Positions 1 to 64,000 of a DNA stretch of 64,000 nt are shown here, in pieces. Positions within the stretch are counted from its first letter, which is position 1, and each line of letters starts with the position of its first letter. Source of the stretch: Agelas oroides (lineage: Eukaryota; Porifera; Demospongiae; Agelasida; Agelasidae). The notes beneath the pieces are model-generated. The model did not search any database, had not been told where the DNA came from, and saw only the letters and a program-made list of their open reading frames with translations. The translations under genes and the position numbers were made by a program. The stretch spans positions 5,084,015-5,148,014 of the forward strand of contig OX422204.1 in NCBI GenBank assembly GCA_949130485.1. Direction: 5' to 3'.

Positions 1-240
1 TCCAGTCCAATTAGTTAGTGTATACACTAACACTAAGCATCAGTTGGGCTATTTTACGGTGGGACTGTCAGTTAGTTATCATCAAACACTATGTACATAG
101 CCACTAAGATGGACACTCTCTGACAACTTAATTCTAATAGCTAATAATGTGACCATGGTATAGCTTATAACAACTTGCAAACTAGTCGATCTGTCCATAT
201 ACGAATGTACACAGCTCGTTATGTTTACCAGTGCCATACA

Positions 241-262
241 GTCACACACACACACACATGTA
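241..262. repeat. CA/TG dinucleotide tract
   Basis: A short (CA)n run followed by an alternating TATACATG stretch. It lies just downstream (minus-strand sense) of the second exon of the small membrane-protein gene, so it is intronic or 3' flank. Confidence 0.9.
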
Positions 263-317
263 TATACATGTGCACACACACTTGAACTATACTACTACTG
301 TGAAGTAACAAACTTAC

Positions 318-2715
318 CACAGCCAACACAAAAGCTGCAACGAAGACCGGAATCAGCAATGGAATAGTGCAGATACAGAGGACGCTGCAGATTCCACAGC
401 AAGCAATAAAGGTCACATTCGTATCTATTGACTCCTTCAGAGTAGGTGGTTCTTTAGTTTTGGCCTCAGCCATAGGTTCCTTGGTTGTAGCTTCAGCCTC
501 TGGATCAGCTTCCTTTGTTTTATTGTTATTTATCTGCATAGAGAGTTGACATATACACATCCAAGTTGGGGGGCACTGTTGATGTTTTTAACTTTGGTTT
601 GGCACTTCATACTTAATGAGCAACATGTACATGTATTACTATTAAGCAATACGAAAGCATGCATGGATGTACACTTGAGCTTACATAAAAATATGGTTTA
701 CAGTAAAGTTGCTTGGGCATGTCCATTTTAAAATGAAAAATGAATCTTTCTACTGCAGTTATATATACTATACCGTAGTCTCGCGAAAGAGGGCCCACTT
801 ACGAAAGAGCGCCCACCCCCTACTTTTCGCCCAATTTCCTGTACAGGGTCAAAGTTTACTCGAATGAGCGCCCACCCTGGAGCGAGCTTCGCGTGGAGTT
901 TGAGAAGCACAGTATGCGTATCTGAGGTAAGAAACTTCGTGTAATACTTCACCGAAGTTGCTACAAGGCATATTTGCGTAGACGGACGTAGCTAACGCGG
1001 TGTGCACTGCGAGCTACACCATGCTCACGGTGACGTGGTGCCGTTCAGAGTGTTGTGTGCCGTTAGGACTCGACTTCGAAGCCGCTGGTGGTTCCGTTGT
1101 ACGTTACTGTTTGTCCAATTATTTGCTTCGAGGGCATCGAGTCGCTGTAAACAAGACATGGGCGCTCTTTCGTGGTTAAATGCGGAAACACCCGAAAGAG
1201 CGCCCACCCCCCTCTTTGGCAGACTTGTAAGGTGCTCCGCCCATGAGCCCTTTTTTGCGAGACTACGGTATATACTTGGCTTCTAACCAACAGTCAATAT
1301 TTGAGACCTGGTTTAATTGCTACATCAGAGGTAGGGAGAAGCAAACTTCATTCTACCCTTGCAAGTTTAATGTGCAAATGGATTTAGAGCATTGCTGAAT
1401 CTTTCTAAAAAATGCTTTCAAACTCTTGTACTCATACACAAGAATTGACAGATGGCGGTAGAGATTGAGCTAGTGCAAAAACCAGCTAATGCTGTTACAT
1501 ACTTCAATTTATTGCTGCTCAGGTGCTTTTTTGTTGCTTAGTTTGTACGTACACTGTACCCGTATTCTGCTTTCACAAGCCTGTGTACGTACACTCCTGA
1601 AAAGATTAGCTTACTATCACACTGTAAAAAATTGGAGGTTGATTTAACCCAGAAAAGGTCATCTCAATTGCAGTCTGGATTCATCTAGGTCAGTGGCTCA
1701 CCTACTTTTGCCAGGGTTTAGGGTTACACCCCTTGTCCAGTGCAGGTTTCTAGCAAACAATGAATTGGGTTGCAAATGAAATTCAATTTGTTATTGCATG
1801 TTTGTGCCAAAAGGGGGTGGAACTCTCACTATATTCATGTAGTATTGGATTGACTCTGAAAAATATTCATGCACTATTGGCTAACCTTTGGGCAGTATTT
1901 ACGTGCTTTTATGCGAGTATTCATGCCATATTGGAACTTTGAGTACACAAACACTGTAACCCTACACTGTGGTAAAAGTGGGAGGTGGTATAAATCCTGC
2001 AACTGAGGTAACCCATTTTAAACTGAATGATGAATCCAGACTGCAACTTAGATGACCTTTTCTGGGTTAAATTAACCTCCAATTTTTTACAGTGCACCAC
2101 TTTATATTCAGTAAGCATCTTTTTCCCTCAATTTTGAGACACATAGAGGGCCAAGAAGTTTAATTGAATGATGAAGTATTGGTTAGATTGTTTTTTTTTG
2201 ACACACAGCTACTCCTGGCTTTATAAATGCAATGAAAGAGCATGTTGATACTTAAAAATTTCTTTTTAGATTCATTTTCTAGTACAGGGTAAGAGATTTT
2301 CTGGGAAATGGTGCATGTTTCGTGTTATGTTGTGCATATAGTCTGACTCAATTACCCAGGCAGTACCACTGTAGCCCCAAAACATACATGTTGTGTTGCC
2401 TAGATAAGGGTTGCCTAGGTGATGGCACTCTGCACTTAAAGTATGGCACTGTGGTTCAGTGCGTGTTTGTAGTAAATTTGTGGTAGCTACATAAATAATC
2501 AACCACTTAGAAACATACAATATAATTAACTACACTAAATACATGTAACCAGTCCACATAATTTAATCTCATTTATTATAAGCAAACTACTTTAGTTGAA
2601 CTGTATATGTATATTATTCATCCATACTGGTTTTCCTAGCATAACAAACATTATTTTATGTGAAACTTACGGCTACAGCCAGTTGGATTGCTCCAGCAAT
2701 GATATCTAGGGCCAT
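318..2715 (-). CDS. Small spliced membrane protein, 3' end not found
   Basis: Two exons fit together in phase 0. Exon 1 (2671-2715) starts with ATG and encodes a 15-residue hydrophobic segment beginning MALDIIAGA, followed by a GTAAGT donor. Exon 2 (318-533) follows a pyrimidine-rich CTCTCTATGCAG acceptor and has a GTAAGT donor at its end. It encodes an acidic/basic linker with two TKEP repeats, then a Cys-containing transmembrane stretch (around IACCGICSVLCICTIPLLIP). The product would be a small, probably single-pass membrane protein of unknown function. I do not recognise the family. The 2.1-kb intron holds a MITE (1620-2094) and a second TIR element (773-1268). The last exon was not identified; it may lie in 1-310 or beyond the window edge. 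If the second donor is not used, exon 2 reads on for about 30 more residues to a stop near 225. Confidence 0.5.
773..1268. mobile_element. TIR element (CCGTAGT family), TA target
   Basis: Inverted ends CCGTAGTCTCGC / GCGAGACTACGG are flanked by TA on both sides. Subterminal GAAAGAGCGCCCACC motifs repeat inside. The ends begin with the same CCGTAGT as the HIRAN-carrying elements at 34025 and 44119, so it may be a relative. No HIRAN-like reading frame is visible here. The TA target suggests Tc1/mariner-type mobilisation (inference). Confidence 0.75.
1620..2094. mobile_element. MITE with CACTGTAAAAAATTGG ends
   Basis: The two ends form an inverted repeat of about 65 bp (1620-1687 against 2028-2094) with a few mismatches. 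The interior has no coding sequence. It lies in the intron of the small membrane-protein gene. Confidence 0.8.
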
Positions 2716-2839
2716 GTTGAGCAATGTTGTATTAAAGAACAGCAGCACTGTACACTGAGCTTTGATCAAGCTTCATAGTCCAGCTATTGAAAAGCTGAAT
2801 AACCTTCTTATAGCATCATGTCACAAATATGGAGGAAAT

Positions 2840-3031
2840 GAGTGTGCCACTTCCTGTGAAAAAATGAAAACCACAGCTTTAACTTGATGCAGACTGTTAT
2901 CTGTAATCAGGAGATGCATTACAAACAGGTGGGATGAGTGTGCCACTTCCTGTGAAAAAATGAAAATCACAGCTTTAACTTGATGCAGACTGTTATCTGT
3001 AATCAGGAGATGCATTACAAACAGGTGGGAT
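2840..3031. repeat. Direct tandem duplication, 96-bp unit, two copies
   Basis: The unit starting GAGTGTGCCACTTCCTGTG occurs at 2840 and again at 2936 with one visible base difference. It is upstream of the first exon of the minus-strand small gene, possibly in its promoter region. Confidence 0.9.
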
Positions 3032-3039
3032 GAGTTAGA

Positions 3040-4760
3040 ACCAATGAAAGCTGTTAAGATCACCATAATGGTGTTGTAGACATTTCAAGCTGGAAATGGC
3101 ACTTTCAACTTCCTTTATGCAGCTATATCCTAACCCATCGGAGGAAACACTGTCACGACTACACCATCCATGATGCATGCGTGTGGCATGCAAGGAGATT
3201 CATTTAACTGTGTAACTGATAATGAAACTATTTGGTAACCACAGTATCCAGCTTTAAACAGAAACGCGTACAAATATACCAGCAAGTACATGAAATATTG
3301 TTATCTGTACTGCACAATTATTACCACACTGTAACGGTTGCACAGTCATAGTGAGGATTCATTTTAGTCCAGCTCTCGAGTCTTCAGTTAAATTTGATTG
3401 TGTTAGCGATAAAAATTGTGAAGACATTGAAATCACTGATTCTACCATCCAAATGAAATCATTCTACAGAGACGCCCGTGCCATGGGAATAAGTGACTCC
3501 CCCTTCCAGTCACCCCTCAGTCATTCTGTCCTAGGTAGCCGTGAATTCCAGCTATATTGCCTTTATCAGTTGTGGATGGATAAAGAGTGTGCCGTAACCT
3601 TCAGGTTGGAAGCAAATCGCATTGTAACTACCTGTTTGAAGCCAAAGTTCAAATTATGACGGAGGTCTATAAATTTTGCCGCACACTTTGCATGTGGATC
3701 ACCAGATAATTAATTTTCTTCTTGCTTCCAGGGCCCTGCTCTACACATCATCTATAGTTACTATAGACTTTGCATGAAAACGCTTCCCGAGCACCAAGTG
3801 CAAAGGGAGTCGGTAAAACGTGGAACTCCACTATCTATGGCTCTGTCACTGTTATGTGTTGTAGAGTAACCATGAACATCGGGCAGACCCTCAACAGTTG
3901 CCTTACAGCCAGAACTAAGAAGCGCCGTGATCCTTAGCCTATGTGAAGGTACAACAACAAGTACTGAAAGGAGAGAGTTGAAGAGTTGTTGCTGCGTCCG
4001 TCTCACCTGAGGCATGATATAAGACCACTCGGTTAACACTAGAGTAGTGATGTCAGAGTTTCCAAAAGTATGTAAATATTCTTCTACACGGGCCATTTCT
4101 CCACAATATCTTAATGTATTCACATCAAATTTGATATAGAGGTTCCTTAGAGGCTTGGGTATATTTCCTTGCACAGCTTTGTTAAAAATATCTGCCTCGA
4201 TCAAAACTACACACAATTTTTTGTCACATCTCGCTACTTTTCTGCAAATTGTTGAAGTATTAAGACATTTTGTGATGCTGCTCACAGTTACTTCAATATT
4301 CAACAAAGCACAACCAGTTCTGTATACTAGAGTAGTTGTCCAATGGGATGGTACAGGTTTTTGATTGGAAAATTGCTCCAACTTCCCCGGAAATGCAACT
4401 ATTTATGGCCACAAAATGCCGTTTTTTAAGCATTTATCAAGCCTAGTGCAAGGATTATACTAGATATCTAAAATCCACAACCTTCATTGGACTGAATAGG
4501 TACAGACTATCCTTCACAGCGAGTTTCGTTCTGATCGGGCTTACAGCGGCTTCCGGAAAAGTAGTGACCGGAATATTGCGCTAAAATGACGTAGAAAAAA
4601 TTTAGCAAACCAGTTACATTTCGAAGACCGTACCGCTTGCTGTATTCACCCAATCTCATTGATATGGGTACCGTTGGAATCGCCATTTTATGCTCTTTTC
4701 AAAAGTAAAGGTTGTTGTTGTGATAAACAAATTTTGATTTTCACCCCGACATCGCTAACT
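3040..4760. other. No confident gene; two uncertain reading frames
   Basis: A minus-strand open frame of 206 codons (3761-4381) and a plus-strand frame of 102 codons (3351-3659, non-ATG start) are present. Neither shows a family motif I recognise, and neither has convincing splice sites in the right places. The 206-codon frame is longer than expected by chance and might be a captured or decayed exon. The rest is AT-rich intergenic DNA. Confidence 0.3.
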
Positions 4761-5167
4761 AGAGTAAGCCACCGGTGTTCGGACACCATCAATAATCGGA
4801 CGCTCACCACAGGAAACAGGAGGTAGCAGTCCATCCCATTTAGGCACCGGAGGATAGCACCACTCCACTGTAGTTTAGAACTGGAGTAGCAAGCAGAGCT
4901 GTACTTTAGTCTTGGAGCTACGTACCTGCAAAGTTCGTCGGCCGAATACAGCAAAATTCGGCCCAACTCCATCAATGCGCGGACATGCTACTGGAACTTT
5001 CCAACCGTACATGCTACGACCATGGAACAAAAAGCTGCGGATAACCCAGACCCTCCTTAGTGTGCTCAGTAAATTTGACGTTTATTGCTTTTAAAACGTT
5101 TGCAATCGACATCAAAATGTTAAGTACTTTTGGCCCATCAATGATCGGACTGAAAGAGGGAGGGGCT
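4761..5167 (+). repeat. Left 407-bp terminal inverted repeat
   Basis: Pairs with 12053-12459 along its whole length. It contains the recognisable GGACACCATCAATAATCGGA segment near the outer end and CATCAATGATCGGAC near the inner end, two similar motifs that may be transposase binding sites. Confidence 0.9.
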
Positions 5168-5493
5168 ACGAAGACCATGTGAGGTCCATCGGGGCTCACA
5201 CGCACACGTTGTCATCTCGTGAGCCCTTGGTAGGCGCAAGGAAGGTAATTGGTGTCTGATGTATCTTTGCCAATCCGCTGCTTGTGGTGTTGTAGGATCT
5301 ACAGCAGTGTTGTTCATGTCCTTAGCACAGATTCCTTCTCGTGTTGTATCCATTTGTAGGGTGATTTTGACATCAGTGGCTGAATCATCTCTCTTTGCTA
5401 TAGGGCTGCTGCTAAATACTCTGGTGAGAAGTTTAATTTGAATGAGAAATGGAATACTGTGTGAAAAATGTGTTTTGTTTTCTACCATTTTAG

Positions 5494-6256
5494 ATCACCA
5501 TGTACCATCAGTTTCCTGAACTTGCAGAGATGGTTTACTCATGTAGACCTCATTGGCAAGCCAGAATGTTATCTCCTGTAGTATCTTCTAGGCCTCCAAG
5601 CTATACAGAGTGGAGCAAAGGACAGATGTCTCAAGCCTTTGGGGCTACCGGAATTTTCCCCCTTGATAGGAACAGAGTGAAGCCATCCACAGGCATCATT
5701 GACACTTCGTTGGAAGAGGAGGGTGGCCTTGCATACATTCCTTTACTACGTCCTGCACTAGAACGAAACCAAAAGCTGCCATTAATGCCATCATTTACTT
5801 TGGAAGAAATGGAGGCTTTTCACAGCCGCTACCAAAAGGAGATGGAAGATTGTAGCACTGAGAGTGACAAGCGATACCGCTTATGGATGAAAATGTACCA
5901 CCCACATCTTGAAGCCAGTGGAGATGGTCCATCCTCTTTTCAAGACTCGCTCATACATACACCCGTCAAGAAAGGTCAGCAGAGAGTCACTGTTGCTGTA
6001 TTAGCTCGACAACACAGTACTATCCAGCATATGCTGCGGTGTCCTTCTCCTCCAACTTCTCTGCCTTCCCTTATGCTGAAGACAAGCTGTTGTGTGCTTA
6101 CCAATGCAGAAAACCTTAAGAACATTGATGATAAACAGAAGAAGTGGGATGAGGAAGCACGATTAAAGGAAGAAAGATGGAAGATAAGAGAGCAAAAGAA
6201 GAAAGAAAACCAGAAAAAACGGGCTGCAAAATGTTCTACCCCCAAGTATGTACCAC
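5494..6256 (+). pseudogene. C-terminal exon of a pogo/DDE_1-like transposase
   Basis: The exon follows a TTCTACCATTTTAG acceptor and ends at a strong CCAC|GTAAGTG donor. It encodes about 254 residues. The diagnostic stretch is WSKGQMSQAFGATGIFPLDR, matching the G-F-x-A-T-G-I-x-P pattern found just after the DDE catalytic domain in pogo/Jerky-type transposases. After it comes a linker and a very basic, Lys/Glu-rich coiled-coil-like tail (KKWDEEARLKEERWKIREQ). The upstream catalytic core is absent between 5167 and 5494, so the protein cannot be an active transposase. The exon itself has no internal stop. A following exon was not identified. Confidence 0.55.
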
Positions 6257-7110
6257 GTAAGTGCAATTGCATCTTCAGTATTATATCACTACCGTATTGC
6301 CCCAAGCAAACGTCGATGGGCGCTTGCAGCTCAAGCACCAAAACTAGGAGCAATTGCATGGATTAGTTGCTTGACTGGTTCAACTATCCCCATGCAAGTG
6401 CCCACCCGTATCCGAAGTTAACTGCCATGGGCTGCCAAAACGACCCACATCGTTACTTTACCTGTGCTTTATTTTTAGTTAAATGAGGCCAGCCCAGTAG
6501 TGGAGAAAGCTGTATCGTGCTAGAAAATGGATGGACCCGTAGCCTTGTTGCCAAGCCTCCACAGCATTCATCGCTTGCAGTATGTGTTTCAAAAAAAAAA
6601 ACCTGGTTGCCTGGTCATTTTTAAGTGATTTGTTGGAAAACAAAAAACTAACTTTACGTGGCCTTAGTTGGTTGGCTGAGGAGTACAAAAAGCGCTGTCA
6701 CAATCAGCAGTGATTTATAGCTAGCTGCTAGCCAACGTGATACTGAGCAAATTTTAAATTATGGCCAACAGAATGGGACTAGATGGTACTACACTACATT
6801 ACCTGGCAGTACGGAAAGGTATGGTGAGTGTACACAGACCCGTACATTCGAAAATCACGCTAACTTACTCGCTTACCTGGCAAACTGACCGCTGTACACC
6901 CCAGAGAATGGCCTTCAAGGCGCTATTAAACGCCAAGGTGGTCCTTGTCTGTTTGACTCTAGACTTGGATGTCCAGGCCCATGCTTTGGTTTTGGAATTG
7001 GTCAAAAGCAAAGTGCTGTCTAATTGTTTCCCTAGGCCTAGCCTAGGGTAACAATTAAGCTGTGGCTAACACTTTGCACCGAAACTAATGATCAACACTG
7101 GCTCCCACAG
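6257..7110. other. No confident gene
   Basis: Sequence downstream of the transposase-tail exon. It includes an A-run at 6590-6601 and a short frame at 6761-7051 without recognisable motifs. Probably intronic or decayed element DNA. Confidence 0.4.
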
Positions 7111-7116
7111 GAGGGA

Positions 7117-7240
7117 AGATGACCACTAAGGAGGTTCCAAAAGGTGGTACTGGTGCCAGAAAGTTGCTTGTGGGAGCCATGGAGACCATAAGCCAAAGGA
7201 AGCGTATCAATTTGGAAGGTGATAAAGCATTAACAGTGGG
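7117..7240 (+). other. Exon-like copy A with a GAMETxSQRxR motif
   Basis: The frame from ATG 7119 reads MTTKEVPKGGTGARKLLVGA and then METISQRKRINLE. A diverged second copy lies at 8575-8700 on the same strand. The two copies share the spacing ARKL-GAMET-SQR-R. They may be alternative or duplicated 5' exons of the C48-PHD gene further right. No family is recognised. Confidence 0.3.
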
Positions 7241-7371
7241 TAGTCTGTATGTCATTGAGGCAAGCCTGAGCTAGCCCCACACTAAGTGGAGTCTATGGAA
7301 ATTTCAGAATCTTTGTATGTACATACATGCATCCATTTGTAGTGGACAAATTTCATATGTATTGGGTTAAC

Positions 7372-7790
7372 ACATGGAAATTATTTATACGTCACCGTTA
7401 TATCAACGCGGAAATTAAAGTTATCAGTCCCAATCATAGTGAGGGGCATTGCTTAGCAAGCCCTAGGCCTTGCCAGTGGCCTGATTTGCCTAGATAATGT
7501 GCAACTAGGCTGAACTAAACTCCTGATCTCTGCTAGGTAAGTGATTTGTACTTGTTTGAAGCCATTTTCTGCAGCTGTACATCGTAGCTTACCAGCAATT
7601 TGAAACGGTGCTGATTTTCTCCCTACGTACAATTCCGACAAACTCAGCAGATTTCAGCTTCGCGTTTGATAGCCCTTAGCAAAATTTATGATCAATCACG
7701 AACTAGCACTGCCCCTTCCTGCCTTCCCTGAAGGTGATGTGAGTGGAAAGGTGTGGCACTTATTACTATTCAACAGGTAGGGATTTACCC
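7372..7790 (+). repeat. Inverted partner of the element at 9346-9984
   Basis: From CATGGAAATTATTTATACG to the TAGGGATTTACCC region this segment matches, in reverse, 9466-9978 with moderate divergence and one insertion of about 100 bp. The pair brackets 1.7 kb of sequence and could form a large foldback. Confidence 0.65.
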
Positions 7791-7825
7791 TAAAGTCTTG
7801 CTTGCCTTTGCTACTTTGCTACTTT

Positions 7826-7926
7826 GCCAATATATTGGCGCGAGAGAGCTCGTACAGCTCTCTCATGCCAATATATTGGTGCATTGCGCTACGTGTGTGC
7901 AGCCCATCCGCCAATATATTGGCGCT
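7826..7926. repeat. Three palindromic CCAATATATTGG sites in a 100-bp cluster
   Basis: GCCAATATATTGG(C/T) occurs three times between 7826 and 7926. Between the first two sites is an inverted GAGAGAGCTC...GAGCTGTACGAG-like hairpin. The sites are 12-bp perfect palindromes and look like binding sites or element-internal repeats. Confidence 0.75.
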
Positions 7927-8574
7927 TCGTGTCCTAAGTGTTAAGGCACTAGATTGAATATTGCATGTTAAACCCTTCAATACAGAATGTTGGTCAACTG
8001 TGGCTTCGAAGGCAAACTGCCTCAAATAAAGTCTACTCAAGTCTTGCAAGTAGTCTCGCTATACTCACAACTGACAAGCTAGGCTGCTCACATACATACA
8101 ACAAAGGGCAGCAGAAGTTGCCTCAAGTAACTCTGCCTACATGATACTACTCGCAGCTGACACTGTTGCTCTTTATTGTCTATGAGCAGCCTAGTTCATC
8201 TGCCATGTGTATTGTGTATATAAGGCAGCTTACATCAAGCTTGGTGTAAGCTAACTTGGTCTACACAAGACTTAGCACCATTCACAGGATAATTGGCTCC
8301 ATGTGTAGTGAGGTCTGCTTTTGATTACTGTTCAGTACACAACCTGTGAACCTCTGCTTGACTACTGTACTCAAAATGTGCATGTAAATATATATGGCAC
8401 TCGCTCAGCTTGCCCACAACAATACATGTATACCCTAGTAGTTCTAATAAGCAGTTCTAAGGAGTAGTTCTAATGTCTGTTTAATTAACTCTTTGGTGGA
8501 AGTAATTTTATGACTCCCCTATTTATTGATATGGAAGCTGTTCATTAGTAATTACAAAAATAATATTAAGGGCA

Positions 8575-8700
8575 ATGCTTCAATCCACAGACGTCAAGGT
8601 GAGCACTGCCACTACAAGTGCAAGAAAATTACCCCCAGGAGCCATGGAAACCAGAAGCCAAAGGAGGCGTGTCACCTTTGAAGAAGACAAGGCATCAGGT
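8575..8700 (+). other. Exon-like copy B with a GAMETRSQRRR motif
   Basis: An open frame with ARKLPPGAMETRSQRRRVTF and an acidic stretch ends at a CATCAG|GTAAAT donor at 8700. It is a diverged copy of the exon-like segment at 7117. The basic motif could be a nuclear localisation signal. Function unknown. Confidence 0.35.
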
Positions 8701-8829
8701 AAATCCGTGTGTATGGTGTTTGAATATGAGAAAGCTAGTGTGATGGTAAAGTCACTGCACAATGCAGGCCTGCTGATTTTATTTCAGCATGGTAGTCTGA
8801 GTATCTTGGTTATTAGAACATTAGGTTCT

Positions 8830-10318
8830 TGATGTAATTGGTATGGCCCCGATTATATGCTAACTTTATTGGAATTTAATTAACCTCAACATCAGAGAAG
8901 TCAAATGAAGCTCTACAGAGTGAAAAAGGGGATTGAGAAAGCTTCTTCATGCTTAATTTATACCTAAGTAAGTGTTTGTGAAACACACAGTACCAGTTTA
9001 CGTGGAGCGCCTACCTGCTGCTTGTTGTGTGTACCATCTTTGGCATTTCTTGTTGACAGCGAGATGCAGCCCCGGAACTGTCTTGATACATATGAAGCCT
9101 GAAGTCCACTGTGCCTCTGTTCATGGGGCTGAGAAGAAAATGTGGCTAGTAAGTCACTTCATGATTGAATCGATCGACAACCATCATGGCATCTCACGCT
9201 TATTCCACACGGGGCCCATTATTACATTATCTGAGGGTACTTACAATATTATTAGCTAAACAGATGCTCTCACTGGCCTGTTGGAATTTATTAGCGATGT
9301 GGAGGTGGTCAGTGTTCATGTTCTCATGAATTAGCAGTAACACAGTTAACTCTTTGCACGCGACGGGCACATTTATGTGCCCACGTAACGCTTCCACGCT
9401 ACGTGTGCCCGCTGACATCGTACAATCTTACGAGGTAAATAGCGAAGCCAAGCGAGGTTTTGGGGGTAAATCCCTGCCTGTTGAGTAGTAATAAGTGTAG
9501 ACCACACCTTTCCACTTACATCACCCTGCGGGGAAGGCAGGAAGGGGCAGTGCTAGTTCGTGATCGTTCGTGAATTACAAGAAGGCAGTCAAACGTGAAG
9601 CTTTTTCTTGAACACAGGGAACAAGCGGCTTCTAGGTTTCACATAAGGCAGGAGTACTAACTTCAAATAACTTGGAAATAGACTTGGGCTGTCAGAGCTG
9701 TACATAAAAAAATGAGAAAATCGGCACCGTTTCAAATTGCTGGTAAGCTACAAGGTACACCTACAGAAAATGGCTTCAAACAGGTACAAATCGCTTACCT
9801 AGTTGTGATCAGCAACTTAGAAAGACTAATCCCGCTTAGTTACACGCTATCTATGCAAATCAGACCGCTGGCAAACCCTAGGGCTTGCTAAGCAACGCTT
9901 GGCACTTTGACCTCAGACTGATAAATTTAATTTCCGCGTTAATAAACAGTGACGTGTAAATGACTTCCACATGCAAAGAGTTAAAAGTACATAACAAGAG
10001 CTAGTGGACCACTAATTACATTGAACACCCACTATTATGGACACTCTGCCCTGATTTTTTTCTATGTAGCTCCAAAGAATACTGACCTTACATCTGTCTT
10101 GGCAGATGAAAAGAGTATCTCATTAAGTGACAAATTCCTTATGTGAAGTGATGTGACAAATTAGGCTAATTGGAATCAAGAAACAGCCTTACATAGCAAA
10201 AGCATGAATTTAAAACCATACCTGCTCTACATTGAAACAGAGGTAGTAATTCTGGAATACAAGTGAAAGAAGCTGGGATACAATACTGGTTCAATTAAAG
10301 GATTATCTCTTGTGACAG
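8830..10318. other. No gene; inverted-repeat DNA
   Basis: The stretch 9346-9984 is an element bounded by GTTAACTCTTTGCA and TGCAAAGAGTTAA. Near its left end it has a GGGCACATTTATGTGCCC palindrome and a second half-site. The remainder shows no supported exon. Confidence 0.5.
9346..9984. mobile_element. MITE with GTTAACTCTTTGCA ends
   Basis: The ends GTTAACTCTTTGCAcGCGAC and ...CATGCAAAGAGTTAA are inverted. Most of the interior pairs with 7372-7790. No coding content. Confidence 0.6.
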
Positions 10319-11864
10319 GTTTGAAGATGACCCCATGCAGTTGCACATCTGGATGTACTGCGGCAAAAAGTTGTCTGTGTAAATGCCGACATAGGCAGTG
10401 TACTTCTGAATGCCATCCGTCACGCACTTGTTCACTTCAATGTTCACTTCAATCCCCTATGTCATCAAAGCTATCGACCACAATCAGTGCCGACTCCACA
10501 AGGATCAAGTCACCAAAATCACCAAAGGCACGCACATGGATCAGCCTTGGTGGAAATGATTTGTTGATGGAGGACAAGTGGCTAATTGAAAGTGGGAAGT
10601 GGATAAATGCTCGAACAATATGTGTCTGGCAGTTTCTACTCCAACAAAAATATCCTGGTGTTGGGGGTCTACATTCAACATAGCCTCGTTCCCAGGCTCT
10701 TGTGCGTGGGCGGGGAGAAAAGAGCCTGGTACACACTGTTTGCGCATGCTCAGTTTTCCCAGGATTTCTGGGAATTTGGAAATTTCCGTAAAATATGCTC
10801 CGTTACACTAACCTCCGCGAGGCACGCCGACTTCTCCCGTATAAAAGACGCCTGCCACTGTCCACGCTCTGTGTAGACGATGATGAGGGAGCGACGAAGG
10901 TACTCAGCTCTTCGCTTGCAGGAATTGTCCACGCGTTCGTCCATTCCAGCTAAACGCTGCGGCACGTGAATGACGCAATCTGTCCCTTTGAAGTTCACCG
11001 ATCGCCTCGAACGAAGCAATGCAGACCGTTACTGGCAAAGCGATATTGTTTTTGACTTCAAAACCGCCCGTATGTGTCCCACAAGGAGTGTAACTATGCA
11101 GTGCGGCCTTTCAGCAGGTAAGCAGAAATTGATCGTAATTTTAGTGTAGCGGAGTAGTATGCAGGTTACCATGGGAACTTGGCGCATGCGCGAACAGTGT
11201 GTACCAGGCTCTCTTTCCTCCTCCCCCGTACAAGAGCCTGGGAACGAGGCTACATTCAACAGTACTTGTGTCTAAACGAAAATTCAAGAGAGATTCGAGG
11301 AAGCATGAAGTTGTGCAAGTTCTCAACACTGGAAACAGCCATTGGGTTGCAATATCAACACTTGGGTGTTCTGTTGGTGTTGTGCACTGGCTGGACAGCA
11401 TGCACTGTGGACCATCATCTCAGCTTAAGGTGATTGTATCAGATCTGCTGCAATGCCCAAAGGACTGTATCCAGATAAAAATGCTCAACGTGCAATTACA
11501 GTCAGGTGGTAGTGACTGTGGATTGTTTGCATTGGCCAACATAACAGCTGCCCTTGATGGTGTGGATCCTTCTTCACTTCACTTCATTCAGAAGCTCATG
11601 CGAACTCATCTTGTCACTTGTTTAGAGCAAAAGGACCCCAGGTCTTTCCCACTAGATCTGTCAAAGAGGCAAGCACGGTCGACGAAAATCTTGGATACAC
11701 AGACTTTAAGGATTTATTGTGTATGCCGGTTACCTGACAATGGGAACCTCATGGTTATGTGCACCAAGTACCATAAATGGTTTCATAAGAGCTGTACTGA
11801 AGTTAGGGACAAATCTGCATCTGAACTCAAGAAGATAGACTGGAACTGCACAAGTTGTAGCTGA
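10319..11864 (+). pseudogene. C48 (Ulp1/SENP-like) protease with N-terminal Cys cluster and C-terminal PHD finger, interrupted
   Basis: The exon opens after a TTGTGACAG acceptor at 10319. Its first 40 residues hold a dense Cys cluster (CSCTSGC, CLCKC, C-x4-C), probably zinc-binding. After a linker comes the start of a C48 fold (DKWLIESGKWINARTICVWQ). At 10680 the frame is interrupted by a 572-bp element. It resumes at 11253 with the catalytic region: the His of NSHWVAIS, the Asp of WLDSM, and the Gln and Cys of QLQSGGSDCGLFA. A PHD finger follows (YCVCRLP, MVMCTKYHKWFH, WNCTSC), with a stop at 11862-11864. The two halves are in the same frame if the element and one copy of its 9-bp duplication are discounted. 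Members cleave SUMO-like modifiers; related proteases also ride on transposons. It lies inside the 7.7-kb TIR element. As it stands the gene is broken unless the insert is spliced out. Confidence 0.7.
10681..11252. mobile_element. TAGCCTCG-family element inserted in the C48 exon
   Basis: The ends TAGCCTCGTTCCCAGGCTCT and its complement are inverted. CATTCAACA occurs immediately on both sides (10672-10680 and 11253-11261), a clean 9-bp target duplication. The interior contains GCGCATGCGC-like sequence and no gene. The 9-bp duplication is typical of Mutator-like elements (inference). Confidence 0.9.
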
Positions 11865-12052
11865 AGTCATTGCTGTGTTCTCTGTGTTATGTGTTCTGTG
11901 TGCGGCAGCACATACAGATTGCAAACATCTACTTTGTACTCTAAGTCACTAATAATCAGTAGTGAAGATCATTGCTTAGTAAGGAAACAATACTGTAGCT
12001 GGGTACCTACCGTGAGCCCGTGCGGTGACCTCAATGGGCAGGGAAGCTCAGC

Positions 12053-12459
12053 AGCCCCTCCCTCTTATAGTCCGATCATTGATGGGCCAAAAGTACTTAA
12101 CATTTTGATGTCGATTGCAAACGTTTTAAAAGCAATAAACTTCAAATTCACTGAGCACACTAAGGAGGGTCTGGGCTATCCGCAGCTTTTTGTTCCGTGG
12201 TCGTAGCATGTACGGTTGGAAAGTTCCAGTAGCATGTCCGCGCATTGATGGAGTTGGGCCGAATTTTGCTGTATTCGGCCGACGAACTTTGCAGGTACGT
12301 AGCTGCAAGACTAAAGTACAGCTCTGCTTGCTACTCCAGTTCTAAACTACAGTGGAGTGGTGCTATCCTCCGGTGCCTAAATGGGATGGACTGCTACCTC
12401 CTGTTTCCTGTGGTGAGCGTCCGATTATTGATGGTGTCCGAACACCGGTGGCTTACTCT
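12053..12459 (-). repeat. Right 407-bp terminal inverted repeat
   Basis: Reverse-complement copy of 4761-5167, marking the right end of the 7.7-kb element. Sequence to its right (12460 on) has no matching partner. Confidence 0.9.
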
Positions 12460-13311
12460 ACTTGCAGTAGCAGGGTAGTGAGGTAGTAATTAGTACTCAC
12501 CGTATACTCGCCGACGTAGAAGAGTAATACGGTAGTGAGGTAGTAGCTCGGGTCAACTAAATTTACCCTGTATTTCGCCCCCTTTTTCACAGGTGCCGTG
12601 TACTTGCACAATTACGACCTGTAACTTGTGCAGCAGTGACTTCATCCAGGCGCAAAGCGCTTCGCACTGTTCTACGAGCTATTCGGAGTTTTCATAACAG
12701 CAGAATTAATAATTATTAATAATTAATAACTATTCCGGAAATTAAAAAAGGTCATGTGATGTAAACAATGTGGTGAAAAACAGTTACTGCAATTGTATGA
12801 GACAAAGTGGACACAGGTACTAGTTGACAATGTTCATTCTACAATATAACCTGTGGTATTAGTGCAGCATAATAACAAACAGCACTGTGTTTATGTTTTC
12901 CTCAGCCAGATTCTCAAGCAGCTGAGGGTCTGGTCAAATTCCCATTATGCTATGGTGTAACTTAAGTGGTAGACTACCAAACAAAGTGATGTGCAGCCAA
13001 TTAGATCCTACCATCGAAATTCCACAATGCATGCTTCGAGTAAAACTGAGAAGGCAACTGCAAGCATTTTTTGACATCACATTTGTTCAACACCCAATTA
13101 ATACACTAAGAAATTTTTGGCATGTTAAGCATGATATGATGATGGATTTCACCAGACTCTCCTCATTGAGAGTCTGGCCCATGAGACTAACACTGATACA
13201 CAGGATAATAATGGAATAAATATGACACTAGTCCAAGATAAGAAGATAAGAGATAATAAGATGACTGCATGGATCTACTTACTATACAAGTACGGTAACA
13301 TATCAGGTCCT
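12460..13311. other. No confident gene
   Basis: AT-rich flank. It contains an AATTATTAATAATTAATAA tract near 12710 and a 90-codon frame at 12947-13219 without a recognisable motif. Confidence 0.4.
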
Positions 13312-13679
13312 TCATGTGCATGATCCAGGGCATGCAAAGTTGATCTTGGCTGCTTCGTCAGCACTTGTGCCCACACATTCATAGTGGTACCACTGGTCGC
13401 ACAAGTCGCATTGAATCATTTGATTTTGCCACTTCCGAACTATCTTTTTGCAACTTCCACACACTTCTTTAGGCTTTATCTTGTTGCATTTACGCTTTGG
13501 TTCAGGCTCAGAATTTGACACAACTGTCAGCGCCCTCTTCAGTTGGGCTGTTACTACACCTGTATGTGGGCGAGGGTATGATAGCATGGGTATGGGAAAT
13601 GCACATTGTTTAGTGGTAGTCTGTTGCCTAGCACCATGCCCTTCTGTTTTCAGTGCTATGCCAAAGATATTGGGAAGCA
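13312..13679 (-). pseudogene. Terminal exon encoding a PHD finger
   Basis: An open frame follows a TTTACACCATCAG acceptor at 13679 and ends with a stop at 13312. It encodes a basic linker (KRKCNKIKPKE) and a PHD-type zinc finger: CGSCKK, then QCDLCDQWYHYEC, then CPGSC at the C-terminus. The order of Cys and His (C4-H-C3) is the PHD signature, which reads histone H3 tails in known proteins. No upstream exon was found; the 2.3-kb foldback element at 13798 sits directly upstream. It is either the last exon of a gene displaced by that insertion or an orphan. The finger differs clearly from the PHD of the C48 gene. Confidence 0.5.
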
Positions 13680-13797
13680 CTGATGGTGTAAATTAGCTCT
13701 TGTAAAAGTTGTTAACCACAACAGTGTCAAATGTTCCTCTGTCCTCATTAGATGGCAGGCTTTTAGTAAATTAGCATAACCATGCTGACTGCATATT

Positions 13798-16127
13798 GGG
13801 TCATTCCATGTCAAATCAACACAAAAAAATCCTTACCCTCACCGATTTGAACGAAACTTGGTTCTTACACAGTGTCTGTTGAGATATTAACCCACAGTGA
13901 ATTTCAGTGTTCTGCAATGTATGGCTTCAGAGTTAGAACCAGACGAAAAATTGATTTTTCGGAAATTTTCAGCTTACCTATTGTTACTAAATCAACCATA
14001 ACTTTGAGTGAGATTAAGGTTATGAGCTACAATTTACATCACTTGTAGCTCACAAAATTTCCTTTCGTTTGATATAATTAACAACTATATCCCATAAAGT
14101 TTGGGTCAAAGGTCGTCATTAGTGCACTTTGACCTTTGCTATCTCAAAAACGAATATTTTAATTCTGATTAATTATTTTCCAAATGTTGTTTGGATCCTT
14201 CTCTCCAAGTGGTATTAAAATGGTTTTGGGACTGACATGGGATTGGGAGATATGTGACAGAATGTAATGGCAGTTAGGGGAGATGTATTGTAAAGCATTC
14301 CTATACTTACCTGATGGTGGTTCATTTTGATTGGTATGGTGGTGGATACCTTTGCAAACATGACACGACAAAATATCCATGATTCCATGGTTGATATGTG
14401 ATGTCCCAAGTGGTGGTTGCCATGGTTATTAGGTCAGTTATCTCCTCTAGTGAGCACTTTAGTGTTGTGTGGAGAAAGGTGAACAGGGAATAATCTAACA
14501 CCAGACATCTCTCAAACACCATGTCAGATGTGTGACCACACCAACAAAATCAATTTTATATATAATATTTCATCGTGATTCAATTCGTCACAATTTCATG
14601 GGTGTAAGTGGTGGTGTAGTCTTGATACCAGGCCTGTGTTGCCTTAAGTTTCTATTTGCTTGCAATACACAATTACGAAGGGTTAGTCATGTGCTTTGAA
14701 ATCAGGGTAAACACGCACAGGGTAGTGCCTGACCATAATATTTCATGCCTAGCGGTAAGCAGTATTCATCCTGCTTTGCAAATGCTCCAGCTTCCAATGA
14801 ACATTAGAGGAAAGGGCCTTGAGATCCTCAACCCCGCTCTCCCTGCCCCCTCCCCCCCAACTGTGTGTCTACCCTCTGTCTACCTGCTGCCATGCATGTG
14901 GTCAGATCTTCCAGACCTTACCCCTCTGTATCACATTTTTGTATACTACATAGTTATGATGAAAGACTATGTGCACTTACTTCACAAGAGTGGTTGCTGT
15001 TGACAACAAAGTCCACTTCTCAAAGAATTCAAGCATAAACAGCAAGCAAACAGCCAGCCTTTCTAGTAATGTGAGAAGAATTAACTTCACATCGCAGCTA
15101 GTGCAGGCACCATTTCCATGCAGGTGCTACGTACTTTGCCAAGCTTTAACTCACACTCGGTGCAAGTTTCAACTCAGACTCGGTGTTCGTGCAATTCAGC
15201 AAGGATCTTGCCTTCTGATATAGCTTTCTATCACCAGTATTGCAATTTTCCTAAGGTTCATGACATTATCACTCAGTAAGCTACCTCCAAATTCACCAAG
15301 TTGAATCTTATTTAAAATCACCGTAGCTATCAATCAGCTAAATTTTATCCTCTCAAAATTTCCAGCCCTATTGCATTACTGAAATGCAAACATTGTGGGG
15401 AGAGCCTGAGCATGTTGTAACAAAAAAAAAGAATGCTCATCATTTCCACATGTTGAACAGCACTGAACTGCTCACTAGAGGAGACAACTGACCTAGTAAC
15501 CATGGCAACCACTACTTGGACATTACATACCAACCATGGAATCATGGATATTTTGTCATGTCATGTTTGCAAAGGTATCCACCACCATACCAATCAAAAT
15601 GAACCACCATCAGGTAAGTATAGGAATGCTTTACAATACATCTCCCCTAACTGCCATTACATTCTGTCACATATCTCCCAATCCCATGTCAGTCCCAAAA
15701 CCATTTTAATACCACTTGGAGAGAAGGACCCAAACAACATTTGGAAAAAAATTAATCAGAATTAAAATATTCGTTTTTGAGATAGCAAAGGTCAAAGTGC
15801 ACTAATAATGACCTTTGACCTGAACTTTATGGGATATAGTTGTTAATTATATCAAACGAAAGGAAATTTTATGAGCTACAAGTGGTGTAAATTGTAGATC
15901 ATAAAGTTAATCTCACTCAAAGCTATGGTTGATTTAGTAACAATAGGTAAGCTAAAAATCTCCAAAAAATCTATTTTTCGTCTGGTTCTAATTCTGAAGC
16001 CATACATTGCAGAATGCTGAAATTCACTGTGGGTTAATATCTCAACAGACACTGCGTAAAAACCAAGTTTCGTTCAAATCGGTGAGGGTAAAGATTTTTT
16101 TTGTGTTGATTTGACATGGAATGACCC
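13798..16127. mobile_element. 2.3-kb foldback element with arms of about 660 bp and TATT duplication
   Basis: Arms 13798-14460 and 15472-16127 are inverted copies starting GGGTCATTCCATGTCAAATC. TATT flanks both ends, suggesting a 4-bp target duplication. Each arm holds the same small coding-like stretch (MDILSCHVCKGIHHHTNQNE), followed in the right arm by a perfect CAG|GTAAGTA donor. One arm is shifted in frame relative to the other. The spacer (14461-15471) shows no gene that I can support. Confidence 0.8.
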
Positions 16128-16452
16128 TATTCCAACCATGCAAAACTTGTATTTTGAATTCTAAAGTGGTGGACTATCTATAAAATTAATGATGAATTCA
16201 GAGTCTTGATTAAAATACTTGACTAAGTTACGATTTTAGCTCACTTACCCGTAGTTTTAATATTTGTCCATGTTGTTGTAGCTGAGGAAACATTTACCAT
16301 GAAGCAGCATTTTTCTTACTTTGATTGCTAAATGTTTGCTAAATGTTTGCTAAATGTTTTAACCTATGAATGCTGTGTAATCATTGGATGGCTTCATAGC
16401 AACCAAATGGTATCTGATTGCAGAATGATAGCCTACATGTTCTAGAAATGAG

Positions 16453-19400
16453 TTACACTAGCTGCACATGCTGAATAAGTTTGTCTGAAGTTACGCATAT
16501 ACCTAAAGGTTGCCGATTTGATGCTGTAGACCACACACAAGACAACTTTGACTGAGGCGTCTTCAACTGAGCATTAGACACTTTGCTACTTGTTGCCGCC
16601 ACTCTGAGATCTGCCATACCACAGTCGGTCAGACTGGGATCAGCCAGATTGGAAATGGAATTGGAAATGGTCGCACCACTGTTGGTCGAACTGGAATCAG
16701 TCGGGTTGGAATTGGAATTGGAATTGGTTACACTGCTGTCGGTGGAACTGGAATCAGTCGGGTTGGAATTGGAATTGGTTACACCGCAGTTGGTTGGACT
16801 GGAATCAGTCGAGTTGGAATTAGCAGTCAGATTGGAATTGGAATTGGTCATACCAGAGTCGGTCAGATTAGAATCGATCATGCTGGAGTTGTTCAGAATG
16901 GAATTTGTCATGGATGAGTGGGTCAGACTGGAATGTATCCCACCAGAATCGGAATTGGTTACAGTTATGCTGGAATCCGTCTTACTCATGCTGGAGTCAG
17001 TGAGGTCATCACAGTGTCCTGTGGCTGATTGAAATGAATGATTACTTAATGTACTTATTAATTTCTGCCCAGTAGTGGAAGCCCTTTAGCCTCGTTCCCA
17101 GGCTCTCCCCGCTAAGGAGGGGGAGAGCCTGGTACATTTTATCACATGCATGACGTCAAGGGTAGACACAACTTAATTACGTGGGGGTGGACTAAGCTGG
17201 GCGCCCACGCACGTTCAGGCACAAGCGTTTTTAAGACTACTACAGTCTTGTTTTGGGGTGAATATGGCGTTACTGTGTTACCTTCGTCGTTGCAGTCAGC
17301 GATATATAGTTGTCCACGTAGAACTAGTCGATTTCTTGAGTCAGTGGCAAAAACTCGAACAACAACGACGCTGGTTTACAACACACAACAAATCACAAAG
17401 TTTCTTGCCATTCAGCCGTCAGGTGCCATGTCTGACACTCTGAGAATCTACTACACCGGTCTACCTTGCGATTTACGGCTGCTGTAGCCAGCAGTTTTCG
17501 TGCCATCGTAGCTATGCGTGTACTTGGCTATGCCTCGATCACGAGCTCCGAACGATGTGGGTGGGATTCCGTGCATGCCCACGCACAATTAAGTCGTGTC
17601 TACCTCGCGTCTACCCTTGACATCATGCACGTGATAAAATGTACCAGGCTCTCCCCCTCCTTAGCTGGGAGAGCCTGGGAACGAGGCAAGAAGCCCATAG
17701 CCTCCCTGCTTGTCAAATCCATGTCTGGTGGTTAATATTTGAGATCTGGCTACAAATTGATAACAAATTAAGAATGTACATTTGACTTGAAATAAAGACT
17801 TCATGGGTAGATTTAAAGGGAATGGGGGGGGGGAGAAAACCATCTTGAAACAACCCATGATTGCAGAAAATATTTTTTTAAAAAACACTAGTCTAGTTAA
17901 TTAATAACACTTACCCCTATCCAATTTCTCCAGCACTTGATCTGGCAGGGAAGTGTGATAGATGTGGATTGCCTTGTGCTGAGTGCAATGCACGCTTTGC
18001 AAGGTTTTCGAACTGGGAATAAATGTGAGGTCACTCAGATTTGTGAGAAACCACTGAGGCATACCAGCCTTGGCTCGAAATGAGCACAGCACACTCTCTC
18101 GAAAAGCTGCTTCGGTTATGTTTTTCCCTTTGTCTTTCAGGATGCGACAAATGAGGGGGACTACTACTGAGACACATGGTTTCGGACTTGAGTCGCCAGG
18201 TGCAGTGCATAAGCGATCGGTCCTCATAAACTGTAGAACCTACATGTATAAAGATCATGAAGGTGCAGTACTAACAATCATTTATTCTTTTTCACAAAAA
18301 CACAGTGACTTATTTCAAGGGCTAGTACCTTATAGCTGCACAGGATTCCATACAGATTGCAAGATTGTAGTGCACCTCAATGTGCATGTGTACCTTGGTC
18401 ACATTTTCTCCCTGCACAGCTGCCACAAGCATATCTGCGACTTCTTTCGCTGACAGCTTTTCTCGTGATCCACGAAGACGATTGGCAGTCTCAGTCTGGT
18501 AGTTGAGGACAGACTGGTGAACGGTAGTCTCCACAAACTCCCAAACACTCTTCTCATGTTGGGATCTCCTGTTAACACTTTCCAACATCTTAAAATGGAA
18601 GGAGTATTTTACGTCAAAGTGAACTATGTGACTGGTATGCAAAATTTTTTGCATAATGTTACTTGAGTAACCAACTTGGAGAGTCACTCTACAGTTAGGT
18701 ACAATCAGTAAGCTGGACTACTTCAATGGCTACTGGAATGGACTGTTGCATTGATCTTTTTGCACTAAATCCTATGTTCACCAATGAAGCCATGCTAAGG
18801 TTGGATCCCACCCTCCAAGTAGCTGTGCAGACTATTCAGCTGAGCAACTATGGCTTTAGTAGGTGTAAGGTGATATTAGTACTAGATTACTAGCTTGTTC
18901 CTAGGCTCCCACCACTGCAAAAACGTCAGCTGGTACATTTCTCAGCATGGAAGAAACATTAATTCTGGACCTGGAGCCTCATATTTTGAACCAAACTGGT
19001 TATAGAGAGAGCTCGTCTCGCATGGCTTGTTTGTAGCTGTCCTAAGACACTTCACAGCTTTTTTGAGCTTTTGTAAATCGTTTGTGCAGCAGCCTATATT
19101 TGACACTGAAATGGCAGAAATTTGAACCAGATACAAAAATGCAATTATGACATTATTTTCCATTGTGGCCCTGCCCCTTGTGACAAAAACAAAATGTTAC
19201 TCAGAACACCAGACCCTCTTTCCACTTTTAGCACGTGAGGAAGGGCATGAGACTAGTGTGGGACTTGCTCAGGCTTGCCCCAAGCATGTGACAAAATTAC
19301 AAGGGGTATTGGCTTTCTTGGTGTAGCAACTCACTTTCAATGTTGCAAACACAATCAGAGCATAGGAAAAGTGGACCCGATGTATGGCTTCTGGAAGTGC

Positions 19401-20827
19401 ATTCTGTACTCTTGGTAGGATGATACTTATCAGCTCCGTCCTGTTAGCAATTAGTTGCTTGCCAATGCTGATCATCACTCCAGCTGCACCATGTGCATTG
19501 GCCATTGCTGCGTTCATTGTTTGGTCACAGTAGTCTTGTTCCTCCGCTGAGCGATCTTCGACTCGCTGCAGGTGTATAATTGCAGCTCTGGTAATCAGCC
19601 TGTTAATAAAGAAAGGAAAGTTTTATGTGATAAATGGACATGCAAGTAATAATAATTATTTTCAACATCTTTTTCCAATTGAGCTGAATTACTGATCTAA
19701 CTTACAAAAGTACCTTGAGTGCTTTGCAAGGCCTTTTAGGGTAGGTTCATTCATCGAAGTAATAAAGGTTGTTCTTGGGCTGCACTCATACGACATTGTT
19801 GCTGCTACCGATTTCTGAAAGTGATGTGTCAATTTGTTGGAAACTTGCTTTAAATCACAAGGGTCATCTAGCACCATGCCAAGAGTTGTCTGTGATGAAA
19901 ATGCAAATGTTTTGACATCAGACATTGAGGAGAAGAAGTTTGCCTGTTGCACACCCATAGTTGAGAGGGCTGCTCTTGTGATTGCGGACTTGCCACACTG
20001 AACCTCACCGTAAACTAGAGTGGCAGGGACTTTGTTGTAGATGTCAATCAAAGCCTCATAATGTATGGCTAGTATGTAACCGCCCAATACAAGCAAGGCT
20101 CCTGGGAAGTTAGTACCATAGTTGGCTTCAAGCGCATCAAGAAGCTGGGACAGGGGCGCAGCGCTAAAGATAGGTGAAGCCAATGACTTTTTCCTGGGGT
20201 CTGCAGTAGCGCAATCTCCATGTTTGTCTGGAAGGAACAGATCCTTTCTCTTCTGACAAATGTCTCCAAGCCATATGTATGGGGAATCATGGCATTGGAC
20301 TCCATCTTCATCAAACTGAACTCGTTCATTTAAGACCCAAATCTTCCTTGCATCCTGAGTGGTGTTGGCAGGTTTTTGGAGGCCTGTTACCTGTGCTGCT
20401 ATCTTGCATCGCGTATTTGGATCGCGATTTGTAGCACTAAACTCATCAATCTTCATCATGAAATAGTCGGTGATATCCTTGTCTGATAGTCGAGAACACT
20501 GGGGTCTTGTCGTGTTAAGTGACAGCTGAATGGCCTGAACCCACTTCTTCCGACCTCCGTTTATATCGTCTTGGGTGATAAATGCATTCCTAGACAACGG
20601 TACCAGTGTAAACAAATGAAACATGAAGGTTCTTACACTGACACACACAGCACATTTCCTGTAGCTACATATATGGCAACGTACCCAAGCGACTCTCCTG
20701 TAATGAATTTTGGCCCCGCTTCAACTTCATAAAGAATTTTGAGGACAAAGTTGCTACCTTCTCGAACTTCTCGTTCTTCGTCTTACACGACAACAATGTG
20801 ATTATCCTTCTCGCCTATTCGGGACAT
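16453..20827 (-). CDS. Six-exon gene: P-loop ATPase core with Ser/Thr/Asn-rich repetitive tail
   Basis: Exons in order (minus strand): 20685-20827, 19714-20589, 19335-19599, 18394-18588, 17915-18230, 16453-17018. All junctions are GT-AG and the phases join without a shift. The second exon carries a Walker A motif (YGEVQCGKSAITRAAL), a Walker B-like GMVLDDP about 50 residues later, and a sensor-like FITSMNEPTLKG. This resembles helicase/primase-type or D5-like NTPases, but the family is not recognised with certainty. The last exon encodes a low-complexity tail of about 140 residues of S, T, N and D, built from repeats such as TNSNSNPTDSSSTDSS. A TAA stands in frame 14 codons after the first ATG (20827), so either that ATG is not the start, the codon is a mutation, or an upstream exon supplies the beginning. 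The fourth intron boundary (18394) is chosen because it alone keeps the frame. One intron contains the 603-bp element at 17087. Role unknown; transposon origin is possible. Confidence 0.6.
16600..16960. repeat. Minisatellite coding for the Ser/Thr/Asn tail
   Basis: Irregular repeats of GGAATTGGAATTGG and GGAATCAGTCGG-type units (plus strand) underlie the repetitive C-terminus of the minus-strand ATPase gene. The opposite strand is also open as a by-product. Confidence 0.85.
17087..17689. mobile_element. TAGCCTCG-family element, 603 bp
   Basis: Inverted ends TAGCCTCGTTCCCAGGCTCT, extended by further inverted sequence (GGTACATTTTATCAC and GACGTCAAGGGTAGAC). The 9-bp flanks GAAGCCCTT and GAAGCCCAT differ at one base. 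A short frame inside (MALLCYLRRCSQRYIVVHVE, from 17261) is also recognisable in the copy at 22900, in the opposite orientation, so it may be a relic of a captured exon. It lies in the last intron of the ATPase gene. Confidence 0.85.
18590..19334. other. Intron of the ATPase gene, no nested gene seen
   Basis: Contains a TTGCTCAGGCTTGCCCCA motif at its right side (see the dispersed motif entry) and a degraded TAGCTTGTTCCTAGGCTCCC fragment at about 18890. Confidence 0.5.
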
Positions 20828-21120
20828 GATCCACAGCCAGCCCTTTATAGCTTGACGACTGACGAGCAAAGCGATTAGCTACACCTGTCTTCTTTGAAGG
20901 TTATGACGTCGTATAGTAGTAGACCTCGCAAATCCCGCGCCCGCGCAAGCTGCGTGCGCACAACGCGCGAGGTAGTCTCGTCCCATGGCCCAGACACCAA
21001 ATTTTTCGCGCGCGAGGATGAACTTAATTGCAACATAATTATATTTCGAAATAGAGATGAACACACCAAATATCAAATGCAGGGGAACTTAAATAACATC
21101 CTTAGACTTTACTTTAGGAA
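20828..21120. promoter_or_regulatory. GC-richer stretch with CpG clusters upstream of the ATPase gene
   Basis: 20930-21015 is rich in CGCG (CCCGCGCCCGCGCAAGC, GTGCGCACAACGCGCGAGG, TCGCGCGCGAGG), unlike its AT-rich neighbourhood. It lies just upstream of the minus-strand gene and may be a promoter-associated CpG cluster. This is inference from composition and position only. Confidence 0.3.
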
Positions 21121-21652
21121 GTAGTGGCTTTCTGTTCATGGCCACACACAATGCAGTGTAGTTGTTTCTTCTTGTTACAGTACGATGAAGAAAGAAGTAG
21201 TGGCTTTCTGTTCATGGCCACACACAATGCAGTGTAGTTGTTTCTTCTTGTTACAGTACGATGAAGAAAGAAGCAGTGGCTTTCTGTTCATAGCCACACA
21301 CAATGCAGTGTAGTTGTTTCTTCTTGTTACAGTACGATGAAGAAAGAAGCAGTGGCTTTCTGTTCATGGCCACACACAATGCAGTGTAGTTGTTTCTTCT
21401 TGTTACAGTACGATGAAGAAAGAAGCAGTGGCTTTCTGTTCATAGCCACACACAATGCAGTGTAGTTGTTTCTTCTTGTTACAGTACGATGAAGAAAGAA
21501 GCAGTGGCTTTCTGTTCATGGCCACACACAATGCAGTGTAGTTGTTTCTTCTTGTTACAGTACGATGAAGAAAGAAGCAGTGGCTTTCTGTTCATGGCCA
21601 CACACAATGCAGTGTAGTTGTTTCTTCTTGTTACAGTACGATGAAGAAAGAA
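21121..21652. repeat. 76-bp tandem repeat, seven copies
   Basis: Units start at 21121, 21197, 21273, 21349, 21425, 21501 and 21577, each with GTAGTGGCTTTCTG or GCAGTGGCTTTCTG. Differences between copies are single bases (GTAG/GCAG, CATGG/CATAG). The minus strand of the unit reads as the 3' coding end of the adjacent transposase relic, so the array grew from a coding fragment. Confidence 0.95.
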
Positions 21653-22025
21653 GCAATGATGTGTCTTCGGCATAGCTGATACTATTTTCTTAAATCAAGA
21701 TAGCCAAGCGAATGTCTGCTCAGCGCATATTAAGTTAAAGTTTGGATTGGCTTCCTTTACAGGACTTGGATCATACTGGACGAGGCACCTTGGATCTTTA
21801 TGATTCTTTATATGTAAATTGTCGATAATTTTGGTGACAGACTTCCACATGGTGTGGAAGGGTGGAGAAAGTGGTAGATTTTCTTGAGCTGCCTTCAGTT
21901 GATCAAGGTGGCACATATTGTCATAACACACCACTACATTCTTCCATTCATCTGTAGGGATCATGCTGAGAGTATGCAGCAGCCACCTTATCGTTATTAT
22001 AAACACTTGGGAGGGTGATTCCGAT
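21653..22025 (-). pseudogene. 3' exon of a Cys/His-rich transposase (KDZ/Zisupton-like), broken
   Basis: The exon begins after a TTTATCATTTACAG acceptor at 22025. It reads VVVCYDNMCHLDQLKAA, then KIIDNLHIKNHKDPRC, then NLICAEQTFAWLS. A TGA at 21695 interrupts the frame, after which it continues as FKKIVSAMPKTHH and runs into the tandem array as FFLHRTVTRRNNYT. The order DNxC, HxxNHxDPxC, CAEQxFxWL, HHxFxLHRxVxRRNxYT matches the conserved tail of a transposase family I remember from sponges and cnidarians, for which KDZ/Zisupton-like is my best label. The TGA most likely replaces an Arg CGA codon. Upstream exons are probably lost or scattered; the segment at 26815 may be one of them. Confidence 0.5.
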
Positions 22026-22899
22026 CTGTAAATGATAAAGTGCAAAATCTGTCATCTGCTATAGAAGTGTTTGCTACTGAGCTTCAACAAAACTAGGTAT
22101 GACTTAGCCATGTTCCCAGGCTACACAACTGCATTGCTTGGTAGTAGAGCAGGTTATAGGCCACAGCACATAAAATTGCTTGGTTACTGACAAAACGTAA
22201 TCTGGGAGGCCCAAGTGATTTAAATCTCTTTTTGTAGGGTTTCATGGCCCCCTGCCAGAACACAATTATAATTATAACTAGAGAGATGATTATCATCATC
22301 ATGGGGCGAGCCTGAGCAAGCAGCAAACTGCTGATTTACTACTTTGTCATGCCACACAGCAGGATGTGTCACTGTCGACTGCTTAAGCCAAATTTGATAA
22401 CGCATAAGTAACTCAGAGTAAGTCCTCACTATGTATATATCACATATGCCAGCCATTTCTCCAGCCAGGGAAGCTAACGTGGCTACACATGCATGGACTA
22501 AGCTTTACACCGGAATCGCTAAATTTCTGGCGTTTATGAGTACCATTTATGCATGCCCCTACCTGAAGCGACCCCGGCAGTCAACTACCGTCCATATTTA
22601 TGTACCACCTGTGAGCGGCCTACCGTCGTCGGTACAAGCACAAATCAGAACTAAGTTGCCACACGTGCTTCAACTACAGTCGTCTTCGCTCTGGGTTGCC
22701 AACGCTGCACTCTGACAGTCAGGCCTCCACTGGCTTCACGATATCGATCTTCGTGAAATATTTGAATGCACTGATTTAAAATTTTCGGTAAGTGGTCGGT
22801 CCAAGCAAGCAAACAAACAAACAAACATACACACGCATGTGCGCAATGATGTCACGCTAGTGTGGGGCTCGCTCAGGCTCGTCCCAATTATGTTAATTG
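22026..22899. other. No supported gene
   Basis: Contains short open frames only. A GCGAGCCTGAGCAAGC motif lies near 22308 and its inverted counterpart GGGGCTCGCTCAGGCTCG near 22864. They bound a segment of about 570 bp that may itself be an element. Confidence 0.4.
22857..22888. repeat. Dispersed GCTCAGGCT motif, best copy
   Basis: CTAGTGTGGGGCTCGCTCAGG is the clearest example of a motif also seen near 7259, 19245, 22308, 37302, 43624, 43977 and 57681, in both orientations, often with an adjacent CCCACACTA. It may be the end of an unrecognised small element. Confidence 0.55.
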
Positions 22900-23487
22900 T
22901 AGCCTCGTTCCCAGGCTCTCCCTGCTAAGGAGGGGGAGAGCCTGGTACATTTTATCATGTGCGTGACGTCAAGGGTAGATGCGAGGTAGACACGACTTAA
23001 TTGCACGTGGGCATGCACAGAAATTGACGGAATCCCACCCACGTCATTCAGAGATCGTGATCGAGGCAAATACATGCGTAGCTACGACGGCACAAAAACC
23101 GTTGCCTACAGCAGCTGTAAACCGCAAGGTAGAGTGGTGTACTAGATTCTCAGAGTGTCAGACACGACCGAATGGCAAGAAAAATTTTGAGATTTGTTGT
23201 GTGTTGTAAGCTAGTGTCGTTGTTCGGGTTGTTGCCACTGACTCAAAAAATCGACTAGTTCTACGTGGACAACTATATATCGCTGACTGCAAAGACGAAG
23301 GTAGCACACAAAAGCCATATTTACCTGGAAAAAAGTAGTCTTGAAAACGCTTGTGCTTGAACGTGCGTGGGCGCCCAGCTTAGTCCACCCTCGAGTAATT
23401 AAGTCGTGTCTACCCTTGACATCACGCACGTGATAAAATGTACCAGGCTCTCTCCCTCCTTAGCAGGGAGAGCCTGGGAACGATGCA
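22900..23487. mobile_element. TAGCCTCG-family element, reverse-oriented relative of 17087
   Basis: The inverted ends TAGCCTCGTTCCCAGGCTCT and AGAGCCTGGGAACGATGCA enclose an interior that matches 17087-17689 in reverse, including the conserved frame (CSQRYIVVHVELVDFLSQWQ on the minus strand). No clear target duplication remains. Confidence 0.85.
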
Positions 23488-23558
23488 AGTATCACTGCCC
23501 ATGGGTACTTACAGATCATGCTGTATCAATAACAGATGTGTAAAATGGCTGCTGTTAT

Positions 23559-23987
23559 CAGGGGTGGATCCAGAGATTGAAGAAAGGGGGGGGGGGGGAG
23601 GGTGGCATACATAAGAGTGGGGGTTTGTACAGCGTGCATAGCACGCAGTTGTCTGTGCATGTATAGCACACAGTGTTGTAGGGAGTCTGGGGGCATGTTC
23701 CCCCAGGAAAATTTTGAAATTTAGACCATATGGGAGTACTTCTTGGAGCCCCTTCCCTTCAGAATCAGGCTTTATATATGAGGCACTGCCACAGAACTGT
23801 CTCTTGGGAGCTGCAGATTTGAGTGCTTTATGTTTGCAGGACATGTGCACTGCGTTGGAGTAGTTACATGCGCTAAGTGCGCCGTAAACCCCCGCATTTC
23901 ACGCTTGCTCAGTCCCGAAGGGGGGGGGGGGGGGGGGGGGCATGGGCTCCCCATGCCACTCCCCCACCCCCCTGGATCCGCCCCCTG
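23559..23987. mobile_element. MITE with CAGGGG-GGATCC ends (hAT-like)
   Basis: The ends CAGGGGTGGATCCAG and CTGGATCCGCCCCCTG are inverted, matching the CAGnG start common in hAT elements. Two long G-runs (about 11 and 20 bases) lie inside. The right end abuts the palindrome-rich element. Confidence 0.65.
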
Positions 23988-23991
23988 GTTA

Positions 23992-24859
23992 TATATATAT
24001 GTTCCGCGCAATCTGAGAATTTGCGCAATCTCGAGATTGCGTTGCGCATTCTCAGAATCCCGAGATTGCGCACTATAGTTGCGCGATCTCGAGATTGCGC
24101 AATACACTTGCGCGATCTCGAGATTGCGCAACTATGGTGCGCAATCTTTTACCTCGACGCGCATGTGCAGAAACCCTCACGTGGTTACGAGATCGAGAGA
24201 AGCTACTAAAAATGGCGACTTTGTGTAAAATAGCTGAGTTCAGGCACTGATAGTTTGGCTTAGCTTGGTTGAAAACAAACCTGCCTTACCCAGGACGTAG
24301 TCAGGAGACTTGCTAGTAAAGTCTGAATAAGCTACAACGCTGGAAACGCGGGTACCCGCTGTGTACCTGAAAATGACCAATAATACACGGCAAAAGTTGG
24401 CTGACAGTTTCAGCGAAGGTACGTTTCAACTGTCGCTGCTACAATTAGATAGTATACACTCGATTGAACCAGTAGCGTGTGGCATATAAGCTGACTGTGG
24501 CCAACTACGATCGACAGGACTTCGAACGCGACCTACTCCTCTGCAGTTGCCCATCGATATACACAGCATTGCTCAAATATGCCTCCTATGGAGGCAGACA
24601 CCGCTTATCAAGGATGTCTTAAATCCTGCGAGCTACACAGTAGATCACTCGCTGTCGGGCGTACAGGCGCATGCGATCTTGAGATTGCACACACGTGTCT
24701 TACGCAATCTCCAGATTGCGCATATGTGTTACGCAATCTCGAGATTGCGCACACGTGTTACGCAATCCCGAGATTGCTAGCGCAATCTCGGGATTCTGAG
24801 AATGCGCAACGCAATCTCGAGATTGCGCAAATTCTCAGATTGCGCGGAACATATATATA
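23992..24859. mobile_element. Element built from palindromic GCGCAATCTCGAGATTGCGC units
   Basis: The outer ends TATATATATGTTCCGCGCAA and complement are inverted; the perfect inverted repeat extends about 80 bp inward. Both subterminal regions consist of repeated 16-20-bp palindromes centred on CTCGAG: about five on the left (24020-24135) and six on the right (24670-24840), with a few variants such as ATCTTGAGAT and ATCCCGAGAT. The central 500 bp is non-repetitive and shows no convincing gene. The TA-rich flanks hide any target duplication. Confidence 0.9.
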
Positions 24860-25760
24860 CATGAGCTCAATCACAATATTGAGACCACTAGCTACTGTTT
24901 CACTATGCACAGATTATGCAATATTGCACATGGTGATGATTACACGGAGGGTTCTATAAAACTGTCAAAATTGTGGGATAGGCACTTGCCCAGCATGATA
25001 CAGTATATTGCATGTGTGCTTGCACACCTGTATATCACATACCTTGATCACTTGCAACAGGATGTTTAGTAGACATAACTGTATGTGCAGTTAATTATCT
25101 CCCCTACAAGTACAGAGTCAAATTACACATATTGTCATCTTCCATGTGCATAATGACCTCCCATGTGCATATGTGAATTAAGGTTAACCAAATTGTCAAT
25201 AAATCAGCGATTAGAGACGTTATACTTTACATACAAATGAACAAAAGCAAAATTGGTTAATGCAAATAAGGGTGCTTATGTACTGATTTACGTGGCATGG
25301 TTATAATACAATTAGCATTACATCATCAATAGTACCCTCACTTACCTGTGGTCTGCAATTATCAAGCCACTTGAATTATCTGAACAGGGTTCCATGCATT
25401 CTAATTAATGCACACCATACACATGCATGATCTATGGCTAGTTCTGTGAGTAAATACAAATGATGTTCTTGCAATAGAGTTGCAAACTAGATTGTTTGAA
25501 TTAAGGGAAGAGCGACCCATGCAAAAAAAGGGATTTCAACCATTGCCGATACCTGATGAAAAAAGATAAGCTGGGTGAAAATACGATTATTCTCATGGAC
25601 AATGGGGTAGCATCGACAATGGTAGCATGAGCATGAAAAAGAGACAATGCAGGATAATGTGCTTAGCTATAGTTATGATACACTAGACCACAGACTGTAT
25701 TTTATGATTCACATATCTGGTCATTTCACTATTCTGAACATGGTCTGATCCTGTTGCTGC
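24860..25760. other. No gene seen
   Basis: AT-rich, with short repeats of the TCCATGTGCATAATGACCTCC type near 25140-25170. No splice-supported exon. Confidence 0.5.
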
Positions 25761-26497
25761 AAGGACGCTGTAAAACGCGGAACAGCGGAATAACGGAATA
25801 ACTTTGATTGACCGGAAATGAAAATTGCCGACAGTGCGCGTGGAACTGCCATCCAGCGAGGTAGCTCTGCTACCGTTCTTTGTATCTAAAGTTGCAGAGG
25901 AGCTACAAACACTGGGTAAGCCTTGTGGGAGACCTCGATGGTTACAAAGCTAAAGCCTTGTATGAGCTTGAAACTGCCTCCGTGAGCCTGACTTCATGAA
26001 TGGAAGTCGTTTTGTCACTCTCAATATTCATGCACCTAGCATGCATGGGCTGCAAGTGAGTGGAAGAGGGCTTCGACACCGTGGCTGGCCCGACGACAAT
26101 CGGATCTGAGCGCGGGATACATGCATGCAGCAGTTTCTCAGGCTGCGCATTTACTGGCTTTAGCCCACTTGCAATCCTATTGTCCTTCCCATCAGTGCCT
26201 AGTTTTCGTATCAACAACTATGATCCACTTCTGCTCGTCCCCTTTTCTTACTGGATTTTAGCGGCAGGCCTAGCTTTAGAGCAACAGTCAAGGTCTTCAA
26301 CAAAGTTTTTACATTTGTAGTCCCTCTACAATTCCAGAATACAGACAGTAGTGCCAACATTGGCAGGGCTACCTCACCAGATGGCAGTTCAACAGGTGCG
26401 ATGTCGGTAATTACAAGCAATTACATTTCCGGTCAATCAAAGATGTTCCGTTATTCTGCTATTCCGTTATTCCGCATTCCGCATTTTACAGCATCCC
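25761..26497. mobile_element. TIR element with 8-bp duplication GTTGCTGC (hAT-like)
   Basis: GTTGCTGC flanks both ends (25753-25760 and 26498-26505). Inverted ends share GCTGTAAAACGCGGAA and CGGAATAACGGAATAAC, then TTTGATTGACCGGAAATG. A minus-strand frame across the interior (26420 to 25942, one frame change near 26214) encodes about 160 residues of unknown type. The 8-bp duplication favours hAT. Confidence 0.8.
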
Positions 26498-26814
26498 GTT
26501 GCTGCCAGATAGATTAGGGTCCACTGTATAGGTAAAACTCATTAGGAAGATTTATGTACAACTTTTGGTGCATAACTCATACTTAATTCTGTAACCTTTT
26601 TTCACTCCACAAAACTGTGATTACCGCTATAAGCCTACGTCAAGGGTGTAAAAATAAGAACATGTACACATACCTAACTAGTTGACGCAATAGTGGACTA
26701 CCACAGTAAAGTTGACAAAGTTTGTTGTGCAACGTTTCAAATAGTCTTTGCAAAAAAAAACTTTGTCCATCATCCTCCACAGTACCATGGGTTTTGGACA
26801 ACATGTACACTTAC

Positions 26815-26965
26815 CGTTCTTTTCTTTGTGCTGCAGATAATCTCTCAATGATGTTGGGATGTTCTTCTCTGTAGCAAGTTGGCAGTGTTGGAGACAAAAT
26901 GCTTTCGATGGTTGTGGTTCACTGCACACAGATGAACCTTCCCCTAGCATCCCTCTCTTTGAGCA
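26815..26965 (-). pseudogene. Cys/His-rich exon, possibly from the same transposase as 21653
   Basis: An exon-like frame lies between a GATTATGCAG acceptor and an AACG|GTAAGTG donor. It reads GEGSSVCSEPQPSKAFCLQH, then C-x-L and IPTSLRDYLQHKE. The C-x11-C-x2-H-C spacing followed by IPTxLRDYL looks like a zinc-binding segment near the start of transposase-like proteins in sponges and cnidarians. It lies upstream on the same strand as the broken exon at 21653-22025, so both may derive from one element about 6 kb long, split by later insertions. Confidence 0.35.
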
Positions 26966-27130
26966 CTGCATAATCAAAGAGAGGCTGGGTACACATTTAC
27001 ACTGTGTTAGGCATCCCATCCATTTGACTGATATTCACTTGTTCAATTGATGTCATAGACTTAGTACAGGCATGTACTTGACAAAAAATTCAACTTGATG
27101 AAGTAAGTACACGTATGTTTAGCATACAAG

Positions 27131-27202
27131 TTAGCCTCGTTCCCAGGCCCGTTCGGCTCCGATATTTCGAACCGGCCTGAACTGGGCCTGGGAACGAGGT
27201 TA
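27131..27202. mobile_element. 72-bp TAGCCTCG-family miniature element
   Basis: TTAGCCTCGTTCCCAGGCCC and its complement form almost the whole element. GCATACAAG lies on both sides (27122-27130 and 27203-27211), a 9-bp duplication. Confidence 0.9.
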
Positions 27203-27223
27203 GCATACAAGTATGCTCAGTAA

Positions 27224-27584
27224 GGCCATACCAAATTGATTTTATGTTTCACGGATTGCTTAGGTCAGAAACATGACCCGGTAGGCAGGCAAAAAAATAA
27301 AAATAAAAATGACCGAACTTCTCATGAATTTAATTAGATACCACTCAGTCACACAAAACTGCTCGCCATCCTCCATTCTTAGCCTTGTTCCCAGGCCTTC
27401 GCACGTTCGTCGCTTGCTGCACGATAATTTGTAGTGCTATCGACGAATGCGCGAAGGCCTGGGAACGAGGCTAGAGAGTACTGGATTACGTGTGCATATT
27501 AATTGCATTTTTACATTTTTTTTTCAATTTTCAAAAAAAAGACCCGGCCGGATCCGTGAAACATAAGATCAATTTGGTATGGCC
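27224..27584. mobile_element. TAA-targeting MITE (Harbinger-like)
   Basis: The inverted ends GGCCATACCAAATTGAT and complement extend to TTATGTTTCACGGAT. TAA flanks both ends, the target typical of PIF/Harbinger elements. A 94-bp TAGCCTTG element is nested inside. Confidence 0.85.
27380..27473. mobile_element. 94-bp TAGCCTTG-family element nested in the TAA MITE
   Basis: TAGCCTTGTTCCCAGGCCTT and its complement, with CGCACGTTCGTCG / CGACGAATGCGCG further in. No clear duplication of the target. Confidence 0.8.
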
Positions 27585-28207
27585 TAATGATGTTCGATAA
27601 ATGCATGATTATACTGATACCATGCTTACTTGTTCTCTTCTCCCTTGATGTGCTGCATACTCTCTGAATGCATGCTTATATGCAGAAATTCGGTGAAGTT
27701 AAATCTCGTAAAGAGAGGGTTAAAATCTAAATTTGGGGGCAAACCCGTAAATTTTTTTCTCATGAGCAAGTCTGTACATAACGAGATTCCTGGCCGGCTG
27801 GCGATATGCAGACATGCGCGCATGCGTACGTACACTGATCTTAATTATCCGGGTCCACTCATTCACAAACGGGCACGGCCACTAACTAGTACCCTACATG
27901 TGTGTCTGTCTGTCTGTGTGTGTGTCTGTTACTCAACATCTCACTTTACACGTGATTATTCGTGCCACAAACGATACTAACCTTCTCAGCGGCGGATGAA
28001 GGTCGAAAATTTTAAGCGATCTTCTCTGAAAATGCTTCGTTGCGAAGCTAGAGCGTTTCCTGTTGGTACGGCTACATGATAAGTCGGCCATTTTTTACTC
28101 CGCGTAAAACGCGCATGAGTATGAATCTGGACCACGTGGCTAGCGGCCATTTTGTTCTTGGGAGAGACGTTCTTTGCGAGTTCGATTATTGGCCGTTGGC
28201 AGTAAGT

Positions 28208-28501
28208 ATGCCTCCAACAAAGGTATGCCTGCAGTGTAAAGCTGCTCTACCTGTAAGACGGAAGACATGTGAACGCTGTGATCTTGTCTTTCGATCCAAA
28301 CGAAAAGCTGAGTGTAATTTGCGAGAGAAAGCTATGAAACGTATGAGATCAGTAGAATCAGATAGTGTGAAATCAGCTAGGAAAGCTAAAGATAAGTTGC
28401 ACAAGGCCTGTGAAAGAGCGTCAGAAACTCGTGAGCGAACTTTGTATAGGCAGGAACAAAACAGAATGCGCATGGCAAGCATGAGAGTCTTAAACCTTTA
28501 A
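28208..28501 (+). CDS. Short gene or exon with a zinc-ribbon-like CxxC...CxxC and basic coiled region
   Basis: The frame from ATG 28208 encodes 97 residues. It starts with MPPTKVCLQCKAALPVRRKT, continuing CERC, which gives two CxxC pairs 12 residues apart (a zinc-ribbon pattern). A highly charged Lys/Arg/Glu region with helical character follows (REKAMKRMRSVESDSVKSAR, CERASETRERTLYRQEQNRM). Similar pairings occur in N-terminal parts of transposon-linked proteins of sponges and cnidarians (recollection). A 5' extension is open from 28076. There is no donor before the stop at 28499. It lies 0.6 kb left of the ALS2CR8-type element. Function unknown. Confidence 0.45.
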   Translation: MPPTKVCLQCKAALPVRRKTCERCDLVFRSKRKAECNLREKAMKRMRSVESDSVKSARKAKDKLHKACERASETRERTLYRQEQNRMRMASMRVLNL

Positions 28502-29085
28502 GCAAACTGTGCAGAGGAAAGAGTGAGATAGAATGCATATCTTATTCTAAAAATACCATGCCCACTTGTGCAACTCTATAACCTATCATCAGTCACCATA
28601 AACACTTATCATCTACCTTGCGCCGAGGGTTCTGCACTTCAGTGCTGGTTCATTTACACTGGAAATGCTTGTGAAATGTTGAGTGTTATGTGCTTTAGCA
28701 AGTCATGCTGAGGATCAAGTTGAAGGGACTGAGTGTGTTTTAGGTGAAATTTTAGCACAGAAATAAGGTGGTTACAATTAATATTTTGGAAAGTTTGCAC
28801 CACGAAGACATTAAATTTTTCCCTTAACAGTTTTACACAATTCAGTAAATGGGGATGTACAGGTTAATATATTAACAACCAAGAAGTATATTACATATAT
28901 GAGAAACAAAACATTGTTATTGTAGAAATCATATGCAGAAGAACGTGTCATTATAAATATTCATTTTTGTTTGCAAAAATTATACATGTATGTGATGCAC
29001 ACATTGTTATGTATTTTAAAAATCAGTTGCTTGACCAAATCTGTACGTATACATGTGTATCTAATCAGTGAGGAGGGGCTCACGT
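28502..29085. other. No gene seen
   Basis: AT-rich spacer between the zinc-ribbon frame and the foldback element. No repeats or supported exons. Confidence 0.5.
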
Positions 29086-29690
29086 ACATAGCTCCATGAG
29101 GTTACATCATAAAACCTCACATGGGAGTTCCCCAGAGGAGGTGCGACACTATCACGTGCGCTATGCATTAATGAACATTCCAAGGACTAAAACCATCGAT
29201 ACAACAATCGGAAACGGGAGACAATTTATTCACACAAGTTGGAGTACGCTCACGTGACATTTGACACAGCGCATGCATGTAGTCGTGACCGCGCGAGAAG
29301 CGCGGGAAATATAATATGTTCAGATAGCGCAACTGAAGCTAACCGTCATGGAGAGACCCGAATGGGCAGAAGGATTAGAGGCCAAAGGGGTGTACTTTGA
29401 GGGCATGGTCAGCGATGCAGACCAGAGAGTGGAGAGGCACAACCTGGAAACTGTAACTTCCTATGGTACCAGGACGTCAAGGAAAGTACCAGTAGTGAAC
29501 ACACCTCCACCAACACCACAACTCAAAGAAAATGTAAGTTGAGCATTATTCATTATTATACCACATTACATCACTTTCTAAGTATTTCAGTGGATGAACA
29601 GCGGAGTGTAACGGGTCATATACTCCTGTTATATGTAAAAAATAGTTTGCACAAAACTGATTATAGTTTACTGTCTGACTGTGGTATAAA

Positions 29691-29763
29691 TTGGATATAC
29701 TACCTATACTTGGCGCCATGGGGTATGAACATGAATACTCCAAGTATAGGTAGTACATCCAAT
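29691..29763 (+). other. Short perfect-stem hairpin in intron 1
   Basis: TTGGATATACTACCTATACT at 29691 pairs with 29740-29763 over 23-24 bases with a single mismatch; the loop is about 26 bases. The size and pairing resemble a miRNA precursor, but a tiny palindromic element is equally possible. Confidence 0.4.
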
Positions 29764-30823
29764 ACTTATATTGTAAAGGTAGGACTACATTTTCATAAAG
29801 AATGAAACTTCATACACAGGAACAAAAGCAACATAAAGCCCCACGGTTGTTTCTGAAGAAAACAGAAGGAGGTCAGAAAATTGACTTCAAAAGCACACCG
29901 TTCTCTGTGGAAGAAGAAAAGATTATGGATTGTCAGTACGGTCATCACTACTTTCTCAAAAAACAGGGAAAAAACAAACAACTCAGATTACAAGACACCA
30001 AGAAAGTTGGGTGTCAGGCCAAAATCAAAATCAAGTCCTTCACACTCTACCCGGAATATTCATTACCAAAACAGAGCCTGAGTTCACGGCAACAAAAACA
30101 GCTTCAAGAAGAGGTATTGGAACAACTCAGGCAGGACCTGGCAAGTGGTAAGGTGCAGTACAAGTGGAAAGAAAGTACTTTGTGTCCTTACCTACTGAAG
30201 AGGCACACAGTGGACACCCTACAGGTCATTGCAGTGGATTCAGCCAACGGATACATCCCCTTCTGATTGAGCAGATCACTGAAGTTGTGTCTGCAGGTAT
30301 AACCAACACTGGAGAGGTGAAAAGATTACTACGTCATTACACCAGAAATACACTTGCTAAACACCTAGGAATCCAAGTCACACCCAACAACCGAGCTCTT
30401 TTTCCAACAGATATTGATGTGAGAAATCATGTTGCCACTGCTAAAAAGGCTAGCATAGCAAGCACAAACAGCCTATATCATAGAATAAGTCATATCTCAA
30501 GTGTATCCTATTGACCTATATCGCTTATTTCATTACAACAGGTGCAGAGGGAAGATGATACACAAATCTCTCACAAAATAGGTATCACATAAATGTATAC
30601 CTCGGTTTGTAACCGTGTCAATTGCTTGCCTCCTTCCCCACAGGACAGAAGCGTAAGCGGTGTGGAGACTGTGAGGGGTGCAAAAGAGATGATTGTGGGA
30701 GTTGCAAGTTCTGCAAGGACAAGCCTAGGTTTGGGGGTCCTAACAAGAAGAAGCAGTGTTGCATTATGAGAAGATGCCACCTGGCAACCACTGAAAAAGT
30801 AAGATCTACATTGTTTGTATGTA

Positions 30824-31254
30824 CACTGTAAATAATTTTGGGTTGTTTCAACCTGTTAAGGGTTGTCTGAGTTGCGCACATGTACAGAGGAGTAATTATA
30901 ATTCTATAAAATATCACGTTTCAAACAAATAAGCAATTTGTTCAACGAAATCAGCCTGCTTTGATGTGACATACCATATAAATGTGAACCAAATTGAGCA
31001 ATTTGTTCAAGAAATTGGGATGTGACATTACAAATTTGTTCCTTCCTATGTAACGTCACATCAAAGCATAGCTCGGTTTCTTGAACAAATTGCTCAATTT
31101 GTCCTTACTATCTAGTATGTCATATCAAAGCAGGCTAATTATGTATAATTTGTTCAACAAATTTCTCAGTGATATTTCAGCATTACTCCTACATACATGT
31201 GTGCAACTCAGACAACCCTATAATGGTTGAAACAACCCAAAGTTTTTTACAGTG
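30824..31254. mobile_element. MITE with CACTGTAAA ends, in the CXXC-OTU intron
   Basis: The inverted ends extend through GGGTTGTTTCAACC and GTCTGAGTTGC and are flanked by TA. An inner inverted pair (CAGCCTGCTTTGATGTGACA near 30953, complement near 31118-31137; TTGAGCAATTTGTTCAAGAA in between) makes a nested palindrome. The element is intronic and does not affect coding. Confidence 0.8.
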
Positions 31255-32355
31255 TACTCACTGGATTTATTTCCTTTTTTTTTTTAATATCAGGCTGTGC
31301 CATCCAACAAGCTACCCCTAGCTTCCTCTAACCCAGACCATGTCCTCTCCATACAAGGAAGGAAACGCCACAGCATCATTGGTGATGGAAATTGCCTTTT
31401 TAGGGCCCTGGCCTACATCGTGTATGGTACAGAAGATCTTCATGCAAAGATGAGATCACTGTTAGTGGATTTTGTATCCAAAAATCAACCACTTTTCCAG
31501 CCACTAGTCATCTCAGGAAAGCTTGAAGAACATATACAATACATGCTTCATTCCAGACAGTGGGGTACGCAAGTGGAACTACAAGCAGCTTCAACCTTAT
31601 TTCAGATGGATCTTTACACTCTACGACAATCCCCCCAAACACACGAGTATGGCTAGACTAGGTACAAGCCACATGAAGCTACTAATCTTCAATTCCCTAC
31701 TGAAAATTATCCAAGGACCCTCAATGCTATGGATCACATGGAACTATGCCATACTGGTGGCTGTCACTTTGACTGCATTGTTGATGAAGAGAACCTTTTC
31801 CCACTTGTTTGCCCACGCTTACCCGGAAGTCACATATACATAGACAAAGTCTACTAATACTTTACATTTTTACTTCTGCTTACTTTTGTTTTCACTCTTT
31901 CTTGTATATAGTCCGCTCCTTTCTTCGTCTACTAGTGTCGTATCACATTCTGACGTAATTTGTTGTGGCACGTGACTTCCGTACTCCGACTTGTGTGAAT
32001 AAATTGTCTCCCAATCGGAAACGCTGTGCGCAAAGATCAAGATGGGTTTAGGGGGGTTTTCGTGATGCTGAAAGTGTCTCGCCAGTCAGAAGTAACATTG
32101 CATGCCTTTGTGACCTCCAAACGGCATTCATGTGGCTGTTGAGAGCTAGATGAACGGCGGTGATCGATCTCGACCTAATAGATAGCTTCAGTATGGTTGA
32201 AAATACCCCCCAACCCGAGTGAACCCAGCACGCTAGAAGCTTCTGATGCCCAGAAATCGTCCTTGAAGCAATGGAATGCAGGAGGTTAGCAATTAACTTG
32301 ACAATCAGGATCACGTGTTGATGTATATGACATCACTAGTGTCGGACCTCCTCTG

Positions 32356-33389
32356 GGAGTTCCCCGCGCGTGCCCACCGCATAATCGCGATAACCCTCTT
32401 TCTACGTAATTTAACTAACTTCTGAACTAGCATGCATTCAGAGAGTATGCAGCATATCAAGGTAAAAGAGACCAAGTAGGCATAATATCAGTAAGATAAA
32501 GTAGTCAGGATGAAGGTATATATTCGTGGCAGTTGTTGAGGGGGGAAATGGACTGTACAGGACAGAGCTAGCCTCCATAAAACATGCATATAAGACTGCC
32601 GAGTACAGCATACTTGGTGAAGATGATCATGTGAGAGTACAATCAGTCCATGAGGCCTAAATTTGGGCAGTGAAAGCATGTACATGCAGTGCTGACAGAA
32701 AGCTGGGTGGAACTTAGGAACAAGGCTGATTTGAAACATACAAGTATGCTAAAGTAATGATTGGTATACTTGTGTGACACGGTCTTGGGCTTGTAGTACA
32801 CAGACAGTATCATTGAGTGAGAATTTAGCATATCAAGTGTAATAGAATCAAGTAAGCAACATAAGTAGTCAGTGGAGAAGGTAGAAATTTCATGAATAGT
32901 TTGAGTGCAAGCTCACAATGCACACACCTAACCGTACACAGCAGGTTTGCCATGGTACTGACAAATTATGCACACAAACTTGAAATCTTGATCGACTTGT
33001 GTGTGACAAGAAGTTACCATGTACATGCTTTCACTGCCCAAATTTAGGCCTCATGGACTGATTGTACTCTCACATGATCATCTTCACCAAGTATGCTGTA
33101 CTCGGCAGTCTTATATGCATGTTTTATGGAGGCTAGCCTGTACAGTCCATTTCCCCCCTCAACAACTGCCACGAATATATACCTTCATCCTGACTACTTT
33201 ATCTTACTGATATTATGCCTACTTGGTCTCTTTTACCTTGATATGCTGCATACTCTCTGAATGCATGCTAGTTCAGAACAATTTTTAGTTAGTTAAATTA
33301 CCTAGAAAGAGGGTTATCGCGATTATGCGGTGGGCACGCGCGGGGAACTCCCATGTCAGGTTTTATGACGTAACCTCATGGAGCTATGT
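32356..33389. repeat. Foldback arms of the outer element
   Basis: 32356-32690 and 33010-33389 are inverted copies sharing TGCAGCATATCAAGG and CCATGAGGCCTAAATTTGGG. A fragment of the same family (CTGCATACTCTCTGAATGCA) occurs at about 27651-27671. Confidence 0.85.
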
Positions 33390-34022
33390 GAACTTAGACA
33401 ATCCCATCCGGCTATGGACTGACCACTTACCGTAAATTTTAAATGAGCGCATTCAAAATTCTCATGAAGATCGATATCGCGATATCGAAGCATGTGAACA
33501 GCGCCAAAAGACCGGAAGTCAATACGTTGCCGTTCAATTTTATTTGTAACCGGAAGTTACTACTGGTTGGTTTTTGCCAGTGAAGTTAGGTACCTAATTA
33601 CGTATTCATGTCCTTATAACTTTGGTACAATTGAAGCTATATCAAACATTTTTGATACAGTTCTAGTCCACTACAGCTACTGTCTACCTGTGGCGTTTGA
33701 GAACTTTCCGCAGCTCGACCTCGGCACTAGGGTCACAGAGGTCAACTAACTACCGAGTATACCGACTTTGGAAATGTAGTCAAGAAACTATTTTGTCATA
33801 GCCCGATCAATTTTATACTGGTTGTGCAAAATTTAGACACATTGGCACAGATGCATATCAAATTTAGAGTTGTTCCCGTGCATGGTTTCGGAAAAAATAA
33901 TAATACTGCCACGGGTCCCCCGCAGCTGTGGTAACGAGGCACACGAGGTCCCCCGCAGCTGTAGTAACGAGGCACAGCAATCAGCAAATTCTAAATGAAA
34001 GTGAACTGGTAAGATTTATTAA
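33390..34022. other. No gene seen
   Basis: Spacer with a direct duplication GGTCCCCCGCAGCTGTRGTA at 33914-33970 (two copies 35 bp apart). No supported exon. Confidence 0.5.
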
Positions 34023-34024
34023 TA

Positions 34025-34794
34025 CCGTAGTGTCCCGTTAATACGCCCCCTTCGAAAATACGCCCCCCCCCCTCTTTTCCGCCAAAGTTCCTGCACAGGG
34101 TAGTTTGACTCGTTATAACGCCCCCCGGTGAGCGTCTTCTGGAACATCAAAACTACACGTGCTTACTATACGTTGCAAGTGCGTTCAGTAAGACTATAGT
34201 AGTCGGTGAATCTTTTGTAAGTTTTGTGGCTTTTAGAAAAGCCGGTTAGATGTTCCAAGTTTTAAGCTGCTAGTTTAGCAAACAGGTTTATCAGTCTGTC
34301 AAGGTGTTTTTGTTTCCCTCTGAAGATGTACACGCACGGAACCACGAGTCCTTTCCCATCAACTTCAGAACGTCTTCTGTCACCATTGACGATGCAAGTC
34401 ATCTCGCTGCCACTCTTGTGCAAGAAATACCAGCAGACTCTGGAAATTTCCCGTGGTACATGACCGACAGTGTTGCCGTTCTTGAGGACAGCTACAGCGA
34501 AGTCGTCGTGAATGTTATTGACCTCGCGTTGAACTGGCAGCTCTTCTCCGATGTAGGGAGACCACGCAGCTTTGTAAACGTGATGTCCGCGAACAGTACT
34601 CTCGATCCTGAAAGTCGTCGCCATAGTTAGTTGGAAGTGTCCTAATTGCGTACATAGCACTTGCGTAAAATCTTTTGGGGGGGGCTTATAGTCGAGACTA
34701 ATTGCATCCTCGAATATAAGCCCCCCCCCCCCCCCCCCACTTTAGGCGGGATGTAGTGTACAAAATGGGGGGACGTATTAACGGGACACTACGG
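34025..34794. mobile_element. TIR element carrying a HIRAN gene, copy 1
   Basis: The inverted ends CCGTAGTGTCCCGTTAATAC and complement are flanked by TA on both sides. Subterminal C-rich and G-rich tracts form a second hairpin (GGGGCTTATAGTCGAG / CTCGAATATAAGCCCC at 34680-34730). The only gene inside is the HIRAN frame on the minus strand. It is nearly identical to 44119-44879. Confidence 0.9.
34262..34624 (-). CDS. HIRAN-domain protein encoded inside a TIR element
   Basis: The single-exon frame of 120 codons starts with MATTFRIESTVRGHHVYKAA. An upstream in-frame ATG (34660) would add 12 residues, but this start matches the beginning of the domain. The HIRAN signature is complete: G-x-x-x-Y then IGEELPVQREVNNIHDDFAV, AVLKNGNTVGHVPREIS, and a conserved IVNGDRRRS-VPCVYIFRGKQK tail. 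HIRAN binds single-stranded or 3' DNA ends in HLTF/Rad5. Here it stands alone with no helicase. The identical protein at 44359, with silent or no changes, suggests a recent copy. Promoter elements would lie in the right end of the element. Whether it is expressed, or helps the element move, is unknown. Confidence 0.8.
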   Translation of the reverse strand: MATTFRIESTVRGHHVYKAAWSPYIGEELPVQREVNNIHDDFAVAVLKNGNTVGHVPREISRVCWYFLHKSGSEMTCIVNGDRRRSEVDGKGLVVPCVYIFRGKQKHLDRLINLFAKLAA

Positions 34795-34856
34795 TACAAG
34801 ATATTTGTAGCAATATTATTATGAACAAATAATAATATTATTATACAAACATTCTG

Positions 34857-36511
34857 ATGGCTACTACTAAGCGCAACAGAAGAAAGATATCTTTTTCAGG
34901 AGTGGAGGTGCACATCTGTGTACTGTGTCAGACCTCTCACAGTCACATGTCAACACCATCAGCATGGAAAAATGAGCAAGCTCGCAAACTAGTGCTTTCC
35001 CTTCAGGTATCTCTGGAATCATTGGTATGCCGTCCCTATAGGGATGACATAGCCCGAATGCTCTCCAACTCACATTACATACCTAGATGGGTAGATGAAA
35101 ACACAAAGCAAGATGACAAAGCAAGTTGTTGTGTTCTAGAATGCAATAACAGCCATTTTGCATCAATTACATCAGGTACCAGAGGAGGTACGACAGCATC
35201 ACGTGATACTAGAGTGCCCTCCCCTTTCAAATACAAACTGCAATAGTAAAATCGTCAATCTGTTTGAGCACTGTTAAAGCGGGCTATCATTTTGATATTT
35301 TGAGGAATGAAAGTGCATCGACCGACAAGTCAAGCGAACACCAAGGCCCTGGTCGGCCCCTCACTTAGTAAGCGTACTTGTACTATGCTTACTGTTGTAT
35401 TCGGGTTGGAACTTTGCACTTCGAGAGCACCCCAGGGACCGGCGCCTGCATGTGCAGGCCACAAAGAAAAGTGGAAGTAAAATCACTAAAATGCCTCTTA
35501 AGACTACAAAAAGCTATACTTGTCCGCAGTAATTACATTCCACACACATTTAACCCCTTCGGTGACATCACCATGTCGTGCCTCCTCTGATCATGTACTG
35601 CACATCAAATTTCCTTATATCGGGAGTAAAGTGTTCCATTAATCCTATCCCAGTACCAACACCAATGTGCCATTCTTTCCAAAGTCTTACAAACTCTATA
35701 CGTGTGCACTGGTTGTGATTACATCTCTTTTTTTAGCCAGCTTGGTAAAGCCACATTTTTAAGCTACTTCTTTCAGTATGCTTCGTTCATTACTGGTGGA
35801 GAGCAACCAGGTACACTTGCCGACACACAACTCAATGAATAGAGGTTCAAGCTTGGGTTCCTTGCATTCATGAGATTAGTGTACTTTAAGAAGCATGCTA
35901 CAGGTTTTGACACACCATCACCATCTGCACACTTCCTCCAATTCCAAACACCAACCACATCTATCAAACAGCAACATATATGCCTGGATGACATCCGTCA
36001 AAACATATGGTATCGAATCAAATTTGAAAATGAAATGTTACCATCTACTGAGGCTCTGTTCTTACATTGGCAGAGATCATGCTGGGTGATCCATATGTGG
36101 GAACAGGCAGACAGAAACACAATGACATTTGAGCCCATCACACATCATGGATGGAACATCACTGATGAGAAACTCACAGTTCTTTGGGACACACCTCAGA
36201 ACATGCAAGCAGTCCGTGACAGAGTGAAGCTGTTGTTAAGAGGGTGCAAATGTGTAACTGGCTGCACCACTGGGAGATGTGGTTGCAAGAAAATCAACCA
36301 ACACTGCTCTGAAGGATGTGAGTGTAAGAACTGCTCCAATATCACTACTGTAGAAAACGAAACAGACATAGCAGACATTGCCCTAGAAGAAGAATACAGC
36401 ACTAGTGAAAATATTGACACTGATGAAATTATGGACTGGGTGTTTGGCAATGAGCTACCAACATCCCAAGACGAAGAATTAACTGATGAACAAGATGATT
36501 TCACCGTGTAA
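34857..36511 (+). pseudogene. Cys-rich transposon-linked gene, split by an insertion and a stop
   Basis: Part one (34857 to about 35174) encodes a basic start, then CVLCQTSHSHMS, ASAWKNEQ-like SAWKNEQARKLVLSL, CRPYRDDIARML and CCVLECNN: paired Cys typical of a zinc-binding N-terminus. It ends at a CATCAG|GTAC site next to the 410-bp element. Part two (about 35738-36511) reads FITGGEQPGTLADTQLNE, hits a TAG at 35839, then continues RFKLGFLAFMRLVYFKKHAT to the stop at 36509. It has a W-x5-W region and a Cys cluster LLRGCKCVTGCTTGRCGCKK followed by CSEGCECKNC, and an acidic tail. This C-terminal cluster is common in uncharacterised, mobile-element-linked proteins of aquatic invertebrates. No function is known. 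The linkage of both parts is inferred from order and strand. Confidence 0.45.
35180..35589. mobile_element. 410-bp element with CAGAGGAGGT ends, non-autonomous
   Basis: The ends CAGAGGAGGTACGACA and TGTCGTGCCTCCTCTG match those of the 3.2-kb element at 29133. The 9-bp flanks ATCAGGTAC and ATCATGTAC differ at one base. The interior has no gene. Confidence 0.85.
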
Positions 36512-37908
36512 ATAACTGATAATCCATGTATTAATCATAGCACGGTACTTTAGAGCATCAGGAAAGCATTTTGTACTACTGTTATCTATTCCATTCTTGG
36601 ACTGCAAAGTTTAAGTACATGTAACTACAATATATACAAAATTCAGCTTGTTCCAACTTACAATTGTTGTGTTCTGTCGTTGTTCATGTGTACCACTCAA
36701 GTAAAATGTGAAGAAGGCGGAAGACACTCTGTCATGACAGTTCTCGACCAACACTATAGTTTGATCTTATTTGGCAATTACAGCCGTTAATAGCAAGTTA
36801 CAGCTTTTCTTCAGAACCGTCGCTGGCCTCTCGACTGCTTGCGGAAACGCAGGAGACGCGTTTGTACGAGCCACCTTCGTCAGGTGAAAGGCTGCCATAT
36901 TTGACAGGAAGTATGACGTCATGCAACAAATAAATTCACATCCGTTTTACGTTTGGCGTAACGACTGTGAAGGCCGCCAGTGGAGGGCTACTGTCAGAGT
37001 GCAGTGTCAGGGACCCGGAGCGAAGACGACTTAAGTTGAAGCACGCGTGGCACTGGTTTGTGCTTCTACCGACGACGGCAGACCGCTCATAGGATAATTG
37101 AATATGGACGGTGGTTGACTTGATCGCTTCAGGTAGCGGGCCATGCATAAACGGCACTCAGAAAAGCCAGAAATTTAGCTCATGATTTCGGTGTAAAGCT
37201 TATTCCATGCATGTGTAGCCACGTTAGCAGCCCTGGCAGATCGTTTCAGGTCAGGGCCTTGCATATTAAAACGGCACTCATCAGTGACGTAATATCCTGT
37301 ATCAGCTTGCTCAGGCTCGCCCCCACAATGTTCTAGTATTAATGTAAGTGAGCCTCAGCGGACCCGTAGCGCAACTGTGAGAGAGCCTGACAGTGATAGC
37401 TCTGAATTTGAGTCAGTGATGCTTAAGATGTATCACTTTTTCAACTTTCTTGCCTAGTAACATGCATATTGAATCAGGGAAAATCTAGGGAATTCAAATG
37501 AAGTTTCAAGGAAATCTAGGGTTAATTTTGACCTTTGTAGGGAATTCCTGACATTGGAATCTGGGAACACTGCTCCTAGACGCACGGGACGACAGCTAGT
37601 CTGCGGGAGACGGTACGTCGGTTCGCCCATCCCCTAGTTAGTGTTATGATAACTCCACCCATTTATCTCCACCCCCAATTTGCTTAGTAATTAGAATATT
37701 CATAGCTGTGTGAATGCTAACCGAGAGCTGGGCTCCTCACTCAAAGCAAGCCTTAGGCGGGGAGTGGTCCCGCCATTTCTGTAGTAGGCCACGGGTCGGG
37801 AGTTCAAAGGGACCGAAACCCGTGGTCGTGCGAGGACCGGATAGGGTACTCCCCTGAAGACCAGTGTTTTTGAGCATATCTCCCAAAAAAAACAATACCT
37901 TACTTTGC
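36512..37908. other. No supported gene
   Basis: Includes the GCTTGCTCAGGCTCGCCC motif at 37303 and an exon-like acidic stretch near 37343-37458 (REPDSDSSEFESVMLKMYHF) without convincing splice sites. Otherwise featureless. Confidence 0.4.
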
Positions 37909-38052
37909 CATAACTGTCCCACCCATTTGAGCCATAAATGCCCAAACCATTTAAGCCATAACTGCCCCACCCATTTGAGCCATAAATGCCCCACCCATTT
38001 AATCCATAAATGCCCCACCCATTTAAGCAAATGCCCCATCCATAAATGCCCC
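37909..38052. repeat. Tandem repeat of about 26 bp, five to six imperfect copies
   Basis: CCCACCCATTTGAGCCATAA and variants repeat with a period of 25-27 bp. The minus strand reads as W-G-I-Y-G-S-N-G repeats by chance of the period. Confidence 0.9.
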
Positions 38053-38449
38053 ATCTTAACTTCACACTTTGTGTATGATTGTGTGAAAAATGTTCACATT
38101 ATGAACACCGATGTACCAGCTGGTGTTGGTGCTCCCCCACTTGACACACAACTACCAACCCTCTTGAAACAAACACCAGACACCATGCAAACCATGCACT
38201 AAGCAGGATGCCTGAAACCAAACATGATACCCCTTTACTGAAAACTGTTAAACAACACCTCAGGGTCACTTTGTTCCAGAATTATACCATAGAACAGCGC
38301 GGGGTATGCCTTCACTGAAGACTTCTAGTTAGTGTTCAAATTTGCGAACTAAACTAAAACTCCCAATTATTAGACCATCGCAAATGATATTGCACTTCCA
38401 CTCATGTAATAACATGTTGCGCATGCGCGATACGGCTGTATATAAGAGC

Positions 38450-39356
38450 AAGAGCGCATGATGACGTCATTTTTTATTGCGGAGGGAGGAGGAAGAGCGT
38501 GTAACTGGCAAAATTCGAAACAGGCAGAATCTCCCGCGTGTACTAAAAATAGAACACACCTTCGCAGAATTACGCAGTTTCACGATCTACGACCTCACAA
38601 CGCGGTGTTACCCTCGTAGTCAACAAGATGTGAACGCTCCAAGCTTACCTGGCAAGTTTTACCTACACAGGAACGGTTGTCGGCTCTTCCTGACGCGAGG
38701 AACTTTGTGTTACGATGCTATCCACGCCTGACAGTCGAAAAGGGCCGCGTAGCCTTTCAGTCAAACTCTTGAGCTTCTCTTTGGGTAACGCACGTAAGCC
38801 TCCAACTCGATTGCTTTGCAGCTACTTTTACTCACGCTTCACCCGCACACTAGCTACAACTCGACCGGATGTGCTATTTATAGTACACGCGGGAGATTCT
38901 GCTTGGGAGTCGCTAAGTTGACCCAACTCCATGCGGTTACGTCATCTATTGAATATCCATAAGTAACCCGTCGCGCGCACTTACGGAGACTGTATACCGA
39001 GCCAACGAGACAGGTGTTCACCACACTTATAAACCAGAGGAAAAAAAAAAAAAGTACACCTAGTGCATTCCCTGGCCCCAGCCCTAACCCTAACCCTAAC
39101 CCTTAACCATTTAGCCAACAAGCCACAATAGACAACCAGCGCACTAAGTACCGCTTTCTGCAGCATGCAGTTGAGCGCATGCAGTTGTGCGCATGTGTAA
39201 GGAGCCAGTGCAAATTAACCTTTGAACCTCTGACGTCACCACATGGAGTTGGGTCAACTTAGCGACTTCCATTCTGCTTTCACCACGGCCAGAATAGGAA
39301 GTTACACGCTCTTCCTCCTCCCTCCGCAATAAAAAATGACGTCATCATGCGCTCTT
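38450..39356. mobile_element. 0.9-kb TIR element with TGACGTCAT ends
   Basis: The inverted ends AAGAGCGCATGATGACGTCA extend through GCGGAGGGAGGAGGAAGAGC and GTGTAAC. A second inner inverted pair lies around CGCTAAGTTGACCCAACTCC (38911) and 39242-39262. It contains a short telomere-like CCCTAA run. No gene. Confidence 0.85.
39079..39108. repeat. Interstitial telomere-like CCCTAA repeats
   Basis: About four CCCTAA units plus a CCCTTAACC variant, inside the TIR element. Too short for a telomere. Confidence 0.8.
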
Positions 39357-40904
39357 GATAACAGTGCATCCTAGATGAGAGAGCACAATGGAGGATGGTG
39401 AATCGGCAAGCAGTTGCAGCCAGAAAGACTAAGACAAACCACTTAACAGTCGAGTTGTTTTTCTGGTGCTGTTATGAGTTGGTTCTATATGTTCTATGTG
39501 TGATTAGTTTAGCTTAAGCCTAATCCTGATGAGTTGTCATAGGGTCGATTTTGTTTGGGTGACTTGTAAGCTCCAGTTAACACCATTATTTTTGTAAATC
39601 CATTATGTGTCTCTTATGCAGTGTTGAATAACTGTAAATGTAAACTATGATCAAGATTTGGTAAAAAAGCTCCTAAAAGTAGAAAAATGTGTGTTAGAAA
39701 ACAATTATGTTAGAAGGGCAAAGTCTTAGACACATAAACGTGGAGTAAGGCACTGCTATCAACACTGTTTGTAGGATACATCAGGTTGCTATGGAAGCGT
39801 TTCATCAGAGGAAAGAATCAAGGAAGATAGAAAATACAGGTTTCCAGGACAGCAGTTGGTTATTGGGTAGCTAAGGGCAAAGTTTAATAGGCTAACACGA
39901 AGGAATGACATCGTGTATGTATGAAAACACAGGATATGAGAACATGTTTAATTAATAGACTAACATGAAGGAATGACATCATGTATGTATGAAAACACAG
40001 GATATGAGATGTGATTGGGTGTAAGGTCTAGGGATAGGAACCTTCGGGTCACCATGGAGAAAGTTACTCAAAGAATGACCATGTGCAAAAGCATTATGTA
40101 TGCGGATGGGAATGTTTTATATTATTGGGGATAGTGAGTGGTTTCTGTCCAGGGGTAATTACAGTAGCAATGTTTTACTGGATATATTATGGGGATTTGG
40201 TTGGAATGGTTTCAATGGTTTGAAATGGTGAGAAATGGTGTGAAATGAATACATAGATACATTCTAGACTGAGAAATGCGTTGCGGAAGAGGGGTTCCAT
40301 TTCAGCAAGTACACTATCACTGATGTGGTCAAATATGCTGACTGTCCTTAAGTTCAAGCTGTACTTAAGAGTATTGCCGTATTTGTTTCTTATGTAGGGA
40401 ATTTGAATATACTGCATGTAGCTACAAATTCACCATAGTAAATATGTTGGAAGGAATTTTACCATCAATAAGAGAGTTACCAGTGGGTTGCAGTCCATAG
40501 CAGTTGCAGTGGCAAGAAATAGTAGGTGAGAAGACAAGCAGTACAATAGAGTGAACTAGTTATACCCCTTCTCTTTCGTAGTACCAACAGTTCTCCCCAA
40601 ACTAATAACATACCCCTCACTTAATTTGTCAAACAAATATTGACCACTACTGCAAGTGATGAAAAGCTGGGCAGCTGCAGTCTCCTGGGAATGACGGCGA
40701 ATTTATAATATACTGTTTAGCTACTAGCTAGGATGGTGGTTTTGGTTGATGCAACTGTGACTCCTGGTCCAGTGATTGTGTATCAGTCTGACACAGAAGG
40801 CAGAAGAACATGGTGCTACTTTCTCGCCTTAGTTTGTAGTACTTACTGCACTTGAAACCTGCTGTGTACCTCCCAAGAATTTCAATTTTAGTGTCTTTGT
40901 CTGT
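39357..40904. other. No gene; one local direct duplication
   Basis: 39891-39942 and 39958-40009 are near-identical direct copies (GAATGACATCGTGTATGTAT). Otherwise AT-rich sequence with short frames that show no motif. Confidence 0.5.
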
Positions 40905-41055
40905 AAAAGTACGTGGTTTTAAATTTCGTGGCGCGATATTATACTTTGCTCGCGGATAACGAACTCGGTACACGCGATGCGAATTTTGGTTTCGACGAGG
41001 AACGCGTGGCCCAACTCTCGCCGGAAAGAGTCTGGCTACGCGAGACTAGAGGAAA

Positions 41056-41296
41056 GATGGAGCGCTTCAGTGTCGAGTCTTGCGTGGGAGGCTACCACGT
41101 CTACAAAGCACGAACTCCGTTGGTGCTCGCATGACCTGAACGAGAGGTACTGGTCCCCCGTTTTTTCGTCGTGCTTCTGCCTTGTTCACTTCTCTATTCA
41201 CTTCCTCCATCAACACACGTGGGACAGCTTGAGAAAGGGGACCCTACGGATCAAGGTCACTGTCAACAGGGTACAAGCAGCGAAAAAGAGCTATTA
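41056..41296 (+). pseudogene. Decayed HIRAN reading frame
   Basis: MERFSVESCVGGYHVYKART matches the beginning of the intact HIRAN proteins at 34262 and 44359 (F-x-[IV]-E-S-x-V-x-G-[HY]-H-V-Y-K). The frame ends in TGA after 25 codons. A later segment in another frame (KGTLRIKVTVNRV) could be the distal strand of the same domain, so the middle appears deleted and shifted. Flanking AAATTTCGTGG repeats (40920, 41345, 41360) suggest another element type around it. Confidence 0.45.
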
Positions 41297-41869
41297 AAAC
41301 GTCGCCCGGTCCGAACGTTAGCATGAGCTGCAGTGTTTGTGGAAAATTTCGTGGGTGGAAAATTTCGTGACACCTGGGTTAACCACGAAAATAACCCCAC
41401 GGAAATAACCCGCTATAAGACTGTTAGCTTGTACTCTTTGTCTACAACTACACTTTCAGCAGAATAATCAGTATAAAACAAATGTCACTTGGTGTCAGTT
41501 TTGCTGTTTTACCCTGCTGCATATATCTGTCCTAGCTGATGGTCTATGATTGTTAACTCTTGTCTATGTAATTATTGTTGATTTTGTTGCTCTTTGTGTA
41601 TCCCACTTTCATAGACAGCGGCAGAACTTCTTCACATCCGGAGTCGTGACAAGTTCATGCCTACGGCTCCACCCAACGGATGTGGCATTCGGCCTGCACC
41701 TATATATAGCAGCACAATGTGTATCCCCCTAGTGTATGTATCCCTAGTCTAAATTCGATTTTCTGATTTTTGTCGCAGTAAGGGTAAGGTACATTTTCGG
41801 TGTGGGAGTTTGGCCAGACTCTCTCCTGAGAGCCTCCTGAGAGCCTGGCCCGCGAAACTATACTGAATT

Positions 41870-44800
41870 ATGGATCTACACGCCGTGCTTACGGGTGTGT
41901 TGACTCAATTTGATGCTGAGGGTCCTGAGGCTCAAGCAAATTCAGATTTGCAGCCATTGAACACTAAACTACCCCTGTTGTTGCAACTGACCGAGGAACT
42001 TGCGGACGAGAACCCTTCACTTGGAATCCTGCTCGCTGTCGGCATAGCTTCATTCGTTGGCGGTCAGTTTGCATTGGAAGGAAAGACCGTTCTGTCAGCA
42101 GTGTTTGCAGGATCTTTCAAGAGGTGTGCTTTGCTTTGGAAACTGCTGTTAAAAGAACTCGAGGCGTCCAGTTGTCCACAGCGGTTGCTGCTGAAACTGG
42201 TGTACTGTCAGGGATTTTGCATCCAGACGTTCAATAGCTCTCCACTAGACACCAAACGGTCAATGGTGTCAGAAAATGCTGCATCCATCAAATTTGCATT
42301 GGATTTGTCCATTGCTGTATTGCAAGGTGTAGCTATTTTATTTGCACTCAGTAATATGACATGTGTAAATAATGTGTCATTAGTATAATAGGCGGTGACT
42401 TCCACATAGCAAACTAGGTCATTTAAAGTGCCATCAAGTTCAATCAACCAATTAGAGAGGCTTTTCAGTCATGTCATCAAAACTGTACTAAAACTTGCAC
42501 TGCCATACATGGCAGTAAATGCGGTATCAATAAAAAATGAACTGGCCTCACAGATAAGCTTAATTTGGTTCTTTTAACTTACAGAGCGGTGGTATTTCAC
42601 CTGATACAACACATACTAAAAGCATTCTAAATGTGCCTTCACATTTGCCAAGATTACTATAGAAGATATCATCTCATTGTAATCCAACATGGTGGCTGTT
42701 TTCTGTTTTCTTTGGTATATTTTTGCATTGTAAAAATTGATTACATCATGTACAAACCCTCTTACAAAATGCTGGTTTATCTTCACTTTAACAAAACTTG
42801 GTTTGCAGTTACAAAAGAGCTGTGATTTATGCTACCTGTTGCATAAAGTGTTCACATACCACATGTGTGAATGATCTTGTAATATTTATGGCTGGAAGGA
42901 AACCATAAGACAGGCTAATGCATTTCACTCATGGCTATCCGATTGGTCCTTGTTGTTATTAGTGTACATACAATAGTTACATCATTTTAGAACTTCCTTT
43001 TGTATATGAAACAGAATCAACAACTTCCTGTGAGGTTATAGTACCCACCTGTTAGCAAACTGGCCTCCCAATATTTTATTTAAGGGGTGAATAATGAGAT
43101 TCATAGCAGAGAAATACCTAAATTGTTGCCCTCAAAGATAATTAAGGTGAGGGGGTATATTAGGATCCTATAGGAGGTTACAGTACCCTAAGACACTGTC
43201 CAGGCTAAGCTTGTGCTACAATTTGGTGCCTGATTTCAGCACTTTGGCTTCCTGTATAGTGTCCAAAGATGTGTAACTTACTTAATACTGGCCTCTATCT
43301 ACATGTTTCACTGCAGGATTGCTTCCTACTGAGCGCAAACGGTTGGCAGCAACAATGATTTCCTTCTTCCAGCAGTTCTATCGATACTTGCCGTATGATA
43401 CTGCCCTCGTACCTCCTAGCTGTTGCCAAGAAGTGCTTGCTAAATTAACTGTCACTTCTGAGCCAAACGAGGTACAGTGGTTCCATGTTTGTAGAAGAGC
43501 TACTGTCTAGCTCTTACATAGCATCAACAATCTTGTTCATATGTAATGTACATTTGTATCATACAACTGCCAAATGTCAGTTTTGTGCATGAGGCTTCAT
43601 GAGCTGATGATGTCTTGCAATTGGGGTGAGCCTGAGTAGCCCGATTTATAAGCGTGGTCTCTGAGAAAACGTGATCCACACGACTGACCAACACATTTGA
43701 CAAACAAGCCATTCACAGAAATCAGAGGGTGGCAGAGTTTTCTGTCAAGCCTGACAGAGAACAGATAAGCTGGTCTGCTCAGCGATGGCATGAGATTCTT
43801 CTGCAATACAGCCTATAGTTTCAGGCACAGCCATGCCATCATGTGCCTGCCAGTGCGGATATAGCATGCATGACTACTCACCCCGTCTGAACTAACTAAG
43901 CTGTGTTCTCGCAGACAGCTTTGTGGCCACATGTGATGGCTTCATGTGTGGGCACGTTAGCATTTATTACACTGCACTTTGCTCAGGCTCAAACCTTAAT
44001 TTACGACCTTCTCTGTTGTCTGTTGATTTGTGTTCTAAAATGAGTGTGTCCACTTTCAAGACAGCTGAGACAGACAAATAGGTCAGGAGTAGCAGGTAAT
44101 AGCTGATGCACAGTTATACCGTAGTGTCCCGTTAATACGCCCCCTTCGAAAATACGCCCCCCCCCCCCCTCTTTTCCGCCAAAGTTCCTGCACAGGGTAG
44201 TTTGACTCGTTATAACGCCCCCCGGTGAGCGTCTTCTGGAACATCAAAACTACACGTGCTTACTATACGTTGCAAGTGCGTTCAGTAAGACTATAGTAGT
44301 CGGTGAATCTTTTGTAAGTTTTGTGGCTTTTAGAAAAGCCGGTTAGATGTTCCAAGTTTTAAGCTGCTAGTTTAGCAAACAGGTTTATCAGTCTGTCAAG
44401 GTGTTTTTGTTTCCCTCTGAAGATGTACACGCACGGAACCACGAGTCCTTTCCCATCAACTTCAGAACGTCTTCTGTCACCATTGACGATGCAAGTCATC
44501 TCGCTGCCACTCTTGTGCAAGAAATACCAGCAGACTCTGGAAATTTCCCGTGGTACATGACCGACAGTGTTGCCGTTCTTGAGGACAGCTACAGCGAAGT
44601 CGTCGTGAATGTTATTGACCTCGCGTTGAACTGGCAGCTCTTCTCCGATGTAGGGAGACCACGCAGCTTTGTAAACGTGATGTCCGCGAACAGTACTCTC
44701 GATCCTGAAAGTCGTCGCCATAGTTAGTTGGAAGTGTCCTAATTGCGTACATAGCAAAATCTTTTGGGGGGGGCTTATAGTCGAGACTAATTGCATCCTC

Positions 44801-45829
44801 GAATATAAGCCCCCCCCCCCCCCACTTTAGGCGGGATGTAGTGTACAAAATGGGGGGGCGTATTAACGGGACACTACGGTATTTGCAGAACCTGTGAAGT
44901 GACCTAAACTAGATCGAATCAAAGGAACATTTTTTATGTTGTGAAGTGAAATCACCACAAATAATATACGACACTATCTTTTATTAAAAGGTTTATTGTT
45001 TAACTTTCCATGCAGCTCAAAGTTTTTTTTGTATTACACTACAATGTAATGCTTTCCCATACAGCATGAGAGTGTTGCAATTGTGCTGATTCTGACAACA
45101 GTTCTACAGTGTGTTTCCCATTATGGTTGGCATGCTGCCGTTGGTGATATTGACCTGGAGCTTCTTCTCATGACCACGGTTTACTCCCACTTGGAAAAGC
45201 TCTCTATAACCTCAAAGGCCCTACTCGCATTCATGCCAGGTAACCTAGGTGGTTGAGGTGCCACTTAGCAGAGAGCAACTCAGCCTTATTGTGAAGCAAC
45301 TGTCAACAGCTACCACAAGTACCAAGTCTACATCTAGCACGGAGTATAGTGTACAAGAACTTTTGTTGATTATCAAGGCAATAACCAGAGTACAGGACAA
45401 TTGTACTGGTCTCCTGGAAGAAGGAGTGGAAGAAGTATTGGAGGGTTTGATAGAGCAAGATGATGAAATAGCAAATGCTATTGCAGCAGAAATAACCTGC
45501 TGGATTGCTAATGCTGGCACAGAAGCTGTTAATATGGAAAAGGAAGTAAGAGAAGGTTTCAGTGGAAGCAATTTTGGTGAGTTGTGTTAATTTCCCTTGT
45601 TCTCTGGTCCCCACTTTAAAGTGATGAATGTTGTGTTGATGTGGTCTACCTGCCTTTGACTTTTATGGTAATGTTGATTTGATATAGCTTAGGTGCCGAG
45701 GTACTACTGCTTGGGGAGGGGGGTCCACAGACTCCACATTCAAATAATGTACTAGACTTCATCACTGAGCACTCCAAAGATAGCCAGGAACCCAAACATT
45801 CACGGGATCGACAGTACTCGACTTCACCT
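41870..45829 (+). CDS. 5' part of a large helical-repeat gene
   Basis: Exons 41870-42326, 43317-43471, 45065-45239, about 45274-45576 and 45693-45829 join in frame by GT-AG. The start ATG 41870 opens MDLHAVLTGVLTQFDAEGPE. The protein is alpha-helical and Leu/Ala-rich (LPLLLQLTEELADENPSLGI, LLAVGIASFVGGQF), like ARM/HEAT-type solenoids. A later segment (EELLEGVEEVLEG-like, then DDEIANAIAAEITCWIANAG) repeats the pattern. The join between exons three and four needs an intron of only 34 bases or a one-base indel. The second HIRAN element lies in the intron between exons two and three. A short inverted-repeat fragment (CTCCTGAGAGCCTGGCCC) sits directly before the start. I do not recognise a family. 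It is probably continued by 56758-64000, since strand, style and phase are compatible, but the linking exon was not found. Confidence 0.65.
44119..44879. mobile_element. TIR element carrying a HIRAN gene, copy 2
   Basis: Same ends and TA flanks as 34025-34794. Length is 761 versus 770 bp; visible differences are an 8-base gap near 44756 and poly-C length. It lies in an intron of the large plus-strand gene. Confidence 0.9.
44359..44721 (-). CDS. HIRAN-domain protein, second copy
   Basis: The protein from MATTFRIES to the C-terminal KLAA is the same as that of 34262-34624. The preserved frame in both copies implies recent mobilisation or selection. The 5' side differs by an upstream deletion that joins extra codons in frame (open from 44796), but the conserved start is at 44721. 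Confidence 0.8.
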   Translation of the reverse strand: MATTFRIESTVRGHHVYKAAWSPYIGEELPVQREVNNIHDDFAVAVLKNGNTVGHVPREISRVCWYFLHKSGSEMTCIVNGDRRRSEVDGKGLVVPCVYIFRGKQKHLDRLINLFAKLAA

Positions 45830-47169
45830 GTAAGAAACTTGCTCTATGGTTTATTATGTACACACGAGTTGTAGTTGGCACATGGGCACCCCCCACCCCC
45901 CCCACATCCACCTCGTGTCTATGTCACATGATAAGTGTTTCCAGGTCTTCCCCGTTTTCTTTATTTTGCCGCTCTTCTGCTTCTGTGTATTATACTGAAT
46001 GCAAACCGAAGAACAAAAAACAGGGGAGGCCTGGGAACGAGACTATAGTTATTAGAGGTATCAGAGGCTAAATGCATAAGACAACCAGAGAGGAAGCTGG
46101 CCAGACAAGCTTACAACCCTCATCCTGCAGATAGTAACCACTGAATATCTGTGAGGAAGTTACCTGCTTGTATTATAAGAGCATGGGAAGTTAAATCATC
46201 CTTTTGAATTGTAATTGTAGTGGCTTCTGAGGTCAGAGTTTATTTTGCCAATATAGAGGCTAATTGCATAAGCAACCTGAGAGGAAGCTGGCCCAGACAC
46301 ATAGCCTCGTTCCCAGGTCCACTACAGACCACAATGACCTTTCATAACCACTGTCTCTTCAGCTTCTCTGCACTCTGTGGTTAAAACAACGAACTCCTTT
46401 TTACAGTGGGCCCCTAGTGATCTGTGCTTCATAAAAACACGGGTCCCTGTTTCGTTACTCACCTTTAATCCTGTATGAAATTTTAGTTCACTATAAATCA
46501 CATTCTGTTATTGATCAGTTTTCTACATGCATGTGTTATTCAGTTTAGCTGAAGAAGTTACAGGGTTTGCAGAATCTTTGCAACACGCAAATGCAGGGCC
46601 GTTGAAGTGCCCAGCTGTGTTTGATTGATAATTAAGTGGCTGTTAACAATGGTACCTCCTACATAGTCACATAATTAGGTAAAGGGTGAGTCATGTTACA
46701 TAACCGCCCGGGTGTAAACTTTGACTTCCATATAAGGAACGCAATACATTTTTCGCTTTACGTATTCTGTTGCAAAGATTCTGCAAAACCCTGTACGCTA
46801 TTGCTAATACTATACAGTAGTCTTTTATACATGAATGTGTGTTGTACAGTTCACCATGTGTAACCCATTTTTGGGAGTCTACAGGAGGCACGTGCTACCA
46901 AGGAAACTACCTGCACTCATGCTCAGACTTGAGTACACGACAAGATGCGAAATAAAAGATCTGCGTAATTACACCACATAATATAAATAAGCTACACAAG
47001 CCAGAGGAAGCGTTAGACATCCTGGAGATTTGTTAGTGTTGTGGTGCACTTACCCCAGGAATGAAACTTTCAACAAGCATGGGAAAGTGGTGTTAAGTAA
47101 GAAAACTATAAACGGTCTCCGTGTTTGCTGCACATTTTTTCGTTCATTGCAAACACGTGTGCAGTAGTA
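45830..47169. other. Intron-like region, fragments of small elements
   Basis: Contains the right end of a TAGCCTCG-type element (GGCCTGGGAACGAGAC, 46028-46043), a lone left end (TAGCCTCGTTCCCAGG, 46304-46319), and the start of the repeat family of 53.2 kb (ACACAAGCCAGAGGAAGCGT at 46997). No exon was found to link the two halves of the large gene. Confidence 0.45.
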
Positions 47170-48022
47170 CAGTGGAACTCAGCTTAATGGACACCCCTCA
47201 ACAGCGGACACCCACGATATAAGGCCCCAATTCGTTGATTATTAGTTTCTCATCAGCCGCCCGCATGGATTTTCTGCGGTAAATTTGTCACCATTATTTT
47301 TATTTTCGTATACTAACGACGTAGTAACGAATCGGATAAGCGTAGCAATGAACGTAACGCTAACAATTTATTTTTTAAGTCCCTACGTACATGTTTTTCT
47401 ATTGCACAGCATCCAAAAGAACCCTTCTGCAATGGCGTATGGGGAGCGCTGATCCTCCTGGCATCATATTTGTTGGGTTCTTTCGTGCGAAATATCTGCT
47501 GGCTATTGCTAAATACATAATGGTAATACCCGCCCGCCCGCATTGTGTGCAGGGGAAGCACCGGATGAGAAACTAAAAGTCAACGAATTGTGGCCTAACG
47601 GACAATTCTGACAGTCCCGACTGTCCTTCCATTCACTTCAATACTTAAGCAACCCTTGAATAGCGGACACCCCCGCTACTACGTATAACGGACAGTTTTT
47701 GCGGTCCCAATTGTATGCAAACAATGCTTAACGACCCCGATTTAGCGGACACTCGTCGATCTTTTCAGCAGGATTGTCCACCATCGCCGCTGGAGTTAAC
47801 AACTTGACATTAGATTAGCATTGTTACTCATAATACTAGCCTCTGCTTAGCCTTCCCTGCCAGCGTACAGCAAAAGAAAGCTCTGAAAACACAGCCACAT
47901 TGTCCTCAACAGCCCGATTTCGCAGTACCACGCCTACCGGAAATATACCGGAAGCCCCTGAGTTAGGGACATCTCGCTATAGGGGACAAAGTGTTGGTGT
48001 CCGTTATAGAGGGGTTCCACTG
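47170..48022. mobile_element. MITE with CAGTGGAAC ends, TA target (mariner-like)
   Basis: CAGTGGAACTC... and ...GGGGTTCCACTG are inverted and flanked by TA. Internal GCGGACACCC / GGACA repeats. Another element (47223-47595) is nested inside. Confidence 0.85.
47223..47595. mobile_element. TAA-targeting MITE nested in the mariner-like MITE
   Basis: The inverted ends GGCCCCAATTCGTTGA and complement continue through TTAGTTTCTCATC. TAA flanks both ends. Harbinger-like by target. Confidence 0.8.
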
Positions 48023-48249
48023 TAATATTATGTCTAGCTCACTCAAGTCAAGTGGGTGCTCTGTAAACAATACAAGTGCTAGGTGAAGGCAGTCCACAGT
48101 ACTGTTATTTCATACGCTAGCCTGCGAAGCCCTGCAATCCAACCTTCTAAAAATTGAATAAGTGTTTAGATGTCAGCAATTAGCTTGGAGGCCTTAAAAG
48201 GTTGCAGCACTTTGCAGGCTAGCTTGTGTAAAGGTAGTGAAAAGGATAA

Positions 48250-48320
48250 GATGAGGTGGCCTAATGGGTAAGACAGTAGACTCTCAAACCAAATGTCGGG
48301 GATTCGAACCCACCAGCGTG
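48250..48320 (+). repeat. tRNA-like promoter (possible SINE head)
   Basis: TGGCCTAATGGGTAAGAC resembles a pol III A box and GGGGATTCGAACCC a B box, about 46 bp apart. The acceptor and anticodon stems do not pair, so this is not a working tRNA. A degenerate tRNA-derived SINE is the best reading. Confidence 0.4.
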
Positions 48321-48678
48321 TAGCTTTTTTCAAACTATTTTAGATCCATACATACATATTAATAGGTTCAATTTAGCTAGCTCTGTGTGGCACCCCTAGG
48401 CAACATTCCGTTCATTGGTCCTCAAGAATATGATTAGTGGTGTCATGTTTGTTCTGTGGTAGCACTGGATTGGGTTGACTTGACAAATGTAACATGTAGA
48501 ATATTCATAGGTTCAGTTATGTGCAGCATCTTAAAGGACCCGGGTAATATATAACACCCCAAGATGCAACTTAAGGTTACGATCAACTGCGCCGAAGGCT
48601 GTTGGCATAGTAAATTTATTGCTTTAATATTTTGTAAACCGTAAATGATATTTATCTCAAACAAGTTACAGTCCAACA

Positions 48679-49003
48679 TAGTCTCGTGACCAGCCGGAAA
48701 AACCTACGGAAAATCCGTCTGGTAAGATAAGGCGCATTTCTTGGGCTTTTGCACACGTCAGCAAGGTTTGAATGCGGCTGGCGCTGACCATATATGGAAG
48801 TTCTCGCCTCTAAATGGCTTCAATTATCACCAATTAGCATCCGCACAAGCGTTAGGGCGCTAATGGGCCGCTAGAGTAATTGGACATGCTACAATTTGAT
48901 TGGCACGTTCAAATAACTCCGTCGTAAGTAGAAAAGCCCAGGAATCCAGCCTTACTTTTACCAGACGGATTTTCCGTAGGTTTTTCGCCTGGTCACGAGA
49001 CTA
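48679..49003. mobile_element. 325-bp MITE with TAGTCTCGTGACCAG ends and 9-bp duplication
   Basis: The inverted ends continue through AAAACCTACGGAAAATCCGT. AGTCCAACA flanks both ends (48670-48678, 49004-49012). The TAG-CTCG start resembles the TAGCCTCG family and has the same duplication length. Confidence 0.9.
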
Positions 49004-49744
49004 AGTCCAACAGCATATGAAGGAAATATATTATTCAGAGAGAAATAAGCTTCTGTTTAAAAACGCCCCAACACATTCGAACCAGCAATTAGCCGCACCG
49101 CTCGAACACTTTTGTGCCAAATTACTCCGCGACTGTAAAGAGTTCGATCCTGATTTTTTTCTTGCACTACTTCACGATATTTACTAGGTCGGCACGTGAA
49201 GATATCTGGCGCTTTATGTATACTTTTAGTAATATTTGTAGGAATTTAACTGCTTTACGCCTAAGAAATGCGCTTCGGAGCGTAGAATCTTCAATTCAAG
49301 TCCAATTTTCGATATTTCTTTACGTGCCGCCCTGCTAAATACACTGTGCTACCAGTACAACACACCAGAACACTGAAGAAACGCTGTCCTTGCCTTATAT
49401 TTGGCGCAAGGATAAGCGATCTGCTTTCGAATTACGGCAAGGCCTCGAGCATCGCCAGTGAGTTTGGAGACGCGCGTTCGGGCAGCGTCCGCAATAAATA
49501 ATTATTGTGTACTACGTCAACTATTTTATTTTTGTTGGTGATGCCAAAATAAAAACACGTCAACTATAATTGCTTACGTAAACAATTGGCCCTTGCATGC
49601 ATTTCACAGTTTCGAAACAGTTGATCGTAACCTTCAAGGACCCGCGTAAATAATCCAAAAATCTTTTTATATATAAAATACGAGGAAGGACTTGTTAGGG
49701 TTAAAAATATATATAAAACAAGAGAGGAAAAAACTGCAGAAGCA
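49004..49744. other. No gene; 3' flank of the retrotransposon
   Basis: Contains CAGTTGATCGTAACCTT at 49620, the inverse of AAGGTTACGATCAACTG at 48572. The pair suggests an older foldback of about 1 kb that encloses the 48679 MITE. Confidence 0.45.
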
Positions 49745-52700
49745 ATATAGTTTATTAGGGCAGGTGAAAACTGTTCAACAGGTGGATGTGAGGCTGGCTT
49801 CCACCCTCACCAGATCCACTGGCGGGGCTCTGACAGGAAAGCCTGAATGTGAGCGGGCTCCCCGGATGCATCTGATTGAGGATCTCAAGAGTGAGAAGGT
49901 GAGACGGCACCTCAGCCAGGCCATCGTGGAGTTGTCCCACTTTGAAGCGAGGAGTGATGCAAGCCTCTTGTAGAATGTCTTGGCCTCGTTTCCGAGTCCT
50001 CCTGTCGCTGAGAAGATCAAAGGCGTGAAGGAAGCATGCTCAATATCTCTGCTCATAGGAATTCTTCTTCAGCCTTTTGTGTCTCCTGTAGCATGAGGCA
50101 AGGTTGCTGTTTCTGTTGGAAGGAGCATGAGGGTTGAAGACCTTCACGTCACAGAAGGATCTCTCGTACCTGCCCCCCCAAAAGCCACTCATGGCGACAT
50201 CCAGTCTGGCTCCATCCTGTATGTTGGTTGAGGCCCTGTGGAAGATTTCTCCTGAGATAGGTTGCAAGTCTGGCTCGATGCTGACTTTGTGACATACTTC
50301 CGTCAGCAGGGAGGCAGTCAGGTCTCTTATCTCGTTGTGGCGAATCGTTGGGAAACCACCTTTGGGACAGGATAGGGCGTGCTCCACTGAAAACGCTGAA
50401 CTACAGGCACAGTACTGAGGTGTGCGATTGGGTTTCCAGCCATACATCAAGGCGAGAGCGTCATGGAAAGCACTCTTATGTAGGGTGAATCCGAATTCTT
50501 CCACCGGAAGGGTCGTTAGCCAGGTAGAAGCACCCTTTGCAGAGGCAAGTTCCATGGCCCGTTTTTGGGAGTCAGGTAGGATCTGCTTTAAGGTCTCGGA
50601 TTGTTGTTCCGACTGCTGACATCTGAGCTTGTGAACTTCAGACCTGGCAGCAACTTGACTAGCCCACATGTCATAGGAGTAAACTGGAACCTTGGCAAGG
50701 ATAGCATCTTTTAGGGGCTCCGAGATCCTGGTTGACGCTGAAAAGATCGATTCTGTGTCAGTGGCTGGATTAGAAACGGCTATGCCTCCTAGCCTGGCTG
50801 GCAGAGCAAGAAGGTTCCTTTCCAAATCATTGGGTGGAGCTCTGTCGGTCAGCACGGGAATCAGCTTCATTCTTATGATGTCCTCCAATGGCTGAAGCAG
50901 GTGCCCAATTTCCGGAGTTGTTCTAATTAGGTAAGACCAAATCGATGTCAGGCCATGCTTGAAAGCAGAGTACGCAGCATGTGGTTGTGTTTTTGCAAAG
51001 CAGGCAAGACTGTCCAGCTCTGCAGCCCAGAGCTTCACTTTGTCTTCCACAAATGATTCAATAAAAGCCCTAGATCCAATAGGAGACCCGAGGTAGGGTC
51101 TTCCACAAGATGTAACTTTCACTCCGGTGCCTGAAAAGGCTTCAATGGCTTTCTGGTGATGGGCTTCCTTGGTGATAAGCCATGTCTTTGAGGCATTGGC
51201 ATAGTAGCCAAAACCAGGCCCTAGCTCGACAAGCTTATCCCACCATAAGAGAGTCTGATCAATCCGCCCCATGCCAGCAGCATCATCTGCGTACCATACC
51301 TGGTTGACAGTTGCATTTAGCCTTTTGATCAGTGGGATTGTGGCAATGGCATACATCGGCATAGCAAGAGGATCTCCTTGGGTGGTACCCTCTCTTGACT
51401 TGATTACGTCGCCATCCACAAGGAGATCAGCCTCAGCTCTGTAGGAATTTATCAACACAGTGGCCAGAGCTGGGCACAGGCGCCTGATGTTCCTGAGTGC
51501 TGTCTGCCTGTTAAGGGCATTGAAAGCGTTGCTAGCATCCACCAGGAGAATTTCTTCGCACTCATTGAATTCAAAATAGGAACGGATGGCATGAACTGCA
51601 GCCTCTGTGCCACTGATCTGACCGGCACATAATTGCAAGGAGCCAGCCATGTCAAGGACGTCACTTCGGATGGTCATCAGGATCGCTTTGGCAATTATGC
51701 GTCTCGCTGTGTCACAAACTCCAATTGGTCTGACACCCGGATTCTTGTCAAGTGCGATCAAACGGCAAGCCAAGAAGGGAGCAACTGAAGCTGGATCAAC
51801 GAATTGTGTACATAGGCGTTTGGCCACTTCAGCTAATGCCTGGCAGAGATCTCTGGAGGCTTGTTGGTGGCAAGTACATAGCCTTCTCCAACTGTAGGCA
51901 TCCAACCCAGAAGGTCCAGCGGACCCTGATGTCTTTAGGGCAGCTGTCCTGATCAGGGTGCCATCAATGGGATCGAACAGGATGTCATGTACCGGGGGGG
52001 CCTCATCAGCAACCACAGACTTGGGGTCAGCCGGTTGGCCGGGGGGGTGTTTGTCAAGCAAGACTTCTCTTACAGTCATGGTTGCACCAGGTCCGCTGGG
52101 TATCTGATCGTCAAGCTGCATCACTCCACCCTTCTCCTTGTTCCTTAAATGGTCAAGTGCTGCTTTTGTCTTCCCTTGAAACATTTTCTTTGCAAATGCT
52201 CTTGCTGGATCAGAAGCCATCTCCTTGGAACTTGAAGGTGCTGTTGGTAAGCGACACTGAATTGTTCTTCCTTCCGATAGGAGCTCAGCCAAATTACCAT
52301 CCAGCCACAAAGTCATCCTTCTCTCAAGGCAGGCAACATGGTCTTTGTTCTTGGAAGAGCGAGAGGGTTTCTGCAGGGCAAGGATGGGGAGGACCGTGGC
52401 AGCTTTCAGAGCAACGCCTTCCAGGGCAGAGCGAGTTGCAAAGGCTTTGTATAATTTTGCGAGCTCAGAGACAAAGTGCTTTTCGGCCTTTCCTTGTGGC
52501 AGCTTGAATAGATTAGGTCTCCAATGTCTGATCTCCATGTATGTTTCATCTAGTGCTTGTCTGAATGATTCGGAATTGTGGCTTCCCCATGTAAATGTTG
52601 GATTGGATGCTGGAGTAAAAGAGGGGAGATCCACATCTCTTACAGATCCAGACATAGGAGTCAAATATGTGATGTGTGAGTGAGCGGGGGAGTGAGGGGT

Positions 52701-52961
52701 GCTGGTTGGGGTAAGGGTGGGAGGAGTGTCATCATGTGACCCATTTGGGGAGGCATTCAATGAGGGTGTGGTTGTAGGAGTCCCGGAGGGTTGGTCAGGT
52801 GGGGAAGAACCAGTATCGTTGGCGACGTTCAAACAGTGACCGAGGCGACTGGGCAAACAACTTTGGCAAGGCTTGCCAGCCTTTACACAGGCACAGTTGC
52901 GACAGCTGCCAGTTCTGTTACATCGGCAACAGTTTACCATCTTCCCTCCCGTGGGCGTCAA
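49745..52961 (-). pseudogene. Non-LTR retrotransposon ORF with Cys cluster, reverse transcriptase and endonuclease-like end, frameshifted
   Basis: One frame runs 973 codons (52961-50040). The N-terminus has a Cys cluster (CCRCNRTGSCRNCACVKAGK, then CxxCLPxxxGxC). The reverse transcriptase core follows: ALDKNPGVRPIGVCDTARRI, the LLVDASNAFNALNRQ motif with the first catalytic Asp, SREGTTQGDPLAMPMYA, and the active site WYADDAAGMG near residue 555. A later zinc-like motif reads CACSSAFSVEHALSCPKGGF. The C-terminus has DGARLDVAMS and SFCDVKVFNP, which look like the Asp and D-x-K of a restriction-like endonuclease. The frame breaks near 50050 and resumes in another frame (ASFTPLIFSATGGLG to about 49775), where the family's conserved tail continues. 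A minus-strand AATAAA lies at 49751-49756. No LTRs are seen. The exact clade (R2/NeSL-like or other) is undecided. It sits in the large gene's central gap, opposite strand. Confidence 0.75.
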
Positions 52962-54346
52962 TTGGAATCAGGAGTGCGACCAACAGTTCTCAGATGGTTT
53001 CACGTTTTTCAAAGACAGAGAATTCCTTTTTGGACAGAGAATCCCTTTTTTGGAGCCTTCAACGTTCCTGCTTTCAACGTTCCTGCTTTCCCGTCTTTGT
53101 ATTTTAACTTTGCCCAATTCCAACCTCCTCTGGGTACAGTACAAAATTGCTCGATTCAGACCCCAATCGTTGTGACGTCACGTGACGTCACGTTAATATA
53201 ATACACAAGCCAGAGGAAGTGTTGGACATCCAATCTGAGTTGATATTCGTTAATGGCATGGTGATAACTTACCCCATGAATGACACTTTGGTACACCAAC
53301 AACTCTCCCTTCACCAGCTACACCACTGTCACCCCTCACAGCGACTCCCGAAGCGATTTTTCCGCTTACGTGACGTCACACGTTCAATATACCTACGTAT
53401 AAAATCATTGCGTGTATTGAGCGCGCTACCGTGCTTCGGGCTGATATTACGCGCGTATTGCGCGAATATAAAGCAGGTGAAGGGGTGCCTCGCTATTCAC
53501 GATTTGATAAACTGATGTCTGGCTCCTCCCTTGAGGGTAAAGCTTTTTTAAGATCAATATTAAGCCATAAAACTCTGAACTCTAAGTCTTCCTACTTCAG
53601 CTAAATTTGCAGCACAAAACCCTGATCTCTTAAGCCTTCTACTTCAGGTCTTGTAGCTAAGTAGCAGTGAACTTTTTTTCCTAAAGCCTATATACTAGCA
53701 AAGATTTTATCTACGTACAGCACTGAACTCTAAAGTGTTCGAGCCAAGGTAAACCTGCAGCACTAATCTTCCGTGAGCATCTAGGGGTGCGGTTACTTTG
53801 CTCGATATAATATAATACACAGGCCAGAGGAAGCGTTGGACATCCAATCTGAGTTGATATTCGTTAATGGCATGGTGCACTTAGTCCAGGAATGAAACTT
53901 TGGTACACCAACTAGTCTCCCTTCACCAGCTACACCACAACACCCCTCATAGCGAGTCCCGAAGCGCTTACGTGACGTCACGCGTTCAATATGCCTACGT
54001 ATAAAATCATTCCTACATGTATTGAGCGCGCTACTGTGCTTCAGGCTAACAATACGTGCGTAACGCGCGGGCATAAGCAGGGGAAGGCATGCCTTGCTAT
54101 TCACGATTGATAAACTTATGTCTGGCTCCTCCCTTGAGGGTAAAGCTTTATAAAGAAGCCTTATGCTAACGTAAAGCCTTTTAGCTGAATACCAGTGAAC
54201 TGCATTTTGATTAGATAAAGTTTTTAGATAAATAGTGCTTACCTCACATTGTGTCAAATATGATCACACATGCAGTAACATGGTGCTTGGTCCACGTGTG
54301 TTTTGTGCTGTTCATAAGTAGCATGCAGTGAACTGCGTTCTGCTAA

Positions 54347-54707
54347 GGCCACTACAAATTGGATAATAGTTTCCCGTCCTGGTTAAGGATGCAATAGCAT
54401 GCGGGCGGGCGGGTTTTTTTATTATTCATTACAGATGTGGTAAAGGAAATACAAACCACAAAGTACTAAAACATGGTCACTAAGAGTCTTGTATACATGC
54501 AAACCTCCAACAGCTGTACATGCTACACACAGCAAGGCCCGAAAAAGCGAAAGAAAGTAGCACATGGACTAGACCGTAAATAATTTTGAATAGATAACGT
54601 CATAATTCGTTATAATAGAAGATTACCACAATAATAAAAATATTAGGCGGGCTCATGAAGGGCATGCGGGCGGTGGACGGGAAACTATTATCCAATTTGT
54701 AGTGGCC
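54347..54707. mobile_element. TAA-targeting MITE, GGCCACTACAAATTGG ends
   Basis: Inverted ends run GGCCACTACAAATTGGATAA through GTTTCCCGTCC. TAA flanks both ends. A GCGGGCGGGCGGG run lies inside the left end. PIF/Harbinger-like by target. Confidence 0.9.
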
Positions 54708-54829
54708 TAAAGCCTACTACCAAAGTTTTTACCTACATACCACTGAATTCTAAAGTGTTTGAGCCAAGGAAAACCTGCAGCACTATTGCTTATGAGCATC
54801 TTGGGGTGCGGTTACTTTGCTCATAATAT

Positions 54830-55680
54830 ATTACACCCCAAGATGCAACTTAAAGGACCCGCGTAATATAAATAATATATAATATAATATAATTATTTTG
54901 TCACCATATTGGAAGCCCTACAAAAAATACATATATATACCTACGTATAAAAACTAAAAAATATATATATAATTGCCGAGCGCCTTAGCGCGGGGCTACT
55001 AATCTTGCAGTGCGTGTTCTCGGTTGGCGGGGTGTGGCTTTGACTTCCGTCCCGCTTTAGGAATGCAATTTGTCACGCTTTAGGAATACAATTTGTCACG
55101 CTTTAGGAATGCAATTAAAGGTGTGGCTTGTGCGCAAACATCCGTCCCGCTTAGGAGTGCAATTAAAATATCCTGTTTACAAAAAGTTTTGTACACTTAC
55201 GTAAGTTTATCGTTCTCAGCGCTGTAGCGGCGCTAGCGGTCTCATTGTCGCGACGTCAAAATGGCAAAAATTGTGATGGGAGCGAGGAAGAAAGAGCTAG
55301 GAGCCTGGCGCGAAAACGGAAGAGAAGACAGCGAGCGTAAATGCAGCCACAACGCCGTGAAGTCCGCGTCGAGTACGAGAGAGAGAGCAGCAGTGCCTAG
55401 CGAAGCAAATAAAGCGCGTGGTCGTCTTGAGAAACGACCATATCCTCGCGTTCTGTGCGGTTCGAAACCGCGCTCACATCCTCAAACTCTTTCAACGTAG
55501 TACGTACGCTTTGCCCTCCTTCTTACACTTTTCACACTTCGTTGCACATGCATGACCGGCCAGACCGACAGTCCCAAAAGCACGTGCCACGCCTACTAAC
55601 TAATCCACACGTGTTGGTTCAAAGGTCATTGAGATGCGCGCGAGGCATACACTGCGAATACGTACACCTAGTATAATATA
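54830..55680. other. No gene; small tandem repeat and CpG-rich segment
   Basis: (AATAT)n at 54865-54890; TCACGCTTTAGGAATACAAT repeated three times at 55050-55115. The open frame 55261-55500 is basic and CpG-rich but shows no motif. Confidence 0.5.
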
Positions 55681-56757
55681 ATACGCAGGCCAGAGGAAGC
55701 GTTGGACATCCAATCTGAGTTGATATTCGTTAATGGCATGGTGCACTTACCCCATGAATGAAACTTTGGTACACCAACAACTCTCCCTTCACCAGCTACA
55801 CCACCGTCACCCCTCACAGCGACTCCCGAAGCGATTTTTTTCGCTTACGTGAGGTCACGCGTTCAATATACCTACGTATAAAATCATTGCTACGTGTATT
55901 GAGCGCGCTACGGTAATAATGCGCGCGTAACGCGCGTGAGTATAAAGCAGGTAAAAGCGTGCCTCGCTATTCATGATTGATGAACTGATGTCTGGCTCCT
56001 CCCTTGAGGGTAAAGCTTTTTTTAAGAACCCTCAAAACTCGGAACTCTAAGGCTTTCTACTTCAGGTAAATTTGCAGCACAAAACCCTGATCTCTAAAGC
56101 CTTCTACTCCAGGTCTTGTAGCTAAGTAGCTGTGCCAGTGAACTTTGTTTTCCTAAAGCCTACTAACAAACATTTTACCTACGTATAGCACTGAACTCTA
56201 AAGTGTTCGAGCCAAGCTAAACCTGCAGCACTAACCTCTTATGAGCATCTTGGTGTGTGGTTACTTTGCTCGATATAATATAATATAATTCACAGGCCAG
56301 GGGAAGCGTTGGACATCCAATCTGACTGGATATTCATTAATGGCGTAGTGCACTTGCCCCAGAAATGAAACTTCCCTTCACCAGCTCCACCACCCTCACC
56401 CCTCATAGCGGTGCCAGAACTTAAGGGCTTACGTGACGTCAGTCATTCAATATATGCCTACGTATAAAATCATTGCTATGTTTATTGATCGCGCTACTGT
56501 GCTTCTGGCTAATAATTATGTCTGGCTCCTCTGTTGAGGGTAAAGCTTTTTTTAAGTAACCACAAACCCTGATTCCTACTTCAGGTCTTGTAACTAAGTA
56601 GCACTGAACTTTGCTAACAATGCTTTCACCTACTTAGCACTGAACCTTAAAGTGTTTGAGCGTGGGACCTGGCAAGAATGAATGCATGCATCGATCAATA
56701 CATACGCCGACTTAAGTAATGAGATGTGAAAATACACAGGCCAGAGGAATAAGGTTC

Positions 56758-59700
56758 AACAGATGCTTACAATTTGAATCAAAGTGTAGTTGAGAAGCTT
56801 CTCCCTTTAGTTAAATTGGAATCACTTGAGAAGGCCTTTAACTCAGAATTTCTGGTGAGGTTTGGTATTTCTCCTACACATCTACGACACCTAGAGGAGT
56901 GGTTTTGGTAACTTGGATCAAGCTGTACTATATATCTCTATTTGGATGGGTGCCCGTGAATGTGTGTCTCTTCAGCTAGTTCATTTCATGTGTGCAAAAG
57001 ATACTTAGAAACTCTGCAATTAATGTAGTAGATCACTTTGAAGTGCGCTGTTGCCTACAGTAAACAACCCAACTGCTATTCACTAGCTGGATGGCAGTTA
57101 CAATTGCCATCCACTTAGGCCGGTGATTACCTGTTCAAATGGCCAATGCCAAATCGTTCACTTATCTCTCAGTAGCTATATTACAGCTACTATTCCAAGT
57201 GCCATGCGGTGACTGGTGTATTTTAGCGTCTCAAATATTTGCATAAGCAGTTATTGAAGCCTTGTTCTCTTATATTCTAGATACAATGTGGAGCTGTGAT
57301 TCACTTCAAGCAAAAGACCCAGATGGAACAATTGCACTTGTAGATATTCTATTGCATCAGTTGGCTGAACTGATACTTAATAATTCTTTGAGTGATCTCA
57401 GTGCAGAAAAGTTTATGATGATTGAGACACTGCTATTGACTGTGTTTGACATTTACTGGCAATCTGAAGTGAAGGTAAAACATGCAGTTGCTGAGTTGAT
57501 TGGAGACAAGTACATACAGTGCTTGAATTGTCTACATGAAGTTGTATGGAATTTTCTTGGTGAGGATACAGTATAGCTATATCATACATTATTATTATAA
57601 ATTGACAATGCTCTCTTGTGCTTGATTCTTTCTGGGATATTGAGCTCCTGATAGTTGTAGGCCTCATTACTTTTTGGAGTAAGCCTGAGTGAGTCCCACA
57701 CTAAGCCAGATGATACATTGTGGTCCTCATCTTCCAATCATCCCAGTGCAGCTGATGAGGGGCCTGGTGTTGGCCGATCAAAATGCAGTTCTATGTGGGA
57801 AAGTATATTTCGCTGAGTGTAAACATCAAGGCATTACACTAAAGCAAGAGCGCATAAGAAAGGGTGGCTAGAGTAAGAGCGTGTAACTCCAATAGAATCC
57901 TAGCTGTAGTCCGGGCAAAATTATTGAACCTTTATTACAAATAGAACACCCGGTCACGTGCTTAGAAACAATGGCTTATGTCTACGCACAGCTGTGCAGT
58001 ACATGTTACTATTTTTAGTACTGGCGGTATATTCCACCCGGTTTTGAATTTTACATAGTTACACGCTCCGCTCCTACTCTAGCCGCCCATTCTTATGCAA
58101 TCTTGACTAAAGCCTACTCAAACAAAAGACTGTAGTAGTCTTGAGCTTGAACATGCGTGGGTCCCCCCCCCCCCCCCCCCCCCTCCCGTGTGATCAAGTC
58201 GTGTACCAGGCTCTCTCCCTCCTTAGTGTGTGCACATGCCATAATTATGAGCTCTGAGCTATGTGGGTGGACTTTCATGCATGCTCATGTGCAAATAAGT
58301 CTTGTGTTAGACTACCTCATGTCTACCTTTGATATGATAAAAACATACCAGGCTCTTCCCCCTCCTTCTTAGCAGGGAGAGCCTGGGAATGAGGCTAAGG
58401 ACTGTGTGCATGCATGACAACATGTTCACAGATAGCAGAAGGTGACATGGTTTGCGTTTCCATGTATAGACAACACCTTCAGGGTTGGTCAAGTGAATGG
58501 AAGCCTGCATTACCTTCAGGTGCCTCCAATTCTGGACTGCTTTTCTCAAATAAGACTCTCCTTTCCTTGGGTGGTCAGTTGCCATCATGCATTTTAAAAG
58601 AAGAGCTATTAATTTTATTTTCACCAAATTAAAAACACCAATCTTTATTTTCATTAGAGCTGCCAAAGAATACAGACACGTACACTGCAGATATCAGTGT
58701 TGGATACAATATACTGATGCAAGAATTGGCCAGGATGAGTGCATACTTCTGTGAAAAAGCTGGTTCTGGTGGTTTGATTGGAGTACATTTGCTTTCATTG
58801 CAGAGTCCTTCAATCTTTGTGGCAACTGAGGTAAGTGTAGATTGCTGAATTAATTTATTATAAGTCTGTTTTGTTTGTTTGTTTCCATGTACATCCAATT
58901 TATTGCTAAATAAACATTTGTTGCTATGCATTGTTTTTACTTCCTGTAGACGACTCTGAATTGCAGTTTGACTGTCTTGTTCTACTGCGCACATGTTAAA
59001 ATATTCCATTACTCTGCATTTGGTGTTTTGAGTGCCATTGACATTTTAGCTCGTGTCCTCCAGTCCCCTACTGCTCACATTCGCCTTCTAACAAGACTGG
59101 TGATTTGTTGTCTTCTACCAATCATTGAAGATTGCCACAAGATCCTTCTCAAAATGACTGATGAAGAATCTCAGCTTCTTCTTACCTATATCAGAGATGA
59201 AATCATGCTACCAGGGGGCCTTGATCCAGCTAAATTTTTAATGGCTACCTCTATTCTCTATGGAGATGTTTACCCTCAGAATGTTTCAGGACCTCTTGCT
59301 GTGACACTTGCTGAAATTGTAGTCCAAAAGATTGTTAAGCTTCATGACAAATGTATTCTTGAGGATGCATTATGCTTGTTGTGGACATTTTGCCACACTC
59401 CAGGCATAGTACAAAAATTGTCTCAGATTGATTACCTTATTCCAGAGCTGAAGACAATACAACAGACCCAATGCTCAGCTGTGTCTTCCCTGGCCAAATG
59501 TGTACTGTGGAAATTGGGATGTGGAAACTATGAAGGTAATTTGAGCCTTAATTCCATTTTCAATCTAATGGACTATGGAGTACAAAAGTGACAAGTTATA
59601 TACTTGTGCACCCCAACTGTGTCTTTTTATGTTACCTTCTAAAAAATGTGTCGCTAAATTCAAGTAACTTCACCTTCGTGCTAGTGCTGTTATCCATAGA

Positions 59701-62700
59701 TACGTGTGTGTGTGTGTGCTAAAACAAAATTTGCATCATAGCTGTTATGCCTGTAACTATAGCTGATCAATGCTGCTTTTCTTCTTTTGCCTGATTATTT
59801 GTTATTATTTTCATGACTTGTCACTACATGCAGATAATGCTGAATGCTACCAATATGCGTGTACCTGCCTTCACTATGGACGATACGCTGAGTGCATAGA
59901 GCACTGTGATCACATCATGACCACTGCTACAAGCTCTCTTCATGGGATGGTGAGACAATTGCGAGGAAAATGCATTGCACACTTACACCAAAAGCAGTTC
60001 TGGAACATTATCAAGCAAGGTAGTCTAGATGTTGCTGTACCGTTGAAAGGTGGAAACACTGTTGATCAATGTGCCATTAGTGCCAAGGAGGCAGTGAAAG
60101 ACTTGGGATTTGCATTGGATTGTGGAGTGCTTGACGAGGAAGGGTCGTATCTAATGGACATTGCAATGCTTCATTATGTGAGAATCAAGAATCAACTCAG
60201 AGATTGTAATCGCTGCCTATTGTGTAGAAGAAGAGGTGTGAAACTAAAGGATAGCCACACTTGTCCTAAGTTTGTGCTGAAAGAAGTAGACAAAAAGGCC
60301 AAAGAATCTGGGATTACAGAATTTACTGACGCACGAGATTTTTATTCTGCCAGTGGCAGATTTGCCGCTTATACTGCAAAAACTGCAACATACGCTATGC
60401 TTTGTGGAAGATGTGAGCAAGTCCTTTCTCAGAATGGGGAAGATCAATTTCAGAAAACCATTATGCCAATATTCGACAGTGCTAACAATGAGATGCAGAC
60501 AGCTACGTACGACAGCACCTTATACAGCTTCTGTCTGGGAGTTGTGTTTCGGTTCTTTGTACATAATATATTTACTATTTATTGCAATGCCAGTGAGATT
60601 TACTCTCTTTTGGTTGCATGTAGACACCACCTTCTGTCGCTTCCTGTGAAGTACTCTGAAACAGAGTCCCCTAACCCACCACCAGTTGCTACAGAAATGC
60701 CAATGACACCATTTGAGGTCTTTTTATTTCCCAGTCCTTTGAAAATTCACATCGAAAATTCTCACCTCGTACCACTGGCTTCATCAGTGACTGGCAACTA
60801 CAGTGCATGGTATCTGACTACACCTCTTTGTACAGAGCCAGAGACTAAAGCCGCATTTTGCCATGCACTAGTTGTTCGCCTGTTGTTTTTTAGCATTGTC
60901 ATTCCTTTTTCACCAGCTAAGGCTGGTGGTTGTTTAGATGAGAACTGTCGTATTAATCCCCATGGTGGCAATTATCAGGTTCTTCCAGATGTCAGAAGAT
61001 GGGAGATCATGCCTTCTGGTCTTCTTCAAGTGTTTGTGTGGTTTGCACATGCATTTGAAAAGCAGCTCCAGCAAATTTCCTCTGGGTTGAAAACCACAAA
61101 AAAGGATTCAAAGGCAGTAGATGGATTAATTGACGGCTTAACTTTGTTTACCAACAAGTTACAGCAACCAATTGATGCTAATTCACTACAGCTGCTGCCT
61201 CCAAAGGAGAATGAGCTAATTTCCATGTTTCTATCAAAGTCATTAGTTCCAGTTAAAATGTTACCGGAATGTTTCGACATCAGAACTTCCCCACCAGAGG
61301 TTATTCTTAAGGAAGGCTACAAACTGCTGTACCACATACATAATGAGGAGGAGAATGCCACATTCTTCCTTGCTGCTAATCCTGAAGATCTTACCTATGG
61401 AAAACTGGTTGTGATCATCAAATATAAAGAGGATGGTGAGAACTTTGAAAGAGTGGAAGGTGTTAACATTCATGTACGAAAGGATGACAGCAGCTGTTCC
61501 ATTTGTGTGACAGGATTTCTTCAGGAGCCAGCCACTGAGACCTTACAAGAAACTCAACACTCAAGACATAGAATTGTCAGTGAGAAAATTAGAAAGTCTC
61601 TTAATGCCCTTGTGCAGAGATGTGGATCACTCAAGGTCTTCCTTCATCATGCAAGTTTGCAAATGAGGTAAAAGTAGAAACCATATATAGTTGATTGTGT
61701 TAAAATTGCATTCAAAGTATGTTTTTTCTCTTCCATATAGAATGAAAAACAATCTATGTCTTGACAAAAGGTGTTCTTCAAGTGGCTGCTGGTACTGCAA
61801 CAATCGCTGCCACATCTGTATGGAGCTTGCTAACCAAGGCAATAATTCTACTCTTCCAGCTGAGAAACTGATGTTCAAACACTGTAGTGCTGAGTGCAAA
61901 GCAATAGTTGATAAGGTCTCGCAGTTTTCTACACAGCTATATCCATCCTATCTACTAAAGCAAATGGCCAAGAAACATCGTGTACTTGCTTCTATTATGG
62001 GCTGCCTGCCATCTGTGATGTCAACACGCACAGTAGTTCAAGTTAATATCTGTATATCAATGGAGAGAAGCTCTATTAGCTATGGAAGACCCTATGCCAC
62101 TGTCCAGCTTCATACAGAAGAGCAGAGTTTTCTCTTCTCTGTGTACCTCAGGGATGACCTCTCTCCAACACAGCCTATTGATGACTTTTCACCAGCTTTT
62201 CCTTTTCAAATGCTGATTGAGAGTAACCTTTTGAAGGAAATCCTCCACATGTCTCTCCATCCTCTAGAGATCTTCAGTATCTCTCATTTGCTTAGAGATG
62301 CTACAAAAGCACACTTCACACTGGCTGATATGTTTAGCATTTCATGCAGCCCTAATGACCGGTGAGCACCTTGTAGGAACTTCTTCACTTTATTACATTA
62401 ATTTTCAAATTATCATTGCTGCCTAGATTTTATTGCAAAATTATGCCAATGTTTTTTAATCTCTTTTGTAGCAAGTTGTGCTGGGAAGAAATTGTGGCAT
62501 CCTTAAACTCAAATATATCTCAAGAAGTATTCTTCACCAGATGGACGCTGGAGCGAGTAATCTTGGTCTGTGAAGATAACCAGGAAGTATTTCAATTGTC
62601 TTCGAGTGAAAATCTGCCTCAAGAATCCACTCCTCTTATACCTTCTTCCAAGTCTTGCTGCACCCTGTTTTGGGCTTACTTTCAGTTAACCTGTTTGCTG

Positions 62701-64000
62701 TGGAAGAGGGTTTTGAATGGAAATAGTGGTCTATTGTTCCAGAAAATCACATATGTCACACATATCACTGCAAAGCTGTATGAACAGAGCCCATCACATG
62801 TTCAGAAACACATTACCAATGCATTTTGTTCCAGTGCTCAGATTATCCTTTTGTGTGGTCAGATTGCGATAACTGCCATCAAAGGTACAAACTTGATTTC
62901 CTTTTGAATTCTGCAGATGATAGATGACAATTTCTGTATACTCATCATGTCATGCAGGTGGGCTCCCTCTGAGCATCCAGGAGTCTGCAGTTGAGCTTCT
63001 ACTCCTTGCTCACAAATTTATTGCAATGGTAAAATCTGTCAGTGAACCAATGAAGTCCATTCTTGTGAGACATCTCTACCAAGAACTAGAAGAAGTAAAG
63101 CAAGATGATGTGCAGAAACTTACCAAGGTATCTAGTTACAGAGAGTGCATGAGTGAGCTATGAATTGCAGAATTGTTTTGCATTACAGATTAGTCCCACT
63201 GTTCTGTGTAGATGCTAAACATGCATGACAGATTGACTGAATTGCCCTGTCCTCTGACCTTGTTATTTGGGAGACTTGTTTAACTCATGATTAAGTGGTG
63301 TTGGTACTGTACTCTACTGCTCTGCATTGACATACACATGTATAATCAATTCTGAATGCATTAAATTGGATCGGCTAGCTGCATTCAAATTGTATTTCAT
63401 TACCCGAGACCCACATCAACTTCTCATATTGCAGGTGTCTGGTGTTGCACAGCAGTTGTTAGTGACAATGATGCTTAAGTCACACATCTGTGGTGCTAGT
63501 GATGCAGTTCCTATTCAAACCTTTCTGAACAGTCCTTTTACTGTCGTTTCCATCATGGCTAAAGCAGTGGCTGTCAGTTTACTGCAGTATTGTTCTCAAA
63601 CTGAAATAGTTTCCAATGTCACTGAAATTACTAACAAGGAAATTGACTTCCTTGCTATAATAGTCCACAACCTCACTGAAGATGATATGAAAAGAAGATA
63701 CCTTTTTCACCTCATTTTCCAAGCTCTAACACTACTGTGTTCTCAACCAGTGAATGCAAACCAACTTGCCAGTCACAGTATAATACCTGAGTTAGAGGCA
63801 CTGATGGAGTGTGCTGATGAACCAGAAGATTTGGACATTATTGCTAATGTGCTGTGGAAAATTGCTAATGGTGGTGAATTAGAAAGCACTACTGACAAAT
63901 TTGAAATGTTATCAGGTAAGTGTAATAGCTGCATGTACTTGCATGAGCTTATATGACTTGTGTGTTTGTTTGTACATGTAGGTGAAGAACCTCCTGAAAT
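56758..64000 (+). CDS. 3' part of the large helical-repeat gene: ARM-like, TPR-like and two Cys/His clusters; runs off the window
   Basis: Exons: about 56758-56864, 57281-57559, 58658-58830, 58950-59535, 59834-61667, 61741-62361, 62472-62884, 62958-63127, 63435-63915 and 63982 to the edge. From 57281 on every junction is GT-AG and in phase. ARM-like segments carry IPELKTIQQTQCSAVSSLAK and IPELEALMECADEPEDLDII, each followed by LWK(L/I) at the same spacing, so exons 58950 and 63435 are internal duplicates. The large exon begins with a TPR-like helix pair (YQYACTCLHYGRYAECIEHC), then RCLLCRRRGVKLKDSHTCPK and YAMLCGRCEQVLSQNGEDQF. The C-x2-C, S-H-x2-P, L-C-x2-C-E order resembles an HNH/treble-clef-like family I recall from bacteria. 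Exon 61741 adds a second cluster (CSSSGCWYCNNRCHICMELA, HCSAEC), MYND-like. No symbol assigned. Exon 56758 is less certain. It is most likely continuous with 41870-45829. Confidence 0.75.
57853..58098. mobile_element. 246-bp MITE in an intron of the large gene
   Basis: The ends GCATAAGAAAGGGTGGCTAG and complement (AGCCGCCCATTCTTATGC) continue to GAGCGTGTAACT. The GAGCGTGTAAC core is shared with the ends of the 38450 element. Confidence 0.8.
58100..58397. mobile_element. Degraded TAGCCTCG-family element
   Basis: The right end AGGGAGAGCCTGGGAATGAG is intact; internal TACCAGGCTCTCTCCCTCCT and GTCTACC motifs match the 17087 element. The left end is eroded and holds a poly-C run of about 20 bases. 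Confidence 0.65.

What the first reader, a model, noticed from the sequence alone, without database searches (positions are those of the whole stretch)
29133..32355. ALS2CR8-CXXC-OTU fusion gene packaged in a TIR element with a 9-bp target duplication
The gene unites an ALS2CR8/CARF-type DNA-binding region, a CpG-binding CXXC finger and an OTU deubiquitinase, and is bounded by CAGAGGAGGT inverted ends with GGAGTTCCC repeated outside. A mobile unit with a CpG reader and a deubiquitinase could target unmethylated DNA and counter host ubiquitin marks. No transposase is visible, so it may be a captured host gene or a lineage that lost it.
Basis: partly seen in the sequence, partly recalled or inferred. 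Interest (0 to 1): 0.78.

Follow-up and report, generated by a model that had tools for sequence, protein, structure and literature searches.

The report
Broken jumping gene with CpG reader
The window holds a broken copy of a jumping gene whose fuller relatives in the same genome appear to join a cut-and-paste enzyme to a reader of unmethylated DNA and a ubiquitin-removing enzyme, and coding copies tend to sit in CpG-dense DNA.

Summary
The domains are real (ALS2CR8, CXXC, OTU), and so are the CAGAGGAGGT ends with the 9-bp repeat GGAGTTCCC, but they are not one element. The outer ends belong to a separate ~418-bp MITE (126 exact ends in the 259-Mb genome). Inside it sits a second element (29216-32012) with its own 33-bp inverted ends and 10-bp target duplication; a MITE copy elsewhere shows the empty site. 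Seven relatives carry 2.5-2.9 kb that this copy lost; where scanned, that stretch encodes a Mutator-like (MULE) transposase and a SWIM-like motif, apparently in one spliced gene: ALS2CR8-MULE-SWIM-CXXC-OTU. The window copy is also frameshifted, has an in-frame stop and carries another MITE. Seven other diverged families here show the same order. CXXC lies downstream of 28 of 39 ALS2CR8-linked MULE hits, against 1 of 80 others. Coding copies lie in CpG-dense DNA: at least 4 CpG in the 100 bp outside the 5' end in 20 of 21, against 2 of 20 random sites and 0 of 22 MITE flanks. A written prediction on solitary ends held in only 1 of 4, so targeting is suggestive, not shown. OTU in a MULE is on record; I found no report of ALS2CR8 or CXXC in one in the library searched.

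The parts
29124..29132 (.). 9-bp target duplication GGAGTTCCC of the outer MITE (left)
29133..29215 (+). left part of outer MITE (TIR 29133-29151), interrupted by the nested element
   Evidence: aligns with intact MITE L004
29206..29215 (.). 10-bp target duplication AATCGGAAAC of the nested MULE (left)
   Evidence: single copy (AATCAGAAAT) in MITE L004
29216..32012 (+). nested, internally deleted MULE copy
29216..29248 (+). left inner TIR (33 bp, 1 mismatch to the right one)
29348..29533 (+). predicted exon 1, start ATG, donor GTAAGT (inference from sequence)
   Evidence: a similar first exon is seen in L041
29820..30451 (+). exon 2, ALS2CR8 domain, with a frame change relative to relatives
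30451..30455 (.). junction of the internal deletion (2.5-2.9 kb in seven relatives; MULE and SWIM exons missing here)
30644..30798 (+). CXXC zinc-finger exon
30821..31257 (.). TA-type MITE (CACTGTAAA ends) inserted in the CXXC-OTU intron
   Evidence: many copies of query 1690-2125; C5 copy lacks it there
31294..31857 (+). OTU exon, in-frame stop at 31654-31656
31980..32012 (-). right inner TIR
32013..32022 (.). 10-bp target duplication AATCGGAAAC (right)
32023..32355 (+). right part of outer MITE (TIR 32337-32355)
32356..32364 (.). 9-bp target duplication GGAGTTCCC of the outer MITE (right)

Best explanation
The locus is a dead, internally deleted copy of a Mutator-like DNA transposon that jumped into a separate 418-bp MITE. 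Fuller relatives encode what looks like one multi-domain transposase: an ALS2CR8-type N-terminal domain (probably end-binding), a MULE DDE core, a SWIM finger, a basic linker, a CXXC finger and a C-terminal OTU cysteine protease. Shown: the nesting, the family, its ends and 10-bp duplications, the domain order, its recurrence across diverged families, and the CpG-dense flanks of coding copies. Inferred: the enzyme cuts at its GGG...TTCAC ends and inserts with a 10-bp stagger; the CXXC finger docks it on unmethylated CpG-dense DNA (and perhaps on the CpG-dense start of the element itself); OTU strips ubiquitin from the enzyme or from chromatin there. I put the nested-MULE identity at about 0.97, one spliced polypeptide at 0.85, CXXC-guided site choice at 0.45 and OTU acting on chromatin at 0.2.
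For: Empty site in MITE L004 versus the duplicated target in the window. Rows of relatives stop at the inner ends. MULE PF10551 1.2e-10 and PF21056 3.1e-11 in copy C5, in the stretch deleted here. 10-bp duplications at 12 of 15 copies with both ends read: 9 perfect, 3 with 1-2 mismatches. Donor and acceptor sequences that keep the frame from MULE to CXXC to OTU in copy C5 (read by eye). ALS2CR8 and MULE over cut-off in one ORF in families A, B, C, D, E and G; in F over two ORFs with MULE just under its cut-off. CXXC and OTU hits at the expected places in all seven. 42 of 69 ALS2CR8 hits have MULE within 4 kb downstream, 0 upstream. 45 of 69 have CXXC within 10 kb downstream, 1 upstream. 48 of 91 CXXC have OTU within 4 kb downstream, 0 upstream. 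28 of 39 MULE hits with ALS2CR8 have CXXC within 8 kb downstream versus 1 of 80 without, Fisher 3e-17, and that one has its own ALS2CR8 hit before the CXXC. CXXC closest in PDB to KMT2B (4.2e-14) and KDM2B, OTU to OTUD1 (1.1e-9). Flanks of up to 400 bp: CpG o/e 0.88 (21 copies) versus 0.47 random (20) and 0.45/0.37 at two MITE types (6 and 5), GpC unchanged. Left-flank o/e falls from 1.16 at 0-50 bp to 0.48 at 600-800 bp.
Against: No transcript or protein data; splicing is read from sequence. Four solitary ends of the window family, chosen with a written prediction, gave 1, 3, 8 and 1 CpG per 100 bp, so 1 of 4 met it. The CpG signal was found on copies chosen for carrying coding sequence, so survival of copies in unmethylated DNA, or loss of flank CpG with age, could produce it. 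Copies of one family are not fully independent samples. General MULE preference for open promoters is not excluded: no MULE lacking CXXC could be tested. Right flanks show no clean decline. 24 of 69 ALS2CR8 hits have no CXXC downstream, and L040 has no OTU hit nearby. dN/dS was 0.15-0.42 for ALS+MULE in the seven pairs with at least 13 changes (0.8 in one pair with 4 changes), but SWIM, CXXC and OTU segments had few changes and mixed values (0 to 0.78). 3 of 15 copies show no target duplication. C5 has lost the exon-2 acceptor seen in the window. The K/R-FGG loop of the CXXC finger is varied in four of eight families.
Confidence: 0.85

Rival explanations
1. One TIR element with a 9-bp duplication carries the fusion gene as captured host cargo.
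For: Ends and duplication are real; MULEs tend to acquire host gene fragments (PMC6446971, abstract start seen in the listing).
Against: Empty site, inner ends and inner 10-bp duplication; no listed relative extends to the outer ends; the domains recur with MULE in eight families.
Confidence: 0.02
2. CpG-dense flanks reflect survival, not targeting: insertions are random, but copies in unmethylated CpG-rich DNA stay intact while those in methylated DNA decay, with their flanks.
For: Copies were picked for coding content; solitary ends met the threshold in 1 of 4; MITE flanks are CpG-poor next to the element (o/e 0.20-0.30 within 200 bp versus about 0.5 beyond).
Against: Family A copies are 98.7-99.8% identical, which leaves little time for sorting (inference); six of six window-family coding copies, more diverged (C8 rows 91-96% identical to the window copy), still have 4-9 CpG in the first 100 bp; the left-flank excess lies mostly within 200 bp of the junction.
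Confidence: 0.3
3. A general preference of MULEs for open promoter chromatin puts copies in CpG-rich promoters; CXXC has another role, for example binding the element's own CpG-dense start.
For: First 150 bp of seven families have CpG o/e 0.85-1.35 against 0.29-0.43 in the body; a propensity of MULEs to insert in or near genes is stated in the abstract of PMC6446971 (listing).
Against: The 9-bp-duplication MITE, Mutator-like by its duplication length, has CpG-poor flanks, though it is non-coding and of unknown age and transposase.
Confidence: 0.25
4. CXXC-OTU is a separate host or passenger gene lying next to the MULE.
For: 16 CXXC-OTU pairs have no ALS2CR8 hit within 10 kb upstream; for one of them (C2:15499001-15499972) the 2.6 kb I read upstream holds no MULE-like ORF.
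Against: Same order and strand in 37 of 69 ALS2CR8 hits, none reversed for CXXC-OTU and one for ALS2CR8-CXXC; frame-keeping splice sites; in C5, C11 and C2 both inner TIRs enclose everything.
Confidence: 0.08

Closest known systems
Mutator-like elements (MULE/MuDR) of animals
   Same: MULE DDE core, SWIM finger, TIRs, 10-bp duplication within the 8-11 bp range given in PMC6446971
   Different: ALS2CR8 N-terminus, CXXC finger and OTU in apparently the same gene; the main texts of PMC6446971 and PMC13359780 contain neither ALS2CR8 nor CXXC
MuDR-6_HM (Hydra), group 14 in PMC6446971 Table 1
   Same: a MULE listed with an 'Ovarian Tumour Gene'
Ginger1 DNA transposons (PMC2836005)
   Same: C-terminal OTU (or Ulp1) protease on a transposase
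   Different: Gypsy-integrase-like DDE, not MULE
Ulp1-bearing plant and animal MULEs (cited in PMC2836005)
   Same: a ubiquitin-like-protein protease joined to a Mutator element
   Different: Ulp1 instead of OTU; no CXXC mentioned in that text
KMT2 and KDM2 CXXC proteins
   Same: best PDB matches of the CXXC finger
   Different: host chromatin regulators, not transposases
CARF (ALS2CR8) and ZSWIM1/3
   Same: Pfam models named after them (PF15299, PF21056) match this transposase
   Different: host genes; that they descend from such elements is my inference

Membership tests
MULE superfamily | MULE DDE transposase domain | tested here: met
   PF10551 over cut-off in the C5 copy and in families A, B, C, D, E and G; absent from the window copy, where the stretch is deleted
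MULE superfamily | D-D-E catalytic residues | tested here: met
   two D invariant in 6 aligned families; E read in the TNNGxE-type motif of the next exon; that these are the catalytic residues is recalled
MULE superfamily | terminal inverted repeats | tested here: met
   33 bp, 1 mismatch, in the window copy; matching ends read in families A, B, C, E and F; for D and G only one end was seen or none confirmed
MULE superfamily | 8-11 bp target duplication | tested here: met
   10 bp in 12 of 15 copies with both ends read
MULE superfamily | SWIM finger (common, not universal) | tested here: met
   PF04434 over cut-off in B, D, E, F, G and L076; below it in W, A and C
MULE superfamily | active transposition | not tested
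   near-identical copies (98.7-99.8% in family A) suggest recent activity
CpG-binding CXXC fingers | zinc-binding cysteines | tested here: met
   cysteine pattern kept in the eight aligned families; PF02008 over cut-off
CpG-binding CXXC fingers | K/R-FGG loop (recalled as the CpG-contacting type) | tested here: inconclusive
   intact in A, B, F and W; varied in C (CFGG), D (KFSG), E (VFGG) and G (KYGG)
CpG-binding CXXC fingers | binding to unmethylated CpG | not testable with these tools
   needs protein
OTU deubiquitinases | catalytic DGNC and His motifs (roles recalled) | tested here: met
   DGNC in 8 of 8 families; HYD/HFD in 5 of the 6 with a complete ORF, HYK in C
OTU deubiquitinases | ubiquitin cleavage | not testable with these tools
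   needs protein
Phantom MULEs | FLYWCH N-terminus and Phantom clade membership | not tested
   no reference sequences at hand; no FLYWCH match listed

The most novel reading that the evidence does not exclude
A DNA transposon lineage carries its own epigenome reader and eraser: the CXXC finger steers insertion to short unmethylated CpG-dense sites, and the OTU domain removes ubiquitin there (for example the H2A ubiquitin that CXXC-guided Polycomb complexes lay down), so the element lands in and stays in active chromatin. The ALS2CR8 domain of vertebrate CARF would be a relic of the same transposase lineage.
Probability: 0.2. Interest if true: 0.88.

Novelty: new variant of a known kind. Interest (0 to 1): 0.62.

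Why it matters
How DNA transposons choose sites, and how they survive in methylated genomes, is largely open. A transposase that appears to contain a reader of unmethylated CpG, in a CpG-depleted genome, makes the question directly testable: remove one small domain and map new insertions. It also offers a possible source for the ALS2CR8 domain, and a MULE lineage in which the OTU protease, noted before in one Hydra MULE and in Ginger1 and Helitron elements, is kept across diverged families next to a chromatin reader.

Tried and rejected
Single-element reading of the CAGAGGAGGT ends: rejected by the empty site. Mantel comparison of domain divergence between eight families: only MULE-OTU correlated (r 0.62, p 0.015; r 0.59, p 0.09 without F and G), the others did not, so it does not settle whether CXXC and OTU were acquired once. 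dN/dS on CXXC and OTU: too few changes; pairs D43 and E42 lacked the 3' part in the DNA read and gave meaningless rows there. Structure of the ALS2CR8 N-terminus from the window alone: mean pLDDT 44, not used. Viral contigs: 94 pattern matches, none a relative by tblastn. A first CpG run on 500-bp flanks was replaced by the controlled run. Rows left out of the CpG counts: the 21 copies are 15 of the 30 ALS2CR8 loci L039-L068 plus 6 window-family copies read from other loci. L039, L041, L042 and L065 were used only in the extended set (25 copies, mean o/e still 0.88); the 5' ends of L039 and L041 were confirmed later by their duplications. L040, L045, L046, L049, L056, L060, L064 and L068 were not used for lack of a clear 5' end. 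L047 and L048 are the C11 and C5 copies already counted. L059 duplicates L058. Two flanks lie in a CpG-rich repeat (C5, L066); without them the first-100-bp o/e is 1.08. The 39 remaining ALS2CR8 hits have no loci of their own; some are copies read through. The organism was not identified.
Full report
What is in the window. The OTU frame has a stop at 31654-31656. The outer ends CAGAGGAGGTNCGACACTA lie at 29133-29151 and 32337-32355; 3 matches with up to 3 mismatches in 64 kb against 0.03 expected. GGAGTTCCC stands directly outside both.

Two elements, one inside the other. The outer ends occur 126 times exactly in the 259-Mb genome, 0 times for the reversed control; many of the 100 places listed pair at about 400 bp. 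MITE copy L004 is 418 bp and aligns with both outer parts of the window element. Where L004 reads GATACAAC-AATCAGAAAT-GCTGT, the window reads GATACAAC-AATCGGAAAC, then a 2.8-kb insert, then AATCGGAAAC-GCTGT. The insert, 29216-32012, has its own 33-bp inverted ends with one mismatch; their first 24 bases occur 19 times exactly in the genome, 0 for the control. The outer MITE makes 9-bp duplications: 4 perfect (L001, L002, L003, L006), 1 with a mismatch (L008) and 1 without (L004) among six copies read. L001's lies in another MITE end.

What the inner element lost. With the whole region as query, one search listed 96 matches from the 40 candidates scored of 1016; apart from the window itself none reaches before position 71 or past 2891. 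Seven relatives have 2.5-2.9 kb between query positions 1319 and 1323, that is at window 30451-30455. I read copies from overlapping loci of one contig. In copy C5 (4880 bp) the ALS2CR8 frame runs on to 504 aa and contains MULE (PF10551, 1.2e-10) and ZSWIM1-3 RNaseH-like (PF21056, 3.1e-11); then come a SWIM-like motif (PF04434, 0.0054, below cut-off) and a basic linker before CXXC and OTU. Donor and acceptor sequences keep one frame from the MULE part through CXXC to OTU (read by eye; inference). So the window copy lacks a transposase because of an internal deletion. A further MITE with TA duplication sits in its last intron at 30821-31257; C5 lacks it there.

A lineage. PF15299 gives 69 matches in the genome. 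Ends, ORFs and downstream DNA of other families (A L054, B L067, C L057, D L044, E L039, F L041, G L068) show the same order. Pfam finds ALS2CR8 over cut-off in all seven and MULE over cut-off in six; in F the ORF is split by a stop and the MULE piece is just under the cut-off. CXXC and OTU hits fall at the expected places in all seven, though F and G have broken OTU frames. An eighth, L040, has MULE in a broken frame, SWIM and a CXXC 5.4 kb downstream, but no OTU hit listed near it. Between families ALS2CR8 is 39-56% identical, MULE 47-62%, CXXC 38-65% and OTU 24-53% (F and G partly covered). Copies within family A are 98.7-99.8% identical, so movement was probably recent. Genome-wide, on hit lists that the tool calls lower bounds (CXXC: 150 of 151 candidates scored; MULE: 150 of 194): MULE within 4 kb downstream of ALS2CR8 in 42 of 69, upstream in 0; CXXC within 10 kb downstream in 45 of 69, upstream in 1; OTU within 4 kb downstream of CXXC in 48 of 91, upstream in 0; all three in order in 37 of 69. 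CXXC lies downstream of 28 of 39 MULE hits that have ALS2CR8 and of 1 of 80 that do not. Nested, duplicated and split copies count separately in these numbers.

Ends and duplications. Of 15 copies with both ends read, 9 have perfect 10-bp duplications (window, C2, C9, L039, L041, L051, L053, L062, L067), 3 have 1-2 mismatches (C11, L052, L054) and 3 have none (C5, L050, L057). For L055 and L066 no right end was found.

Domain function by similarity. The CXXC finger is closest among solved structures to KMT2B (4.2e-14), then KDM2B and KMT2A, readers of unmethylated CpG (recalled). Its K/R-FGG loop is intact in four of eight families and varied in four. The OTU domain is closest to OTUD1 (1.1e-9) and OTUD5, with DGNC kept in eight of eight families.

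CpG context. The window is CpG-depleted (o/e 0.58; TpG 1.30, CpA 1.27), as expected of methylated DNA (inference). In flanks of up to 400 bp of 21 coding copies CpG o/e averages 0.88, against 0.47 at 20 random sites, 0.45 and 0.37 at two MITE types (6 and 5 copies) and 0.56 in 79 window tiles; Mann-Whitney 2.5e-5 against random and 6.4e-7 against the 31 random and MITE controls together, while GpC o/e does not differ (p 0.84 and 0.33). Means by family are A 0.92, B 0.95, C 0.86, D 0.75 and window family 0.84, so no one family makes the effect, but copies are not fully independent. In left flanks the excess peaks at the junction: 1.16 at 0-50 bp, 1.03 at 50-100, 0.84 at 100-200, 0.60 at 200-400, 0.61 at 400-600, 0.48 at 600-800. 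Right flanks, fewer, run 1.13, 1.17, 1.20, 0.86, 0.54, 1.01 and show no clean decline. At least 4 CpG lie in the first 100 bp at 20 of 21 left and 11 of 13 right flanks, 2 of 20 random and 0 of 22 MITE flanks. The window's own insertion has 5 and 5.

A result against this. I wrote a prediction before reading solitary ends of the window family. They held 1, 3, 8 and 1 CpG: 1 of 4 met the threshold. So dense flanks mark coding copies; whether through targeting, survival or age is open. The first 150 bp of seven families are CpG-dense (o/e 0.85-1.35) while their bodies are depleted (0.29-0.43), so the finger might instead bind the element's own start.

Literature. PMC6446971 (passages and part of Table 1 seen) gives 8-11 bp duplications for MULEs and lists MuDR-6_HM with an 'Ovarian Tumour Gene'; its text has no ALS2CR8 or CXXC. 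PMC2836005 (passages seen) reports OTU on Ginger1 transposases and in some Helitrons, and Ulp1 on Mutator elements. PMC4048464 (passages seen) shows CXXC-guided KDM2B/PRC1 laying H2A ubiquitin at CpG islands, which suggests one possible OTU substrate. PMC13359780 and PMC10027918 held none of my domain terms. Searches for ALS2CR8 with transposon (1 paper, a cancer review, listing seen), MULE+OTU+CXXC+transposase (0), Mutator-like + CXXC zinc finger + transposon (0) and zf-CXXC + transposase (15 papers, 10 listed, none on a transposase with CXXC by title; PMC12460157 checked by passages) found no such architecture. Looser searches were seen as listings only, apart from the papers named. Repbase and subscription papers were not searched.

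Verdict. A broken copy of a multi-domain MULE lineage, nested in a separate MITE. It is a new variant of a known kind; its CpG link is a strong lead with one follow-up that mostly failed.

Noticed in passing
G000:C2:15499001-15499972 (upstream read as L106): CXXC and OTU hits with no ALS2CR8 hit nearby and no MULE-like ORF in the 2.6 kb read upstream; could be a degraded copy or a host gene derived from the transposon. 16 such CXXC-OTU pairs are listed.
   Followed up: partly
first 150 bp of elements, e.g. L067, L057, L044, C5: CpG o/e 0.85-1.35 in the first 150 bp of seven families against 0.11-0.64 in the next 150 bp: a CpG-dense start in each family looked at.
   Followed up: partly
L054:234-599 (G000:C1): A second OTU-like ORF directly upstream of the family A copy, with a CXXC hit before it (C1:21929294): perhaps two elements of this lineage side by side.
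   Followed up: no
32354-33353: Long, almost perfect palindrome (arms 32354-32420/33287-33353, 32420-32561/33137-33278, 32567-32686/33018-33137, 99-100% complementary), starting at the outer MITE's right edge.
   Followed up: no
4757-12463: Inverted arms of 411 nt, 98% complementary, 6.9 kb apart: possibly another large DNA element.
   Followed up: no
13823-16101: Inverted arms of 584 nt, 96% complementary, 1.1 kb apart.
   Followed up: no
21042-21734: Tandem array with 76-bp spacing, inner copies 98-99% alike.
   Followed up: no
34262-34741: ORF on the minus strand with a HIRAN domain (PF08797, 1.5e-7).
   Followed up: no
35843-36511: 222-aa ORF with a weak Tesmin/TSO1-like cysteine-rich match (0.037, below cut-off), near a diverged MITE end at 35180.
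   Followed up: no
flanks of MITE copies L001-L008, L034-L038: CpG is depleted next to these MITEs (o/e 0.20-0.30 within 200 bp, about 0.5 beyond), as if methylation spreads from them or they avoid CpG.
   Followed up: no
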